Assembly (NCBI GenBank): GCA_951230915.1
Contig: OX579640.1
Coordinates: forward strand, 16,140,981 to 16,204,980
Source of the DNA: Antitrichia curtipendula
Taxonomy: Eukaryota; Streptophyta; Bryopsida; Hypnales; Leucodontaceae
DNA: 64,000 nt
Direction: 5' to 3'
Shown: in pieces, positions 1 through 64,000 of the stretch
Layout of the letters: the number at the start of each line of letters is the position of its first letter
How positions within the stretch are numbered: position 1 is the first letter of the stretch
Program-made: the position numbers and the translations under genes
The notes under the pieces: generated by a model
Database searches by the model: none
The model's input: only the letters and a program-made list of their open reading frames with translations
What the model was told of the DNA's origin: nothing

Positions 1-3000
1 ATGTCCAGAAACTCATATGCATGTCCGCTTCGGCGTCTTTGCAGCATTTGTGACATGGATTCGTTGACAATATTGGGGAATTTGGATCGAAAGGTAGGAA
101 CATCGGAGCATTCGAGTAAAGCCTCCAACAGCGGCCACAGGTACCGTTTCAGGTACTCCTTGTCATTTGCCAAGGCGCACATCCACTTCACATAGAAAGG
201 CGTGCTGAGGATGACGTTAGCGTCCGGGTTGCACTCAACCCTACTCTTCTTACTATCTACAATCACTATATTAGTTGCACAGAAATGAGGCCAAGTTGCA
301 AAAACTAACTCTAACTGTTTACTCCAATCAGTTGTGCTGCCATCTGCAACATGGTCTCGCACACCATGTTTGCTTGACCACGCAAACAGTGGGGCGTGCG
401 TAACACCCTTTACCCCCCCAAGCATTGCAGGCAACACGTCCTTCATTTGTTCTCCGTTGTCGCTGCCCCAGAATGCAACTTCAAAGCTACTGAAGCATCG
501 ATTAAGGAATGTTTTCAACCAAGGACGGAAGACTACTCTCCTGAACTCAGTTTTAGTGGTACTACGAATTCGAGGATTGGGGTTTGGCTTCCACAACACA
601 CTGGAGTCCAACAATGTGCCATGCACATTGAAAATAACTAATATGGGTTGACCACGTTCACGTAATGCGGTGAAGACCCAAGGAGCACCAGAATCATGAG
701 GTCTCACCTCACTCGACGTACGTTGATGAACGCCGGGCGGGGAAAGTACCTTCACTGGTGTCTTCGGTGGTTTTCTGGACTTCTTCTGAGCCGGCTCCAG
801 TGCGGCTGGTGCAACCTCCAACGACTTCGACGTCTCCGGCACCACATCCACAACCTGCTGTGACGCTGAAGACTTCTTTGCCAAAGACACTTCAGCCACT
901 CCATCTTCCTTCTTCTTGTCGGGGTTGCCTTCCTTCTCGTCGGGGCTGCCTTCGCCATCACTACTTACCGGTGAGGGACCACCACTACTTCTCGTGGCCG
1001 GGCGATCTTCTTCTCCAGGAACTTCAGCCTCCATAGTATCGTCACATGCCGGCTCTGTGTCGGCTACCGTTGAGGGATCCAGTGCCACAATGTTTTTTGA
1101 GGGCTCCTCGATTTCATGATTAGGGGTGACAATTGCTTCAACCTGAATGGCTTTTTGGAGGTCCACCACCTCCTTACTTGACTTTGGAAACGCATTAGGC
1201 TGCGATGACACTCCCACCTCCTGCAAGGTCTCTTTTACAGGGTTTGTCCCGTTTTTGGGTACATTTCGCTCAGACACTTTCCACTCCTTTGTTATCGGCG
1301 CTGAAACGGGGTCTGCAATCTCAAGGGGAACAAGGTCAGACTCAGAAGACAACGAAGTCAACTCCTTGGGGTTTACCTGCACCTGGGCTTCACCTTTTTG
1401 TTGGCTTGCATGCCCAGGACCTTGCTTCTCCTTTGTGGAAGGAGCGCCGGGCCCCCGCCTATCCTTTGTGGAAGGATTGTCTTTCTCCGTCGCTGTTGGG
1501 ACTTTCTTCTTAGAGTTTCCCATGAAACAGGTGCCTTCTGCTTGTGGCAAGTCTCGTGATTCGCGGTTCTCCAACACTGATTGACCGATGGAGGGGCTGC
1601 CTTCATCACGTGGCTTCGACTTTCCCATGAAGCTCTGGAACATTGAACGCAAGTCGTCAATTGCCGCGGCTTGGGCAGCGGAGTTGGCCAGGAAATGTCC
1701 CATCTTGTGGTCCACATCCGTCTTCCACGATTGCATCAATTCCCAGTGAGGGTTGTCACCTGCTCCCGCCTTCTAATCACAAACAAACATGGAACAAAAT
1801 CACCTCAGTCGATTTGAAGTTCAGAAACGAGTCCCGAAAGTTCACTCCCACGCACTCCTACAATTCATGTATGACTAACAAGCCATTGGCTACATACTGG
1901 AGTCGTACATGAGGATAAAGCGGATGTCCTCCACATATGCATATGTCTAACATGAAGGTGCCACACGTTCAAACTTACCCAATGCATTGTCACGGCTGTC
2001 TAATCCCTAGAAACCACTACAATACAGCATGGACCGGAGTTTGTCACGAGACATGCAATGTTGGCCTCAAGGAGGAATACATTCATGTAGTCGGGTCACA
2101 AAACGCGACAATACCACATGCACGTTTGTAAAGAAAGCGTGGAATTCTGGGCTTGCCACAGTACAAATAGTCATGCTGCAAGGCACATGCACGTTCTACC
2201 AAAGTGTGAAAGAAAAGACACTGCCATTGGACCAAAGAGTAACTAAAGTTTGACTGAATCGCAACTACAGTTCTACTGAACCGCAACTAAAACTTGACTA
2301 CACAGTGACTGAATCTCAACTGCAGCACAACTGTGTTTCGACTGGGAGCAGCTGAAATGGCACTTCAGTACGACTAGAATTTGGTGGAGCGGGAGTGTAA
2401 TTACAACACAGCAGGAGTGTGCAGTGGCCCAGCTCTTGTGACTAAGAACACGGCGACAGTTCCAGTAATTCAAAGACAGTCCCTATCAGTGCACCAAATG
2501 ACCAAAGATGCATTTCCTGGCGTAGAACCGCCCTTATTGACCTCCCTTCCGGTATCATAGTCAAAATGCAATACCTGTGGACGTCATAGGCACACTACAG
2601 AAATACAAAATACAAGCCTGAACCCATCTAATGAAACCAACAAAATTAAGTACTAACAGGGCTCGCATATTGCTTCTGCCCCTATTCTAAATACGTTTAA
2701 CAGAACTAGACAGCTACGGACAAAAGGAACCGGCTTCTCAAGGGAACTTACATTTCCTGACAGCTCATGACTCGCACTTGCACGCCTGGCCTCCGCAAGG
2801 TCCGTAATTCCTGCACTTGTTTCCCCTGCCTCCCTCTGTTACAATTTAGCATGCAAACATCAGGTACACAAAGGAACTTGCTAATTATACCAAACATGTG
2901 GCTTCTTGCTCTGTACAATCAGCCAAAAACAAACTAATATGGGCAGAACCGAAGACTGTGGAAATGAGGACTTACCGACCCAGCTTCCTTCCCTACCTTC

Positions 3001-5092
3001 CCTCTACGGCCTACTAGAGCAAAATTCTTCACGTTCTTACGTGCCTTGGCCATGCTCTGTGCCTTCACTTTCTGCGCATCAGTATTCCAGTAGTCTTTCA
3101 GACGATCCCACTCTGGTTTGTCAACGTGAAGAGGAGGAGTGTCAATGCCTTTCAAATAACGGGACTTCAAACGACATCTCTCGGACTTCAAAAATCTCGT
3201 CACTGCCGTTCGAAAACCAACCATGCTCAACGGATTCCCGAGGTACTCGAATTCGTTGTCCAAGGAAGCTCTCAATTTTACAAGCGTATGCTGTGGGTGC
3301 TTCTTCCAGGAGACCACACTCATGTCAAGGCATTTGGGAACCAAATCCCGGAGCACTTCGTCCCAGGCATTCTTTCCTTCGCAACTAGCGTCCACCTCCC
3401 CGCCCTCCATCACATACACACGGTTCGGCTTCACACCTGATGTGGCTCGTTGGCGACTAGCTAGATCATACTCGTTCTTTCTCTTTCGCCTTGAGAATCT
3501 CTCCTCAATGTCTGGACAACCTAAAGCACCGGATGCGGAAGTACTTGATATCCCAAATGGGACGGAAGCATGCACCGGCCACGCATTTGATAACGGTGGT
3601 GCAGGGCACGTGGAACACGGCATTGGTGCTTGAGATTGACTGGGAATGTAGTGGCCTGGGATCCAATGGTATGAGTGTTGCCCGTATGCAACAGCTTCTG
3701 GAGGAGGATGCACCGACGTTGGTGCTGCAACCTTCGATGGAAATGCCTCCGCTGCACTTGTCCTCTTACGCTTGGTCCGCCGGTCTACTAGTCTTTCTTC
3801 ATTTTCCAGGGACACGTCCTCATCAGAAGAATCAAACAGACGAATCTCCAAATCTGCACACCCAACATTGCAACCACAGAGGGATTGAGCTGGTAGATGT
3901 CTGTTTTCTGTAATTGAGGCACGTTATGCTTGAGATCACACACTGAAATGTAACTATGAAAGGGAATTCATGTCCACAGCGTGGAACCCTATATCCTAAT
4001 TTGAAGGTGAAGGGAGCGTCATGCTAATTTACTTGCGGGAGGTGCCCCCAACGTGGATTGCCGCGCAACATGAGAACAAGCAATTGCGAGATTCATCATA
4101 CCTGTGGCGATGGCCTCGTCATCGGACTTGGTCGCCTCCGACGACGAATCGCGTGCGCTTGACATGTCACGCTTCACTCCTTGTTTGTCTTGGCAGTCTT
4201 TTTCACCTCGCCTCTGCCTTGCAATGTGTCCTCGAAGGCCCCGCCATCGGGAACTCCGACGCAGCGGACCGGAGACCTTCTTCGCGGGATCGGAGGACTT
4301 TGACTGCTTCTCCTCTGCTATTTTCTTGTCTCTGCGCCGCCACAACACACGCAAGACCTCAATCAAAGCCCTGAGAAAAGATGAAGAAGGCGGACCGCGT
4401 GCAACTTTGGTACAAAAGCCTTGACAGAAAGTGAAAATGGCAATGGCGGACCCCAAGCACAGAGAAAGCCGAAAACTAGGGTTTGCTACATAGAGAGTGG
4501 TGGTCTTACACAGGCATCTGACGTGGCGTGTGGTGATTACAAGAAGTTCATGATCCGCCACTTGAACGCCACTAATATTTGACTTCTGTGTGACTAACTA
4601 CTGACTTGAAAGAAGTCGCTCTACAGATTTCAGTCATTCACTATGACTTCTTTGTAACTAAAGAACGTCTCCAGAAAGCAGAGGCGACATGGGATATGGA
4701 TGTTTGTGCACTAAAACCCTAGGCAAGCGCCGCCTCTGCGCCTTGGGATAAGCGCCTTTCTTAATTCATTTTCATAACGGTCAAGCCTTGCAGGGAGACA
4801 ACGGGAAAACTGTGTGCCATGGTTTGAGGACCATAGTACACCGACAGAACTGTTGCACCTCCTCCACACAGAATTTTTCAAGTTTTAGCTGCATGCATGA
4901 GTTTTTGAAAGCAGTGGCAAGGCATGAGAACTGCAGCCAAACACGTCAAGAAGTACAAGAATCCGGAACTCACAGGAGTGACCGCGCCGCCAAAGCTGGC
5001 TCTAGTCGCTTCTGCACCTCCGCCACGTTCCGGTCCCTGGCAAGCTCATACGCAGATTTCTGAGGGGGTGGACTCTCCATCGCTTCCTCCAT
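1..5092 (-). CDS. CACTA ORF1/TNPA-type protein with FCP1/NIF-like HAD pseudophosphatase domain (copy L, 3' end outside window)
   Basis: Mirror of the gene at 43464-49723. Predicted exons on the - strand are 5092-4974, 4371-4103 (last base 4102), 3853-2976, 2835-2752 and 1772-1, the last cut 7 bases before its donor by the window start. The start ATG is at 5092-5090. The HAD-like region lies at about 650-60. One amino acid differs from copy R in the third exon (Val here, Ala there, base 3355). No new stop or frameshift was seen in the visible exons. The last two small exons are outside the window. Domain details are given under copy R. The exon phases agree between the copies, which supports the model, but splicing is inferred only from GT-AG sites and open frames. 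Confidence 0.72.
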
Positions 5093-5162
5093 TCTGCTCT
5101 CATAAGCCCCTCTTGTCCTTACAATCTTCTGTCTGTGGAGGTCCACAGCAGAGCGCTACTGC

Positions 5163-5369
5163 TTACCGAGGATAGTGTCCGTCGTTCAAAGAAACTAGGC
5201 TGCGTGCAATGGCGTGAACTTCAGAAACTCGAGTCCTTGCAGCGCCGATGAAGTGTTCTAGTCCGCCGCCCTCTGCAAACCAGTGGAGCAGGTCTGTGAC
5301 ATGAAGAACTTGGCCAGGGAAACTTCCTTGTTGGCATGATGGCGGCGGGAGCGGATGTTGGCGGCTCAT
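5163..5369 (-). other. 68-codon ORF upstream of ORF1, copy L
   Basis: Open frame from ATG ending at a GT-AAG donor-like site, just upstream of the ORF1 start. It could splice in frame into the first ORF1 exon, but only with an intron of 34-49 nt, which is short for a plant. It may therefore be a leader exon with another splice pattern, or a chance ORF. One residue differs from copy R (Gly here, Ser at the mirror position, base 5267). No family recognised. Confidence 0.25.
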
Positions 5370-6274
5370 AATGAAGTGCTGTAGATTGCAATTATTGCTG
5401 CAAATCCGCCGGAGTAGACAACGTGTGCTAGGCCCAATCTTCTCTTGAATTTCTAGTCGAGTTCAAGTATCTTGCCCCAAATGATTGCCATCTCTAGAAT
5501 CAATGAGTGTTCACGTACCTCACTGAACCCAAGCACATCAATCACAACGCTAAAGTCCTCATGCATTGCAGTTTTTGCGACTATCGTGAAATTTTGCAGC
5601 TGTCCTTGCCCTCTGCCATACAGATCTCTGTAGTTGTAGTCATTCCCCAGTCGGAATTCTTCGGAAATGACAGTTTTCCCTCAAAAAGAGTCATTTACTA
5701 GTCAATACAACTATGAAATGACTTCTTTGTAACTCTCGTGAGTGACCTAGAAGTCCGTCATCTATATCGGACTAGTGAATGCGGTTCCAAAAAGCGCGCC
5801 TTCAGTCTTTGCTATGTGAGAACTGAAAAGGTGAAACTAATGAATAATTCCTTGCGGAAAAGTATGGTTTGCATAGGACCTGTGTATTTCTGCGTACTGC
5901 ATTGAACTTTAAAGGGAATTGAAGACGTCACAGCTTTGAGGCCCTCCATTCCATTTTTTTGGTGGGCTCACATCTCCGAGGAAATGTGCAGCAGTCATAC
6001 CTGGGCCTAAAACGCTTATAGAACACCAATGTTAAGTCCTATTTGTTTTGGAAAGGCTCGTCCATTATACACAGTCACGCTTTCCTGTGCGTGGATTCAA
6101 ATTCATGGTTACAGGTTTGTCAGCATTTAGGTTTGTCACTGAATTTTGTAGAAGAACATCCATGTGAAAGTGCATGTTCACCACAAACCCAGAAGCTCCA
6201 TTGTTGTGGGCTTTGAGGAGCAGGGCGATGTGGAAGATGAATTATATATATAGTTATATAGTTATATACTGAAA

Positions 6275-6614
6275 CGCTTTGAGCAGAAAATGCATATGGA
6301 AACAATTTGCAATGTACGGAATGACATTCCTTTTGGAGGGGCGCTTTGAGAACGAAGCGCATGTGCAACAGTGCAGCCCATGCATAAGGGAGTTCATGGC
6401 ATTCCCTTTTTTTTTTTCGCACTTTGATGTCAAAGCGCGTGTGCACACAATGTACAAGGTAATTCATTGCATTTCCTTTTTTTTTTTGCGTTTTGACCTC
6501 AAAGCGCGTGTGCCTTCCATGTACAAGGTAATTCATTGCATTTCCTTTTTTTTTTTGCGCTTTGACCTCAAAGCGCGTGTGCACACCATCTGCAAGGTAG
6601 TTCATGGCATTCCC
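6275..6614 (-). repeat. Tandem repeat, about 69-bp units, copy L
   Basis: Mirror of 41942-42281: five head-to-tail units of about 69 bp, the two furthest from tnp2 being degenerate. Each intact unit has an A-run of about ten and a GCGCTTTGA-type inverted repeat. It lies between the divergent tnp2 and ORF1 genes. Confidence 0.85.
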
Positions 6615-7091
6615 TTCTTGGTTTAACACTTTGTCAGGGTATTGGAATTGCAGTTGTACACCATGTACAAGTACTGCGGCCTCCTTGCTTTGGGACACTT
6701 CTTGTACTGTTTTTCTCTTGGACTGCTGTTCAATGTGTCCCTCTTCTCCTTCCTGATTTGCTGTGAAAGTGCAGGAATGCAATGTAGTTGTTAGATTCAT
6801 ATTCAGGGAACATCCAGAATGCACACTTGTGCAATATGTCATCGTTGTCTTCTACGTAAGACCACCCCAAGTAGTTTGCGACAGAGAAGTTGTGAAGAAT
6901 GACTGGAAGTTCAAAATGACTGAGAAATGACTATTTCTAAGTAATGAGAAGTTGCAAAAAATGACTACGTCCGTCATTCCAATGAACTCTTTTACCCTTA
7001 TGAAGTGCCAAACGTCGCTGAGATTTGAGAATTCAGTTGCAGGATTTTGGCTTGTAAAATAAGCGTAAGTGTATAGGATTCTTAAATTTCA

Positions 7092-7636
7092 TTACATTTT
7101 TGTTGTGCCATCCACGTTTTCTTCCAAGAACATGTTTATGCGGCGTTTGGTTTTTCTTGGGTGCACATGAGAACTACTTTCTACTAAAACAGACTTTGGT
7201 GAGGAGAGAAGTGAATAGATGTCATTGCAGAGCAGGTCTGATCTCATGTGTCCATCTACGTAAACAAGGTTGAATTCATAAATGTTTAGTGTTTTGGAAA
7301 GTGAGGCCACTTTATACATTTCCCCACTGTTTGCCATCTGAAGTTGGAGTTTCCTGACATTGACCTCCATGGCCGTGGCATGTGTAGGTCTTGCGGAAGC
7401 AAATCCAATGCATTCGCAAATCAGGTACAAGTAGTTAGAGGAGGAGTCCTACAAGGTGCCGTTGATTTTTTGTATGTGAAGGACAAATACTGAAGTACTT
7501 CTCTTCTGAATCTGTGGAGATTGACATTAAATTTGGCAATCATGCGCGTGCCTTGCGTCCATTGTGTGTACGATGAGGTGTAGGATGAGTTTGCCAGCCA
7601 CATGCCCACATTCCAGTCATTGATGTGTTGAGCCAT
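7092..7636 (-). other. Two short overlapping ORFs upstream of tnp2, copy L (112 and 71 codons)
   Basis: Mirror of 40920-41464. Two overlapping frames on the strand opposite tnp2, kept open in both copies. No recognised domain. The copies are so similar that the conserved frame is not evidence of function. They could be exons of a small gene or untranslated leader. Confidence 0.25.
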
Positions 7637-7819
7637 TGGACATTGCAGTGACTTGCTTTCACAGAAGTCATTTTAAAGTCAAGAGACAATGACAGGAGAC
7701 GTTTATCAGTCGCGGACTGCTTTCAATCAGTGACATTATAGTAGGGACTACGTCACGGGACCACAAAATTTCTAATATAGCGGATTCCTACGCCCAAAGA
7801 AGTCTGTTCTTACAAAGAC

Positions 7820-10800
7820 ATGATACCAACTAGACTCCCTCTCTCTGACAATCAAAGGCAGCGTCTTCGAGATGATCGCCTGTGGATTAGAGAGTTGCAA
7901 AGGGCCACACAATTAAATGTTCAGAAATTGCATTGCCCTTGCAACCACTGTCGGGGGCGAAAGAAGCTGTTCTTACGGAATGTGAAGGAGCACCTCATCC
8001 GCCACGGGAGGCACCAAGACTGCAGGATGTGGAGAGGTCCGGGTGAAAAAGACTCCTCCGACGAAGAGTGGGAGCAGCAATTTTGGGGGCCGAATGTAGA
8101 GGAACCACATGAAGTGGATGCCGCAGTGGATACTCGTGGAATGGTTGACCAAGCGCTACGCCCAAATGAATTTTCTACATATTCAGATGAGAGGCTTGGC
8201 GAGGAAGTGCGAGATGCTTTTGCTACAGCAGATAGTATCCATGAACAGTTCATGGAAGTGGGCGATGCTGACGGTGCACAGGAGTTTGAATGTCGAGATG
8301 AGCAGCATCCCACCGACATGGGCACACGCGAAAGCAATGGAGATCCCAATTTTGATGCGAGGGTGTTGAAGGAGTCCTTGGAGCATTTGTACAATGGGGC
8401 TCGTTCAAGCAAACTTGCTGCTACGGTATTATTGATGAACTTGTGCACCGTGCACGGTGTTAGCAACCAATGTGCAAACAAACTATTCAGCATATTGCAT
8501 TCCCATCTGTTGCCCGAGAACAACACTTTGCCAAGAACCCACCATGCGGCAAAGTCCCTTACCGCAAAGTTGGGTTTGACGTATAACACCATCCATGCAT
8601 GTGAGCACGGTTGTGTGCTTTTTCGTGGACCCCATGCAAATGCCCTACACTGTCCTAAGTGTGGTGGTCGTAGATACAGAGATGAAGAGAGGCGTTGCTT
8701 TCCGGTGAAGGTGCTTCGCCATTTCCCCATCATTCCACGGCTGCAGCGGATGTTCATGAGTCCAAGTATCTCAAAATTGATGGTGTGGCATGCAGAGAAC
8801 CGGAGCAACAAAGAGGGAGGGGATGGACTTGTGAGACATCCGTGCGACTCCAAAGCATGGCAACATTTTGAGGACAATGTGGATCCTTCATTTGCAAGTG
8901 ATCCACGAAATGCTCACTTTGCCTTGGCAGCAGATGGAGTAAATCCTTTCAAGCAGAATCGGTCCTCTTGGTCAACGTGGCCCGTTGTATTGTTGAATTA
9001 CAACTTACCCCCATGGTTGAGTACAAAGAAGTTTTTCATTATGTTGGCTCTCTTGATTCCCGGGAGGGAATCCGTCACAAGCGATGTATTTGACGTGTAT
9101 TTAGAGCCTCTTGTGGAGGAGTTGTTGGAGCTGTGGAATGGGGTTCCAGCATATGATGTATCTAAAGATAGTGGGAGTAGGTCTTTTCAGTTGCGGGCCA
9201 TGTTGTTGTGGACTATCCACGGCTTTCCCGGCTATGGCACCGTAGGAGGTTTTTCCCATCAAGGGTATGTAGCATGTCCATGGTGTGGCGAGGATTTAGG
9301 GGCTGAGCATTCTACAGAGTTGGGTAAGCAAACTTATGGAGGGACTCGTCCTTGGCTCCCTGATGATCATCCCTTCCGGTCCCCAGAAATGAAAGACCAT
9401 TTCAACGGCTTCATGGAAAACCGCCCCAGACCACGCGAAGTGTCAATAGAGGAGCAAATACGGCATGCACTGCAGTGCGAGGCGTGGAAAGCAGCTGGAA
9501 ATAGAGACGGTGCTGCAGGTGACCCCTCCAAAATCTACGGCTTGAAACGCCTAAGCAATCTTTATCGCTTGCCGTATTGGAAGGTGAGTGTCGTCTTCCC
9601 TGGATATAGTTGTGTAAAATGACTTTCTTAAGACTTGACGGTGACCCCCAGTCACCTTGAAGTCATTGTGAAGTAATAATGTAGACAAAGATGACAAAAG
9701 TCATTAAAAATGACTTTTAAGTGACTATTATATGACACGTTGAAGAGAAGTGATTTACTAATGTCACTTCTCATTTTCTGTATTGACAGTATCTTCTCAT
9801 TCGTTATACGCTGGACGTCATGCACTGCGAACTTAACCTAGCTAAGAACTTCATGAAAACTATAACAGGCAAGAAGGACACAGTAAAAGTCAGAAGAGAC
9901 TTGCAAAGGCGGAACATTAGGCAACATTTGTGGCTAACTCCACATCCACGGAAGCCAGGGAAGATGGTCAAGCCTCGCGCATCCTGTGTGTTGACGGATG
10001 AAGAGTTTGAGAAGTTTGCCAAGTGCATTGAGTCCCTTAAAACGCCCAGTGGATATTCCTCGGACCTTGGCAAGTCCATTCGCAAGAAAAACTTTGGGGG
10101 ACTGAAATCCCATGATTACCATGTTCTAATGCAACAGGTGATGCCTCTAGCTCTCCGTGGGCTGATGCAACTTGGACCTCGTATGGCTGTGATGAGAATG
10201 TGCAAGGTATTTCGTCGCCTATGCACAAAGGTGTACAATCCGGCAGACTTTCCTTCACTTGAAGCAGATCTGGCAGAAAGCATGGCCTTGATGGAGATTG
10301 AATTCCCGCCATCTTTTTTTGACGTAATGACGCATCTTCCCTACCATCTTGCAAAGGAACTTGACTTGTGTGGACCGGTTAGCGCAAGGTGGATGTACCC
10401 GGTGGAACGCTACATGAAAGTGTTGAAAAATTATGTTCGAAACATGGCGCGACCGGAGGCTTGTATGGCAGAGGGATACTTGAGAGATGAGTGCATTGGA
10501 TTCATTACAGAGTACCTCCATGGATTTGAGGCCACTCAGAGACGGGTCTGGGATGAAGATGAAGAGTACAGTGATGCCGAGGAGGTTTTGCAAGGGGCGG
10601 GGCGGTCATATGTTATGAGTGTTGAGCTCAGAGACGTAGCCCACCAATATGTGCTTTCCAATTCATCCACTATGCAGGACCTATATACGTAAGTTCACTG
10701 CCAAAATTTTGTGCGTGTGAACCCTGACCTGCAAAATTTGGCAGTAGTCAGAACGCCTCACTCTCTAACCTGCACATCAATAGTGACTGCTTTCTAGTAG

Positions 10801-11735
10801 AGCAGAAGTTGTCATGAAGTCATTTTTGAGTCATGTCGATGGCGACTGATTGAAGAATGACTCAGAGGTTATGAGGTGAAGTGACCAAGCAGTCACGCAG
10901 TTCATTTTTTTTCAGAAGGTTTTGAGGGCTTTGACTATGGTAACGGTATGATGTCCAGAATTTGCCTCGCGTGCTTCTCATCTGAGTATGTCAATTGCGT
11001 TTGTAGGAAGTGGAAGGCGGAATCGGAAGCCAATTCGAGTACTCCTACATTAGTAGATTGGATTCAGAGAACTGTGGCGAACTCGGAGTTGGATTTGACG
11101 AACCCGGGGCACATGGACCTGTTTTGTTAAGCAAGAAGCCGGCACAAAGAGCCACTCGCTACGCACGCATGACTGCTTTCGGTAATCACTTTTGAGTGGA
11201 AGACGAGAGTAGTAGGCACTTGGTGAGCTACAATAGTGGTGTGGCTTCCGTTTTCCAGGAGCCAACGGATGGAGCTGAAGAATTGTCAGTGAACTATGTG
11301 GGAGTCTTGAAGGACGTGTTGGAGCTAGACTACGGTGCTGTCAATACAAGAATCATTCTATTGCGCTGCGAGTGGGCAAAAAGGCAAGATAATCGAGGTA
11401 ATGCAACATATATTCGGGATGAGTCCGGGTTCCTTGTGGTGAACTTCCGGCACACATTGCCGCGCTTGGCAGAGCCATTCATTTTTCCAAGCCAGGCAAC
11501 CCAAGTATTCTTCTCGGATGTCACCGAGAGACTTGGTTGGAAAGTGGTGTTACACAAAGAAGCCAGAGCAAGACGAGAAGTTGTTGACCCAATGGACGCG
11601 TTTATTAGCACTACACTAGAGAGCACAGGCCTAAGAGCTCCTCAAAGGTTGCCAATTCGAGCGCAGACGGCAAATGTAGTCGGAGCCATAGAATTGTCAG
11701 AGGAAGAGAACTTACTAGCTCGGGAGGGCTACTGA
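7820..11735 (+). pseudogene. TNP2: tnp2-type CACTA transposase gene, interrupted (copy L)
   Basis: Transposase expected to bind and cut the element ends in the nucleus. Exon 1 (7820-9583, 588 codons) has an N-terminal CPCNHC / HLIRHGRH region typical of tnp2 proteins (residues 39-64), a second Cys pair region CPKC (278-281), the TNP2 core with ADGVNPF (371-377, likely first catalytic Asp) and CPWCGE (486-491). Exon 2 starts at 9790 (intron 9584-9789) and carries the DUF4218-like block with GLKSHDYHVLMQ and RWMYPVERYMKVLK, ending near 10688 at a GT-AAG donor. The C-terminal part (about 10970-11735) has the DUF4216-like region with NSGV and QATQVFF. It is broken: one frame ends at TAA 11128-11130 and homology continues in another frame from about 11100, then a TGA stop stands at 11193-11195 between NHF and VED. 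The exon 2 to exon 3 junction is unclear. The same lesions occur in copy R. Confidence 0.85.
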
Positions 11736-12787
11736 CATGCAATATTGCAATTACTTAGCACATGCACCCGCGAAGTGTGCTGGCACTTTGAATAAGAAGA
11801 TCTGACGCATTTGTGGCAAGTCAGGCTATATGTAAATAGGAACTAGGTGGATGCAGACTCAGCTAAACCTTCAAATTATGTTGCATTTGTGGATTGTTGA
11901 AATCAGGATCCCCTACCCCCGGTCTAACGCAGTCATTGCACGGTTCCATTGAAGTCACCACGTAGTCTCACGCACTCAGTGTACAGTGCCATTGCAATCA
12001 CCACGTAGTCACTTTGTTTATATGTACGAAACAGCAGCATTGAACACACTTCACACGTCAGCTCTTCCCTTCACATGCACAAGTACTTTACACTTGAAGT
12101 CGGTGACATCTTGCAGATGTAGAGAACTATATCCCAAAAGGAAGCATAGGTGGTCCAATACTCCTATGTACTTGGATTTTTTGGGGGGTCTCACTCATGG
12201 GTGGTATTACTGGTATGTAGCCCAATTCCTGAAGGTTCATACCAATATGCCTACGAATTAAATATTGAACGCGGTCTCATTGTCTCAGAAGTTATATGCG
12301 AGTGATGGTGGAGTCAATTCATGGTGGCCCCGTAGTGAAACCAGTCGCAAAATCACCTTGGTTTGTGACTCGTCTATGACTATGTCGCAGAGCGCACTCA
12401 CAGCCCAGTAGCGTCGGAATGTCTGTCCTGCCCGTCAGTTGCCTGCCTTGCCCGTTTTTTTCCCTCACTTTCAAATTCCGGCGTCTTCATGGCTTCTTAG
12501 TGATTTCCTAGTTGCAAACTAGTCACATGAAGTCGCATTTCATGACTGGAACGTAATCATTCATGATTGGGGAGTCCACGTTGGATTTTGCACCTCCCCC
12601 TATACTACTGTGGACGATAAGGTGAACAGAAAAGTGTAGACGCACCTCGCCATCCGTCATGTCTTCATCCAACAGTCGCACTAGTAACTGTGAAACGACT
12701 GGAACTCTGGAAATCCCGCTGGGCTGGTGCAATTACAGAGGTCGCAGTCATTTTGTAGTGAAACCGGACAAACAGTCATTCTTCCCT
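11736..12787. other. Subterminal non-coding region of CACTA copy L
   Basis: No convincing gene. It holds scattered AGTCATT/AATGACT motifs and GTGACTACGTGG-like repeats such as those near 11950-12010, as expected for transposase-binding subterminal DNA of CACTA elements. Binding is inferred, not shown. Confidence 0.5.
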
Positions 12788-12817
12788 AGTCATTTATACC
12801 CCCAATTTTTTGTAGTG
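12788..12817 (-). repeat. CACTA terminal inverted repeat, inner end of copy L
   Basis: Reading outward-in on the reverse strand it begins CACTACAAAAAATTGGGGG and ends AAATGACT; 30 bp, identical to 35739-35768. The adjacent host bases 12818-12820 are TCA. Confidence 0.95.
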
Positions 12818-14476
12818 TCAGTACAATTTGGAAGTCGAGGAGTATTGGCCGAGCTTGGATCGTGGAGAAGTCCCAGTTGGAGTTAAAGACTTGGCTTGAA
12901 GGTTGTACCAGTGCGTTCCGATTTGGAGCAAAGAGCAAAAAGACCTCATTAGCTGTGAAGTGAAGATCAATATACAATATGGGGTGATACTTAACTTGGT
13001 GTTTTTAAGATTGGAGTGAATAATTAATTTAGTAATTATTGTAGAAATTGCAAAGAATTAAATTAATGCTAGTTGGAAGTATGCCTTTCTTGGATATTTT
13101 ATTCCCTATTTAGTTGTTTTAGTGTCGTTGTAGAAGTAATCCTATTAGAAAGACCTCCCTTGGAACAAACTTTACTATTAGTTTAGATAATCCAATTAGG
13201 ATCTACACCCATCTACATGTGGCAACATCACATGACGCACTAGTCTATATCTCAAATTATAATGTTTTTGTTTTTTGTTTGTTTGATACGTTGAGATCTA
13301 AGAAACTGTAAGGTGTCTTACAATGTTTTTGATATTGTTAGAAATCTTTGCGCAAGGAAGGTGCGTAAACTTTGTTTCATGGCATTTGGACAAATGGTGT
13401 AAAAGTTATTGAATTTCAAAGTTTTTACGAATTCAAAAATTGATTTAAATTATCTTTTATTTTGTGAAAATCAAACTTTCACGTCGCATGTCCAAATGGT
13501 ACAAAACAAAGCCCTTGTACTTTTATATGCACAAAGCTTTCTCTTCATGCCAATTTTGTTGTATTTTGACATATGGTATGAAAGTTATGGATTTTTAAAA
13601 TTAAAACTAAATTAAATTATCTTTTATTTTGAAAAAAATATAACTTTGCACTATTGGTCCAAATAGCACGGAACCAAATCTATGCACCCCTTTGTGCGTA
13701 AAGATTTTTTTTTGTACCAATAACCCAAACTCTCTTCTATGATATGAAAGTTGTTGAATTTCAAAGTTTTAATGAATTAGAAAATTAAAAAATAATTTTA
13801 ATTTTAATTTTAGTTGTGGAAATGACACAAGGCACAATGCCTGTACCTTAAATTATAAGTTAGGTTGTTTCTTTTGTTTGTTTGCACTCATAAGTAAGAT
13901 ATCGTGAGGCATAAGACGACATTCTTGGTACCATTGGAAAGCTCTTTGCAAGGATGGGTGCACAAATTTTGTTTCATGGTGTTTTGATTTAAGGTGTGGA
14001 AGTTATGAAATTTCAAAAAAATTATGAATTCAAAAATTGAATTAAATTATTTTTTTGTTTTAAAAAAATCATAAATTTCCTGTCGCATGTCCAAATGTTT
14101 TGAAGTAAAGCCCTTCCCTCTTTTGTGCTTAAAGCTTTCTGTTTATATCAAGAATGCAACCTCTCACACCGCAACAAAGCCCTTGAAGCCATAAGATATT
14201 GAATTTTAAAGTTTTTATTACAAATTTAAAAAAAAATAACAGTAATAATTTTTACTTATATTTAGGCTGTCGCAACGGCACAGGGCACACTAGTCAACAT
14301 TAGGGTTGGGGGTATTCTCAGGGTTCAGGGTTTAGCGAGCTTCAATCTTTTCCAGTGGAAGTTGCGATCTCAACCTACGTTGAAGCTCGAATTGAAAGAG
14401 CTTCGACGGCATTGTACACTTTCTCTCTTCCTCGAAACTGTTCCCTGTTGTGGTTCTAGAAGGAAAATCAGCCAAG
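12818..14476. repeat. AT-rich intergenic repeat flank upstream of the GTPase gene
   Basis: The first 150 bp contain three reverse-strand copies of a CCAAATTGG-type motif (12821-12830, 12870-12880, 12915-12926), like those at 50830-52220. From about 13385 to 14165 there are two to three degenerate units of a repeat with TTGAATTTCAAAGTTTTT, a TGTCCAAAT box, ACAAAGCCCTT and an AAAGCTTTC box. The same family lies in opposite orientation at 52250-52880. No gene seen. A promoter for the following gene probably starts near 14280, with AGGGTTTAG telo-box-like motifs at about 14300-14335. Confidence 0.65.
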
Positions 14477-14514
14477 ATGGTGAACAAGCAAAATACAAGT
14501 AAGGACTTTCGCTG

Positions 14515-14791
14515 TGTATTTTTCTGGTTTCAAAAGAGTTTTGCAGTACTTTGTCAGTTCCAGTGGCGTGTTTTTTAAATTTCTTAGGACTCGAATTGGT
14601 GCAGAAAGTAAGCATATTTCCTTGATGAAGAAGAACAAAATTCGTCTGCAATTGTAGTCTTTTTCTGTTTCTAAAGAAATTTGCGGTGGTTTAGGGTTTA
14701 GGGCCCATGCCATTTTTTGATTTCGTTGAATTGGATTTGGTGCAGAGAGTAAGTCTAAGCGTGTCACCATGAAGAAAAAGAACAAAATTCT
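14515..14791 (+). repeat. Tandem duplication creating a decoy copy of exon 2 start
   Basis: Intron 1 of the GTPase gene contains an older copy (about 14515-14643) of the segment that ends in the start of exon 2 (about 14656-14790). Shared stretches include TTTTTCTG, GAATTGG...GTGCAG, AGTAAG and GAAC(AAAATTC). The upstream copy keeps a GTGCAG acceptor at 14599-14604 followed by an exon-like ATGAAGAAGAACAAAATTC. Confidence 0.7.
14692..14710. promoter_or_regulatory. Telo-box plus site II-like motif in intron 1
   Basis: TTTAGGGTTTAGGGCCCATG combines the telo-box (AAACCCTAA on the reverse strand) with a GGCCCA site II core. In plants this pair is common near the starts of ribosome-biogenesis genes, which suits the host gene. 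Function here is inferred. Confidence 0.4.
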
Positions 14792-17700
14792 GAAGAAAGT
14801 GAAGCTGCACTGCGAAAAGAAGGCGAAGGAAGCGCGCAAATTAGCTCACACCAAGCCGAAAGGTAAGAATGTGAAGGAGTCTGAAACTATTCAGGAGGAG
14901 CAGGTTGCCGCGATGGAAGCCCGACGTACTTGCGCCATTGAACTTTTTGAGCAGAACAGAGCGGTGAAAAAAGAGAAGGTAGGTTCAAATTGCATGCGTT
15001 GTGCAATTTTTTTTGAAGGTTCATTCTATTTACTGCATTATTTATTTCAAATACTGCAAGAAGCCCTAACTATATATGACATTTTTGACCTTTTTTTTTT
15101 TTGTGTGGCGATTACTGGGAGAAGAAGGGAGTGTCTTCTTCCCCTTTAAGTCATTAGTAACTTAAAAAAATTTGTAATCCAGGAGAAAAATTGCGATATA
15201 AAGCAATTAGTGCATCTCGCAGGTTTTAAAGTAAACGAAGTACAGAGGAGTAAATCGTTTCAGGATCATTTTAGCTGCTGTTGATATGCGTGCAGTGCAG
15301 GGTCTAAGTTTTGGTCTGGTTTTGATTTGCATATTTTTGCATAGGCTGCTGCGAAGCGGAAGTTTGGCCTGCCAGACAATGAAGGTGATGCTGACCTTAA
15401 GCAGCTTGCCGACAATGCTTCTAGAAGGACTTCTGAATTTGAAAGGTCAAAGAAACAAAAAATTGAAATAGTTGGTCCGCAAGGTTTGTAGCTCCTCTAT
15501 TCTCCTTTATCATGCAATAATAACTAACGAAGTTGTTGCTATATTGACATATCTATTCGTGGCCAAGTGTTTGATTCGCCGTATATTTAGAAATCACATT
15601 TATTTTCTGATATTTTCATTTTGATATCTTTTGGGGTTAGTTTTATATTTTCTTTTAAAATGTGAACCTGTATATTGTTTGCAGAGAATTCTAGAAGGGC
15701 TTTTTACAAGGAGTTCATGAAAGTGGTCGAAGCATCAGATGTTATCATTCAGGTGTTGGATGCTAGGGATCCTCTTGGTAGCCGTTGTGTGGACGTTGAA
15801 CGTATGGTTCACAAAGCAGGCGGTCTCAAGCGTATCGTTCTTCTTCTTAACAAGATTGGTAAGTGTCTCAACTGATGCATATTGAATCCTGCAGATATCT
15901 AGTCCATTCTCCCGCAAATTTTGAAATGTCACTAAGTCAATGAGTGCTTTCCAGATCTTGTACCTAGAGAAGTGGCGGAGCAGTGGTTAAAGTATCTTAG
16001 GGAGGAGCTACCAGCGGTTGCATTCAAGTGTAATACACAGCAGCAACGAACAAATTTGGGAAGGAAGTCATTTGCCAAGGCCACTGAGAACGTTGACGTT
16101 TTGCAAGGCAGCGACTGCCTTGGTGCAGAGACACTTTTGCAGCTTTTAAAAAACTACTCGAGAAATCAGAAGGTATTTACACTGTATTTCGTGTAAGTAG
16201 ATCAGTTCTCAGAAATGCTAAACCTCCCAGTCTTCTGTCCTCGACAAATACTGTTGTGTGTTTGTGTACGTTTGGAGACATGGAACTCGTCGTGCTCATT
16301 GTGTACGTAATTTTTTGCACAGATGAAAACAGCAATCACAGTCGGTGTGGTAGGGTTCCCAAATGTTGGAAAAAGTAGTCTTATCAACAGTTTAAAGAGA
16401 ACACGTGTGACCAATGTGGGTTCAATACCTGGTGTTACCAAGGCGATGTAGGAGATTCACTTAGATAAAAATGTAAAGCTACTTCATTGTCCTGGAATAG
16501 TATTCGCAGCCTCAGGCGATAATGAAGCATCTGCTACATTACGAAACTGCACCAAAATCGAAAAACTTGCAGACCCTGCAACTCCAGGTAAACTAGTACA
16601 GATATGAAGCGACATTGCGCTTAACTGTTGGTCAGATCTGGTAGTTTTTGATGCGAAACAAGTAAAGTTTGTGATTCTTTTGGTGTGACTCCGGAGTTGC
16701 TGGAATGACCAATTTTATGTAATTGTACGTAGTTTCGGAGAGCATCAATGATCGTTTCACTAACATATGATTTACCTATCTCAACAGTGCAGGAAATATT
16801 GCGACTGTGTCCTGCTGATAAGCTAGTATCTATTTACAAGATCAACACCTTCAGCGATGTGGATGAGTTTTTGATGAATGTCGCGATGGTTCGTGGAAAG
16901 TTGAAGAAAGGAGGTGTGGTGGATAGTCTAGCAGCAGCCCGCATTGTACTTCATGATTGGAATGAAGGTGAGCCTGGAGCACCCTGATTTACAAACAGGG
17001 ACCAAGAAATGGAGTGAGATTTTCTTTGATGTGTCTTGAGAGATATATGAGTGTAGGAATGATATCAGTAAAGGTCTATTCTGTAAGCTTGTGCTCTGAG
17101 AAAGTATTCAACACTTAGTTTGTCTCCTTACTATTGTTTAAGCTCTTTCGTGCTTGGGACGTGTGGTTTTATGAACATGAGCTTTCGTATTTTGTTGTCT
17201 TTTAACATTCGACACAAATTTTATCTAGGGAAAATACCATACTTTACAACACCGCCTGCGCGAGAAGTTAGCGAGTACGCAGAATTTGGAGTAATTCTAT
17301 CAGATTGGGGCAAGGAATTTGACGTGGAGACTGTGTTTCAGAACGAAGCCACTGCTGTTATTGCTGGTCTCCCTTCGTTGGTGAACACTACACATGTCCA
17401 AATGTCGTCAAGTGCTCCTCTTACAATGGACGATTCTTTGGTACAGTCTTAATCCATGAACGCAGAGTCAACACTGTGGCTGATGTACTTGATTTTTGTG
17501 CTGTGTTTTCAAATAGTTTCCGGTTCTAAGTTGATGCAGCCTTGCAGTTTTAGCATATTTCCTTTTCTAAGTTGTTCTTGCACTGAGAGATGTCTTAATT
17601 ATTTGTATAGACCATGGAAGAAGAGAACAGTGATGAAGAGCAGGAGGACGATGGAGAAGATATGGATGAGGGTCCCAGTCTGATGGACACAACTGAAGGA

Positions 17701-17949
17701 GCTGTGAAACGGGGTAGAACTTATTTGAATCAGAACAAGAGACTTTATGATGCAGAAGGCATTCAAAATCCGCACGCCAAACGAGCACAGAAGAAGCTGA
17801 AGAAGAAAGCTGCCAAGGCTGCTCCGGCTTTGAGTGACGATTCAAAAGCATCCGATGACTACGACTTCAATACAGATCACACTGAAGACAAATCCACCGC
17901 AGACGATCCGGAAGATGACAATGAGGACGCAATGCAGGGCATCAACTAG

Positions 17950-19716
17950 GTTCATCCGACCAGTTACGCTGCGTTTTGGGCTCTGTATCCACTATGTTTT
18001 AAGCTATGCCGGAAAGTAAACTTAGCTGACTGCTGCTGTTCATGGAGTCACGGAGAAGATAGATCATTTCCCTCGATACTTTTTTGGGCACACTACTGTG
18101 TTCTAGTGTTTAGTGGTGGCTGCTGGTATGGAGTAAGGTCATATCAATAGAATACGCACAGTATCTTTTTAAGGTGCAGAGAGTGGATACTTGTTTCGGC
18201 TTAGATTATTCCAGTTGTATGAGTCAACCACCAATTTCATTTAAATCTATTTTTGTGGCCAATTCTGAGAGCCACACTGCTCGTCAAAGACGACTTGCTA
18301 GCTGAGCCTTGTAGAGTAATTAGGTGTATATTAGACAGAAACCCAATTTATTACTCGTAGAACATATGAGCCATGAGCATTTACCGGTCCAGGTCTGATT
18401 GACGGTACTCAATCACATCAGAGACATCAAAGTCTGTTTCAGTTTCAGACATTCACAGCTGCCTCTTCTGTTATACATGGAGCTTTGGTCTCAATCTTAT
18501 GGTTCAGATCTGAATCTGACGTATGGTTCAGTTCAAAATCTGACGTATGGTATTATGATTTTGATATTTCGTCCGTTCTTGTGCAGTCCTTTGCATTCAC
18601 ATGAATAAACTGGTCCCGTGCAGTCCTTGCACCCGAATGAACTTTCCTTCTGTCCTTCCATTCCGTTCATGATTTTTCTTTCAATTTTGGGTTGTGGAGG
18701 AAGGTCATGGTGTTATACAGCGAAGTCTCATTTTTATTTTCTTGTGAAGCAGACAAGATTTGACCAGATTAAACGTATCATTTTCGGTGACTGTTTCTCT
18801 GAAATCAACCACCTGAAGTGTAATCAAGGTGTGTATTACCCGAACTCATATATCACTATGTTTGAATTATACTTGGGAATTGTATATGAAGATTGCTGCA
18901 AAGGCTGCTTTGTGAACATTCCATAAAATGTACTGGAAGAATTAGAAGTTGAATTTGTTTGATGCCTGGTCTCTGTCATGCCATAAGGTAACTACACCTA
19001 AAATTGCATGCTTCCTAAAATTGCACACTAGAGATTCTTGCCTAAAATGTACTCCCACTATTCATGAGTGTCTATGATCGATGAATGTCTATGGGAACAC
19101 CTATTTTCAGCACTTTGAAAATTTGTAGTTTTATTAATATGGTGTCCAAAAAATGCATTCTAAGAGAATCTAGAATCCTTTTTTCTCTACCAATAGGACC
19201 CCCCCCAAAAGTTTTCCAATTCAATAATGGGAACCATACTGAATTGCTTATTTGTGTGATTTTAGGTGTAGTTGCCTTGGTCGCTTTTAACGATGTGTGG
19301 CTATCCGGCCAGCTATATCGGCCTGCACAACGACGTATCATTAATTTATTTAATTTGGTGATGTCGTATACGTCTAGTCTTGAATGTAACTTACTATCAC
19401 TGAATTTTTCATCCACGCAACTAATGAACCAGTTTTTCAGTATTTTAGAATGTAGAAGTCCCTGTCGTGTCTGGTTTTGAATTATCTTTTCCAGTGTTTG
19501 ACAAGTTCGGAGCATGCTGCACTGGCAGAGCACCATGCTGAAAATGCAGGATGGTCCCTCCAAATTTAAATCACTGCCACTGTGCCACGTGCCAGAGCAC
19601 TGGAGTTTGGAACCAACGTGCCAGAAAAAAACAAAATTGGTTCGGAGTATTTTTTCAGGGAACTAAGTTGTCGCTCGTCACTTGCGTTCTGTGCGACTTT
19701 TTTCTAGGCTTTCTAA
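17950..19716. other. Intergenic region between the GTPase and BAHD genes
   Basis: No gene recognised. It should hold the GTPase 3' UTR and the BAHD promoter. A small direct repeat of AATCTGACGTATGGT lies near 18513-18550. A C-run of seven to eight is at about 19199-19207. Confidence 0.5.
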
Positions 19717-21566
19717 ATGGGTTCCGAACCGAAAGATCACGAAGACGGTAATTTAGTCTCCGAAGACAGACTGCAGGGGAAGTCATTGGAGCATGTTCAC
19801 ACTTCCTTCATCAAACCTTCCACAACGACACCATGCGAGAAAGCATGGTTACCTTTATCAAGTTTGGAGTACTTGTGGGTTTCATTTGACACTCCCATAC
19901 TGTGCACGTTCGCACTCACGGAGTTGCACAATGATATGGACGTGGTGCAACATTTGCGGGATACTTTGGCAGACGCGCTGGTGTTATTCTACCCTCTCAC
20001 TGGAAGAGTAGTAGCGAAGGGCGACGGTCCTCCAAGGATCCATTGTAACGACGCGGGCGCTGTGTTCAGAGAAGCAAGCGTGGATGTGGAGTTGGCGGAT
20101 CTCAGAGTTGCCGACGATTTTCAGCCTCAACCCGTCTTCTCCGGATTGGCGGCTGCAGGATTGGGGGATTACCCTGTTCTTCCTCAAATTGACACTGGCC
20201 TTTCAGCCCTGGTCATTCAGGTAATAAAACATTCAACTGGTCATTCTTTCCATTTGCCACACTACAGTCGAAAACGACAAAAAGTAACGTAGGCGTTGTC
20301 ACGTGAACAAATAACAACGCTATGAGTAGCTCTGTCCCTTTTGTAGCCCACCGCTTTTCCTACTCCAACTTCCTCACACTCATAGATGTCGCATTTGTCA
20401 GTGCAATGCCCTCCTCCCCTTTGGTCCAGAGCCCGCAGGGTAGTTCTACTTACTACGTCATATGAACATAGGTATGTAACATTTGCTATAATTGCTAAAC
20501 CCTGTAGGAGGCAGGATCCTTGATGTCCACAAGTGACTATGACAGTCCCTTGTATGAATTTACATAAGCAAAAAATTTCATTTTGTAGGTGACACACTTC
20601 AAGTGTAGAGGTCTGACGTTGGCGGTCAATTGGGTACACGCAATGGCGGATGGACAGGCTGGTTTCCACTTTATGAAATCCTGGTCGGAGCTTGCACGAG
20701 GTTTGCAGGTTTCCCTGCTTCCTGATCATCGGCGTGAGCTTGTGAAGCCAGGAGATTCTTCTCAGGTTACGACTAGGAACTTTTTCAGGACATCAGGGGT
20801 CCTCTCATCGGGTGCACAAATCATCAAAAACTCGAACCTCAAAAGCTCAGGAGACTTTAAATCGGAAGTGGGAAAGCAAGCCAAGATTGTAGCGAAGACA
20901 TTTGATTTCATAGGGGATGACATCTCGAAGCTGAAGCAGCTGGACTCGGATCAGCAACTACAGTTATCAAGAGCAGATTGTCTCTCCACGCATTTATGGC
21001 GCTCCACAGTTCGAGCTCGAAACCTACAACGTGGCTCTGCGGCTCGCCTTTGCATTCTTGTGGAAGGGAGGAAGAAACTGTCCTTGCCACCAGGATACTT
21101 CAGCAACGCACTTAGCCTCCTTTATGTCATCACCATGGTCAGTGAACTTCTGAACCGCCCCTTTGGATGCACTGCCAAGCTGGTTCATTCTGCTGTTAGG
21201 TCAATCATGACCGAATGGTTCCAGAATCTTGCGGATTTTATGCCGCTGGTACTGCAACCTGGAAAGACGGAGCATTCCTTCGATGATCCGGCTTTTCCTG
21301 GCATGACTTCCATTGGGATTTCCTACCTGAACCACTTCCCTTTCTATGAGCTAGACTTTGGATTCGGTGTCCCTGCACACTCGATTCGCAACACCTTGGC
21401 TGCTTGGGACGGACTCCTCTTCGTGGTTCCAAGCTCCCGTGGCCGAGAGAATATGGTTGTCATGGCCAATATGGACTCGCAGGTTATGAGCGACTTTCTC
21501 TCAACGGTTAATGACATCCCGAGCAACAAGGACAATTGTCAAGTTGAAGTATGTGCATACAATTAA
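19717..21566 (+). CDS. BAHD (HXXXD-type) acyltransferase 1
   Basis: Predicted cytosolic enzyme that moves an acyl group from an acyl-CoA to an alcohol or amine in specialised metabolism. Two exons, 19717-20220 and 20589-21566, joined in phase 0 by a GT-AG intron just before the catalytic motif, the usual BAHD intron position. The protein is 493 residues, slightly longer than the usual 430-460. It has LFYPLTGRV near residue 90, the catalytic HXXXD as HAMAD (185-189), and the structural DFGWG motif as DFGFG (424-428). The ATG is the first in frame and is followed by a hydrophilic leader of about 25 residues. No signal peptide. A paralog with the same intron lies at 59297-61330. Substrate cannot be told; hydroxycinnamoyl transfer is only a guess. 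The frame is intact. Confidence 0.92.
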
Positions 21567-23205
21567 GCAGCTAAGCATGGTTACTATCAGTACACTTTAG
21601 GCTTAATTTCTGTTGGGTGCTGAAAGAGGATTCCAACATGTATTTATTTGAACGTTTGCACCATGTATATTTTAGACAAGAATCCAGAGGGGTTGCTTTC
21701 GGATAAGGGTTACAATTTGGTGTAATACTAGCAATGCATTGGACCATGACCTCAAAAATTGTTACTTATTGAAACATCAGCCTTACTCCGGTAGGAGACT
21801 CTGATGTTTCAGTTAAGAGCCTCTTTATAGTGGAGAACAAATGTTTCAGCCGGTGAGAATTTCAAAAACTGAGAAGATGAAGGAATGTGACTCTTTATGC
21901 TGAGAAAATGAGGTGGAGTACGTGGAGCGCACTGTTGTCCTTCGTGGCATTAAATGCACAGAAATTTTGATTCATGCCATGGGTGGGCCTGACGCAAATT
22001 CCGGGGACTTTTGTTTCCAATTTTTTCAAGTCTACGAGAGGAGCGCCCATTTCCGATCACTTAAGCAATCTGGCCCATGTGCAGCATCAGGAAGGCTGAA
22101 GAAATTTTTTCATCTTCTACAGAAATACAATTCAACAGGATTCCATATTTTTGCAGAATTTAATTATCAAAACCGAAATTACTGTGAATTTTAAACGAGA
22201 AGATTCTGTTTGTCTTCAAATCGTGATGTAGGGTATTCTAAATCCGCCCAACGAGTGATTGCAAATCCAGTCGTGCTTTATTACTGAAACATATCTAGAT
22301 CAACGGTGGTTTAGTAGTACACTTGTATGCTTTTGGATAATGGAACTGATGTTGAGCAATTTCTAGAACCTCCTGTGACTATTTTAGGCATTCATGCTGT
22401 TCGATTTAAGGGTGTGGACAAGCGGAAATGCAAGCAGTCGTTGGTACTGCGGAGTTCATGACTTTGGCAATTCCTGTGAATGCTAGGTAAGCTTACACTT
22501 CGCCAATTTTTCATTAATTCTGCACTACAAGACTGGAGGACATTACTAGCAAGATTTTGTTTGATTGTCGTGATTTGTGCAGGTAAAGGATGGGGATACT
22601 AACGGCGTTTTGCTCAAAGGGAGGTACGTGCTTCCACCAAAATTTTCCAAAATTTTCTGGGCATGGTTCCTTTGTTGTTTGTCGTTTATTGTTGATGTCC
22701 TTGTTCGGTTTAATGCAAAATCGTCTGGGAAACTTGTGATAGTGCTGTGCGAGTAAAAGAAACAAGGATATTAATCTCTTTGTGTCAACTGCATGTGTAG
22801 CTTGAAATGCCATGAAGTAATTCATGATAAGTCACGAAATCAATATTATGTCATGATTTCTGTAGGTAGAATTCCTTGACTTGCAATGCATGATGAATAG
22901 ATCGACAAGCAGGAATGGGCTGTTCACAATAGAGAATAGTAAAGCACAGTAGGTACTTAAATTTTGCATGATTCACTTGATGATTTCAGAAATGTACACC
23001 AAGTACATTATCCTACAGTGAATGCTTGAAATTGGAACCGTTGACAGGGTTGCAAACCCCCATTTGAGAACTGCAGTCCAACCTCTCACATTCGGCAGAA
23101 GTACCATGCATCAAAGAAAAATTAAAACCCTGCACTAACCTCATCTACGTTGCATTGCAGGCGCTTCATTTCCTCTTGGAGGCCACTACAAGAAAACTTC
23201 AGTGA
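21567..23205. other. Intergenic region downstream of BAHD 1
   Basis: Presumed 3' UTR and spacer. No gene, RNA gene or clear repeat recognised. Short frames such as 21913-22194 have no recognisable features. A lone CACTACAAGAAAAC at 23184-23197 resembles a CACTA terminus but no partner was found. Confidence 0.5.
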
Positions 23206-26200
23206 ATGATTGATATGGCATCACTTACCACCACCTGCAATGAAGAGGAGCGGCAACATGACTACCGTGGCCTCAGTCGTTTGACTGGAGAAGGTATACG
23301 GAGCAATAATGACGATGAAAGTAGTGGCGACGACTACCACAATGACGAGCACCAAGTCGACTACGGAGAATTGGAGGCGGTGCACAACAGTCGACTTCAT
23401 CAACGTGGAAGCACAATTGGATCAACGACGAGAGCACCACCCCGACAACCTCCAAACCAACAAGTTGCAAGCAGAGCATCGACACTGCAACATCGAAGTT
23501 GGAGCGCTGCAGCTGTTGGGGTCCAGACTTTCACGATTCCATTTGGTTTGGGCTCCCGTAGTCTCAGAGGTCCGACATCCACGAGGAGGCAGTCGACACA
23601 ATCTAGCAACGTTGTGGAAGACATCGCATGGACAGAGCCGAGAGCAGATCCTAGCTGGGTGAATGCATGGTTGAGTGGCTCATTTTTGGCAAAAGTCCAA
23701 GTCCAAAAAGTCCTTTTTTGTGAGTAAAGTGTTTGAGACTAAAATGTTTGGGAGTGAATTCTACAAATAACAAATTTAAAAAAAATCTAAAAGTACTTAG
23801 CTTTTTGAGCGCCCCTAGATCTTAAAATTTTGTTATAATTTAGGAAAAGAAAATTTGAAAAAAAAATATTGGCTAAGAAAAAAAGACTTCATAAAATTTG
23901 GTGTTTGAAAAGTCATTAAAAAGTCCTTTGCAAGTGTTCAATACATATCTACACCACAAGATTATAATTTAGTAAAAATTTACTCAAATAGCTACTACAA
24001 TCATAGTCCTTTCTATGATATTAAGTACCAAAACCATCTTTAAAAAGTCCTTGAAAAATTTGCTGACAGCAGATTCGTCACACCCATGAATTTTTAAAAG
24101 TCCCTTACACTTTCATAAAATGCGTGAAAATATATTCAACAACATGGTTGTATTTAGAATGAAGTTCAAGCCTCTAAAACGAACTTCTTTTTTAATTTTT
24201 AATTTTTTCAATGTACCTTTTAGGCATTTGAAAATTGGTTGTGTGCATTTTGTGACATTGTGACACGATTTTGAGCCCATCAACCATGCATTCACCCAGC
24301 TACGAAAATCACATTCTGCATGATATGACCAACTTCAAAGTCAGTGGCAGGCAACGAGGTGGCAGAACTAGCAAGCAGAGAACCACAAGAAAGAACAGTT
24401 TATGGACCGATGAGCAGCTCAAATCCGCCATGGCTGAAGTCGACAACGACACTAGCATGAGAGAGGCATCCAAAAAACATCACATACCTTACTCCTCTTT
24501 ACGAGAATGGTGCTACGGGGTTTGTACATCACAAAAACGTGGTCTTCCACCTGTTCTCAATCCTATAGAGGAACAGCTCATCGTAAATTACTTGCTTGCC
24601 ATGTGTGATTTGGGTTACGGACTCACCACAACATCTTTAAAGCTAAAGGTGTATGAGATAACAAAAGGCAGGTGGACTCCTTTTCGTAACGGAATTCCAG
24701 GGAAGGGCTGGATGAAGTGGTGGCATAGGAGGCACCCAGAGCTCACTATTCGAGTTGCGCAAGCACTGGATGTTGCACGGGCTCGAGGTTTGATTGCTGA
24801 AAATGCAGGTATTTTTTATAACAACCTCGAAATTCTATACAGTAGACATTCTTACTCTCCAGATAGAATCTGGAATTGCGGGTGCAGGCGGGTAGGAATG
24901 GCGGTGCACATGTCATTGCACATAGAGGTGCACGAAATGTGCACTCTATTGTCCTTGACAAACAGGAATGGCTTTCCCTGCTGGTATGCATTAGCGCGAC
25001 CGGAACATCCATTCCATCATTCTATATTTTTCGTGGCAAGCGATTTCGAAAAAATTATGTGCAAAAATGTGAGCCGGGAGCTACTATGGCTATGCAAGAA
25101 AAAGCTTGGATGACTTCCTATCTTTTTTCCACATGGATTTCTCATTTCATCAAGAATGTTGAGAGACTAGGGGGTATGTCACCTGAGAGGCGACATCTCT
25201 TAATACTAGATGGCCATAACAGTCACGTGACTCTCGAGGTGGTAGTACGAGCTAGAGCTGCAGGTCTGGATTTGTTAACACTACCGTCACATACCTCTCA
25301 CGCTTTGCAACCACTAGACTGTAGTGTTTTCAAGCCCTTCAAAGACAGCTTCAAGGCTTACCGGGATTTTTGGAGCAGAAAGAATGTGGCAGAGGTAGCA
25401 TAAAAAGTGACATTGGCACAATAGGTTTCCCTGGCATTGAGGAAAGCACTATCAGAGAAAAATATTAAGAGTGGATTTAGATGCACAGGCATTTTCCCAC
25501 TTGACAGAGGAGCTATTCAAGACAAACTAAAACCATCTACAGTGTATCCAGAAGCCCCTGACAGTAATTTGCTAGCACCAGGTTCTCAAGTATCGGAAGT
25601 AATGGAGTGCGAATCAAAATCTGAAGAGGGCGAACGACGACCAATCTGTGCAGAGTTGGACGGTGGCGATGACTCCTTGGTCTCGGTAGAAATCGCTGCC
25701 GAGCTAGCTGCGGAAGAGTCTCCTGAAGTGACGCATTTTTTTATCGATATAGACCCTGTTGATCCTGATCTGCCGGAGGAGATTGGACGCGTTGACCCCG
25801 ACGTTGAGTCCCTGGAATCCATCACTTGCTTCTTGACCCTACCATCGATCACTCCTTGAGTCAGCCAAAAACATCGGGATCCTATAATTGATTTCACAAA
25901 GTCCATTATGCTTACATTTGATGAATATATGGAGGCTGCAGTGGAGTTGTGACAGTCTAAAATGGACGCAGCCAAGGAAAAACAACGACTTTGGGAAGAG
26001 AAGGAGGAGCGACGAAAACGGAAAGCTGCCGAGAGAGAGGAAGAGAGGATAGAACGAGAGGCTCGCGCTGCGGAAGTGGCTGAAGCGCGTGCGTTGAAGG
26101 CTTGGCAATGACAGGAAGCAGGCGTCCAACAAGAAGAAGCTCGAGCTGTACGGCAACAAGTTTCTGCACAACAAGCTGAAGAGAGAGCACGGAAGGCAGC

Positions 26201-26695
26201 AGAGCGTCTTCAAGCGCAACGGCTAAGGGTGATGCAAACATCAGAGAGGACTGTGTGGCGACAAGGTAATCCAGCGCAACCTGTAGGCGAGTTATTTGAA
26301 TTGCGTAACGCATGTGGGATCTCCTTTGCAGACACCACGACATTACCACCCTTGGCTGCTTCTCTGAACCACTTGCAACCTCACCATCACTTTCTCAACC
26401 CATTGCCCTCTGTGTTGCCATCACCATCGCAACGAACACTTCCTTATGGCATTCCTGCAACTCACTTTGCAACACCAATTTGTCTGCAACCTTCGCAGTC
26501 GTGGATGTCGACAACACGGGCAGCAGCTTCTCCCTGTTCCCTACAGGTTGACAAAGTCGTTGGAAGTTCGCGCCAGCGTGGCAGTGCGGGCAAGGCGCGG
26601 GAAGGTGAACGACAGCAAGGGGAAGGTGAACAACAGCAACAGTTCTTGGAATTTGATTCACACGTTCATCTTGGGGTAGCATGGCAAGGACGATA
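23206..26695 (+). pseudogene. pogo/Tigger-like transposase pseudogene 1
   Basis: Remains of a DDE transposase of the pogo branch (CENP-B-like HTH plus DDE_1). The N-terminal part starts at MASL (ATG 23218) and is acidic and Ser-rich up to about 23650. It is split by a 0.65-kb insertion at 23652-24302. The frame resumes with KNSLWTDEQLKSAM, an HTH region, and HPELTIRVAQALD up to SPDRIWNC (about 24876). There a short deletion removes the expected Asp-Glu-Ser around the first catalytic Asp and shifts the frame. The DDE part continues at 24876-25403 with LLILDGHNSHVTLE and PSHTSHALQPLD. In-frame TAA and TAG stops follow near 25400 and 25421, then RKALSEKNIKSGFRCTGIFP and an acidic region to 25859, then a Glu/Arg/Ala-rich coiled-coil stretch to about 26300 with more stops. 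It cannot make an active enzyme. Confidence 0.85.
23652..24302. mobile_element. Non-autonomous TA-flanked DNA element inside pogo pseudogene 1
   Basis: Inverted repeats of 31 bp match at 29 positions: 23652-23682 (TAGCTGGGTGAATGCATGG at the outer end) and 24272-24302 in reverse. The interior is about 590 bp, very AT-rich, with no ORF. TA at both outer borders fits a Tc1/mariner/pogo-type TA target duplication. It separates the acidic N-terminal part from the HTH part of the transposase. Confidence 0.75.
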
Positions 26696-27048
26696 ATGCC
26701 AGGATAGTGGTCTCTGCTTTTTAGTACGAAATTTAGCAGGAAGCAGTGTCTTTACTGAGCGGCAATGCAAGCCTCTAGACATTGAGTACTAGTTCGGAAC
26801 ACTTTTTGCCTTCCACAATTTGTAGTAATCTCAATTTTACGAATAAAATTCTGAAAATTTCACAATGCCAATATTTTTTATCTTCCCACAAGTAAAAAAT
26901 TTCAGTCGCTCTGAACTGCTTACCATCCGCTCCAGAATCGCTTAAGTGATCGGTCTTAGGTGGTCCGACCTTACAGTGCTAACTGAAGATATTAATGCGC
27001 GAAGGAAAAAACCTAAAATAAACACACAATTCACAGAAATCAAGCAGT

Positions 27049-29831
27049 TCAGTGCAAGTTTTCTAGAACGCAAAATCCCTCTCCCTCTTCATGTGCAGTT
27101 CTTAATCCGCTCATCCTCCATGATCCGTTTACATGTCCAAGAAGTACCTCACTCCCTTTCCTCGACATTCTTGCGCACGCCAGGATGCTTGCATAGGATA
27201 AGAATATGGTATAGCAAAGTGCGGAAATGGTGTCATCTGCGAAAACATGGGCGCCTGCTATTGCGATTGCAATATTGGTTGCATAGGGGCTACAAAGTTC
27301 TGAAAATGGATTGCCGAATAGGACCTGTGTATTTGGAAGGAGTTGTGGATTGTTTGTTGCTGCTTGCACATCGAAAGATGGCAAGGGCACTGTCTGCAAG
27401 GGAGGTACGGAGTTCTGTTCCCCCTCACCACTACCTGTTGAGTTCAAGGCACCTTGGTGTTGAAGCCGTTTTGACGGTCCTCCCCTCGCAGCCCACAATG
27501 CACGAGCCTCCCTTTGCAGTGATTGTTGTTGCGCCTTCAACCATGCTACCTCTACGCGTGCAGCCGCCCTTGAGCGCGTTGCATCCTCTCGTTCCTGTAA
27601 TTTTTGAGCACGCTCCTCCGCCACGTGCTGTTGGTGAGCTTCCCTCACAACTCTCCTTTCTTCTTACTCTTGCATTTTCCTTCACTTTGCTTCCGCTCGT
27701 TCAATTCGAGCTACCTCTTTTTGCCTTGTCCGTTCAACATTCCGCTCTTGAGTTTGTTGTACGCTGTGCATGTAATCATCAGATGTTAGCAAGATTGATT
27801 TTGAAAAATTGACAATGGGATCGGAATTGCACCTCCTCAGATTTGACCTCTCTATTATGGTCGGCAGGTTGAGGAAGGAAGTAATGGAGTGGGGGTTTGT
27901 ACAAGTAGGTTCCAATCCACGGATGTCTTTTGACAACTCCAACTCCGAAGTGTTGGCATTCACAAAGAAGTGCTCAGTAGTGGCATTGGGAGTGGTGTAG
28001 AGGTCGTCTTTAATATCGTCAGGCAACAAAGCAGGTATTTCTTCCGATTCCATGTGCCCTCTTTGGCCACTCTCGTCATCATCAGACTCCATAGGTGTTG
28101 TGATCTACATTGTTTCAGTAGGTTCATTCACAGACTGCACATATGTCTCGCTTGGGGCCATTTGAGAGTCCATTGTTGTACTCTCCAGCGGAAAAATACT
28201 GGTTGTTTTAAAGCCGCTCTTGATGTTGTCCATTGTCAATACGTGTTTCAAGGCCAAGGACACCCAATGTGCCAAAGTTAGTTTATGTGTTGGTTGGTTG
28301 AGGTTCCGTGATGTCCAATAATCTCAGTACTGCTTGAAGTATTTTTTGAATGGACCAAACACACTTACATCGAGAGGCTGCATGGCGTGCAATGTGTGAG
28401 ACGGTAGGGTTAGAATGTCCAATCCTACATCTCATGCTAGTTTTGCCACCTCCAAAGTAACATGGCCGCAATGTCCGTCAAGTATCAGCAAATGTCTGTG
28501 GCTAGGAGAAATGGCACCCTATCATCTCACACTTTTAATAAAGTGAGAAATCCATGCCGAAAACATGTAACTAGTCATTCATGCTTGAGGTTGCATTGCC
28601 ATGGTCGCACCTGCTTTGCATCGCTCAATGTAATTTTGGCAAAATCGCTTCCCTCTGAAAATGTAGAAGAATGGCGTTGCTAACCCAGCTGCATTGATGC
28701 AGACCAAAATTGAGAGCCACTCTCTTTGATCTTAAATGGTGAGATGCACTTGACGAACACCTCAACGACCTATGACAATTGCGCCGCCGGAAGTTTCTTC
28801 CCGCTTACACACCAGTCTCATTGCAATTCTACACCCTATCAGCAGAATAGGTAGGTGAAGTATACAATGCACATAAATTATTGTAGAAGGTCTGCACGTT
28901 TTCTTTGCATAGTGCCTTCGCTCTTGAAGATGCAAGTCCTTGTGCCGCCCTCAATGTGAGCTCTGGGTGACGGTGTCTAAACCACTTCAGCCATCTTTTA
29001 TCCGGAATTCCATTTGTGAACGGTGTGCATTGACTGCTTGTTATTTCGAAAACTTTCATTTTGAGATTTGTAGGGCTCAAATCAAGTGAGTCCCCTATTG
29101 CACATGTTTAGAAGGTATTGCACAAGTAGTCCCTCTTCCTCCGTTATTAAGACTCCTTGAGTTCCCCTCTTCCTTGATTTCCGCAAACCATAACATCAAT
29201 CTCGGAAAGTAGAGTAAAGAATGTCATGCTTCAAAACAGACTTCCTCATGCTAGCACCTAGCTCGTGCTCTTGTAAGGCTGCTGTCATTTGCTCGTCACT
29301 CCAAAACGAATTTTTTTTCCCTTTATTAGACTTGCTCATGCAATGACAATGTTGGGTTTGGTGCAATTGGTCTTGCTGATTTGTGATATCTACTAGTAGT
29401 GTTTGAGCCTGTGCAGGCCTCGCTGGTAGGTCCATGGCAGTGATGTCCTCCACTTTTGGATTCGTGAAGAGCACCACGCCGCTCTCCCTCTTGACCCGAC
29501 CCTTGTCAATGGTACCCCTCTCCTTTCCTTGCAGGTGACTTCTCCGCCCCTCCAACAGGGCATCGCCACTACTTTCTTGGCTCTGACTTCCCCGGCCTCT
29601 CCCTCCTGTTTTGTCAACTTCACTTAGATGGCCACTTCTCTTGCTTCGACTTTGTGATTGCAAAATGTGAAGTGCCTCGTAGTTTTCAGTCTCTGACCCC
29701 GTAGGAGAATGGGGCTCACTTCCGCTACTGCTGGAGCTCCCATCCTCAAGTGCAAAGTCATCTTCAGCACTGCCAGAGTTGAATTCAAAGTTTGGAGTAG
29801 CAGCTGCCATCAAGTTCTCCAATGATGCCAT
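27049..29831 (-). pseudogene. pogo/Tigger-like transposase pseudogene 2
   Basis: A second pogo-type transposase, related to but clearly diverged from pseudogene 1 and convergent with it. From the 29831 end: MASL start, acidic/Ser-rich N-terminus, KKNSFWSDEQMTAAL and the HTH start (29196-29831). Next comes LKMKVFEIT and HPELTLRAAQGL (28829-29080). The DDE region is at about 28830-28290, with FYIFRGKRF, LLILDGHCGHVTLE and LPSHTLHAMQPLD. The tail carries MDNIKSGFKTTSIFPLE, an acidic region (28092-27682) and a coiled-coil segment AHQQHVAEERAQKLQ (27640 onward). Several in-frame stops and shifts are present. The expected CDESG around the first catalytic Asp reads CNETG, flanked by two stops. Clearly dead. 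Confidence 0.8.
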
Positions 29832-32022
29832 GCTGTGGAGAGAGAATGTGCCAAAGAAGATCTTGCAAGTTCCGGGGCCGCTTGTGCAAGCGTGTACTAA
29901 ATCTCGTGGATATGAAGTTTACATTCGTAGTTCCCCTTGCAACTGAAGCCGCTTGTGCCACTCATTCACAATACTCAGAATCATGTATAATCTTTGAACA
30001 GAAAATGTTGCTTGTAAGTTAACAAGTGCCACAAGGAATTTTGCATACATTAGAATATATGTGTTTCTCTATCTTAAGGTATATTCACAGTTGGTGTTAC
30101 AAAATGTTGTAAGGGACGGTCTTAGGAACAAATTCAGACATATTTATGGAGTGGATTCACATTGCAAACATCTCTCCAAACAGCAAGTGTGAACAGGCTT
30201 TTAGAATTCACTAGGGAGTTTATGACTATGGTATGGGATGATGTGAAAAAACTAGTAAAGGACATAGTCATAATAAGAACACAATGATTGAGAGCATTGT
30301 ACAACTTCAGTGTTGTGAAGGATTCTAAAGCAAGCTGCTACAATGATGGTGCAGAGGAAAAGCGTGTCAGGAGCTGCCGCCAGTGCTTGCTTCTGAGCAC
30401 ATGGTGATTGCTAGCTCATCATTTAGGTTTCTGTTTGTTCTCTCCAATTGCACATTTGTCATGGTGAATAATGGAAAATTACAATCTTTAGAGAATGTCT
30501 ATAAACAAAATTTGACTTCATTTCATAAACTTCAGTTACGAACAAACTTTTCTACTGGAAATTCTGTGTACCTTCTTCTGAAGAGGTGGGATTGAGTATG
30601 AACTTGTGTATACCTTCTTATGAAAATCTCACATACAAAATATGACTTGTTTGCACTCATGTTGGGGTGAGGCAGTTAAGAGAGTTTGACAGGGTAATTA
30701 AAGATTTGAAGGTCTTCTATGCATAGTACAGTTCCTAAATGGTACATCTTAATGAACTAAGTATTTTTTGTCGGATATTGCAAAGAAAGCTAAGACTGAC
30801 ATATTTCCAACCTTGCAGACTAATCCATTTCTCTTCCTTAGAAATTCATCGAGGATACATGGAGAAAGACTTGAGGTACCAATGAAGTCCAAAAGCATAC
30901 ATGTAAGGCAAGGGCCATGAATGTTTAAATGCTCAGTGTTTACAAGTGACCTTCACTTCCAATGATGGAGACAACTTTCAAAGTTATACAGTTCGTTTGT
31001 AGCAATGTCAACGACAATTAATCCTTGACTTCCACCAATGAAATAGAGTCTCTGCAGTTTGGTCCAAAGCAATTGTTCAATTGAATAAGATGAAATTAAA
31101 TTGTCACTTACGTTTAAAGCAATCTAACATTTTCAGAGTAGGCCCTACTTTTTGGATCAGTACACAAAGATTTCATACGTAATAGTGGAACGACAGCACT
31201 TTCACATTCTCTCTTCTCACAAAATTGCAGTCACCTGAACTGAAGGAGCTCGATAATTCACAAACACCTTCTGCACGCAAGAGCTTTTGGAACTGGCGAT
31301 GTCAAGAATGTAGAGAACCACCCGTTAGAGTCCAGTACACATCATTTCCAATTAGAGACTTGTAGAATTGCAAGAAGTCACTCGTCCAAATGAGCACATC
31401 CAAAGCATCTTTACGAACCGCACCATGATCTCTAATTAATTAGCCAAACATAGAAAATTAGCCGCCTCTTGTAGTCAATTCCATTAATGCCAAGTTACTT
31501 TCAAGATCACCAAGTGCAATCATTCCAAATACAAGCAATTCTCCATTCTCCCCATTGCTAGCTGTCAACTTCCCCAGCTCTAGCCTACATCCGATCACAA
31601 TGCCACGTAATTCATTAGATACTCATGTCTAGTTGCTCGGAAATAGACCACCATATGCTTTGGAAAAAAACCACCCTACGCTACGAAAATGGGATGCTAG
31701 TCGGAAATGGGTACTCTTCCTTAGGCCAGGTTGTCCGTCCCTAGCCAATCATGGATTCCATAATGTCAATGCAGGAGAGTTTTGCCTTTGTGGCATGATT
31801 CGATTGGTTAAGGAGAGGAAGATTAAGACTGAAAAATGCTCACTGCTTGTCTTGTGCAAATTTTCAATAGGGTGGGTATGAAGTAGAAATTTCATTGGCA
31901 TGGCAGTGAGAAATTTGAGAGAAATCTCTATTACTACGGACCGGTATTAACTTAATGTGTGCGAATCCACCTAATATAATCTAAATGTATGAGACTCTTA
32001 CTGTTGTGGCATGTTTTGATTG
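29832..32022. other. Gene-free intergenic stretch
   Basis: No recognisable gene, tRNA or rRNA. Only short frames with no family signal, for example 30383-30595 and 31633-31881. A segment containing GATTGGTTAA after a TTGTGGCATG box occurs twice, near 31789-31812 and 32004-32028, the second copy directly abutting the repeat that follows. Confidence 0.5.
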
Positions 32023-34777
32023 GTTAACCCCTAAAGGACCGTTGTCCCTTTGGAGGACGAATGGGATTTCGGGCAGATACCTACAGGCTGAATTTTTGTT
32101 GTGATTTTTTTAAATTTTTTTGAAGATAGAAAAACCAATAAGCTTTGTGAAAATATAATTTTTTTTCACAACTGGTGCCCAAGAACAATAGTTATGACCA
32201 AATAAGCTCAAAATAGGGGATTGGGGGGAGCTTGGGCAACAAAAACAAATTTGCAAAAATTTGAATTAAAATTTTTTTTTTTTTCTTATAGAATATATTT
32301 TTTTCTATCTGGAAAGCTTTGATTCATTTTATTTGGATTTGTTATGAGAAAGTTATGGACATTCTTGTTTTTCGGGCAATTAGAGTATCTTTTTGAAAAA
32401 AATAACTTGTCGGATTCATTTCTAAATGCAATTTTTCAAATTTTTCAATTTCTTTTTGCATGGTTTAGTTTACTTGCTAGAACAATCTCACCATTGGAGT
32501 TATTGCATTTTAATTCCATCTAAAATATATGAATATTTTAGATTTTCCTTCTATCTTGTACCTACTTTTACTTAACAATTTTTTTAAGAATGATAATTAA
32601 GTTCCTTTTTTTGTTTCCTTTTTTTCCTAGACTCTCAAATCAATTCTCTACTATAAAAATTTAAAGATCAAAACGCTGTAGTGCAAATTTTTTAAGTTAA
32701 AAGTGTTTAAAGTCAAAAAATCTAGTCCCGCAATGTGCTGAAAAACTTATTTTTTTCACTTTAAATGCAAATATCTTGCAATCTGTGCGGTCAAAAGTTC
32801 TGAAAACAATTCCACACATTCTTATACTAGTTAGGTGTAAGATCCTATGGTTAGATGTGCAAAAAAAATATTTTTCAAATTTTTTTACTCTTTGCTATAA
32901 ATTATAAAGTCTCTTAGATTTAGTTATAAATATATAGAAAATTGAAGTTTTAATGTGACAAAATTAAATTATTTTGAAGATATGGAATTTAGAAACCTCT
33001 CATTTAATAATACTTTGACCTAGCAACAACAATACTTTGAGTTTTTAAAAATAATCACTATTTTAATTCTATACTTGAATTTTCATTAGAAAGATTACAT
33101 AAGTATTTGAACCACACCCAAAACCAGAAATTATCAAAAAAAGTTTTTTTAATTTTGAGATACAATAAATAATCTCAAAAATATTAGTTTGTAATTCAAA
33201 AGAAATCAAATATCTATTATATATAATGATTTCATTTTACATATTTTTCTGTTAGAAAAAAATCATTTTAGATGCTAAAAATTTCATGAACAACCTGATT
33301 TTCTTTTCCTTTTTAAAATTTTTGGAATACATCAAGGCAGTGCCAATATGTTAAAATCATTTACTAGTAAGGGATTCATTTAAACTATAAAAAAACTTTT
33401 GTTTCAAATTCTTTTAAAGTAATTAATTAGATGTTCTATCATATAAATAGTCTTTTTGCAAAATAGAAAGTTGAAATTTAATGGATGAGGTTTTGAAATT
33501 TTGAAAATACTAAAAAACAATGAAAAGTAGTGCATTGCAACATAAAAACTAGAGTACCATACCATGTAGTGTCCAATTATTAACCATTTCCTTACAAGTC
33601 TTTAATTCTAAACCAACAAGCCTATAACCATGGTCATCAACTATGCTACTATCCAATAGCCGGATAAATATGTATGTATTCTTCAAACATTTTTTGTCTT
33701 TCACAAGTCTTTGGGAGGTTAATTAAAATCCCTCCCTAACAATCTTAAAGAGGGATATTGCAAAGATTGACTTCCATTTACAAACATAACATATTAACAA
33801 ACAAACAAAAATGCGTTTTTATTCTCTAAAGCAATTTCATGTTTTTAGGCCCCAAATTGCTTCAGAGTATGCAAACCAAATCAAGGCTAAAATCTTCGTC
33901 TATATTTATTCATTAACAAATCTAACCATAGTCTATAGGATTTTTTAGTTATTTTGTTAAAATATACCCTTTTAAAATTTCAGAATGAGAAACCTTACCA
34001 CTGCAAGATCATGATGCTTGGATTTTAAAAAGAAATACTTCCAATTCTTCCTAAATGATTAGGTTTGATTCATCTTTCAAACTTTTTACACAAAAATGTG
34101 TAGATCCTACAACTTGGAACTCTTTATAATATGTTGAAAAAATAAGTTAGAAATACATTTAAAATATTTCAACAAAAATTTAATATTCTTTACTAAAAAA
34201 AATAATAATTAGAAAGAAGTAGAGTATGCTTTAAAATACTAAATTGTTAAGAATTTAGTTATCAAATTGAAAAATTCAAATTACAATGGTTATAAAGTTG
34301 TAATAAACAATCTACATCCATTGATTTTATTTTATTTCCAAAATATTGAAAATTGAGTTAAATAAAGGACTTCAAAGTTGATTTTAGAGTAGAGATTCTA
34401 TATTAAATAACAAATATGGCCTTATTTGGCCACAAACTAAAACTCCTCACACGTTTCATCTTGTTAATCAAAATTGAATGGTTTAAAGATTTTTATGTAT
34501 ATATAAATTTAGAAAACCAAGTTCAAATTTTTATTTTTTACAAGTATGTTGTTTTGTAGCTTCCCATGGATCAACATAAACTACATATCATACAATAATT
34601 TTTTAACCATGTAGTCAAGAGTTATGAAAATTATTGCACCTTAAAGCTACTCCTTGACAACATGTTACGATAAGAAAATTTTAAGAAAAAAATGAAAAAT
34701 CCATTTGTAAATGAATGATTGAAGATACTATGTTGCCAAAAAAATGTTGTTTGGTCTTTTAGGTTATAATCTAATTT
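32023..34777. repeat. AT-rich element with TTAA/CCCCTAAAGGACC-like ends (provisional)
   Basis: The left border reads TTAACCCCTAAAGGACC. The right border in reverse reads TTATAACCTAAAAGACC, so the ends match imperfectly. The interior is extremely AT-rich with no gene. The right part (about 34100-34777) is a reverse-orientation relative of 55126-55700 and of one arm of the palindrome at 52906-53388, sharing CATGTAGTCAA, AACTACATATCAT and AAAAAAATG...TTTGGTC. Whether 32023-34777 is one element or several nested ones is not settled. Confidence 0.4.
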
Positions 34778-35738
34778 TTATACATTCAACTTTATCCATT
34801 GTGTACATGCAACACTTAATTAATTTGAAATCATAATAGTCTCTTTTCTAGTTTTATATAGCCTATTCTTTCAAAAGAATGAAATTTCTATATAGTGTAT
34901 TTTAGTGTTTTTGATTATTTGTTGTAAAGATATGATTTTGACATTCAATATGACCATTTTATTTTTATTTAGAGCAATCTAACAGGTGAAGCTTCCTAAG
35001 TTTAGTTTCTACTCTGCTAGAAAACTTAATATATATTTTCAAAATTGAATATTTGTTTACAATGTGAAGATGAAAATCTCTAATAATGGTTTTATATATT
35101 GAATGTTGCAAAAAAGTTAGTTAACACAATGGTGTTCTATACTATAATTTTCACAAATGGAGAAACTTATAGATTTTTTAAGCTTATTTTGCATTTGATA
35201 TGAGTTTTCTTCACTTTCTCTTCAACAATTAATGACAATTTCAAAATTGGAAAAACAAATCTAGAAGTTTTACAGCTTGTAGAAGACATGCACTTTCATC
35301 TTAAAAGAGTTAAAAAAAAACCCATCAATATACAATGGCAATTAGAAAAATTTAATGAAGGACTTTGAAGTTCAACTTAAAGTATGTTGCTTGTGAATTT
35401 ACTACCTTAAGGGTGTTTTTGCACTTGCTATTAACCCCTAAAGGACTAGGGTGTTTCAGCAAAGTCCTTGTTTTTTTGAGTAGCTCTTGTAATAAGCATA
35501 ATTCTTCATTTATGTAGAATAATTTTGATGATCGCCACCGTTGAAATGAAACAAGAATGATTTAGCTTTCCTATAAAAAAAAAAGATCAACAAAATCACA
35601 CAATTTTTTAGAAAATGCCATTGTTGACAAGATTGATGAAAGATATTTGGTTAGGGAGTATTTTGTACGTACACTGAATCAAAATGTTGAAGTTGGAATG
35701 CTCAAAAGTGCTTAAAATATTATGATTTTTTTCCACAT
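34778..35738. other. AT-rich gene-free flank left of CACTA copy R
   Basis: No gene. Another TTAACCCCTAAAGGAC border stands at about 35431-35446, in the same orientation as the one at 32023, with no matching right border before the CACTA element. The three bases before the CACTA end are CAT. Confidence 0.45.
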
Positions 35739-35768
35739 CACTACAAAAAATTGGGGGTATAAATGACT
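35739..35768 (+). repeat. CACTA terminal inverted repeat, left end of copy R
   Basis: Begins CACTACAAAAAATTGGGGG and ends AAATGACT. Pairs with 50800-50829 (29 of 30 bases) and is identical to the end of copy L at 12788-12817. Confidence 0.96.
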
Positions 35769-36820
35769 AGGGAAGAATGACTGTTTGTCCGGTTTCACTA
35801 CAAAATGACTGCGACCTCTGTAATTGCACCAGCCCAGCGGGATTTCCAGAGTTCCAGTCGTTTCACAGTTACTAGTGCGACTGTTGGATGAAGACATGAC
35901 GGATGGCGAGGTGCGTCTACACTTTTCTGTTCACCTTATCGTCCACAGTAGTATAGGGGGAGGTGCAAAATCCAACGTGGACTCCCCAATCATGAATGAT
36001 TACGTTCCAGTCATGAAATGCGACTTCATGTGACTAGTTTGCAACTAGGAAATCACTAAGAAGCCATGAAGACGCCGGAATTTGAAAGTGAGGGAAAAAA
36101 ACGGGCAAGGCAGGCAACTGACGGGCAGGACAGACATTCCGACGCTACTGGGCTGTGAGTGCGCTCTGCGACATAGTCATAGACGAGTCACAAACCAAGG
36201 TGATTTTGCGACTGGTTTCACTACGGGGCCACCATGAATTGACTCCACCATCACTCGCATATAACTTCTGAGACAATGAGACCGCGTTCAATATTTAATT
36301 CGTAGGCATATTGGTATGAACCTTCAGGAATTGGGCTACATACCAGTAATACCACCCATGAGTGAGACCCCCCAAAAAATCCAAGTACATAGGAGTATTG
36401 GACCACCTATGCTTCCTTTTGGGATATAGTTCTCTACATCTGCAAGATGTCACCGACTTCAAGTGTAAAGTACTTGTGCATGTGAAGGGAAGAGCTGACG
36501 TGTGAAGTGTGTTCAATGCTGCTGTTTCGTACATATAAACAAAGTGACTACGTGGTGATTGCAATGGCACTGTACACTGAGTGCGTGAGACTACGTGGTG
36601 ACTTCAATGGAACCGTGCAATGACTGCGTTAGACCGGGGGTAGGGGATCCTGATTTCAACAATCCACAAATGCAACATAATTTGAAGGTTTAGCTGAGTC
36701 TGCATCCACCTAGTTCCTATTTACATATAGCCTGACTTGCCACAAATGCGTCAGATCTTCTTATTCAAAGTGCCAGCACACTTCGCGGGTGCATGTGCTA
36801 AGTAATTGCAATATTGCATG
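35769..36820. other. Subterminal non-coding region, left end of copy R
   Basis: Mirror of 11736-12787. Contains AATGACTG near 35775 and 35804 and GTGACTACGTGG-type repeats at about 36543-36605. No gene seen. Confidence 0.5.
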
Positions 36821-39800
36821 TCAGTAGCCCTCCCGAGCTAGTAAGTTCTCTTCCTCTGACAATTCTATGGCTCCGACTACATTTGCCGTCTGCGCTCGAA
36901 TTGGCAACCTTTGAGGAGCTCTTAGGCCTGTGCTCTCTAGTGTAGTGCTAATAAACGCGTCCATTGGGTCAACAACTTCTCGTCTTGCTCTGGCTTCTTT
37001 GTGTAACACCACTTTCCAACCAAGTCTCTCGGTGACATCCGAGAAGAATACTTGGGTTGCCTGGCTTGGAAAAATGAATGGCTCTGCCAAGCGCGGCAAT
37101 GTGTGCCGGAAGTTCACCACAAGGAACCCGGACTCATCCCGAATATATGTTGCATTACCTCGATTATCTTGCCTTTTTGCCCACTCGCAGCGCAATAGAA
37201 TGATTCTTGTATTGACAGCACCGTAGTCTAGCTCCAACACGTCCTTCAAGACTCCCACATAGTTCACTGACAATTCTTCAGCTCCATCCGTTGGCTCCTG
37301 GAAAACGGAAGCCACACCACTATTGTAGCTCACCAAGTGCCTACTACTCTCGTCTTCCACTCAAAAGTGATTACCGAAAGCAGTCATGCGTGCGTAGCGA
37401 GTGGCTCTTTGTGCCGGCTTCTTGCTTAACAAAACAGGTCCATGTGCCCCGGGTTCGTCAAATCCAACTCCGAGTTCGCCACAGTTCTCTGAATCCAATC
37501 TACTAATGTAGGAGTACTCGAATTGGCTTCCGATTCCGCCTTCCACTTCCTACAAACGCAATTGACATACTCAGATGAGAAGCACGCGAGGCAAATTCTG
37601 GACATCATACCGTTACCATAGTCAAAGCCCTCAAAACCTTCTGAAAAAAAATGAACTGCGTGACTGCTTGGTCACTTCACCTCATAACCTCTGAGTCATT
37701 CTTCAATCAGTCGCCATCGACATGACTCAAAAATGACTTCATGACAACTTCTGCTCTACTAGAAAGCAGTCACTATTGATGTGCAGGTTAGAGAGTGAGG
37801 CGTTCTGACTACTGCCAAATTTTGCAGGTCAGGGTTCACACGCACAAAATTTTGGCAGTGAACTTACGTATATAGGTCCTGCATAGTGGATGAATTGGAA
37901 AGCACATATTGGTGGGCTACGTCTCTGAGCTCAACACTCATAACATATGACCGCCCCGCCCCTTGCAAAACCTCCTCGGCATCACTGTACTCTTCATCTT
38001 CATCCCAGACCCGTCTCTGAGTGGCCTCAAATCCATGGAGGTACTCTGTAATGAATCCAATGCACTCATCTCTCAAGTATCCCTCTGCCATACAAGCCTC
38101 CGGTCGCGCCATGTTTCGAACATAATTTTTCAACACTTTCATGTAGCGTTCCACCGGGTACATCCACCTTGCGCTAACCGGTCCACACAAGTCAAGTTCC
38201 TTTGCAAGATGGTAGGGAAGATGCGTCATTACGTCAAAAAAAGATGGCGGGAATTCAATCTCCATCAAGGCCATGCTTTCTGCCAGATCTGCTTCAAGTG
38301 AAGGAAAGTCTGCCGGATTGTACACCTTTGTGCATAGGCGACGAAATACCTTGCACATTCTCATCACAGCCATACGAGGTCCAAGTTGCATCAGCCCACG
38401 GAGAGCTAGAGGCATCACCTGTTGCATTAGAACATGGTAATCATGGGATTTCAGTCCCCCAAAGTTTTTCTTGCGAATGGACTTGCCAAGGTCCGAGGAA
38501 TATCCACTGGGCGTTTTAAGGGACTCAATGCACTTGGCAAACTTCTCAAACTCTTCATCCGTCAACACACAGGATGCGCGAGGCTTGACCATCTTCCCTG
38601 GCTTCCGTGGATGTGGAGTTAGCCACAAATGTTGCCTAATGTTCCGCCTTTGCAAGTCTCTTCTGACTTTTACTGTGTCCTTCTTGCCTGTTATAGTTTT
38701 CATGAAGTTCTTAGCTAGGTTAAGTTCGCAGTGCATGACGTCCAGCGTATAACGAATGAGAAGATACTGTCAATACAGAAAATGAGAAGTGACATTAGTA
38801 AATCACTTCTCTTCAACGTGTCATATAATAGTCACTTAAAAGTCATTTTTAATGACTTTTGTCATCTTTGTCTACATTATTACTTCACAATGACTTCAAG
38901 GTGACTGGGGGTCACCGTCAAGTCTTAAGAAAGTCATTTTACACAACTATATCCAGGGAAGACGACACTCACCTTCCAATACGGCAAGCGATAAAGATTG
39001 CTTAGGCGTTTCAAGCCGTAGATTTTGGAGGGGTCACCTGCAGCACCGTCTCTATTTCCAGCTGCTTTCCACGCCTCGCACTGCAGTGCATGCCGTATTT
39101 GCTCCTCTATTGACACTTCGCGTGGTCTGGGGCGGTTTTCCATGAAGCCGTTGAAATGGTCTTTCATTTCTGGGGACCGGAAGGGATGATCATCAGGGAG
39201 CCAAGGACGAGTCCCTCCATAAGTTTGCTTACCCAACTCTGTAGAATGCTCAGCCCCTAAATCCTCGCCACACCATGGACATGCTACATACCCTTGATGG
39301 GAAAAACCTCCTACGGTGCCATAGCCGGGAAAGCCGTGGATAGTCCACAACAACATGGCCCGCAACTGAAAAGACCTACTCCCACTATCTTTAGATACAT
39401 CATATGCTGGAACCCCATTCCACAGCTCCAACAACTCCTCCACAAGAGGCTCTAAATACACGTCAAATACATCGCTTGTGACGGATTCCCTCCCGGGAAT
39501 CAAGAGAGCCAACATAATGAAAAACTTCTTTGTACTCAACCATGGGGGTAAGTTGTAATTCAACAATACAACGGGCCACGTTGACCAAGAGGACCGATTC
39601 TGCTTGAAAGGATTTACTCCATCTGCTGCCAAGGCAAAGTGAGCATTTCGTGGATCACTTGCAAATGAAGGATCCACATTGTCCTCAAAATGTTGCCATG
39701 CTTTGGAGTCGCACGGATGTCTCACAAGTCCATCCCCTCCCTCTTTGTTGCTCCGGTTCTCTGCATGCCACACCATCAATTTTGAGATACTTGGACTCAT

Positions 39801-40736
39801 GAACATCCGCTGCAGCCGTGGAATGATGGGGAAATGGCGAAGCACCTTCACCGGAAAGCAACGCCTCTCTTCATCTCTGTATCTACGACCACCACACTTA
39901 GGACAGTGTAGGGCATTTGCATGGGGTCCACGAAAAAGCACACAACCGTGCTCACATGCATGGATGGTGTTATACGTCAAACCCAACTTTGCGGTAAGGG
40001 ACTTTGCCGCATGGTGGGTTCTTGGCAAAGTGTTGTTCTCGGGCAACAGATGGGAATGCAATATGCTGAATAGTTTGTTTGCACATTGGTTGCTAACACC
40101 GTGCACGGTGCACAAGTTCATCAATAATACCGTAGCAGCAAGTTTGCTTGAACGAGCCCCATTGTACAAATGCTCCAAGGACTCCTTCAACACCCTCGCA
40201 TCAAAATTGGGATCTCCATTGCTTTCGCGTGTGCCCATGTCGGTGGGATGCTGCTCATCTCGACATTCAAACTCCTGTGCACCGTCAGCATCGCCCACTT
40301 CCATGAACTGTTCATGGATACTATCTGCTGTAGCAAAAGCATCTCGCACTTCCTCGCCAAGCCTCTCATCTGAATATGTAGAAAATTCATTTGGGCGTAG
40401 CGCTTGGTCAACCATTCCACGAGTATCCACTGCGGCATCCACTTCATGTGGTTCCTCTACATTCGGCCCCCAAAATTGCTGCTCCCACTCTTCGTCGGAG
40501 GAGTCTTTTTCACCCGGACCTCTCCACATCCTGCAGTCTTGGTGCCTCCCGTGGCGGATGAGGTGCTCCTTCACATTCCGTAAGAACAGCTTCTTTCGCC
40601 CCCGACAGTGGTTGCAAGGGCAATGCAATTTCTGAACATTTAATTGTGTGGCCCTTTGCAACTCTCTAATCCACAGGCGATCATCTCGAAGACGCTGCCT
40701 TTGATTGTCAGAGAGAGGGAGTCTAGTTGGTATCAT
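36821..40736 (-). pseudogene. TNP2: tnp2-type CACTA transposase gene, interrupted (copy R)
   Basis: Mirror of 7820-11735 with the same translated frames. Exon 1 is 40736-38973 and exon 2 is 38766-37868; the C-terminal part ends at 36821. The TNP2 core, DUF4218-like block and DUF4216-like region are all present. The TGA between the NHF and VED residues is at 37363-37361, and the frame change near 37430-37460 is also shared. A typical tnp2 has Phe-Arg at the stop position, so CGA to TGA (a C to T change at a CpG) would explain it. Because both copies share the lesions, they were probably moved by a transposase supplied from another element, or were copied by a route other than their own transposition. 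Confidence 0.85.
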
Positions 40737-40919
40737 GTCTTTGTAAGAACAGACTTCTTTGGGCGTAGGAATCCGCTATATTAGAAATTTTGTGGTCCCG
40801 TGACGTAGTCCCTACTATAATGTCACTGATTGAAAGCAGTCCGCGACTGATAAACGTCTCCTGTCATTGTCTCTTGACTTTAAAATGACTTCTGTGAAAG
40901 CAAGTCACTGCAATGTCCA

Positions 40920-41464
40920 ATGGCTCAACACATCAATGACTGGAATGTGGGCATGTGGCTGGCAAACTCATCCTACACCTCATCGTACACACAATGGACG
41001 CAAGGCACGCGCATGATTGCCAAATTTAATGTCAATCTCCACAGATTCAGAAGAGAAGTACTTCAGTATTTGTCCTTCACATACAAAAAATCAACGGCAC
41101 CTTGTAGGACTCCTCCTCTAACTACTTGTACCTGATTTGCGAATGCATTGGATTTGCTTCCGCAAGACCTACACATGCCACGGCCATGGAGGTCAATGTC
41201 AGGAAACTCCAACTTCAGATGGCAAACAGTGGGGAAATGTATAAAGTGGCCTCACTTTCCAAAACACTAAACATTTATGAATTCAACCTTGTTTACGTAG
41301 ATGGACACATGAGATCAGACCTGCTCTGCAATGACATCTATTCACTTCTCTCCTCACCAAAGTCTGTTTTAGTAGAAAGTAGTTCTCATGTGCACCCAAG
41401 AAAAACCAAACGCCGCATAAACATGTTCTTGGAAGAAAACGTGGATGGCACAACAAAAATGTAA
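40920..41464 (+). other. Two short overlapping ORFs upstream of tnp2, copy R (71 and 112 codons)
   Basis: ORFs 40920-41135 and 41126-41464 lie divergent from tnp2, starting 184 bp from its ATG. No domain recognised; the second is ordinary in composition with several Ser and Lys. They might be exons of a small extra gene or leader of a + strand transcript. Confidence 0.25.
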
Positions 41465-41941
41465 TGAAATTTAAGAATCCTATACACTTACGCTTATTTT
41501 ACAAGCCAAAATCCTGCAACTGAATTCTCAAATCTCAGCGACGTTTGGCACTTCATAAGGGTAAAAGAGTTCATTGGAATGACGGACGTAGTCATTTTTT
41601 GCAACTTCTCATTACTTAGAAATAGTCATTTCTCAGTCATTTTGAACTTCCAGTCATTCTTCACAACTTCTCTGTCGCAAACTACTTGGGGTGGTCTTAC
41701 GTAGAAGACAACGATGACATATTGCACAAGTGTGCATTCTGGATGTTCCCTGAATATGAATCTAACAACTACATTGCATTCCTGCACTTTCACAGCAAAT
41801 CAGGAAGGAGAAGAGGGACACATTGAACAGCAGTCCAAGAGAAAAACAGTACAAGAAGTGTCCCAAAGCAAGGAGGCCGCAGTACTTGTACATGGTGTAC
41901 AACTGCAATTCCAATACCCTGACAAAGTGTTAAACCAAGAA

Positions 41942-42281
41942 GGGAATGCCATGAACTACCTTGCAGATGGTGTGCACACGCGCTTTGAGGTCAAAGCGCA
42001 AAAAAAAAAAGGAAATGCAATGAATTACCTTGTACATGGAAGGCACACGCGCTTTGAGGTCAAAACGCAAAAAAAAAAAGGAAATGCAATGAATTACCTT
42101 GTACATTGTGTGCACACGCGCTTTGACATCAAAGTGCGAAAAAAAAAAAGGGAATGCCATGAACTCCCTTATGCATGGGCTGCACTGTTGCACATGCGCT
42201 TCGTTCTCAAAGCGCCCCTCCAAAAGGAATGTCATTCCGTACATTGCAAATTGTTTCCATATGCATTTTCTGCTCAAAGCG
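41942..42281 (+). repeat. Tandem repeat, about 69-bp units, copy R
   Basis: Unit starts are at 41942, 42011, 42080 and 42150 (69, 69 and 70 bp), with a degenerate fifth unit to 42281. Intact units read GGAAATGCAATGAATTACC, then a palindromic GCGCTTTGAGGTCAAAGCGC (41980-41999 in unit 1) and an A-run of about ten. An ORF of 240 codons (41714-42436) runs through the block because 69 is a multiple of 3; it looks like a by-product. A TATA-rich microsatellite follows at about 42289-42315. Confidence 0.9.
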
Positions 42282-43186
42282 TTTCAGTATATAACTATAT
42301 AACTATATATATAATTCATCTTCCACATCGCCCTGCTCCTCAAAGCCCACAACAATGGAGCTTCTGGGTTTGTGGTGAACATGCACTTTCACATGGATGT
42401 TCTTCTACAAAATTCAGTGACAAACCTAAATGCTGACAAACCTGTAACCATGAATTTGAATCCACGCACAGGAAAGCGTGACTGTGTATAATGGACGAGC
42501 CTTTCCAAAACAAATAGGACTTAACATTGGTGTTCTATAAGCGTTTTAGGCCCAGGTATGACTGCTGCACATTTCCTCGGAGATGTGAGCCCACCAAAAA
42601 AATGGAATGGAGGGCCTCAAAGCTGTGACGTCTTCAATTCCCTTTAAAGTTCAATGCAGTACGCAGAAATACACAGGTCCTATGCAAACCATACTTTTCC
42701 GCAAGGAATTATTCATTAGTTTCACCTTTTCAGTTCTCACATAGCAAAGACTGAAGGCGCGCTTTTTGGAACCGCATTCACTAGTCCGATATAGATGACG
42801 GACTTCTAGGTCACTCACGAGAGTTACAAAGAAGTCATTTCATAGTTGTATTGACTAGTAAATGACTCTTTTTGAGGGAAAACTGTCATTTCCGAAGAAT
42901 TCCGACTGGGGAATGACTACAACTACAGAGATCTGTATGGCAGAGGGCAAGGACAGCTGCAAAATTTCACGATAGTCGCAAAAACTGCAATGCATGAGGA
43001 CTTTAGCGTTGTGATTGATGTGCTTGGGTTCAGTGAGGTACGTGAACACTCATTGATTCTAGAGATGGCAATCATTTGGGGCAAGATACTTGAACTCGAC
43101 TAGAAATTCAAGAGAAGATTGGGCCTAGCACACGTTGTCTACTCCGGCGGATTTGCAGCAATAATTGCAATCTACAGCACTTCATT

Positions 43187-43393
43187 ATGAGCCGCCAACA
43201 TCCGCTCCCGCCGCCATCATGCCAACAAGGAAGTTTCCCTGGCCAAGTTCTTCATGTCACAGACCTGCTCCACTGGTTTGCAGAGGGCAGCGGACTAGAA
43301 CACTTCATCGGCGCTGCAAGGACTCGAGTTTCTGAAGTTCACGCCATTGCACGCAGCCTAGTTTCTTTGAACGACGGACACTATCCTCGGTAA
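43187..43393 (+). other. 68-codon ORF upstream of ORF1, copy R
   Basis: ATG-started frame ending at a CG|GTAAGC donor-like site. Joining it to the next exon is in frame, but the intron would be only 34 or 49 nt. It is either a leader exon with another splice pattern or noise. Differs from copy L by one residue (Ser for Gly). Confidence 0.25.
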
Positions 43394-43463
43394 GCAGTAG
43401 CGCTCTGCTGTGGACCTCCACAGACAGAAGATTGTAAGGACAAGAGGGGCTTATGAGAGCAGA

Positions 43464-46400
43464 ATGGAGGAAGCGATGGAGAGTCCACCCCCTCAGAAAT
43501 CTGCGTATGAGCTTGCCAGGGACCGGAACGTGGCGGAGGTGCAGAAGCGACTAGAGCCAGCTTTGGCGGCGCGGTCACTCCTGTGAGTTCCGGATTCTTG
43601 TACTTCTTGACGTGTTTGGCTGCAGTTCTCATGCCTTGCCACTGCTTTCAAAAACTCATGCATGCAGCTAAAACTTGAAAAATTCTGTGTGGAGGAGGTG
43701 CAACAGTTCTGTCGGTGTACTATGGTCCTCAAACCATGGCACACAGTTTTCCCGTTGTCTCCCTGCAAGGCTTGACCGTTATGAAAATGAATTAAGAAAG
43801 GCGCTTATCCCAAGGCGCAGAGGCGGCGCTTGCCTAGGGTTTTAGTGCACAAACATCCATATCCCATGTCGCCTCTGCTTTCTGGAGACGTTCTTTAGTT
43901 ACAAAGAAGTCATAGTGAATGACTGAAATCTGTAGAGCGACTTCTTTCAAGTCAGTAGTTAGTCACACAGAAGTCAAATATTAGTGGCGTTCAAGTGGCG
44001 GATCATGAACTTCTTGTAATCACCACACGCCACGTCAGATGCCTGTGTAAGACCACCACTCTCTATGTAGCAAACCCTAGTTTTCGGCTTTCTCTGTGCT
44101 TGGGGTCCGCCATTGCCATTTTCACTTTCTGTCAAGGCTTTTGTACCAAAGTTGCACGCGGTCCGCCTTCTTCATCTTTTCTCAGGGCTTTGATTGAGGT
44201 CTTGCGTGTGTTGTGGCGGCGCAGAGACAAGAAAATAGCAGAGGAGAAGCAGTCAAAGTCCTCCGATCCCGCGAAGAAGGTCTCCGGTCCGCTGCGTCGG
44301 AGTTCCCGATGGCGGGGCCTTCGAGGACACATTGCAAGGCAGAGGCGAGGTGAAAAAGACTGCCAAGACAAACAAGGAGTGAAGCGTGACATGTCAAGCG
44401 CACGCGATTCGTCGTCGGAGGCGACCAAGTCCGATGACGAGGCCATCGCCACAGGTATGATGAATCTCGCAATTGCTTGTTCTCATGTTGCGCGGCAATC
44501 CACGTTGGGGGCACCTCCCGCAAGTAAATTAGCATGACGCTCCCTTCACCTTCAAATTAGGATATAGGGTTCCACGCTGTGGACATGAATTCCCTTTCAT
44601 AGTTACATTTCAGTGTGTGATCTCAAGCATAACGTGCCTCAATTACAGAAAACAGACATCTACCAGCTCAATCCCTCTGTGGTTGCAATGTTGGGTGTGC
44701 AGATTTGGAGATTCGTCTGTTTGATTCTTCTGATGAGGACGTGTCCCTGGAAAATGAAGAAAGACTAGTAGACCGGCGGACCAAGCGTAAGAGGACAAGT
44801 GCAGCGGAGGCATTTCCATCGAAGGTTGCAGCACCAACGTCGGTGCATCCTCCTCCAGAAGCTGTTGCATACGGGCAACACTCATACCATTGGATCCCAG
44901 GCCACTACATTCCCAGTCAATCTCAAGCACCAATGCCGTGTTCCACGTGCCCTGCACCACCGTTATCAAATGCGTGGCCGGTGCATGCTTCCGTCCCATT
45001 TGGGATATCAAGTACTTCCGCATCCGGTGCTTTAGGTTGTCCAGACATTGAGGAGAGATTCTCAAGGCGAAAGAGAAAGAACGAGTATGATCTAGCTAGT
45101 CGCCAACGAGCCACATCAGGTGTGAAGCCGAACCGTGTGTATGTGATGGAGGGCGGGGAGGTGGACGCTAGTTGCGAAGGAAAGAATGCCTGGGACGAAG
45201 CGCTCCGGGATTTGGTTCCCAAATGCCTTGACATGAGTGTGGTCTCCTGGAAGAAGCACCCACAGCATACGCTTGTAAAATTGAGAGCTTCCTTGGACAA
45301 CGAATTCGAGTACCTCGGGAATCCGTTGAGCATGGTTGGTTTTCGAACGGCAGTGACGAGATTTTTGAAGTCCGAGAGATGTCGTTTGAAGTCCCGTTAT
45401 TTGAAAGGCATTGACACTCCTCCTCTTCACGTTGACAAACCAGAGTGGGATCGTCTGAAAGACTACTGGAATACTGATGCGCAGAAAGTGAAGGCACAGA
45501 GCATGGCCAAGGCACGTAAGAACGTGAAGAATTTTGCTCTAGTAGGCCGTAGAGGGAAGGTAGGGAAGGAAGCTGGGTCGGTAAGTCCTCATTTCCACAG
45601 TCTTCGGTTCTGCCCATATTAGTTTGTTTTTGGCTGATTGTACAGAGCAAGAAGCCACATGTTTGGTATAATTAGCAAGTTCCTTTGTGTACCTGATGTT
45701 TGCATGCTAAATTGTAACAGAGGGAGGCAGGGGAAACAAGTGCAGGAATTACGGACCTTGCGGAGGCCAGGCGTGCAAGTGCGAGTCATGAGCTGTCAGG
45801 AAATGTAAGTTCCCTTGAGAAGCCGGTTCCTTTTGTCCGTAGCTGTCTAGTTCTGTTAAACGTATTTAGAATAGGGGCAGAAGCAATATGCGAGCCCTGT
45901 TAGTACTTAATTTTGTTGGTTTCATTAGATGGGTTCAGGCTTGTATTTTGTATTTCTGTAGTGTGCCTATGACGTCCACAGGTATTGCATTTTGACTATG
46001 ATACCGGAAGGGAGGTCAATAAGGGCGGTTCTACGCCAGGAAATGCATCTTTGGTCATTTGGTGCACTGATAGGGACTGTCTTTGAATTACTGGAACTGT
46101 CGCCGTGTTCTTAGTCACAAGAGCTGGGCCACTGCACACTCCTGCTGTGTTGTAATTACACTCCCGCTCCACCAAATTCTAGTCGTACTGAAGTGCCATT
46201 TCAGCTGCTCCCAGTCGAAACACAGTTGTGCTGCAGTTGAGATTCAGTCACTGTGTAGTCAAGTTTTAGTTGCGGTTCAGTAGAACTGTAGTTGCGATTC
46301 AGTCAAACTTTAGTTACTCTTTGGTCCAATGGCAGTGTCTTTTCTTTCACACTTTGGTAGAACGTGCATGTGCCTTGCAGCATGACTATTTGTACTGTGG

Positions 46401-49400
46401 CAAGCCCAGAATTCCACGCTTTCTTTACAAACGTGCATGTGGTATTGTCGCGTTTTGTGACCCGACTACATGAATGTATTCCTCCTTGAGGCCAACATTG
46501 CATGTCTCGTGACAAACTCCGGTCCATGCTGTATTGTAGTGGTTTCTAGGGATTAGACAGCCGTGACAATGCATTGGGTAAGTTTGAACGTGTGGCACCT
46601 TCATGTTAGACATATGCATATGTGGAGGACATCCGCTTTATCCTCATGTACGACTCCAGTATGTAGCCAATGGCTTGTTAGTCATACATGAATTGTAGGA
46701 GTGCGTGGGAGTGAACTTTCGGGACTCGTTTCTGAACTTCAAATCGACTGAGGTGATTTTGTTCCATGTTTGTTTGTGATTAGAAGGCGGGAGCAGGTGA
46801 CAACCCTCACTGGGAATTGATGCAATCGTGGAAGACGGATGTGGACCACAAGATGGGACATTTCCTGGCCAACTCCGCTGCCCAAGCCGCGGCAATTGAC
46901 GACTTGCGTTCAATGTTCCAGAGCTTCATGGGAAAGTCGAAGCCACGTGATGAAGGCAGCCCCTCCATCGGTCAATCAGTGTTGGAGAACCGCGAATCAC
47001 GAGACTTGCCACAAGCAGAAGGCACCTGTTTCATGGGAAACTCTAAGAAGAAAGTCCCAACAGCGACGGAGAAAGACAATCCTTCCACAAAGGATAGGCG
47101 GGGGCCCGGCGCTCCTTCCACAAAGGAGAAGCAAGGTCCTGGGCATGCAAGCCAACAAAAAGGTGAAGCCCAGGTGCAGGTAAACCCCAAGGAGTTGACT
47201 TCGTTGTCTTCTGAGTCTGACCTTGTTCCCCTTGAGATTGCAGACCCCGTTTCAGCGCCGATAACAAAGGAGTGGAAAGTGTCTGAGCGAAATGTACCCA
47301 AAAACGGGACAAACCCTGTAAAAGAGACCTTGCAGGAGGTGGGAGTGTCATCGCAGCCTAATGCGTTTCCAAAGTCAAGTAAGGAGGTGGTGGACCTCCA
47401 AAAAGCCATTCAGGTTGAAGCAATTGTCACCCCTAATCATGAAATCGAGGAGCCCTCAAAAAACATTGTGGCACTGGATCCCTCAACGGTAGCCGACACA
47501 GAGCCGGCATGTGACGATACTATGGAGGCTGAAGTTCCTGGAGAAGAAGATCGCCCGGCCACGAGAAGTAGTGGTGGTCCCTCACCGGTAAGTAGTGATG
47601 GCGAAGGCAGCCCCGACGAGAAGGAAGGCAACCCCGACAAGAAGAAGGAAGATGGAGTGGCTGAAGTGTCTTTGGCAAAGAAGTCTTCAGCGTCACAGCA
47701 GGTTGTGGATGTGGTGCCGGAGACGTCGAAGTCGTTGGAGGTTGCACCAGCCGCACTGGAGCCGGCTCAGAAGAAGTCCAGAAAACCACCGAAGACACCA
47801 GTGAAGGTACTTTCCCCGCCCGGCGTTCATCAACGTACGTCGAGTGAGGTGAGACCTCATGATTCTGGTGCTCCTTGGGTCTTCACCGCATTACGTGAAC
47901 GTGGTCAACCCATATTAGTTATTTTCAATGTGCATGGCACATTGTTGGACTCCAGTGTGTTGTGGAAGCCAAACCCCAATCCTCGAATTCGTAGTACCAC
48001 TAAAACTGAGTTCAGGAGAGTAGTCTTCCGTCCTTGGTTGAAAACATTCCTTAATCGATGCTTCAGTAGCTTTGAAGTTGCATTCTGGGGCAGCGACAAC
48101 GGAGAACAAATGAAGGACGTGTTGCCTGCAATGCTTGGGGGGGTAAAGGGTGTTACGCACGCCCCACTGTTTGCGTGGTCAAGCAAACATGGTGTGCGAG
48201 ACCATGTTGCAGATGGCAGCACAACTGATTGGAGTAAACAGTTAGAGTTAGTTTTTGCAACTTGGCCTCATTTCTGTGCAACTAATATAGTGATTGTAGA
48301 TAGTAAGAAGAGTAGGGTTGAGTGCAACCCGGACGCTAACGTCATCCTCAGCACGCCTTTCTATGTGAAGTGGATGTGCGCCTTGGCAAATGACAAGGAG
48401 TACCTGAAACGGTACCTGTGGCCGCTGTTGGAGGCTTTACTCGAATGCTCCGATGTTCCTACCTTTCGATCCAAATTCCCCAATATTGTCAACGAATCCA
48501 TGTCACAAATGCTGCAAAGACGCCGAAGCGGACATGCATATGAGTTTCTGGACATTGTTGAAGGTGAGGGGACACGCATAGCATGGGATTGCACACGCCC
48601 TAGCGTCCCCTCACCTTCCCTTCATCTTTATATCTAATAATTGACCCGTGTGTGTAGGTCAAGCTCCAGACGCGGGAGACGAGGGCAACCGCAGCGTCAG
48701 CGTTGGAAAAGAAAGGTGTCGCACCCTCCACGAAGAAGGTGCGTTCAGTTGAGAATGATGTGACAGTTTCGCCTTACGTGCAATAGAAAGTCATTGTCTA
48801 GTGATGGTTAAGTGATCACACAGAAAAAGACTGGTGTAGCACAGTTGCATTCAATGATTTACATGTTGTGGTGTAGTCGTTAAGAAGTCAGGTTCATCTT
48901 GGAGTCTACATTTGAAATCGGTGCGTCTGAAGTTGTCGTCATAGCTTGCAAGGGTGGGCTTATGCATTGGACGTTTCCATTCTAGTAATGTAGGGACTGA
49001 AATGAATATATTCCACAACGAGGACTTGTTCAATCGACAGTCAGCTTTTGCTAGAAGTTACTAGTCATTCTCAACGAATAAACCATTGAGAGCATTCTGA
49101 AGTTTATTATGGGAAGGGGCTTCTCTATTGACGTTAGCCTTCCATAGCGTTGTTGGATCTGCACGTGAAAGTTTGTCTTGTACGATGTAATGTACGAGGT
49201 CCTTGTAGTGCTTGTGTGCTAACAATTTAGTGCAGCCATAGTTTTGTACATGAATTGGGGCACAGCTGTAGACATAGTCACGAGGAAGTGAAGAATTAGT
49301 GGCGAAGTGCATTGAAGTCATTCACTAGTGAAAGGCCTGTCACCAGTTAGTCATATGCAGGTGATGGAAAAGTGGATAGGATGCCTATTTTCTGTTGAAT

Positions 49401-49723
49401 ACGTTTAGGACATTTTGGTTTTAAGAATTGAAGCTAATGTTAGCCCTTACCTGCAGTATCGGCTTGGAGACGAAGTTCTTCTCTTCAACCCGCGGTCAAG
49501 AAGGCAGGAAGTGGCGGTGGAGAGGATTAGCGGTATCCCAGGCAAACAGAAGTTCCATTTCCAAGAGATTCCGGAGACTTGGTTTAAGATAGACATCAAG
49601 GAAGTTTTGCAGCCAGGGGGGGCGCTGATGTTCCCCCATGAAGCGGATGAGCAAACGCAGCTGAAAGATGTGGAGGGGACTAGCACAATATGGGATCAGA
49701 AGTACCTGAAAGTTAAGGTTTGA
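43464..49723 (+). CDS. CACTA ORF1/TNPA-type protein with FCP1/NIF-like HAD pseudophosphatase domain (copy R)
   Basis: Likely the accessory DNA-binding protein of the transposon, with an added domain. Predicted exons are 43464-43582, 44186-44454, 44703-45580, 45721-45804, 46784-48563, 48658-48738 and 49409-49723; phases match through exon 5. Exon 1 encodes SAYELARDRNVAEVQ. Exon 3 ends with PEWDRLKDYW and a basic tail, resembling the plant En/Spm Transposase_24 family. Exon 5 has a long Lys/Glu/Pro/Ser-rich linker, then at about residues 815-1025 a region like FCP1/NIF HAD phosphatases: ILVIFNVHGTLLD, AFWGSDN, NIVIVDS, NPDANVI. The catalytic DxD is replaced by Asn832 and His834, and the later DD pair is Asp-Ser (956-957), so activity is unlikely. 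Exon 7 (YRLGDEVLLFNP to the stop) resembles the C-terminal domain of other CACTA ORF1 proteins. The phase from exon 5 to exons 6 and 7 does not fit with the obvious donor, so the 3' model is uncertain. Confidence 0.72.
45805..46783 (+). other. Large intron of ORF1, copy R
   Basis: 979 bp between GT at 45805 and AG at 46783. No coding signal. Contains repeated TTGCGATTCAGT / TTGCGGTTCAGT-type motifs at about 46230-46320. Confidence 0.4.
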
Positions 49724-50799
49724 GGTGGCCACCGGGAGAGTTAGCAAGTACTTTGCCCAACGGACTTATGGCATTGGGGGACAACTCCATGGAAACAATA
49801 GTATTGTAAATATTCATGCTGAGCTGCAGTGATGGCTTATCCTATCTCAAGAGCCACTTTCATTTTCCGTTGTCTGTTCTCTAATTGTGTGAAGTTGGGA
49901 ATCCATTTTGCCATGGCCTAGAAGGAATTAGGTTGGATGACATTGAGGAGCATGTTAGTGCAATTGAAGAGTGTGTAGTTGTGCTGCAAGAGAGTGTACT
50001 TCATGTAGGCTGGTAATCTCATGTGAAATCATAAGTGCTCCTTCCTCAGTGGATGTACAACTGGCGCTCGCGGCACGTCCTTACGTGGTGACTGAATTTG
50101 TAGTCATGTCTTAGATACGCCGTAGTGATAGATCTGGATTGTCGGCCTATATTCGTGTAACTCAGAACTATTACTCAACACAGACCCCTCTGTCTGGAGA
50201 GTCCACGGCCACTGCTCACTGTAGAAGTTATACTTGTCAACTTTGGTGTAACTGGACAATAAATTGGATAGAACTTCAAAATGACATGTGGCTTCAAAAT
50301 TGGGTCTGACATCAGCACTTGCCAACTACACTGTAACTTATAAATAACTAAGAAATGACTGAATTCAGTCACCATGTCCGACCCAACAATGACTGCGTCG
50401 CATGTATTGGACGGACCTGCCATGTGTTTTTCCTCGAGAACTCCACCCGAACTGAATGACGACTGCAAAATGACTTTGAATTTTGCTGACATGGCCGTCC
50501 ACGTCAACTATTCTTGGACTGAATCTCAACTGCCAAATGACTCCGGAATTTGTGACGTGGACGGCCATGTCAGCAAAAATTAAAAGGATTTTTGAAGCTG
50601 CCCGACCTTTCCATGAAATTTTCTCTTCTTTCCATGTTCTGTAAAGACCCCCTCATCCAATATTCATCCAAGTACGAAGTGGATGGTGATAATACACCAG
50701 CAGTCATTTAAAGAATGACTTGTCCACAATGACTGTAGAACCCGAAGTCGTTTTCCAGTCATTTATGTCCGGAATGACTATTTTCCTGTCATTTTTTGC
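49724..50799. other. Subterminal non-coding region, right end of copy R
   Basis: No gene. Dense in AATGACT and AGTCATT motifs, especially 50340-50480 and 50700-50800, as expected for transposase-binding repeats near a CACTA end. Includes a strong inverted repeat at 50479-50581. Confidence 0.6.
50479..50581. repeat. Subterminal inverted repeat (hairpin) in copy R
   Basis: Arms 50479-50506 and 50553-50581 are reverse complements over 28 bp with one extra T (core GACATGGCCGTCCACGTCA), separated by 46 bp. GC-rich compared with its surroundings. Confidence 0.9.
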
Positions 50800-50829
50800 A
50801 GTCATTTATACCCCCCATTTTTTGTAGTG
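50800..50829 (-). repeat. CACTA terminal inverted repeat, right end of copy R
   Basis: In reverse it begins CACTACAAAAAATGGGGGG and ends AAATGACT; one mismatch to the left end. The following host bases are TGA. Confidence 0.96.
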
Positions 50830-52220
50830 TGACTACTGGGCAGCACCATTTTTTCTGCAACTCGGATATCCAGTGTAATTCCACCAAATTGATATTTATT
50901 CCTTTTCTCTCAATCAGTGCACTAGAACCAAATTGTTCTCTCTCAAAATCAACATCACTCTGATTTGACAACAACATGCATTCACAAACAATTCCAGTTG
51001 AAAATTCTATTGACACCATTCAGACTTTATTCAAATTCCAATTCGGACTGTTATAAATCAAAGATTCCATACATAACCAACTTGGAAATAAATTGCAAAT
51101 CACAGCAAAGTCACACAGAACTTCCAAATTGAATTTCAAATTAAATCAAACTAAGATGTGTTTCATCAAAATATCTCCCATTCGGATATACTCACAACTC
51201 CGTAAACCCTTGTTAACCCAACTGGGACTTTAGTCATACATCAAATACTCCCAAATTGATTGACTCATACACATGCCACCAATTTGCTAATACACTTTCA
51301 TTTCATTAATCCAAATTGGTGACAAATCACCATTTACAGATTTTAACGTTATTAACCTTAACTTTAATTGGAATCTAAAATTCCCATTTCTAATCATTGT
51401 TTTCTTCCAAATTGACTTCACTCCGAAACTCCAAATTGAATTCTACAGCTTCCCGAATTGAATCCAGTTTCCATTACTAATCAATTTGCAACTATCACTG
51501 TACTTTTCCAAATAGACAATTTGCTCTTTACAGCAACTTCACCATCCTTCATACACTCTAATTAGGAAAATGCACTTTTCCCAAATTATCATTTGCACTT
51601 GAACTGCACAAACTTCCTAATTCGGAACCGACAACCCTAGCATCCACACTGACAGGCTTGACTCTCCGACTTGGACTCACACACACGACCAAATTGAAAA
51701 CAGACACATCCAACTAGGACCACCGTCCTCTTAGAACACACACACACAGAAACCAAATAGAAACATAAAATACGCAGCCAACTTGGATTGGGACTCACAC
51801 TGGACTCTCTCAAACAGTGGGTGAAAACCAAATTGAAAAACACCTCCTTAAAACCCAAAATCGGACAGTTTCCTAACCGACTTGGACTCACACATGAAAC
51901 ACAACTCAACTGCCGAATTGGACTCCTTTGCATAACTGCCGCAACTCTTTTGATAACCAGCCCAACTCGGATTGATATCCCTATCATCTAACTACCCAAA
52001 GCAAAACCAAATTGGACTTCAAAATTGACATTCATCCAATGACAATCAACTTCATCCAAATGGTATTATGAACTAAATCTAATTCCAAAACAAGGACTCA
52101 AAAACAAACATTCAATTTGACAATTTCTTCACACAACCACCAAATTGGAATACAAACATCAAATTCATACAACAAAAGAATCAAAACACATCCAAATTGA
52201 TCCTCAAAAATAAAAAACTT
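50830..52220. repeat. Degenerate array of CCAAATTGG/CCAACTTGGACT-type motifs
   Basis: About twenty irregularly spaced copies (roughly every 40-80 bp) of a 9-12-bp near-palindromic motif, in forms such as CCAAATTGGACT, CCAACTTGGATTGGG and CCGACTTGGACTC. No gene. Three further copies lie in reverse just inside 12818-12930. Confidence 0.7.
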
Positions 52221-52249
52221 TACTGCCAAATAGCACATCTACACCACAG

Positions 52250-52880
52250 TATAATAAAAAGCAATTAAAAATTGTTTTATTTTATTTTTTAATTTAAAAA
52301 ATCCATATTGCAACAAACACTATAATAAAAATAAAAATAAAATTTATTTTTTAGTTTGTAAAAACTTTGAAATTCAATAACTTATATATGGTAGTGTGAA
52401 AAAATTGTGTTTTTGGTACGCATAGAAAGCTTTAAGCACAAAAAAGTGCAAGGGCTTTATTTTGTAGCCTTTCAATGCAAAGTGAAAGTGTTTTTTTTTC
52501 CAAAATAAAAAATAATTTAATACAACTTTTTAATTTAAAAAAATCCATAACATTCACACAATAGGTCCAAACACCACGAAATTGGCACAAATAGGGAGTT
52601 TTATTCATAAAGGAGTGCAAAAACTTTGTTTGGTGGCGTTTGGACATGCAACATGAAAGTTATGATTTTTTGCAAAATAAAAGATAAATTAAATCAATTT
52701 TTGAATCCTTAAAAACTTTGAAATTCAATATCTTTCATTAGTATGTCCAAACGCTACAAAACAAAGTCCGTGCACCACTCCTTGTCAAGAGCTTTCAAGC
52801 AAAACCAAGAACGCCTCACGGTTTGTTAGATCTCAAACAAAATAAATAACCTAATTTAAGGTATAGATTGCACTCGATGT
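52250..52880 (-). repeat. AT-rich dispersed repeat, same family as 13385-14165
   Basis: Reverse-orientation units with AAAACTTTGAAATTCAATA, ATGTCCAAACG, ACAAAGTCC and AAAGCTTT boxes. Two to three degenerate units. No gene. Confidence 0.7.
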
Positions 52881-52905
52881 ATGGAATCCAAGTCTGAATG
52901 ATTAT

Positions 52906-53388
52906 CCCTAAAAGACCAAACACCATTTTTTTGGCTTTAAAGTGAATTTGGGCAGCTCACTATGAATGGAATTTTTATTTATTTTTCTTTGAAAATTTCA
53001 CACCACATGTGCCCAAGGAAAAGCTTTAAGGCCCAACAATTTTCATAACTTTTGACTACATGATTAAAAAGATATTGCATGATATGTAGTTTTCGTTACT
53101 TGGCAGGCAACTCCAAAAACTTCTTTAAAAATCACTTTTATTTATTCTTTAAAGTGATTTTTAAAGAAGTTTTTGGAGTTGCCTGCCAAGTAACGAAAAC
53201 TACATATCATGCAATATCTTTTTAATCATGTAGTCAAAAGTTATGAAAATTGTTGGGCCTTAAAGCTTTTCCTTGGGCACATGTGGTGTGAAATTTTCAA
53301 AGAAAAAAAATAGAAAATCCATTCATAGTGAGCTACCCGAATTCACTCTAAAGCCAAAAAAATGGTGTTTGGTCCTTCCTTTAGGGGG
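52906..53388. repeat. Near-perfect 0.48-kb palindrome (foldback repeat)
   Basis: Arms 52906-53138 and 53151-53388 are inverted copies with few mismatches around a 12-base loop (53139-53150). The outer ends read CCCTAAAAGACCAAACACC on the left and CCCCCTAAAGG...GACC in reverse on the right. A transcript would form a long hairpin. Related single-arm copies lie at about 34560-34777 (reverse) and 55126-55330. Confidence 0.92.
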
Positions 53389-53505
53389 TAACTTAGGAGG
53401 ATTTGGGTATGTGGGATCCGGATATGTGGATTCCAGATATATGGAGCCCAAGTATTGGGAACTTGAATTTGGGATCTTTGGAAAATAGATAGATTTTGAA
53501 AAATG

Positions 53506-54605
53506 CTTCTCTTTCCATCCGAAAATGATCTTTTTGCTAGACAAAATGTTCTAAATTAAGGCTAAAATTTTAAAAATTTTAACTTGTTTTGCATTGCAAA
53601 TAGAGTTTGGTATACTCTTTGCTTCCTAGAAACTGAGTTTTAGAGACCTTTCCAAAGTGCAGTTTTGAAATATTGAAAAGTGGAATTTGGGGGACATTTT
53701 CAAGGAGCACGAATAGACACTTAATTTTTGAGTGTGAGGTTGTTATTTTGTGGGGAGTTAGTATGGGCCCTAGACCATGTGTGAGCCTCTTTTCCACCTC
53801 CTATAGCTTCAATCTTTACCGCCTCTTATAGTTTCAATTTCCTTCAATTGGACAATACTCAAAGAGATGCAAATAATAAAAACAAACAATGAATTTCAAT
53901 TGTCTTTTCATTGATGATTGTACAAATGGAGGAGAAACTATTGCTCATATTTATTTTGCTAGCCCAGATAGCAATTGAAATTTGAATCTAATCAATTTGC
54001 AACATCACAAAGTGCAACAAGAAGATCATTTGGAGATAGAAAATTAAGGCTAACTATCTCTTGTGATGATGCAACCAAGTTTAGGTTGCAATTAACACAC
54101 CACCACCTCCTCTTTGTAAAAAAAGAGAGCCGTTGATCTTGTAAATACACACACTTCCAATGCCGTTGTTCTTGAAAAATAAATAATGTGGATACGGATA
54201 CTTTGGGATATGGATACGGATACATAAGAGAGATATGAAGTATGGAATATGTATAGCATGTGAAAAATGCACGGAAATACATACGAGATATGTATGAGAT
54301 ATAGATGAATACATACAACCATACAGCGTCCCATATTGTTTGCAGGTGAAGCACATGTCACAAAATTACAAGTATGTGGTTTGGAGTGGTATGTTACAAG
54401 CATCCATGCAAATTTTTTAGCCAATGACAAAGTGACATGTGTACCCCCTTTCACATTTTCTGGAAAAGTTCAATGGCCAAAGGCTGAATGCTACTTGTAC
54501 CCCCTTGAAAATGATTCGTACCCCTTTCAATGTTTTTCTCTGAAATTCACATTCTTTCACTATCCACTCAAAAGATAGCACACAAACTTTGGGATGAAGG
54601 GAGTA
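53506..54605. mobile_element. Stowaway-like AT-rich element (provisional)
   Basis: The left border CTCTTTCCATCCGAAAATGATC and the right border CTTTGGGATGAAGGGAGTA resemble degenerate Stowaway termini (CTCCCTCCGT type). The first 300 bp match 62294-62640 in direct orientation. ATACATA / GGATACGGATAC simple repeats lie at about 54185-54320. No gene. Confidence 0.45.
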
Positions 54606-55125
54606 ATTTTCAATGCCGGTAAGCTCAATGGATGAGTTGTTCAAGAGTCTTGCTCCGAAAATGAAGGTGATTTAGACAATGCAATTTGAAAGGTCTATGA
54701 GGGTCTTAACATTTTGAGATTGGATTAGAAGGTCAAAATTGCATAGAGCTTTTGATGGTTGAAAAAAAGAGTTAGAATTGTGAACTGTAACACCATTTAA
54801 TTGGAATCACTAGTACAAATATAGGATTCATTGACTAGCTAAATAACTTCAAAAAGGCCCCAACAATGGGCTTAAAACATAGGTCTTACATCTAATCAAG
54901 TTTGTTATATGTATCATGTGAGAAGTGTGGCATGGAATTCTCATTTATTTAGCCCAAACATTGTAGAGCTTGATGGTTTTTGTGTGAGATAACTTGGAAC
55001 ACAATGAAAAATGGTTTGACTTTAGTTTAGAATTGGGCCTTGGTGGCATCTTGACACTTTGGTTGTGAACTTCATTTTACCTATGTCTTCTACGTGTGGT
55101 TTTGGAGAATCATCTTTTTTAACCC

Positions 55126-56053
55126 CCCAAAGGGCCAAGCTGCGTTTTTTGTCAACATAGAAGTTTTGGGCAGCTCACTACAAATAGAGTTCTTACTTTT
55201 TTTCTTTGAAAAATTCACACAACATTGGGACAAGGTTTTTTTTCAAAGCCCAAAATTTTTCCTAGTTGTTGGACTACATGGTTTAAAAGTTATTGTATGA
55301 TACGTAGGTTTTCATTTTTGTCGGGTAGTCCAAGCAAATAAAACAAATCACTTTTTTCAAGAAAAAAAATTGAAATTGGTTCTCTAGATTTATATACGTG
55401 GAAAGATTTGAATCATACCATTCGATCAATGAGTCAAAAGTCATGAGGAGTTTTAATTTTCATGCAATTATGGATTCTGTACTCTAAAATAAAGTTTGAA
55501 GTCATTTATTTAACTCAATTTTCAATTTTTTGGAAAAAAAATAGGATCTTGGAATGTAGATTGTTCATTACAACATTGCAACCATAGGATTGATATTTTT
55601 CAGCTCTATAATTAAATTCTTAACAATTTAGTATTTTGAATCATTTTTCACTTCTTTGTACTTACTATTTTTTTCCTATATGTTGTACAATTCCAAACGA
55701 TCTGAAATTCTTCAAGCATGTAGCCAACTTGACTTGAAGAATGAATCCAAAGAGACACCACCATTTTGGACATTTTTCATACAAATGTGACTTTGTGAAG
55801 TCTAGCTGCCTAGTTTTTCAAAGGGTCAAAAAAATGATGTTTGTCACTTCAAATGCTAATAAATGTCTTGCACTCTATACTGTGAAAATATCTGAATTTT
55901 TTTTCACATGTTTTGAAGTCAGCATACTACAAGATTCTACAATTACGTGTGTCCAAAAATGTTGTTTTTTCTAAAATTTAGTACTAATATTAGAAATGGC
56001 AATTTTGGAGAGATTTGGGTGAAAATATAGTCAAGGAACTCAAGGGGGTAACC
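55126..56053. repeat. AT-rich element with TTAACCCCCC start (provisional)
   Basis: Starts TTAACCCCCCAAAGGGCC, and its first 200 bp match an arm of the palindrome at 52906-53388 (GGGCAGCTCACTA, GACTACATG). About 55490-55680 matches 34200-34400 in reverse. A possible right border, reverse TTACCCCCTTGAG, is at about 56042-56053. No gene. Confidence 0.4.
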
Positions 56054-56579
56054 TAAAAACTAAACTAAACTGAAAAATACTAAGACATGTGAGAAATTGA
56101 GCATGAATAAGGAAGAGTTTGAAGACTTAGGAAATTAAAGTTTTCATAAAATCATCCCAAGGCATGACAACTTCTCCAACAACTTCACAAAAACAAAAGC
56201 CTTTAATTCCTAGTTTTTGAATTTGACCCTTTTAATCTTGATGTGTCCTTGATGCATGCAAGGTTTCATAAAATAATGGGACTTTTATTTTCATGAACTC
56301 CATATTTAGGCCTAATTTCTCTCTAAATTGTGAACACTTTTTGATTTGAAAAGAAAGTTTCTCTAAAATTCATAACTTTTGAACAAACATATGCACTGAA
56401 AGCTTCAAGTTATTGATTAAGTATTGTCATTTCTTGTTCTTGATGAAGTATAAAGGGCTCAAACAACGCTCATCTTCAGCAGAGCTTATGATTTGGACAA
56501 GGCCAATTTTTGCAAGTTTTAAGTACTCAAGAATGCTAGAGCACAAGACTTTGGAGACAAAGATTATCTTGTTGCTATC

Positions 56580-57559
56580 TTAACCCCTCACCGCCCAAGG
56601 CCTAACCATGTCAAAAAACAACTTTCCTTTTCAAGTGTTATAAGTCTAAATGTGAGTAAGGTATGAAAATCTCAACCGTACAATATTGTAGTGTGCATGT
56701 TGTAGATGGTGTAAATCAAATTTGAGGTCATTTGACCGTATAGATTGAAAGATTATAATGTTTTAGTGTTGAAAAAAGATGCTGAAATTTCCTAAAAACA
56801 CAATTCGAGGTGAAATTCGATTTCTAAACCTACTCAAATGAAAAAACTTTGAACTAAAAAGTGATTCAAAACCAAAAGAAAAACACTTTGGTGGGAAAAA
56901 AAATCATTCAATTGACTCATTGCGTTTGCAAAATTGTTTTGAAATGTCAAAAAACAGTGAAAAAAGTAGCAAAAAATCACATCTATTGCTGAACCTACCT
57001 CTACTAAAATGCCTCTCAGTCAATCATGACTTCTTGTATTGGTATGAAAATTTTACTACAAGAACTAGACTAGTATGCGCAACTTTTCCAATAAAAATTA
57101 TTGAAATCGAACATTTTTTGAAGAAGTTATAAGCCGCCGAAGTTCACTGTAACGCAGAAATGTCTATATTTTGAACTTCGAATTGCTCCCAAGCATTCGA
57201 AACAACTTGGATTGACATGAAAATTTTCCCACATTAAGTAGACTTTATGGGGAACAAAAACCAAATTTTCTTATTGAAAAATAACATTTGATGAAAAAGA
57301 TACAAGCCCCCGAAGTTGCAGCCATCTCAATGCAGTGTGGTGAACTGAAATTGAATCTGCGAACTTCGAATGGCTTTTAAAAATCCAATACTTCTTAGAT
57401 AGATCTGAAATTTTTACCACAAAAACTAGTCTAGTATGCGCAACTTTTCCAGTAAGTTTTAATAAATTTGGACACCGGACGCAAAAGTTACAGCACTTTG
57501 AAGTCGACTGCTAGATTGTGTGAGGCCACTTTTGGGCCCCTTGGGCGGTGAGGGGTTAA
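56580..57559. mobile_element. TTAA-flanked non-autonomous element with CCC termini (piggyBac-like signature)
   Basis: TTAA at 56580-56583 and 57556-57559 flanks inverted ends CCCCTCACCGCCCAAGG (17 of 17 match). TTAA duplication and ends starting CCC are the known piggyBac signature. The 972-bp interior has no ORF of note. It is built of three degenerate units of about 180-190 bp, each with a TGAAAATTTT.CCAC/TACA box and CCGAAGTT; two share AGTATGCGCAACTTTTCC. Confidence 0.7.
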
Positions 57560-59296
57560 AGCTTCAGTGGATGACCAAGGGATAAACAAATTGGAGCTAC
57601 TTTGGTGTTGCTAACAACTTCCTTCCACAAATGTTTATTTGGATTTTTTTGAACAAAATTACTGGTGCCTGCGCCACAACAAATTGTTCTAAATCTGACT
57701 CCATGTACTTAGATCAAGTGGTTTAAGCCTCATTATTGCCATTCAAAAAATCCAAAAGTACCTTCATAGGAGGATTTTCATCTACTAAAAAAAATACTTT
57801 ATTTTTTAATTTTGGGCCAATTTCATCAGATCCATCACCCTATCCGACCTTCACAACAACGTGACCTATAGAGGCAATAGAATAAAAAAACAATTATAAT
57901 GAACAACCTATAAAATCAATTGAGGGGGATAAATAAAAAATCAACTATAATATATGAATCAAGAAGCAATTGCAATTTTAACATCAAAATCACAAAGAAG
58001 GCTTTAAAAAGATGAAAATGTAAAAGCAAACAATATAGAACCCTAAACTTGATTAGGCACCACAATTGCACTCAATTCTTTTCCGATCAATAAAAAATGT
58101 TGTCATCAATCCAACAATAAACCTAAACTCCTTCCTTTGTTAGGTCTTTGACGAGCCAAAACTACCAATACTCAAAGTGAACACTTAAAACAATACGTTT
58201 GTGACTGCAATATTCACCAATGCTTTGAATTGCTAATATAGTATATCCAAAATTTGGAGCATCCTCTCAATGAAGCAACCAACTACATTATACAGGCTAT
58301 TAGAATCTGCAAAAGAAGGCAATGACAAACTCTTAGTGGTTTACATTGCATGCAATGCAAAAATTGCAAAAGTAAGATAGTAGCACCTATAACCGTCACT
58401 ACATCCTTGCTACACCCATAACCGTCACCTCTAAAATCTTGAAAAATCTTGGGAAATGAATAGATGTGATTACAAGGATGTACCACATCTTGAATATGAG
58501 ACCCTAGTGTTGGTATTAAGTGTATGTATAGTCTGCTCTTTAAAAATTCACAATTTATTCTCACAATGTCCAAATGATACATTTAAAAGTCCTCAAAAAT
58601 TATTTTTCTCTTGCCAATAGGGCCCAATAATTTGTTGGATGTGTATTAGTGGCCATCATGTTTCAAACCTTTAAACTAATGGTTATGGATGCTACTACCT
58701 TACATAAACTTTGATGATGGCGATGCTTGAAAAAAGGAGATGTTGTGGTGAGAGCAAGCCACAAGAAGATGAGAGTGGGTTGACAAGCTTGACAAGCCAA
58801 GTGGACATCAAAACCCAAGTGTTCATTTCAAGTATGTCCACAATGTGATTTGCTTGGATGAAAATGATGACCTCAGCAATCATTTTCATCCAATCAGTGA
58901 ATGAGTGTTAGCAAATAATCTTTTTCTTTTTTTTCTTTTTTTTCTTTTTCTTCCTTTGTACTTGTAACTGACACATTCTGACTTCTGAGGGGTGGCAAAA
59001 AGGTGACTAAATAATACTACCTGCACTTGTCCCTCCCTCGTGAAACTGCAGCTTTCAAACTAGAATCCAATTCCCGTCCTCGAAACGAAGTTAACAGCAG
59101 CAAGCATTGTCGACACAGCTACCCTTGCGCATGCTCCTTGCAAATCTAGCGAACTGAAGCTGTCTTTCATTTCACTTGCAACTTGCGGAACTCAATTGCA
59201 CTACTTTTGATCGAGAAATTGAGTTTTTTCATGAGACATAGCCGGAGCTGTGTTTGTGAAGCGCAGAGTAATCTGAGGAAGTTTAGGGTTTAAGCC
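57560..59296. other. Intergenic region upstream of BAHD 2
   Basis: AT-rich with no recognisable gene. A pyrimidine microsatellite of T-runs broken by C lies at about 58917-58962. A telo-box-like TTTAGGGTTTAA (59283-59294) directly precedes the BAHD 2 ATG and probably lies in its 5' UTR. Confidence 0.55.
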
Positions 59297-61330
59297 ATGG
59301 GCTCGGAAGAAGATTGCGATGGAAGTTTAAAACTGGAGTCCCGGGTGGAGGATAGAAACCTCCAGGTGCTGTACAAGATTTTTGTGAAACCCTCCACTCC
59401 GACAGCGATAGAGAATCGGTGGCTGCCATTCGCGAATTTGGATCGCAATTGGTTACAGTTCTACACCCCTGTGCTGTGCGTGTACCGGGAGCATTCGCGG
59501 AAGGAGAATGTTGGAGAGGAGTTGCGGAAGTCGTTGGAAAGAGCGTTGGCGTTTTTTTATCCGCTGGCGGGGAGAGTGGGGAAGTCGAGCGGAGGGGTAC
59601 CGGGGACTGTGTGCGATGACACGGGAGCTGTGTTCGTGGAGGCTTGCATTGATGCGGAGCTTGACGAGTTGGAGTATGAGAATGACTTTCAGCCGTCGTT
59701 TTTGTTGACTGGGATGAAGGAGGCGGGGTTAGGGGATTATCCTCGGTTGCCGGATGATCCTGCTGGACGGCCAGCTCTTATTGTGCAGGTTCGTTTTGGC
59801 TTTGAATGATTAGGTCAGAAGTTCGTTGTGAGCACTTTTTAGCTGTGGCGTGATCAATTTGGGTTGAAGTGCCTAATCTGGTTAGTTCAAATTTTGATGA
59901 CTAGTTTTTGTATGAATTTCTTCTGCAACATCAAGTGGGTGCAATTGCAGAGTTCCCATTAGAAGTGCCAGTACACAGCCCGTTTCCGTTCAAAGATGAG
60001 TAGCCATAGATTTTAGCCAAGACATTTTTGCGTCACTCTCAAATAAGTCTATCCATGTGTATGCATAGATGAGTTACTGTTTGTAACAGAGGTCAGGACG
60101 TATAGGAGATGATCCTCTGTACGAAATTCTTATATAATTGCAAAGTTGAAGGTTGTAGATGAGTGTAAGTGACAGTAGACAACACCATTTCCGCTCAAAG
60201 ATCGGTGGCCATAGACATTTAGCCAAGTCGTGCTTGCACGCAATTTGAGGAATTGAAACCACCCAAGTGCATGAGTAGATGAGTTGCTGTTGATTACGAT
60301 GGTTCGTCGAAAGGAGACGAGATCAGGTCCTTAACGATTTCAGTATTCTCTACCTTATGTTGTTTTTAAGGTGATCGATTTCTAAGGTTGGGAATTTTTT
60401 CGACAGTTGACGCATTTCAAATGCGGCGGCATTACGTTGGCATCCACCTGGGCACACGGTGTGGCGGATGGATTCTCTGGGTTCCACTTCTTGAAGTCCT
60501 GGGCAGAGCTTGCGAGGGGGGAAGAAGTCTCTCTCGTTCCTGTTCATGAGCGCGCTCGTGTCAAACCAAGGGAACCTCTCATTCTCTCGGACCCTTACTC
60601 CGAAGATTATCGTTCGGATTTTTTGAACCTCAAGCCTGGACATTCGAGCATCCCGAGTGCAACTGATCTTAAGCCAAAGCAGACCGCGATCACCGTGCAG
60701 GTTGTAGAGATTACGAAGGAGCTTATTGATGAATTGAAGCAGGAAGTGGATAGTGCTGCATCTCAAACTCGGCTGTCGAGAGTGTGTTACGTCTCGGCTC
60801 ATCTATGGCGTGCAATAACGAAAGCAAGAGGGCTTCCAGGCACGGATCTCGTCCGAATGTGGGTACTAGTCGAGGGGAGGAAGAAGCTGTCGTTACCAGC
60901 AGGCTTTTTCGGCAACGTGGTTGGCAGCCATTTCATGACAACCACAGTAAACGACTTGTTGAACAAGCCACTGGCGCATTCTGCGAGTTTGGTAGCCACG
61001 TGCATTCAGCATGTCTCCAAGGATTTGTACCAGGATCTTGTGGATTGGATAGAAGCGAAGGAATTCATTCCGTTCCCTGGATACGCCCTGGGGTCGGACC
61101 ACGAGTGCGGGACTTCCTGGCAGAACCGGTTTCCTTACTACGAGCTGGATTTTGGCTTCGGCCCCCCTGTGAAATCGATGCGGAACGCGTGCGCTTCTTG
61201 GGATGGTAACTTTACCATCTTGCCGAGCTCTCGGAGCCCTGACAACTTCACGGCCATGCTTCACACCACTCCCGACGTCATGACGAAATTTCTGCCTTTG
61301 CTGCACCAGTTCTCCCATGATTCTTCGTAA
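59297..61330 (+). CDS. BAHD (HXXXD-type) acyltransferase 2
   Basis: Predicted cytosolic acyl-CoA-dependent acyltransferase, paralog of the gene at 19717-21566. Two exons, 59297-59788 and 60407-61330, with the intron at the same place (after VQ, before THFKC) and in the same phase. The protein has 471 residues. It shows AFFYPLAGRV near residue 90, catalytic HGVAD (181-185) and DFGFG (412-416) in place of the usual DFGWG. Both proteins begin MGSE. The frame is intact to TAA 61328-61330. The last ~110 bp of the coding region recur twice just downstream. GC is higher than in the surroundings, as expected for a gene island. Substrate unknown. Confidence 0.92.
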
Positions 61331-61553
61331 CTGGCATCTTGCCGAGCTCTCGGACTTCACGGCCATGCTTCACACCACTCCCGACGTCATGACGAAATTT
61401 CTGCCTTTGCTGCACCAGTTCTCCCATGATTCTTCGTAACTGGCATCTTGCCGAGCTCTCGGACTTCACGGCCATGCTTCACACCACTCCCGACGTCACG
61501 ACGAAACTTCTGCCTTTGCTGCACCAATTCTCCCATGATTCTTCGTAACTGGC
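61216..61553 (+). repeat. Triple tandem repeat of the BAHD 2 3' end
   Basis: Copy 1 is the end of the CDS plus CTGGCA (61219-61335). Copies 2 (about 61336-61444) and 3 (about 61445-61553) are 109 bp each and repeat TCTTGCCGAGCTCTCGG to TTCTTCGTAACTGGCA. Copies 2 and 3 both lack 10 bp present in copy 1 (after CTCGG). Copy 3 has at least three further base changes. Confidence 0.95.
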
Positions 61554-61653
61554 ATCTGTTTCTGCTGGTATGCAAATACTGGCATTAAATCTCCCGTTTA
61601 AAGTAGGGTCTGGCAGCATTTGTTGCTGATAGTCCTTGAAGCTTCCATGAGGA

Positions 61654-61692
61654 TTAGGGTTTAGGGTTTTAGGGTTTAGGGTTTAGGGTTTA
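61654..61692. repeat. Interstitial telomere-type (TTTAGGG)n tract
   Basis: About five units of TTTAGGG, one with an extra T, downstream of BAHD 2. Matches the plant telomere repeat. Too short to be a telomere. Confidence 0.9.
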
Positions 61693-61716
61693 GTGTAGAT
61701 CAGCCCTTTTTTTTTT

Positions 61717-61730
61717 GGCACCATGGTGCC
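61717..61730. repeat. 14-bp perfect palindrome GGCACCATGGTGCC
   Basis: Follows a T-run at 61707-61716 and is followed by a second GCACCAT box. Might mark the edge of a small repeat; no partner was found. Confidence 0.4.
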
Positions 61731-62293
61731 AGATAGCACCATTTCAAAATAAAATTCTACTTTTCGCCAGATAAAAGTAATCTCTTTTTGTCAAAAAAAT
61801 TTCATTTCTATTAAAAATGTGGATGAAGTTGTCAAATTTGGATGAAAAAGTGCATAAATATGATTGAAAAGTATTTTTTGGTCCAAGAGATGGATGAATG
61901 TAGAAATACAATGCTTCAGCAAATTTTAAGTGATCGCCATCTTGGCACTTTCTCAAAAAACTTAAGAAAAGGATTGGTGTGGATACTTCAATACTGGTAG
62001 TTCTTCTCTGATAACCCCTCAGCTTGCTCAATGGCTCGCAATGATATGAATCATAGACACAACTGTCAGTTCTTAACAAGCCTGGTTTTCTCATGTGCAA
62101 ATATTGTCTTATTTCTTTCTTTCCATTTCTAACCTACTTAGGTCTACTTAACAATTTTTTATAGGATGAAAATCAAGTGTTTTTTTTGTTAAATTTTTTT
62201 CCAAGAGTCTCAACTCAATTCTTCAACAAAAAAAATTTAATTTAATCAAAATCTATAGTGTAAAAAATTGAAGATAAGAGAGAACAAAGTCTT

Positions 62294-62640
62294 ACTACCT
62301 CCGTCCCAAAATGATCTTAATGTTGGATGAAACGTTTTAGATTAAGGCTAAAAATAACATTTTCAAAACCAATTTTGCATTATAAGTAGAATTTGGTGCA
62401 CACCTAGCATTTGAGTTTTGGAGCCCTTTTCAAAGTGTAATTTTGGAATATTGGAATGTAGATTTTGGGGAGCATTTTCAAGGAGCATCACTAGTCAATT
62501 AAGTGTTGAGTGTAAGCTCATCATTTTGTAGGCATTTTGTATATGCCCAATACCACGTGTGGCCCTTTGTTCCGCCTACTAGAGCTTCATCCCCTTCAAT
62601 TAGGCAATATTCAAAAAGATGCAAGAAATAAGAATGAGCA
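62294..62640 (+). mobile_element. Stowaway-like terminus plus repeat shared with 53506-53890
   Basis: Begins CTACCTCCGTCCCAAAATG, very close to the Stowaway consensus end. The next 330 bp follow the 53506-53890 sequence in direct orientation (ATTAAGGCTAAAA, TTTTCAAGGAGCA, TTCAATT.GGCAATA). The right end was not found, so it is probably truncated. Confidence 0.55.
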
Positions 62641-64000
62641 ATGTTGATTGACCCCTTTAGCCAAATGTTAATATCTTCAATCTATATGGTCAAACTTTAT
62701 GAGAAAATTTCCACATGTTTTCTACATGTTTAGTATAAGACCCTATGGATCAATACTCAAAATTTTCTATTTTCTATTCTCAATGCAATAGAAGTGGCAG
62801 TTTTATTTGGTTTTTTGATGGAAAAAATACTTTGGGACTTAAAGCAAATCAATTTGAAATGATATGAAATTTGGCTCATACAAAAGAAATGTAACCATTA
62901 GATGATTTTGGAGGGGTCTGGAGGGCTGTTTGGGGCCTGTTACCGGCATTGTTTCCCCAGCAGCAAAAGAACAATTGTTGTTAGAAAAAAAAAAAAAAAA
63001 ATTTAATCTTAAAATGGAAAAAACAAAATGAACAAATTTTTATTTTTATTTATTTTTGTATGACATGGCAGTCGCTCGACCACATCACGCAGCTGCTACA
63101 GCGCAGTTCCAGACAATTTTAGAATCTGAGAACCCTGGGGAACAAGCAGCCTTCCATAAGGGCTGAAAAACATGTAATGCTTTGGTGTATTGAGATCAAT
63201 ATGAATGAAGAATTTGTTGGAGGGTCTAACTCTACCATGTGGGAAAGTATTATTCTTGATGCTTTCCAAGGTTGACTCTCTGAATTGGCTCATATATATT
63301 CAATTGTTCAACTTGTATGACAAACATTAAATAAATTTATGTAGCCTCCAAAAAATCATTAGCAAGATTTTATGTAGCCACTATTTTATTTTATTTTACC
63401 TTGTCATAGAAGTCTTAGAGACTACTTCACCAAACCAATTATTTGACACCGCATCACAAACCTAGAATGTAGTACAATCCATTCATAAATTTTTATAAGA
63501 AAAGAGAAGAATCATTGTTAGAATAGAATCTAAAACATCATACTATAAAGAATAAAATAGAATTGAATTATGCCACAAACTATGAATAATGTATATTGAG
63601 TTGTTAAAGACTTGTTTCTTACTTGACAAGAATAAAATTTTAGTATGGTAACACTTGTAAACATCTCATATCAATGACTAAATAATTAATGTTGCATTTT
63701 GAATTTTAAAGTGCATTTGAAATGCAAACCAATTACAAATCAATTTAGAAATGATTATATTAGAAAAATTTATAACAAATAATAAGTTATTAATCACATT
63801 TTTCTACTTGTTTGGATTATTAATGTGGAAGGAAAAGAAATTAGTGCAAGCATACTCTCAATAGAATTAAGTTATTTTTAGATTTTTTAAATATGGTTTA
63901 AATTCTACTTACAATAATGTTATTTATTTTTAAATTACAAATAATGAATTGTATACTACTTATCTCTAGTAAATTATTTGAAGTCATGTTGATGGTGTTT
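62641..64000. other. AT-rich gene-free end of the window
   Basis: No gene recognised. A long A-run lies at about 62984-63002. Short frames such as 63096-63293 carry no family signal. Confidence 0.5.

Follow-up and report, generated by a model that had tools for sequence, protein, structure and literature searches.

The window analysed here is a stretch of 64,000 nucleotides (C8, positions 16140981 to 16204980, in an assembly of 400,189,583 bases and 303 contigs), in which a first-pass annotation had recognised, in a CACTA-type transposon, a long open exon resembling an FCP1/NIF phosphatase domain deprived of its catalytic residues. The locus thus raises the question of whether a HAD domain of this type truly belongs to the second gene (ORF1) of a CACTA element, whether it can still act as an enzyme and, if it cannot, what the element might use it for.

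A CACTA element present twice in the window

One copy of the element, copy B, is complete (Table 1). Its terminal inverted repeats (TIRs) are 30 bp long and begin with CACTACAAAAAAT, the CACTA start that characterises CACTA (En/Spm) elements, and it encodes a tnp2-type transposase (Transposase_21) on the minus strand, for which the accompanying Transpos_assoc match is barely above its cut-off (27.8 versus 27.7 bits). ORF1, on the plus strand, is transcribed divergently from the transposase gene. Subterminal repeats were observed at both ends: the heptamer AATGACT, most abundant in the 3' subterminal region, occurs three times in the first 500 bp (0.09 expected), and elsewhere 20 times in the 14.1-kb interior of the element, while the 36 kb not occupied by the elements hold 8 copies. 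The inverted repeats, the Transposase_21, DUF4218 and DUF4216 domains and the divergent ORF1 together bear out the proposal that the HAD frame forms part of an ORF1-type protein of a CACTA element.

Table 1. Coordinates of the features in the window (position 1 is its first nucleotide).
Feature	Position	Strand	Remarks
Complete CACTA element, copy B	35739..50829	+	15,091 bp; 30-bp TIRs, 29/30 matching; flanks CAT / TGA
5' terminal inverted repeat, copy B	35739..35768	+	CACTACAAAAAATTGGGGGTATAAATGACT
Transposase gene, DUF4216 exon	36824..37360	-	PF13952, E 1.6e-11
Transposase gene, DUF4218 exon	37867..38769	-	PF13960, E 2e-35
Transposase gene, Transposase_21 (tnp2) and Transpos_assoc domains	38937..40775	-	PF02992, E 1e-64; PF13963, E 3e-06
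ORF1, first modelled coding exon (start ATG)	44391..44454	+	GT/AG joins, phase kept; same start in P0048
ORF1 exon, conserved N-terminal domain, Transposase_24-like	44703..45580	+	29 homologues
ORF1, short exon of 28 codons	45721..45804	+	junctions contiguous in P0048
ORF1, long exon: coil-like stretch, charged variable linker, HAD	46784..48563	+	5' splice site GTGAGG next; end read from sequence
NIF/FCP1-type HAD domain, N-x-H for DxD, D-S for DD	47915..48457	+	Pfam NIF match, profile alignment, fold matches
3' subterminal region, copy B	50330..50829	.	AATGACT x10, expected 0.13
3' terminal inverted repeat, copy B	50800..50829	-	1 mismatch
Second element copy, A, inverted	1..12817	-	cut by left window edge; HAD at about 1-713
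Exchanged target-site duplications	35736-35738, 50830-50832, 12818-12820, and L009 left of the window		flank comparison

The second copy, A, lies in inverted orientation and extends beyond the left edge of the window. A repeat finder reported the inverted duplication at 100% (rounded), and a base-by-base comparison revealed 2 differences in 12,817 positions, at 43289 and 45201. With the 2.5 kb to the left of the window (L009) added, copy A is also 15,091 bp long and differs from copy B at 4 positions in total. To judge by these two nearly identical copies, the element appears to have moved recently. For the same reason the two open copies of the HAD frame, which had been counted separately in the first-pass annotation, are both present but are not independent: they are one element found twice.

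The 3-bp flanks (TGA..CAT for copy A, CAT..TGA for copy B) do not match within either copy, and both target-site pairs match once one side is exchanged between A and B. Within the window the 5' flank of A equals the 3' flank of B, and CAT, predicted for the 3' flank of A before the sequence of L009 was read, was found there. Because the target-site duplications are exchanged in this way, we conclude that the 22.9-kb spacer between the copies was either inverted by recombination between them or mis-oriented in the assembly.

Direct repeats 69 bp apart lie inside the element between the divergent genes (41923-42148 and 6408-6633). In the spacer, two frames at 19717-21563 match the Transferase family PF02458 (BAHD-type acyltransferase; E 1.2e-20 and 5e-36); such a gene, like the type of element, suggests a plant source. 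A frame at 24256-25110 matches HTH_psq and, weakly, the DNA-binding part of Tc5-type transposases, and perhaps stems from a pogo-like element. A hairpin at 52971-53318, of two 168-bp arms that are 98% complementary with 12 nt between them, is perhaps a small foldback element, and 61245-61571 holds three 109-bp units in a tandem array.

Gene model of ORF1

The HAD domain is held in a stop-to-stop frame of 617 aa (46784-48637, plus strand), compared with a longest frame of at most 259 aa in 200 first-order Markov simulations of the same stretch, and the long open frame first noticed at this place is thereby confirmed. In our model of ORF1 the frame is kept through three GT-AG joins to give a spliced product of 933 aa; the coil-like stretch was judged by eye, and motif I of the HAD domain begins at residue 719, which corrects the earlier placement of the domain at about residues 815-1025. 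No splice acceptor could be chosen past 48563 for the 3' end of the gene. A 104-aa frame at 49409-49723, 3' of the HAD exon and without a Pfam match, is a possible last exon.

The public protein P0048 (source label lgn, which we take to be Logan) is contiguous through all three modelled joins, with 213 of 437 columns identical (E 4e-118), and thus supports the connection of the N-terminal domain to the coil-like stretch and linker. It departs from the family after SPRWK and stops before the HAD domain, which a contig end, alternative splicing or a HAD-less form of the protein would each explain. None of the 31 HAD-side public proteins had a BLASTP match to the N-terminal part of ORF1 at E<=1e-3, and a search with the 933-aa model, scored over the 7,994 candidates with the most words in common, returned six matches, all of them known HAD-side proteins. 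None reached from the N-terminal domain to the HAD, a result that speaks against taking the full fusion as demonstrated. P0032, the best N-terminal relative, and P0003, a HAD relative, have the same longest contig of 45,926 bp, which fits a single element. Since P0048 ends before the HAD domain and no public protein spans both ends, we infer the full-length join from two overlapping halves and the constant gene order.

Calling the N-terminal domain Transposase_24-like was fair, albeit weakly founded: PF03004 is found in 8 of the 20 A2 alignment members, at a best E of 1.2e-4, but not in the window's own exon at E<=10. The structural model of this domain (pLDDT 64.8) has no PDB fold match at E<=0.001, for which reason its putative binding to DNA is argued here from analogy with TnpA.

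Fold and catalytic positions of the HAD domain

Both profile and fold identify the domain as NIF-type, in agreement with the first reading of its motifs (ILVIFNVHGT, AFWGS and IVDSK..NPDANVI). Pfam NIF (PF03031) matches residues 378-558 of the 617-aa frame with an E-value of 4.8e-10 (39.8 bits for a cut-off of 21.8), and the solved folds nearest to its structural model are those of SCP, CTDNEP1, UBLCP1, Tim50 and Fcp1. The profile of UBLCP1-type HAD-IIID proteins (TIGR02245) gave 18.9 bits, against a curated cut-off of 192.25.

In a profile alignment to UBLCP1 (3shq), Asn and His stand opposite the two Asp of the DxD motif, albeit in a piece that alone scores only -0.3 bits; Gly stands opposite the Ser of motif II, Lys opposite Lys, and D followed by S or H opposite the D-D pair, of which the first Asp is kept and the second lost. 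The same substitutions recur in alignment A1, made of the window and 31 public proteins (32 rows, P0031 being too short at K132 and D153). At the first DxD position 31 rows have N and one has T; at the second, 30 have H and two have Q; Thr33 is present in 32/32, K132 and D153 each in 31/31, and the residue after D153 is H in 17, S in 9 and N in 5 (n=31), Asn thus occurring in one branch. Among the genome loci described below, 36 of 39 passed a filter on length and absence of stops (L039, L040 and L041 failed), and these read N (34) or D (2) at the first DxD position and H (20), Q (15) or L (1) at the second, with the Thr and Lys in all 36, D153 in 32, and never D at residue 154, which varies between S, H, N, C, T and I across A1 and the genome loci.

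The DxDx(T/V) motif of FCP1/SCP enzymes, which reads N-x-H-G-T in the window, was sought in every row and found in none, D-x-D being absent from all 32 rows of A1 and all 36 genome loci, and the second residue of the DD/DN pair is Ser in the window. As this defining catalytic motif is missing, we set the ORF1 domain apart from the phosphatases; one of the 31 public relatives, P0020, is nevertheless named 'NLI interacting factor-like phosphatase'. The alignment to UBLCP1, A1 and the genome loci thus agree with the loss of catalytic residues initially proposed, and the domain is very probably non-catalytic. Because the DxD, motif II and second DD residues are lost, the aspartyl-phosphate chemistry of its HAD relatives is not expected in a domain predicted to keep their fold, and binding may survive.

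The catalytic site is not frozen, since the two genome loci with D at the nucleophile position read D-x-Q and the divergent L040 and L041 read E-x-R. In a midpoint-rooted tree of the public proteins, N-x-H is found on both sides of the deepest split, and in another midpoint-rooted tree, the basal forks of which are weakly supported, the two D-x-Q loci fall within the N rows. On this basis the loss of DxD is old, and the D of the D-x-Q pair is probably secondary.

Related copies across the genome

With the HAD domain as query, at least 151 matches were detected in the genome, some of them pieces of one copy. Eight, including the two of the window, lie in a 617-aa frame at 94-100% identity, and further sets of matches stand at about 65%, 55% and 48% identity in frames of up to 687 aa. 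We sampled 39 other places, all stop-free within the HAD match, a choice by which the sample favours intact, conserved copies. In 20 ten-kb loci the coil-like stretch, linker and HAD domain share a strand and a reading frame in every case (15 stop-free, 5 with one stop), with HAD identities of 48-98%. The N-terminal domain lies upstream in 19 of the 20, and opposite-strand transposase sequence further upstream also in 19, reduced in L013 to a fragment of 123 residues; both are missing from L014.

In L039, an N-x-H copy, the match ends at query residue 98. Together with 16 others it makes up 17 near-identical matches that span only residues 10-98 of the query, 15 of them in 415-aa frames; these represent either a recent burst with a truncated HAD domain or an intron at this place. 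No relative was confirmed among 77 pattern matches in viral contigs or 10 in prokaryote genome contigs, sets from which records of or near the window's genome were possibly left out.

Selection on the HAD domain

The HAD domain is better conserved than the part upstream of it, with a mean pairwise identity of 51% versus 20.5% and a higher value in 465 of 465 pairs (which are not independent), and gaps in the domain amount to 0.2% in P0001-P0030. Differences at the first, second and third codon positions were 0.351, 0.273 and 0.578 among HAD genome copies (575 deep pairs), 0.335, 0.243 and 0.582 for the N-terminal domain (67 pairs) and 0.183, 0.094 and 0.505 for the transposase (80 pairs). The median pairwise dN/dS of the HAD domain was 0.56 (range 0.19-2.09) in 45 pairs with dS of 0.01-0.1, and dN/dS was 0.19 in 8 pairs with dS of 0.1-0.3, the 575 deeper pairs being saturated; the medians of young pairs were 0.33 for the N-terminal domain (11 pairs) and 0.35 for the transposase (8 pairs). 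These values point clearly to purifying selection on the HAD domain in the long term, and suggest that recent constraint on it is weak, below that on the N-terminal domain and transposase. Young transposon copies are expected to drift.

Possible roles of the HAD domain

We consider it quite probable that the locus contains a conserved, non-catalytic HAD domain that holds a complex together as part of the TnpA-like ORF1 of a multicopy CACTA (En/Spm) element. The catalytic residues are lost yet many related elements keep the domain, and for this reason it is fairly probable that the HAD domain serves the element as a binding module and not as an enzyme. ORF1 would be an accessory gene made up of the N-terminal domain, coil-like stretch, variable charged linker and C-terminal HAD. 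In the HAD, the nucleophile Asp has changed to Asn, the acid/base Asp to His or Gln and the Thr/Ser of motif II to Gly, and the second DD Asp is lost; the Thr that follows motif I and the Lys of motif III are retained, as is the first DD Asp in most cases. The N-terminal part of ORF1 would bind the subterminal AATGACT repeats, as TnpA does its own, the coil-like stretch may dimerise, and the HAD domain would contact a protein partner, be it the transposase, ORF1 itself, a phosphoprotein or RNA polymerase II, and thereby hold a transposition or expression complex together. In En-1, subterminal repeats are recognised by TNPA, which transposition requires together with TNPD (PMC2613891). ORF1 occupies the corresponding place in the present element, and an economical reading would have its N-terminal part and coil-like stretch handling the ends and the HAD supplying the contact. 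The partners of CACTA TnpA-like proteins are, to our knowledge, little known; the HAD module would offer a concrete starting point for identifying the host protein contacted by a CACTA element, and a way to ask whether transposons exploit host machinery via a pseudoenzyme.

More specific proposals for the partner appear less secure. The domain could be a naturally occurring substrate trap made from a CTD phosphatase; it would then bind the phosphorylated tails of RNA polymerase II and connect ORF1 with transcription. Binding to these tails had been raised as a possibility in the first-pass annotation. An Asn at the nucleophile position reportedly served to trap SCP1 on a CTD peptide, the nearest solved folds include SCP and Fcp1, and the Lys, Thr and Asp that remain would be suited to recognising phosphate, so that we keep this idea, unlikely as it is; NIF folds also have other partners, and the Thr/Ser of motif II is replaced by Gly. 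Asp96 and Asp98 of SCP1 are not involved in substrate binding according to a review (PMC7281111), which counts in its favour. It is quite unlikely that ORF1 acts as a permanent reader of this kind, gripping the element ends with one part and, with the HAD part, some phosphorylated protein of the host (in the simplest case the tail of RNA polymerase II), and so tying excision, insertion or expression to transcription. If it did, the separately multiplied D-x-N NIF families described below would suggest that impaired NIF domains are a recurrent tool of selfish DNA.

That the HAD domain is a mere passenger, a fragment of a host NIF gene captured by the element and without a role, would agree with the captured gene fragments that CACTA elements carry (PMC8978399), but is very unlikely given that the domain is in frame with the coil-like stretch in all 20 sampled loci across 48-98% HAD identity, is better conserved than the upstream part in every pair and has lost D-x-D throughout. 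A rewired enzyme, in which N-x-H/Q and the conserved Lys, Thr and Asp would catalyse a different reaction, could account for pocket positions being among the better conserved of 236 columns (K132 ranks 10, D153 12, N29 21 and H31 36); with the Asp pair absent from every row examined and variation both at residue 154 and at position 31 (H/Q/L), we regard it as highly improbable. A host gene or separate transcript merely adjoining the transposon is hardly credible, since the HAD domain lies inside the TIRs of an element found in two copies that differ at 4 of 15,091 bp, has so many matches in the genome (some of them pieces of one copy), and is preceded by opposite-strand transposase in 19 of 20 sampled loci.

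Relation to known elements and NIF proteins

Like the CACTA (En/Spm) elements with a tnp2 and a TnpA-like gene (such as Tgmt*, En-1 and Tam1), the present element has CACTA TIRs, Transposase_21, DUF4218 and DUF4216 domains, subterminal repeats and a second gene, part of which weakly resembles Transposase_24; unlike theirs, its ORF1 has a NIF-type HAD domain at the end. A single large gene is present in Tgmt* (PMC2613891), whereas ORF1 and transposase are divergent here. CACTA elements are known to gain domains (Peptidase_C48, Transposase_24) or gene fragments, as described in PMC8978399: Jozin elements of Chenopodium have, as here, an extra conserved domain in the element coding sequence, which is Peptidase_C48 or Transposase_24 in Jozin and NIF in our element. 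The word NIF is absent from the main text of that article, and no description of a CACTA protein with a NIF domain was found in the open-access literature (titles and starts of abstracts). A NIF-type HAD domain in CACTA ORF1 is thus apparently new to that literature; domain gain by CACTA elements is already known.

Compared with the PF03031 proteins SCP1/SCP2, CTDNEP1, UBLCP1 and Fcp1, the ORF1 domain has the same fold and keeps the Thr that follows motif I, the Lys of motif III and the first DD Asp, but lacks DxD, the motif II Thr/Ser and the second DD Asp, is encoded by a transposon and is joined to a coil-like stretch and N-terminal domain. Tim50 is a case of the NIF fold used for binding, although it is a mitochondrial host protein of unrelated context.

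Other NIF matches in the genome

PF03031 gave 862 first-look candidates across the genome, of which 150 were scored. Annotators should be aware that many NIF matches in this genome are parts of transposons. Seventeen of 20 fetched PF03031 loci (examples L050-L064, L067 and L068) belong to two other repeated families, X (VVLDLNGLLVHR) and Y (WLNVVLDLNGILC), which have D-L-N for DxD, keep the DD/DN pair and, in a tree whose branches are long, group separately from the CACTA family. The others were L049, which is canonical (DMDET), and L065 and L066, which are partial exons. Upstream of one X and one Y copy (L069 and L070) lie long frames without a Pfam match at E<=1 or a match to the CACTA proteins of the window; they carry a GGQHTVAA / NGQHSVTA motif and perhaps belong to another large mobile element.
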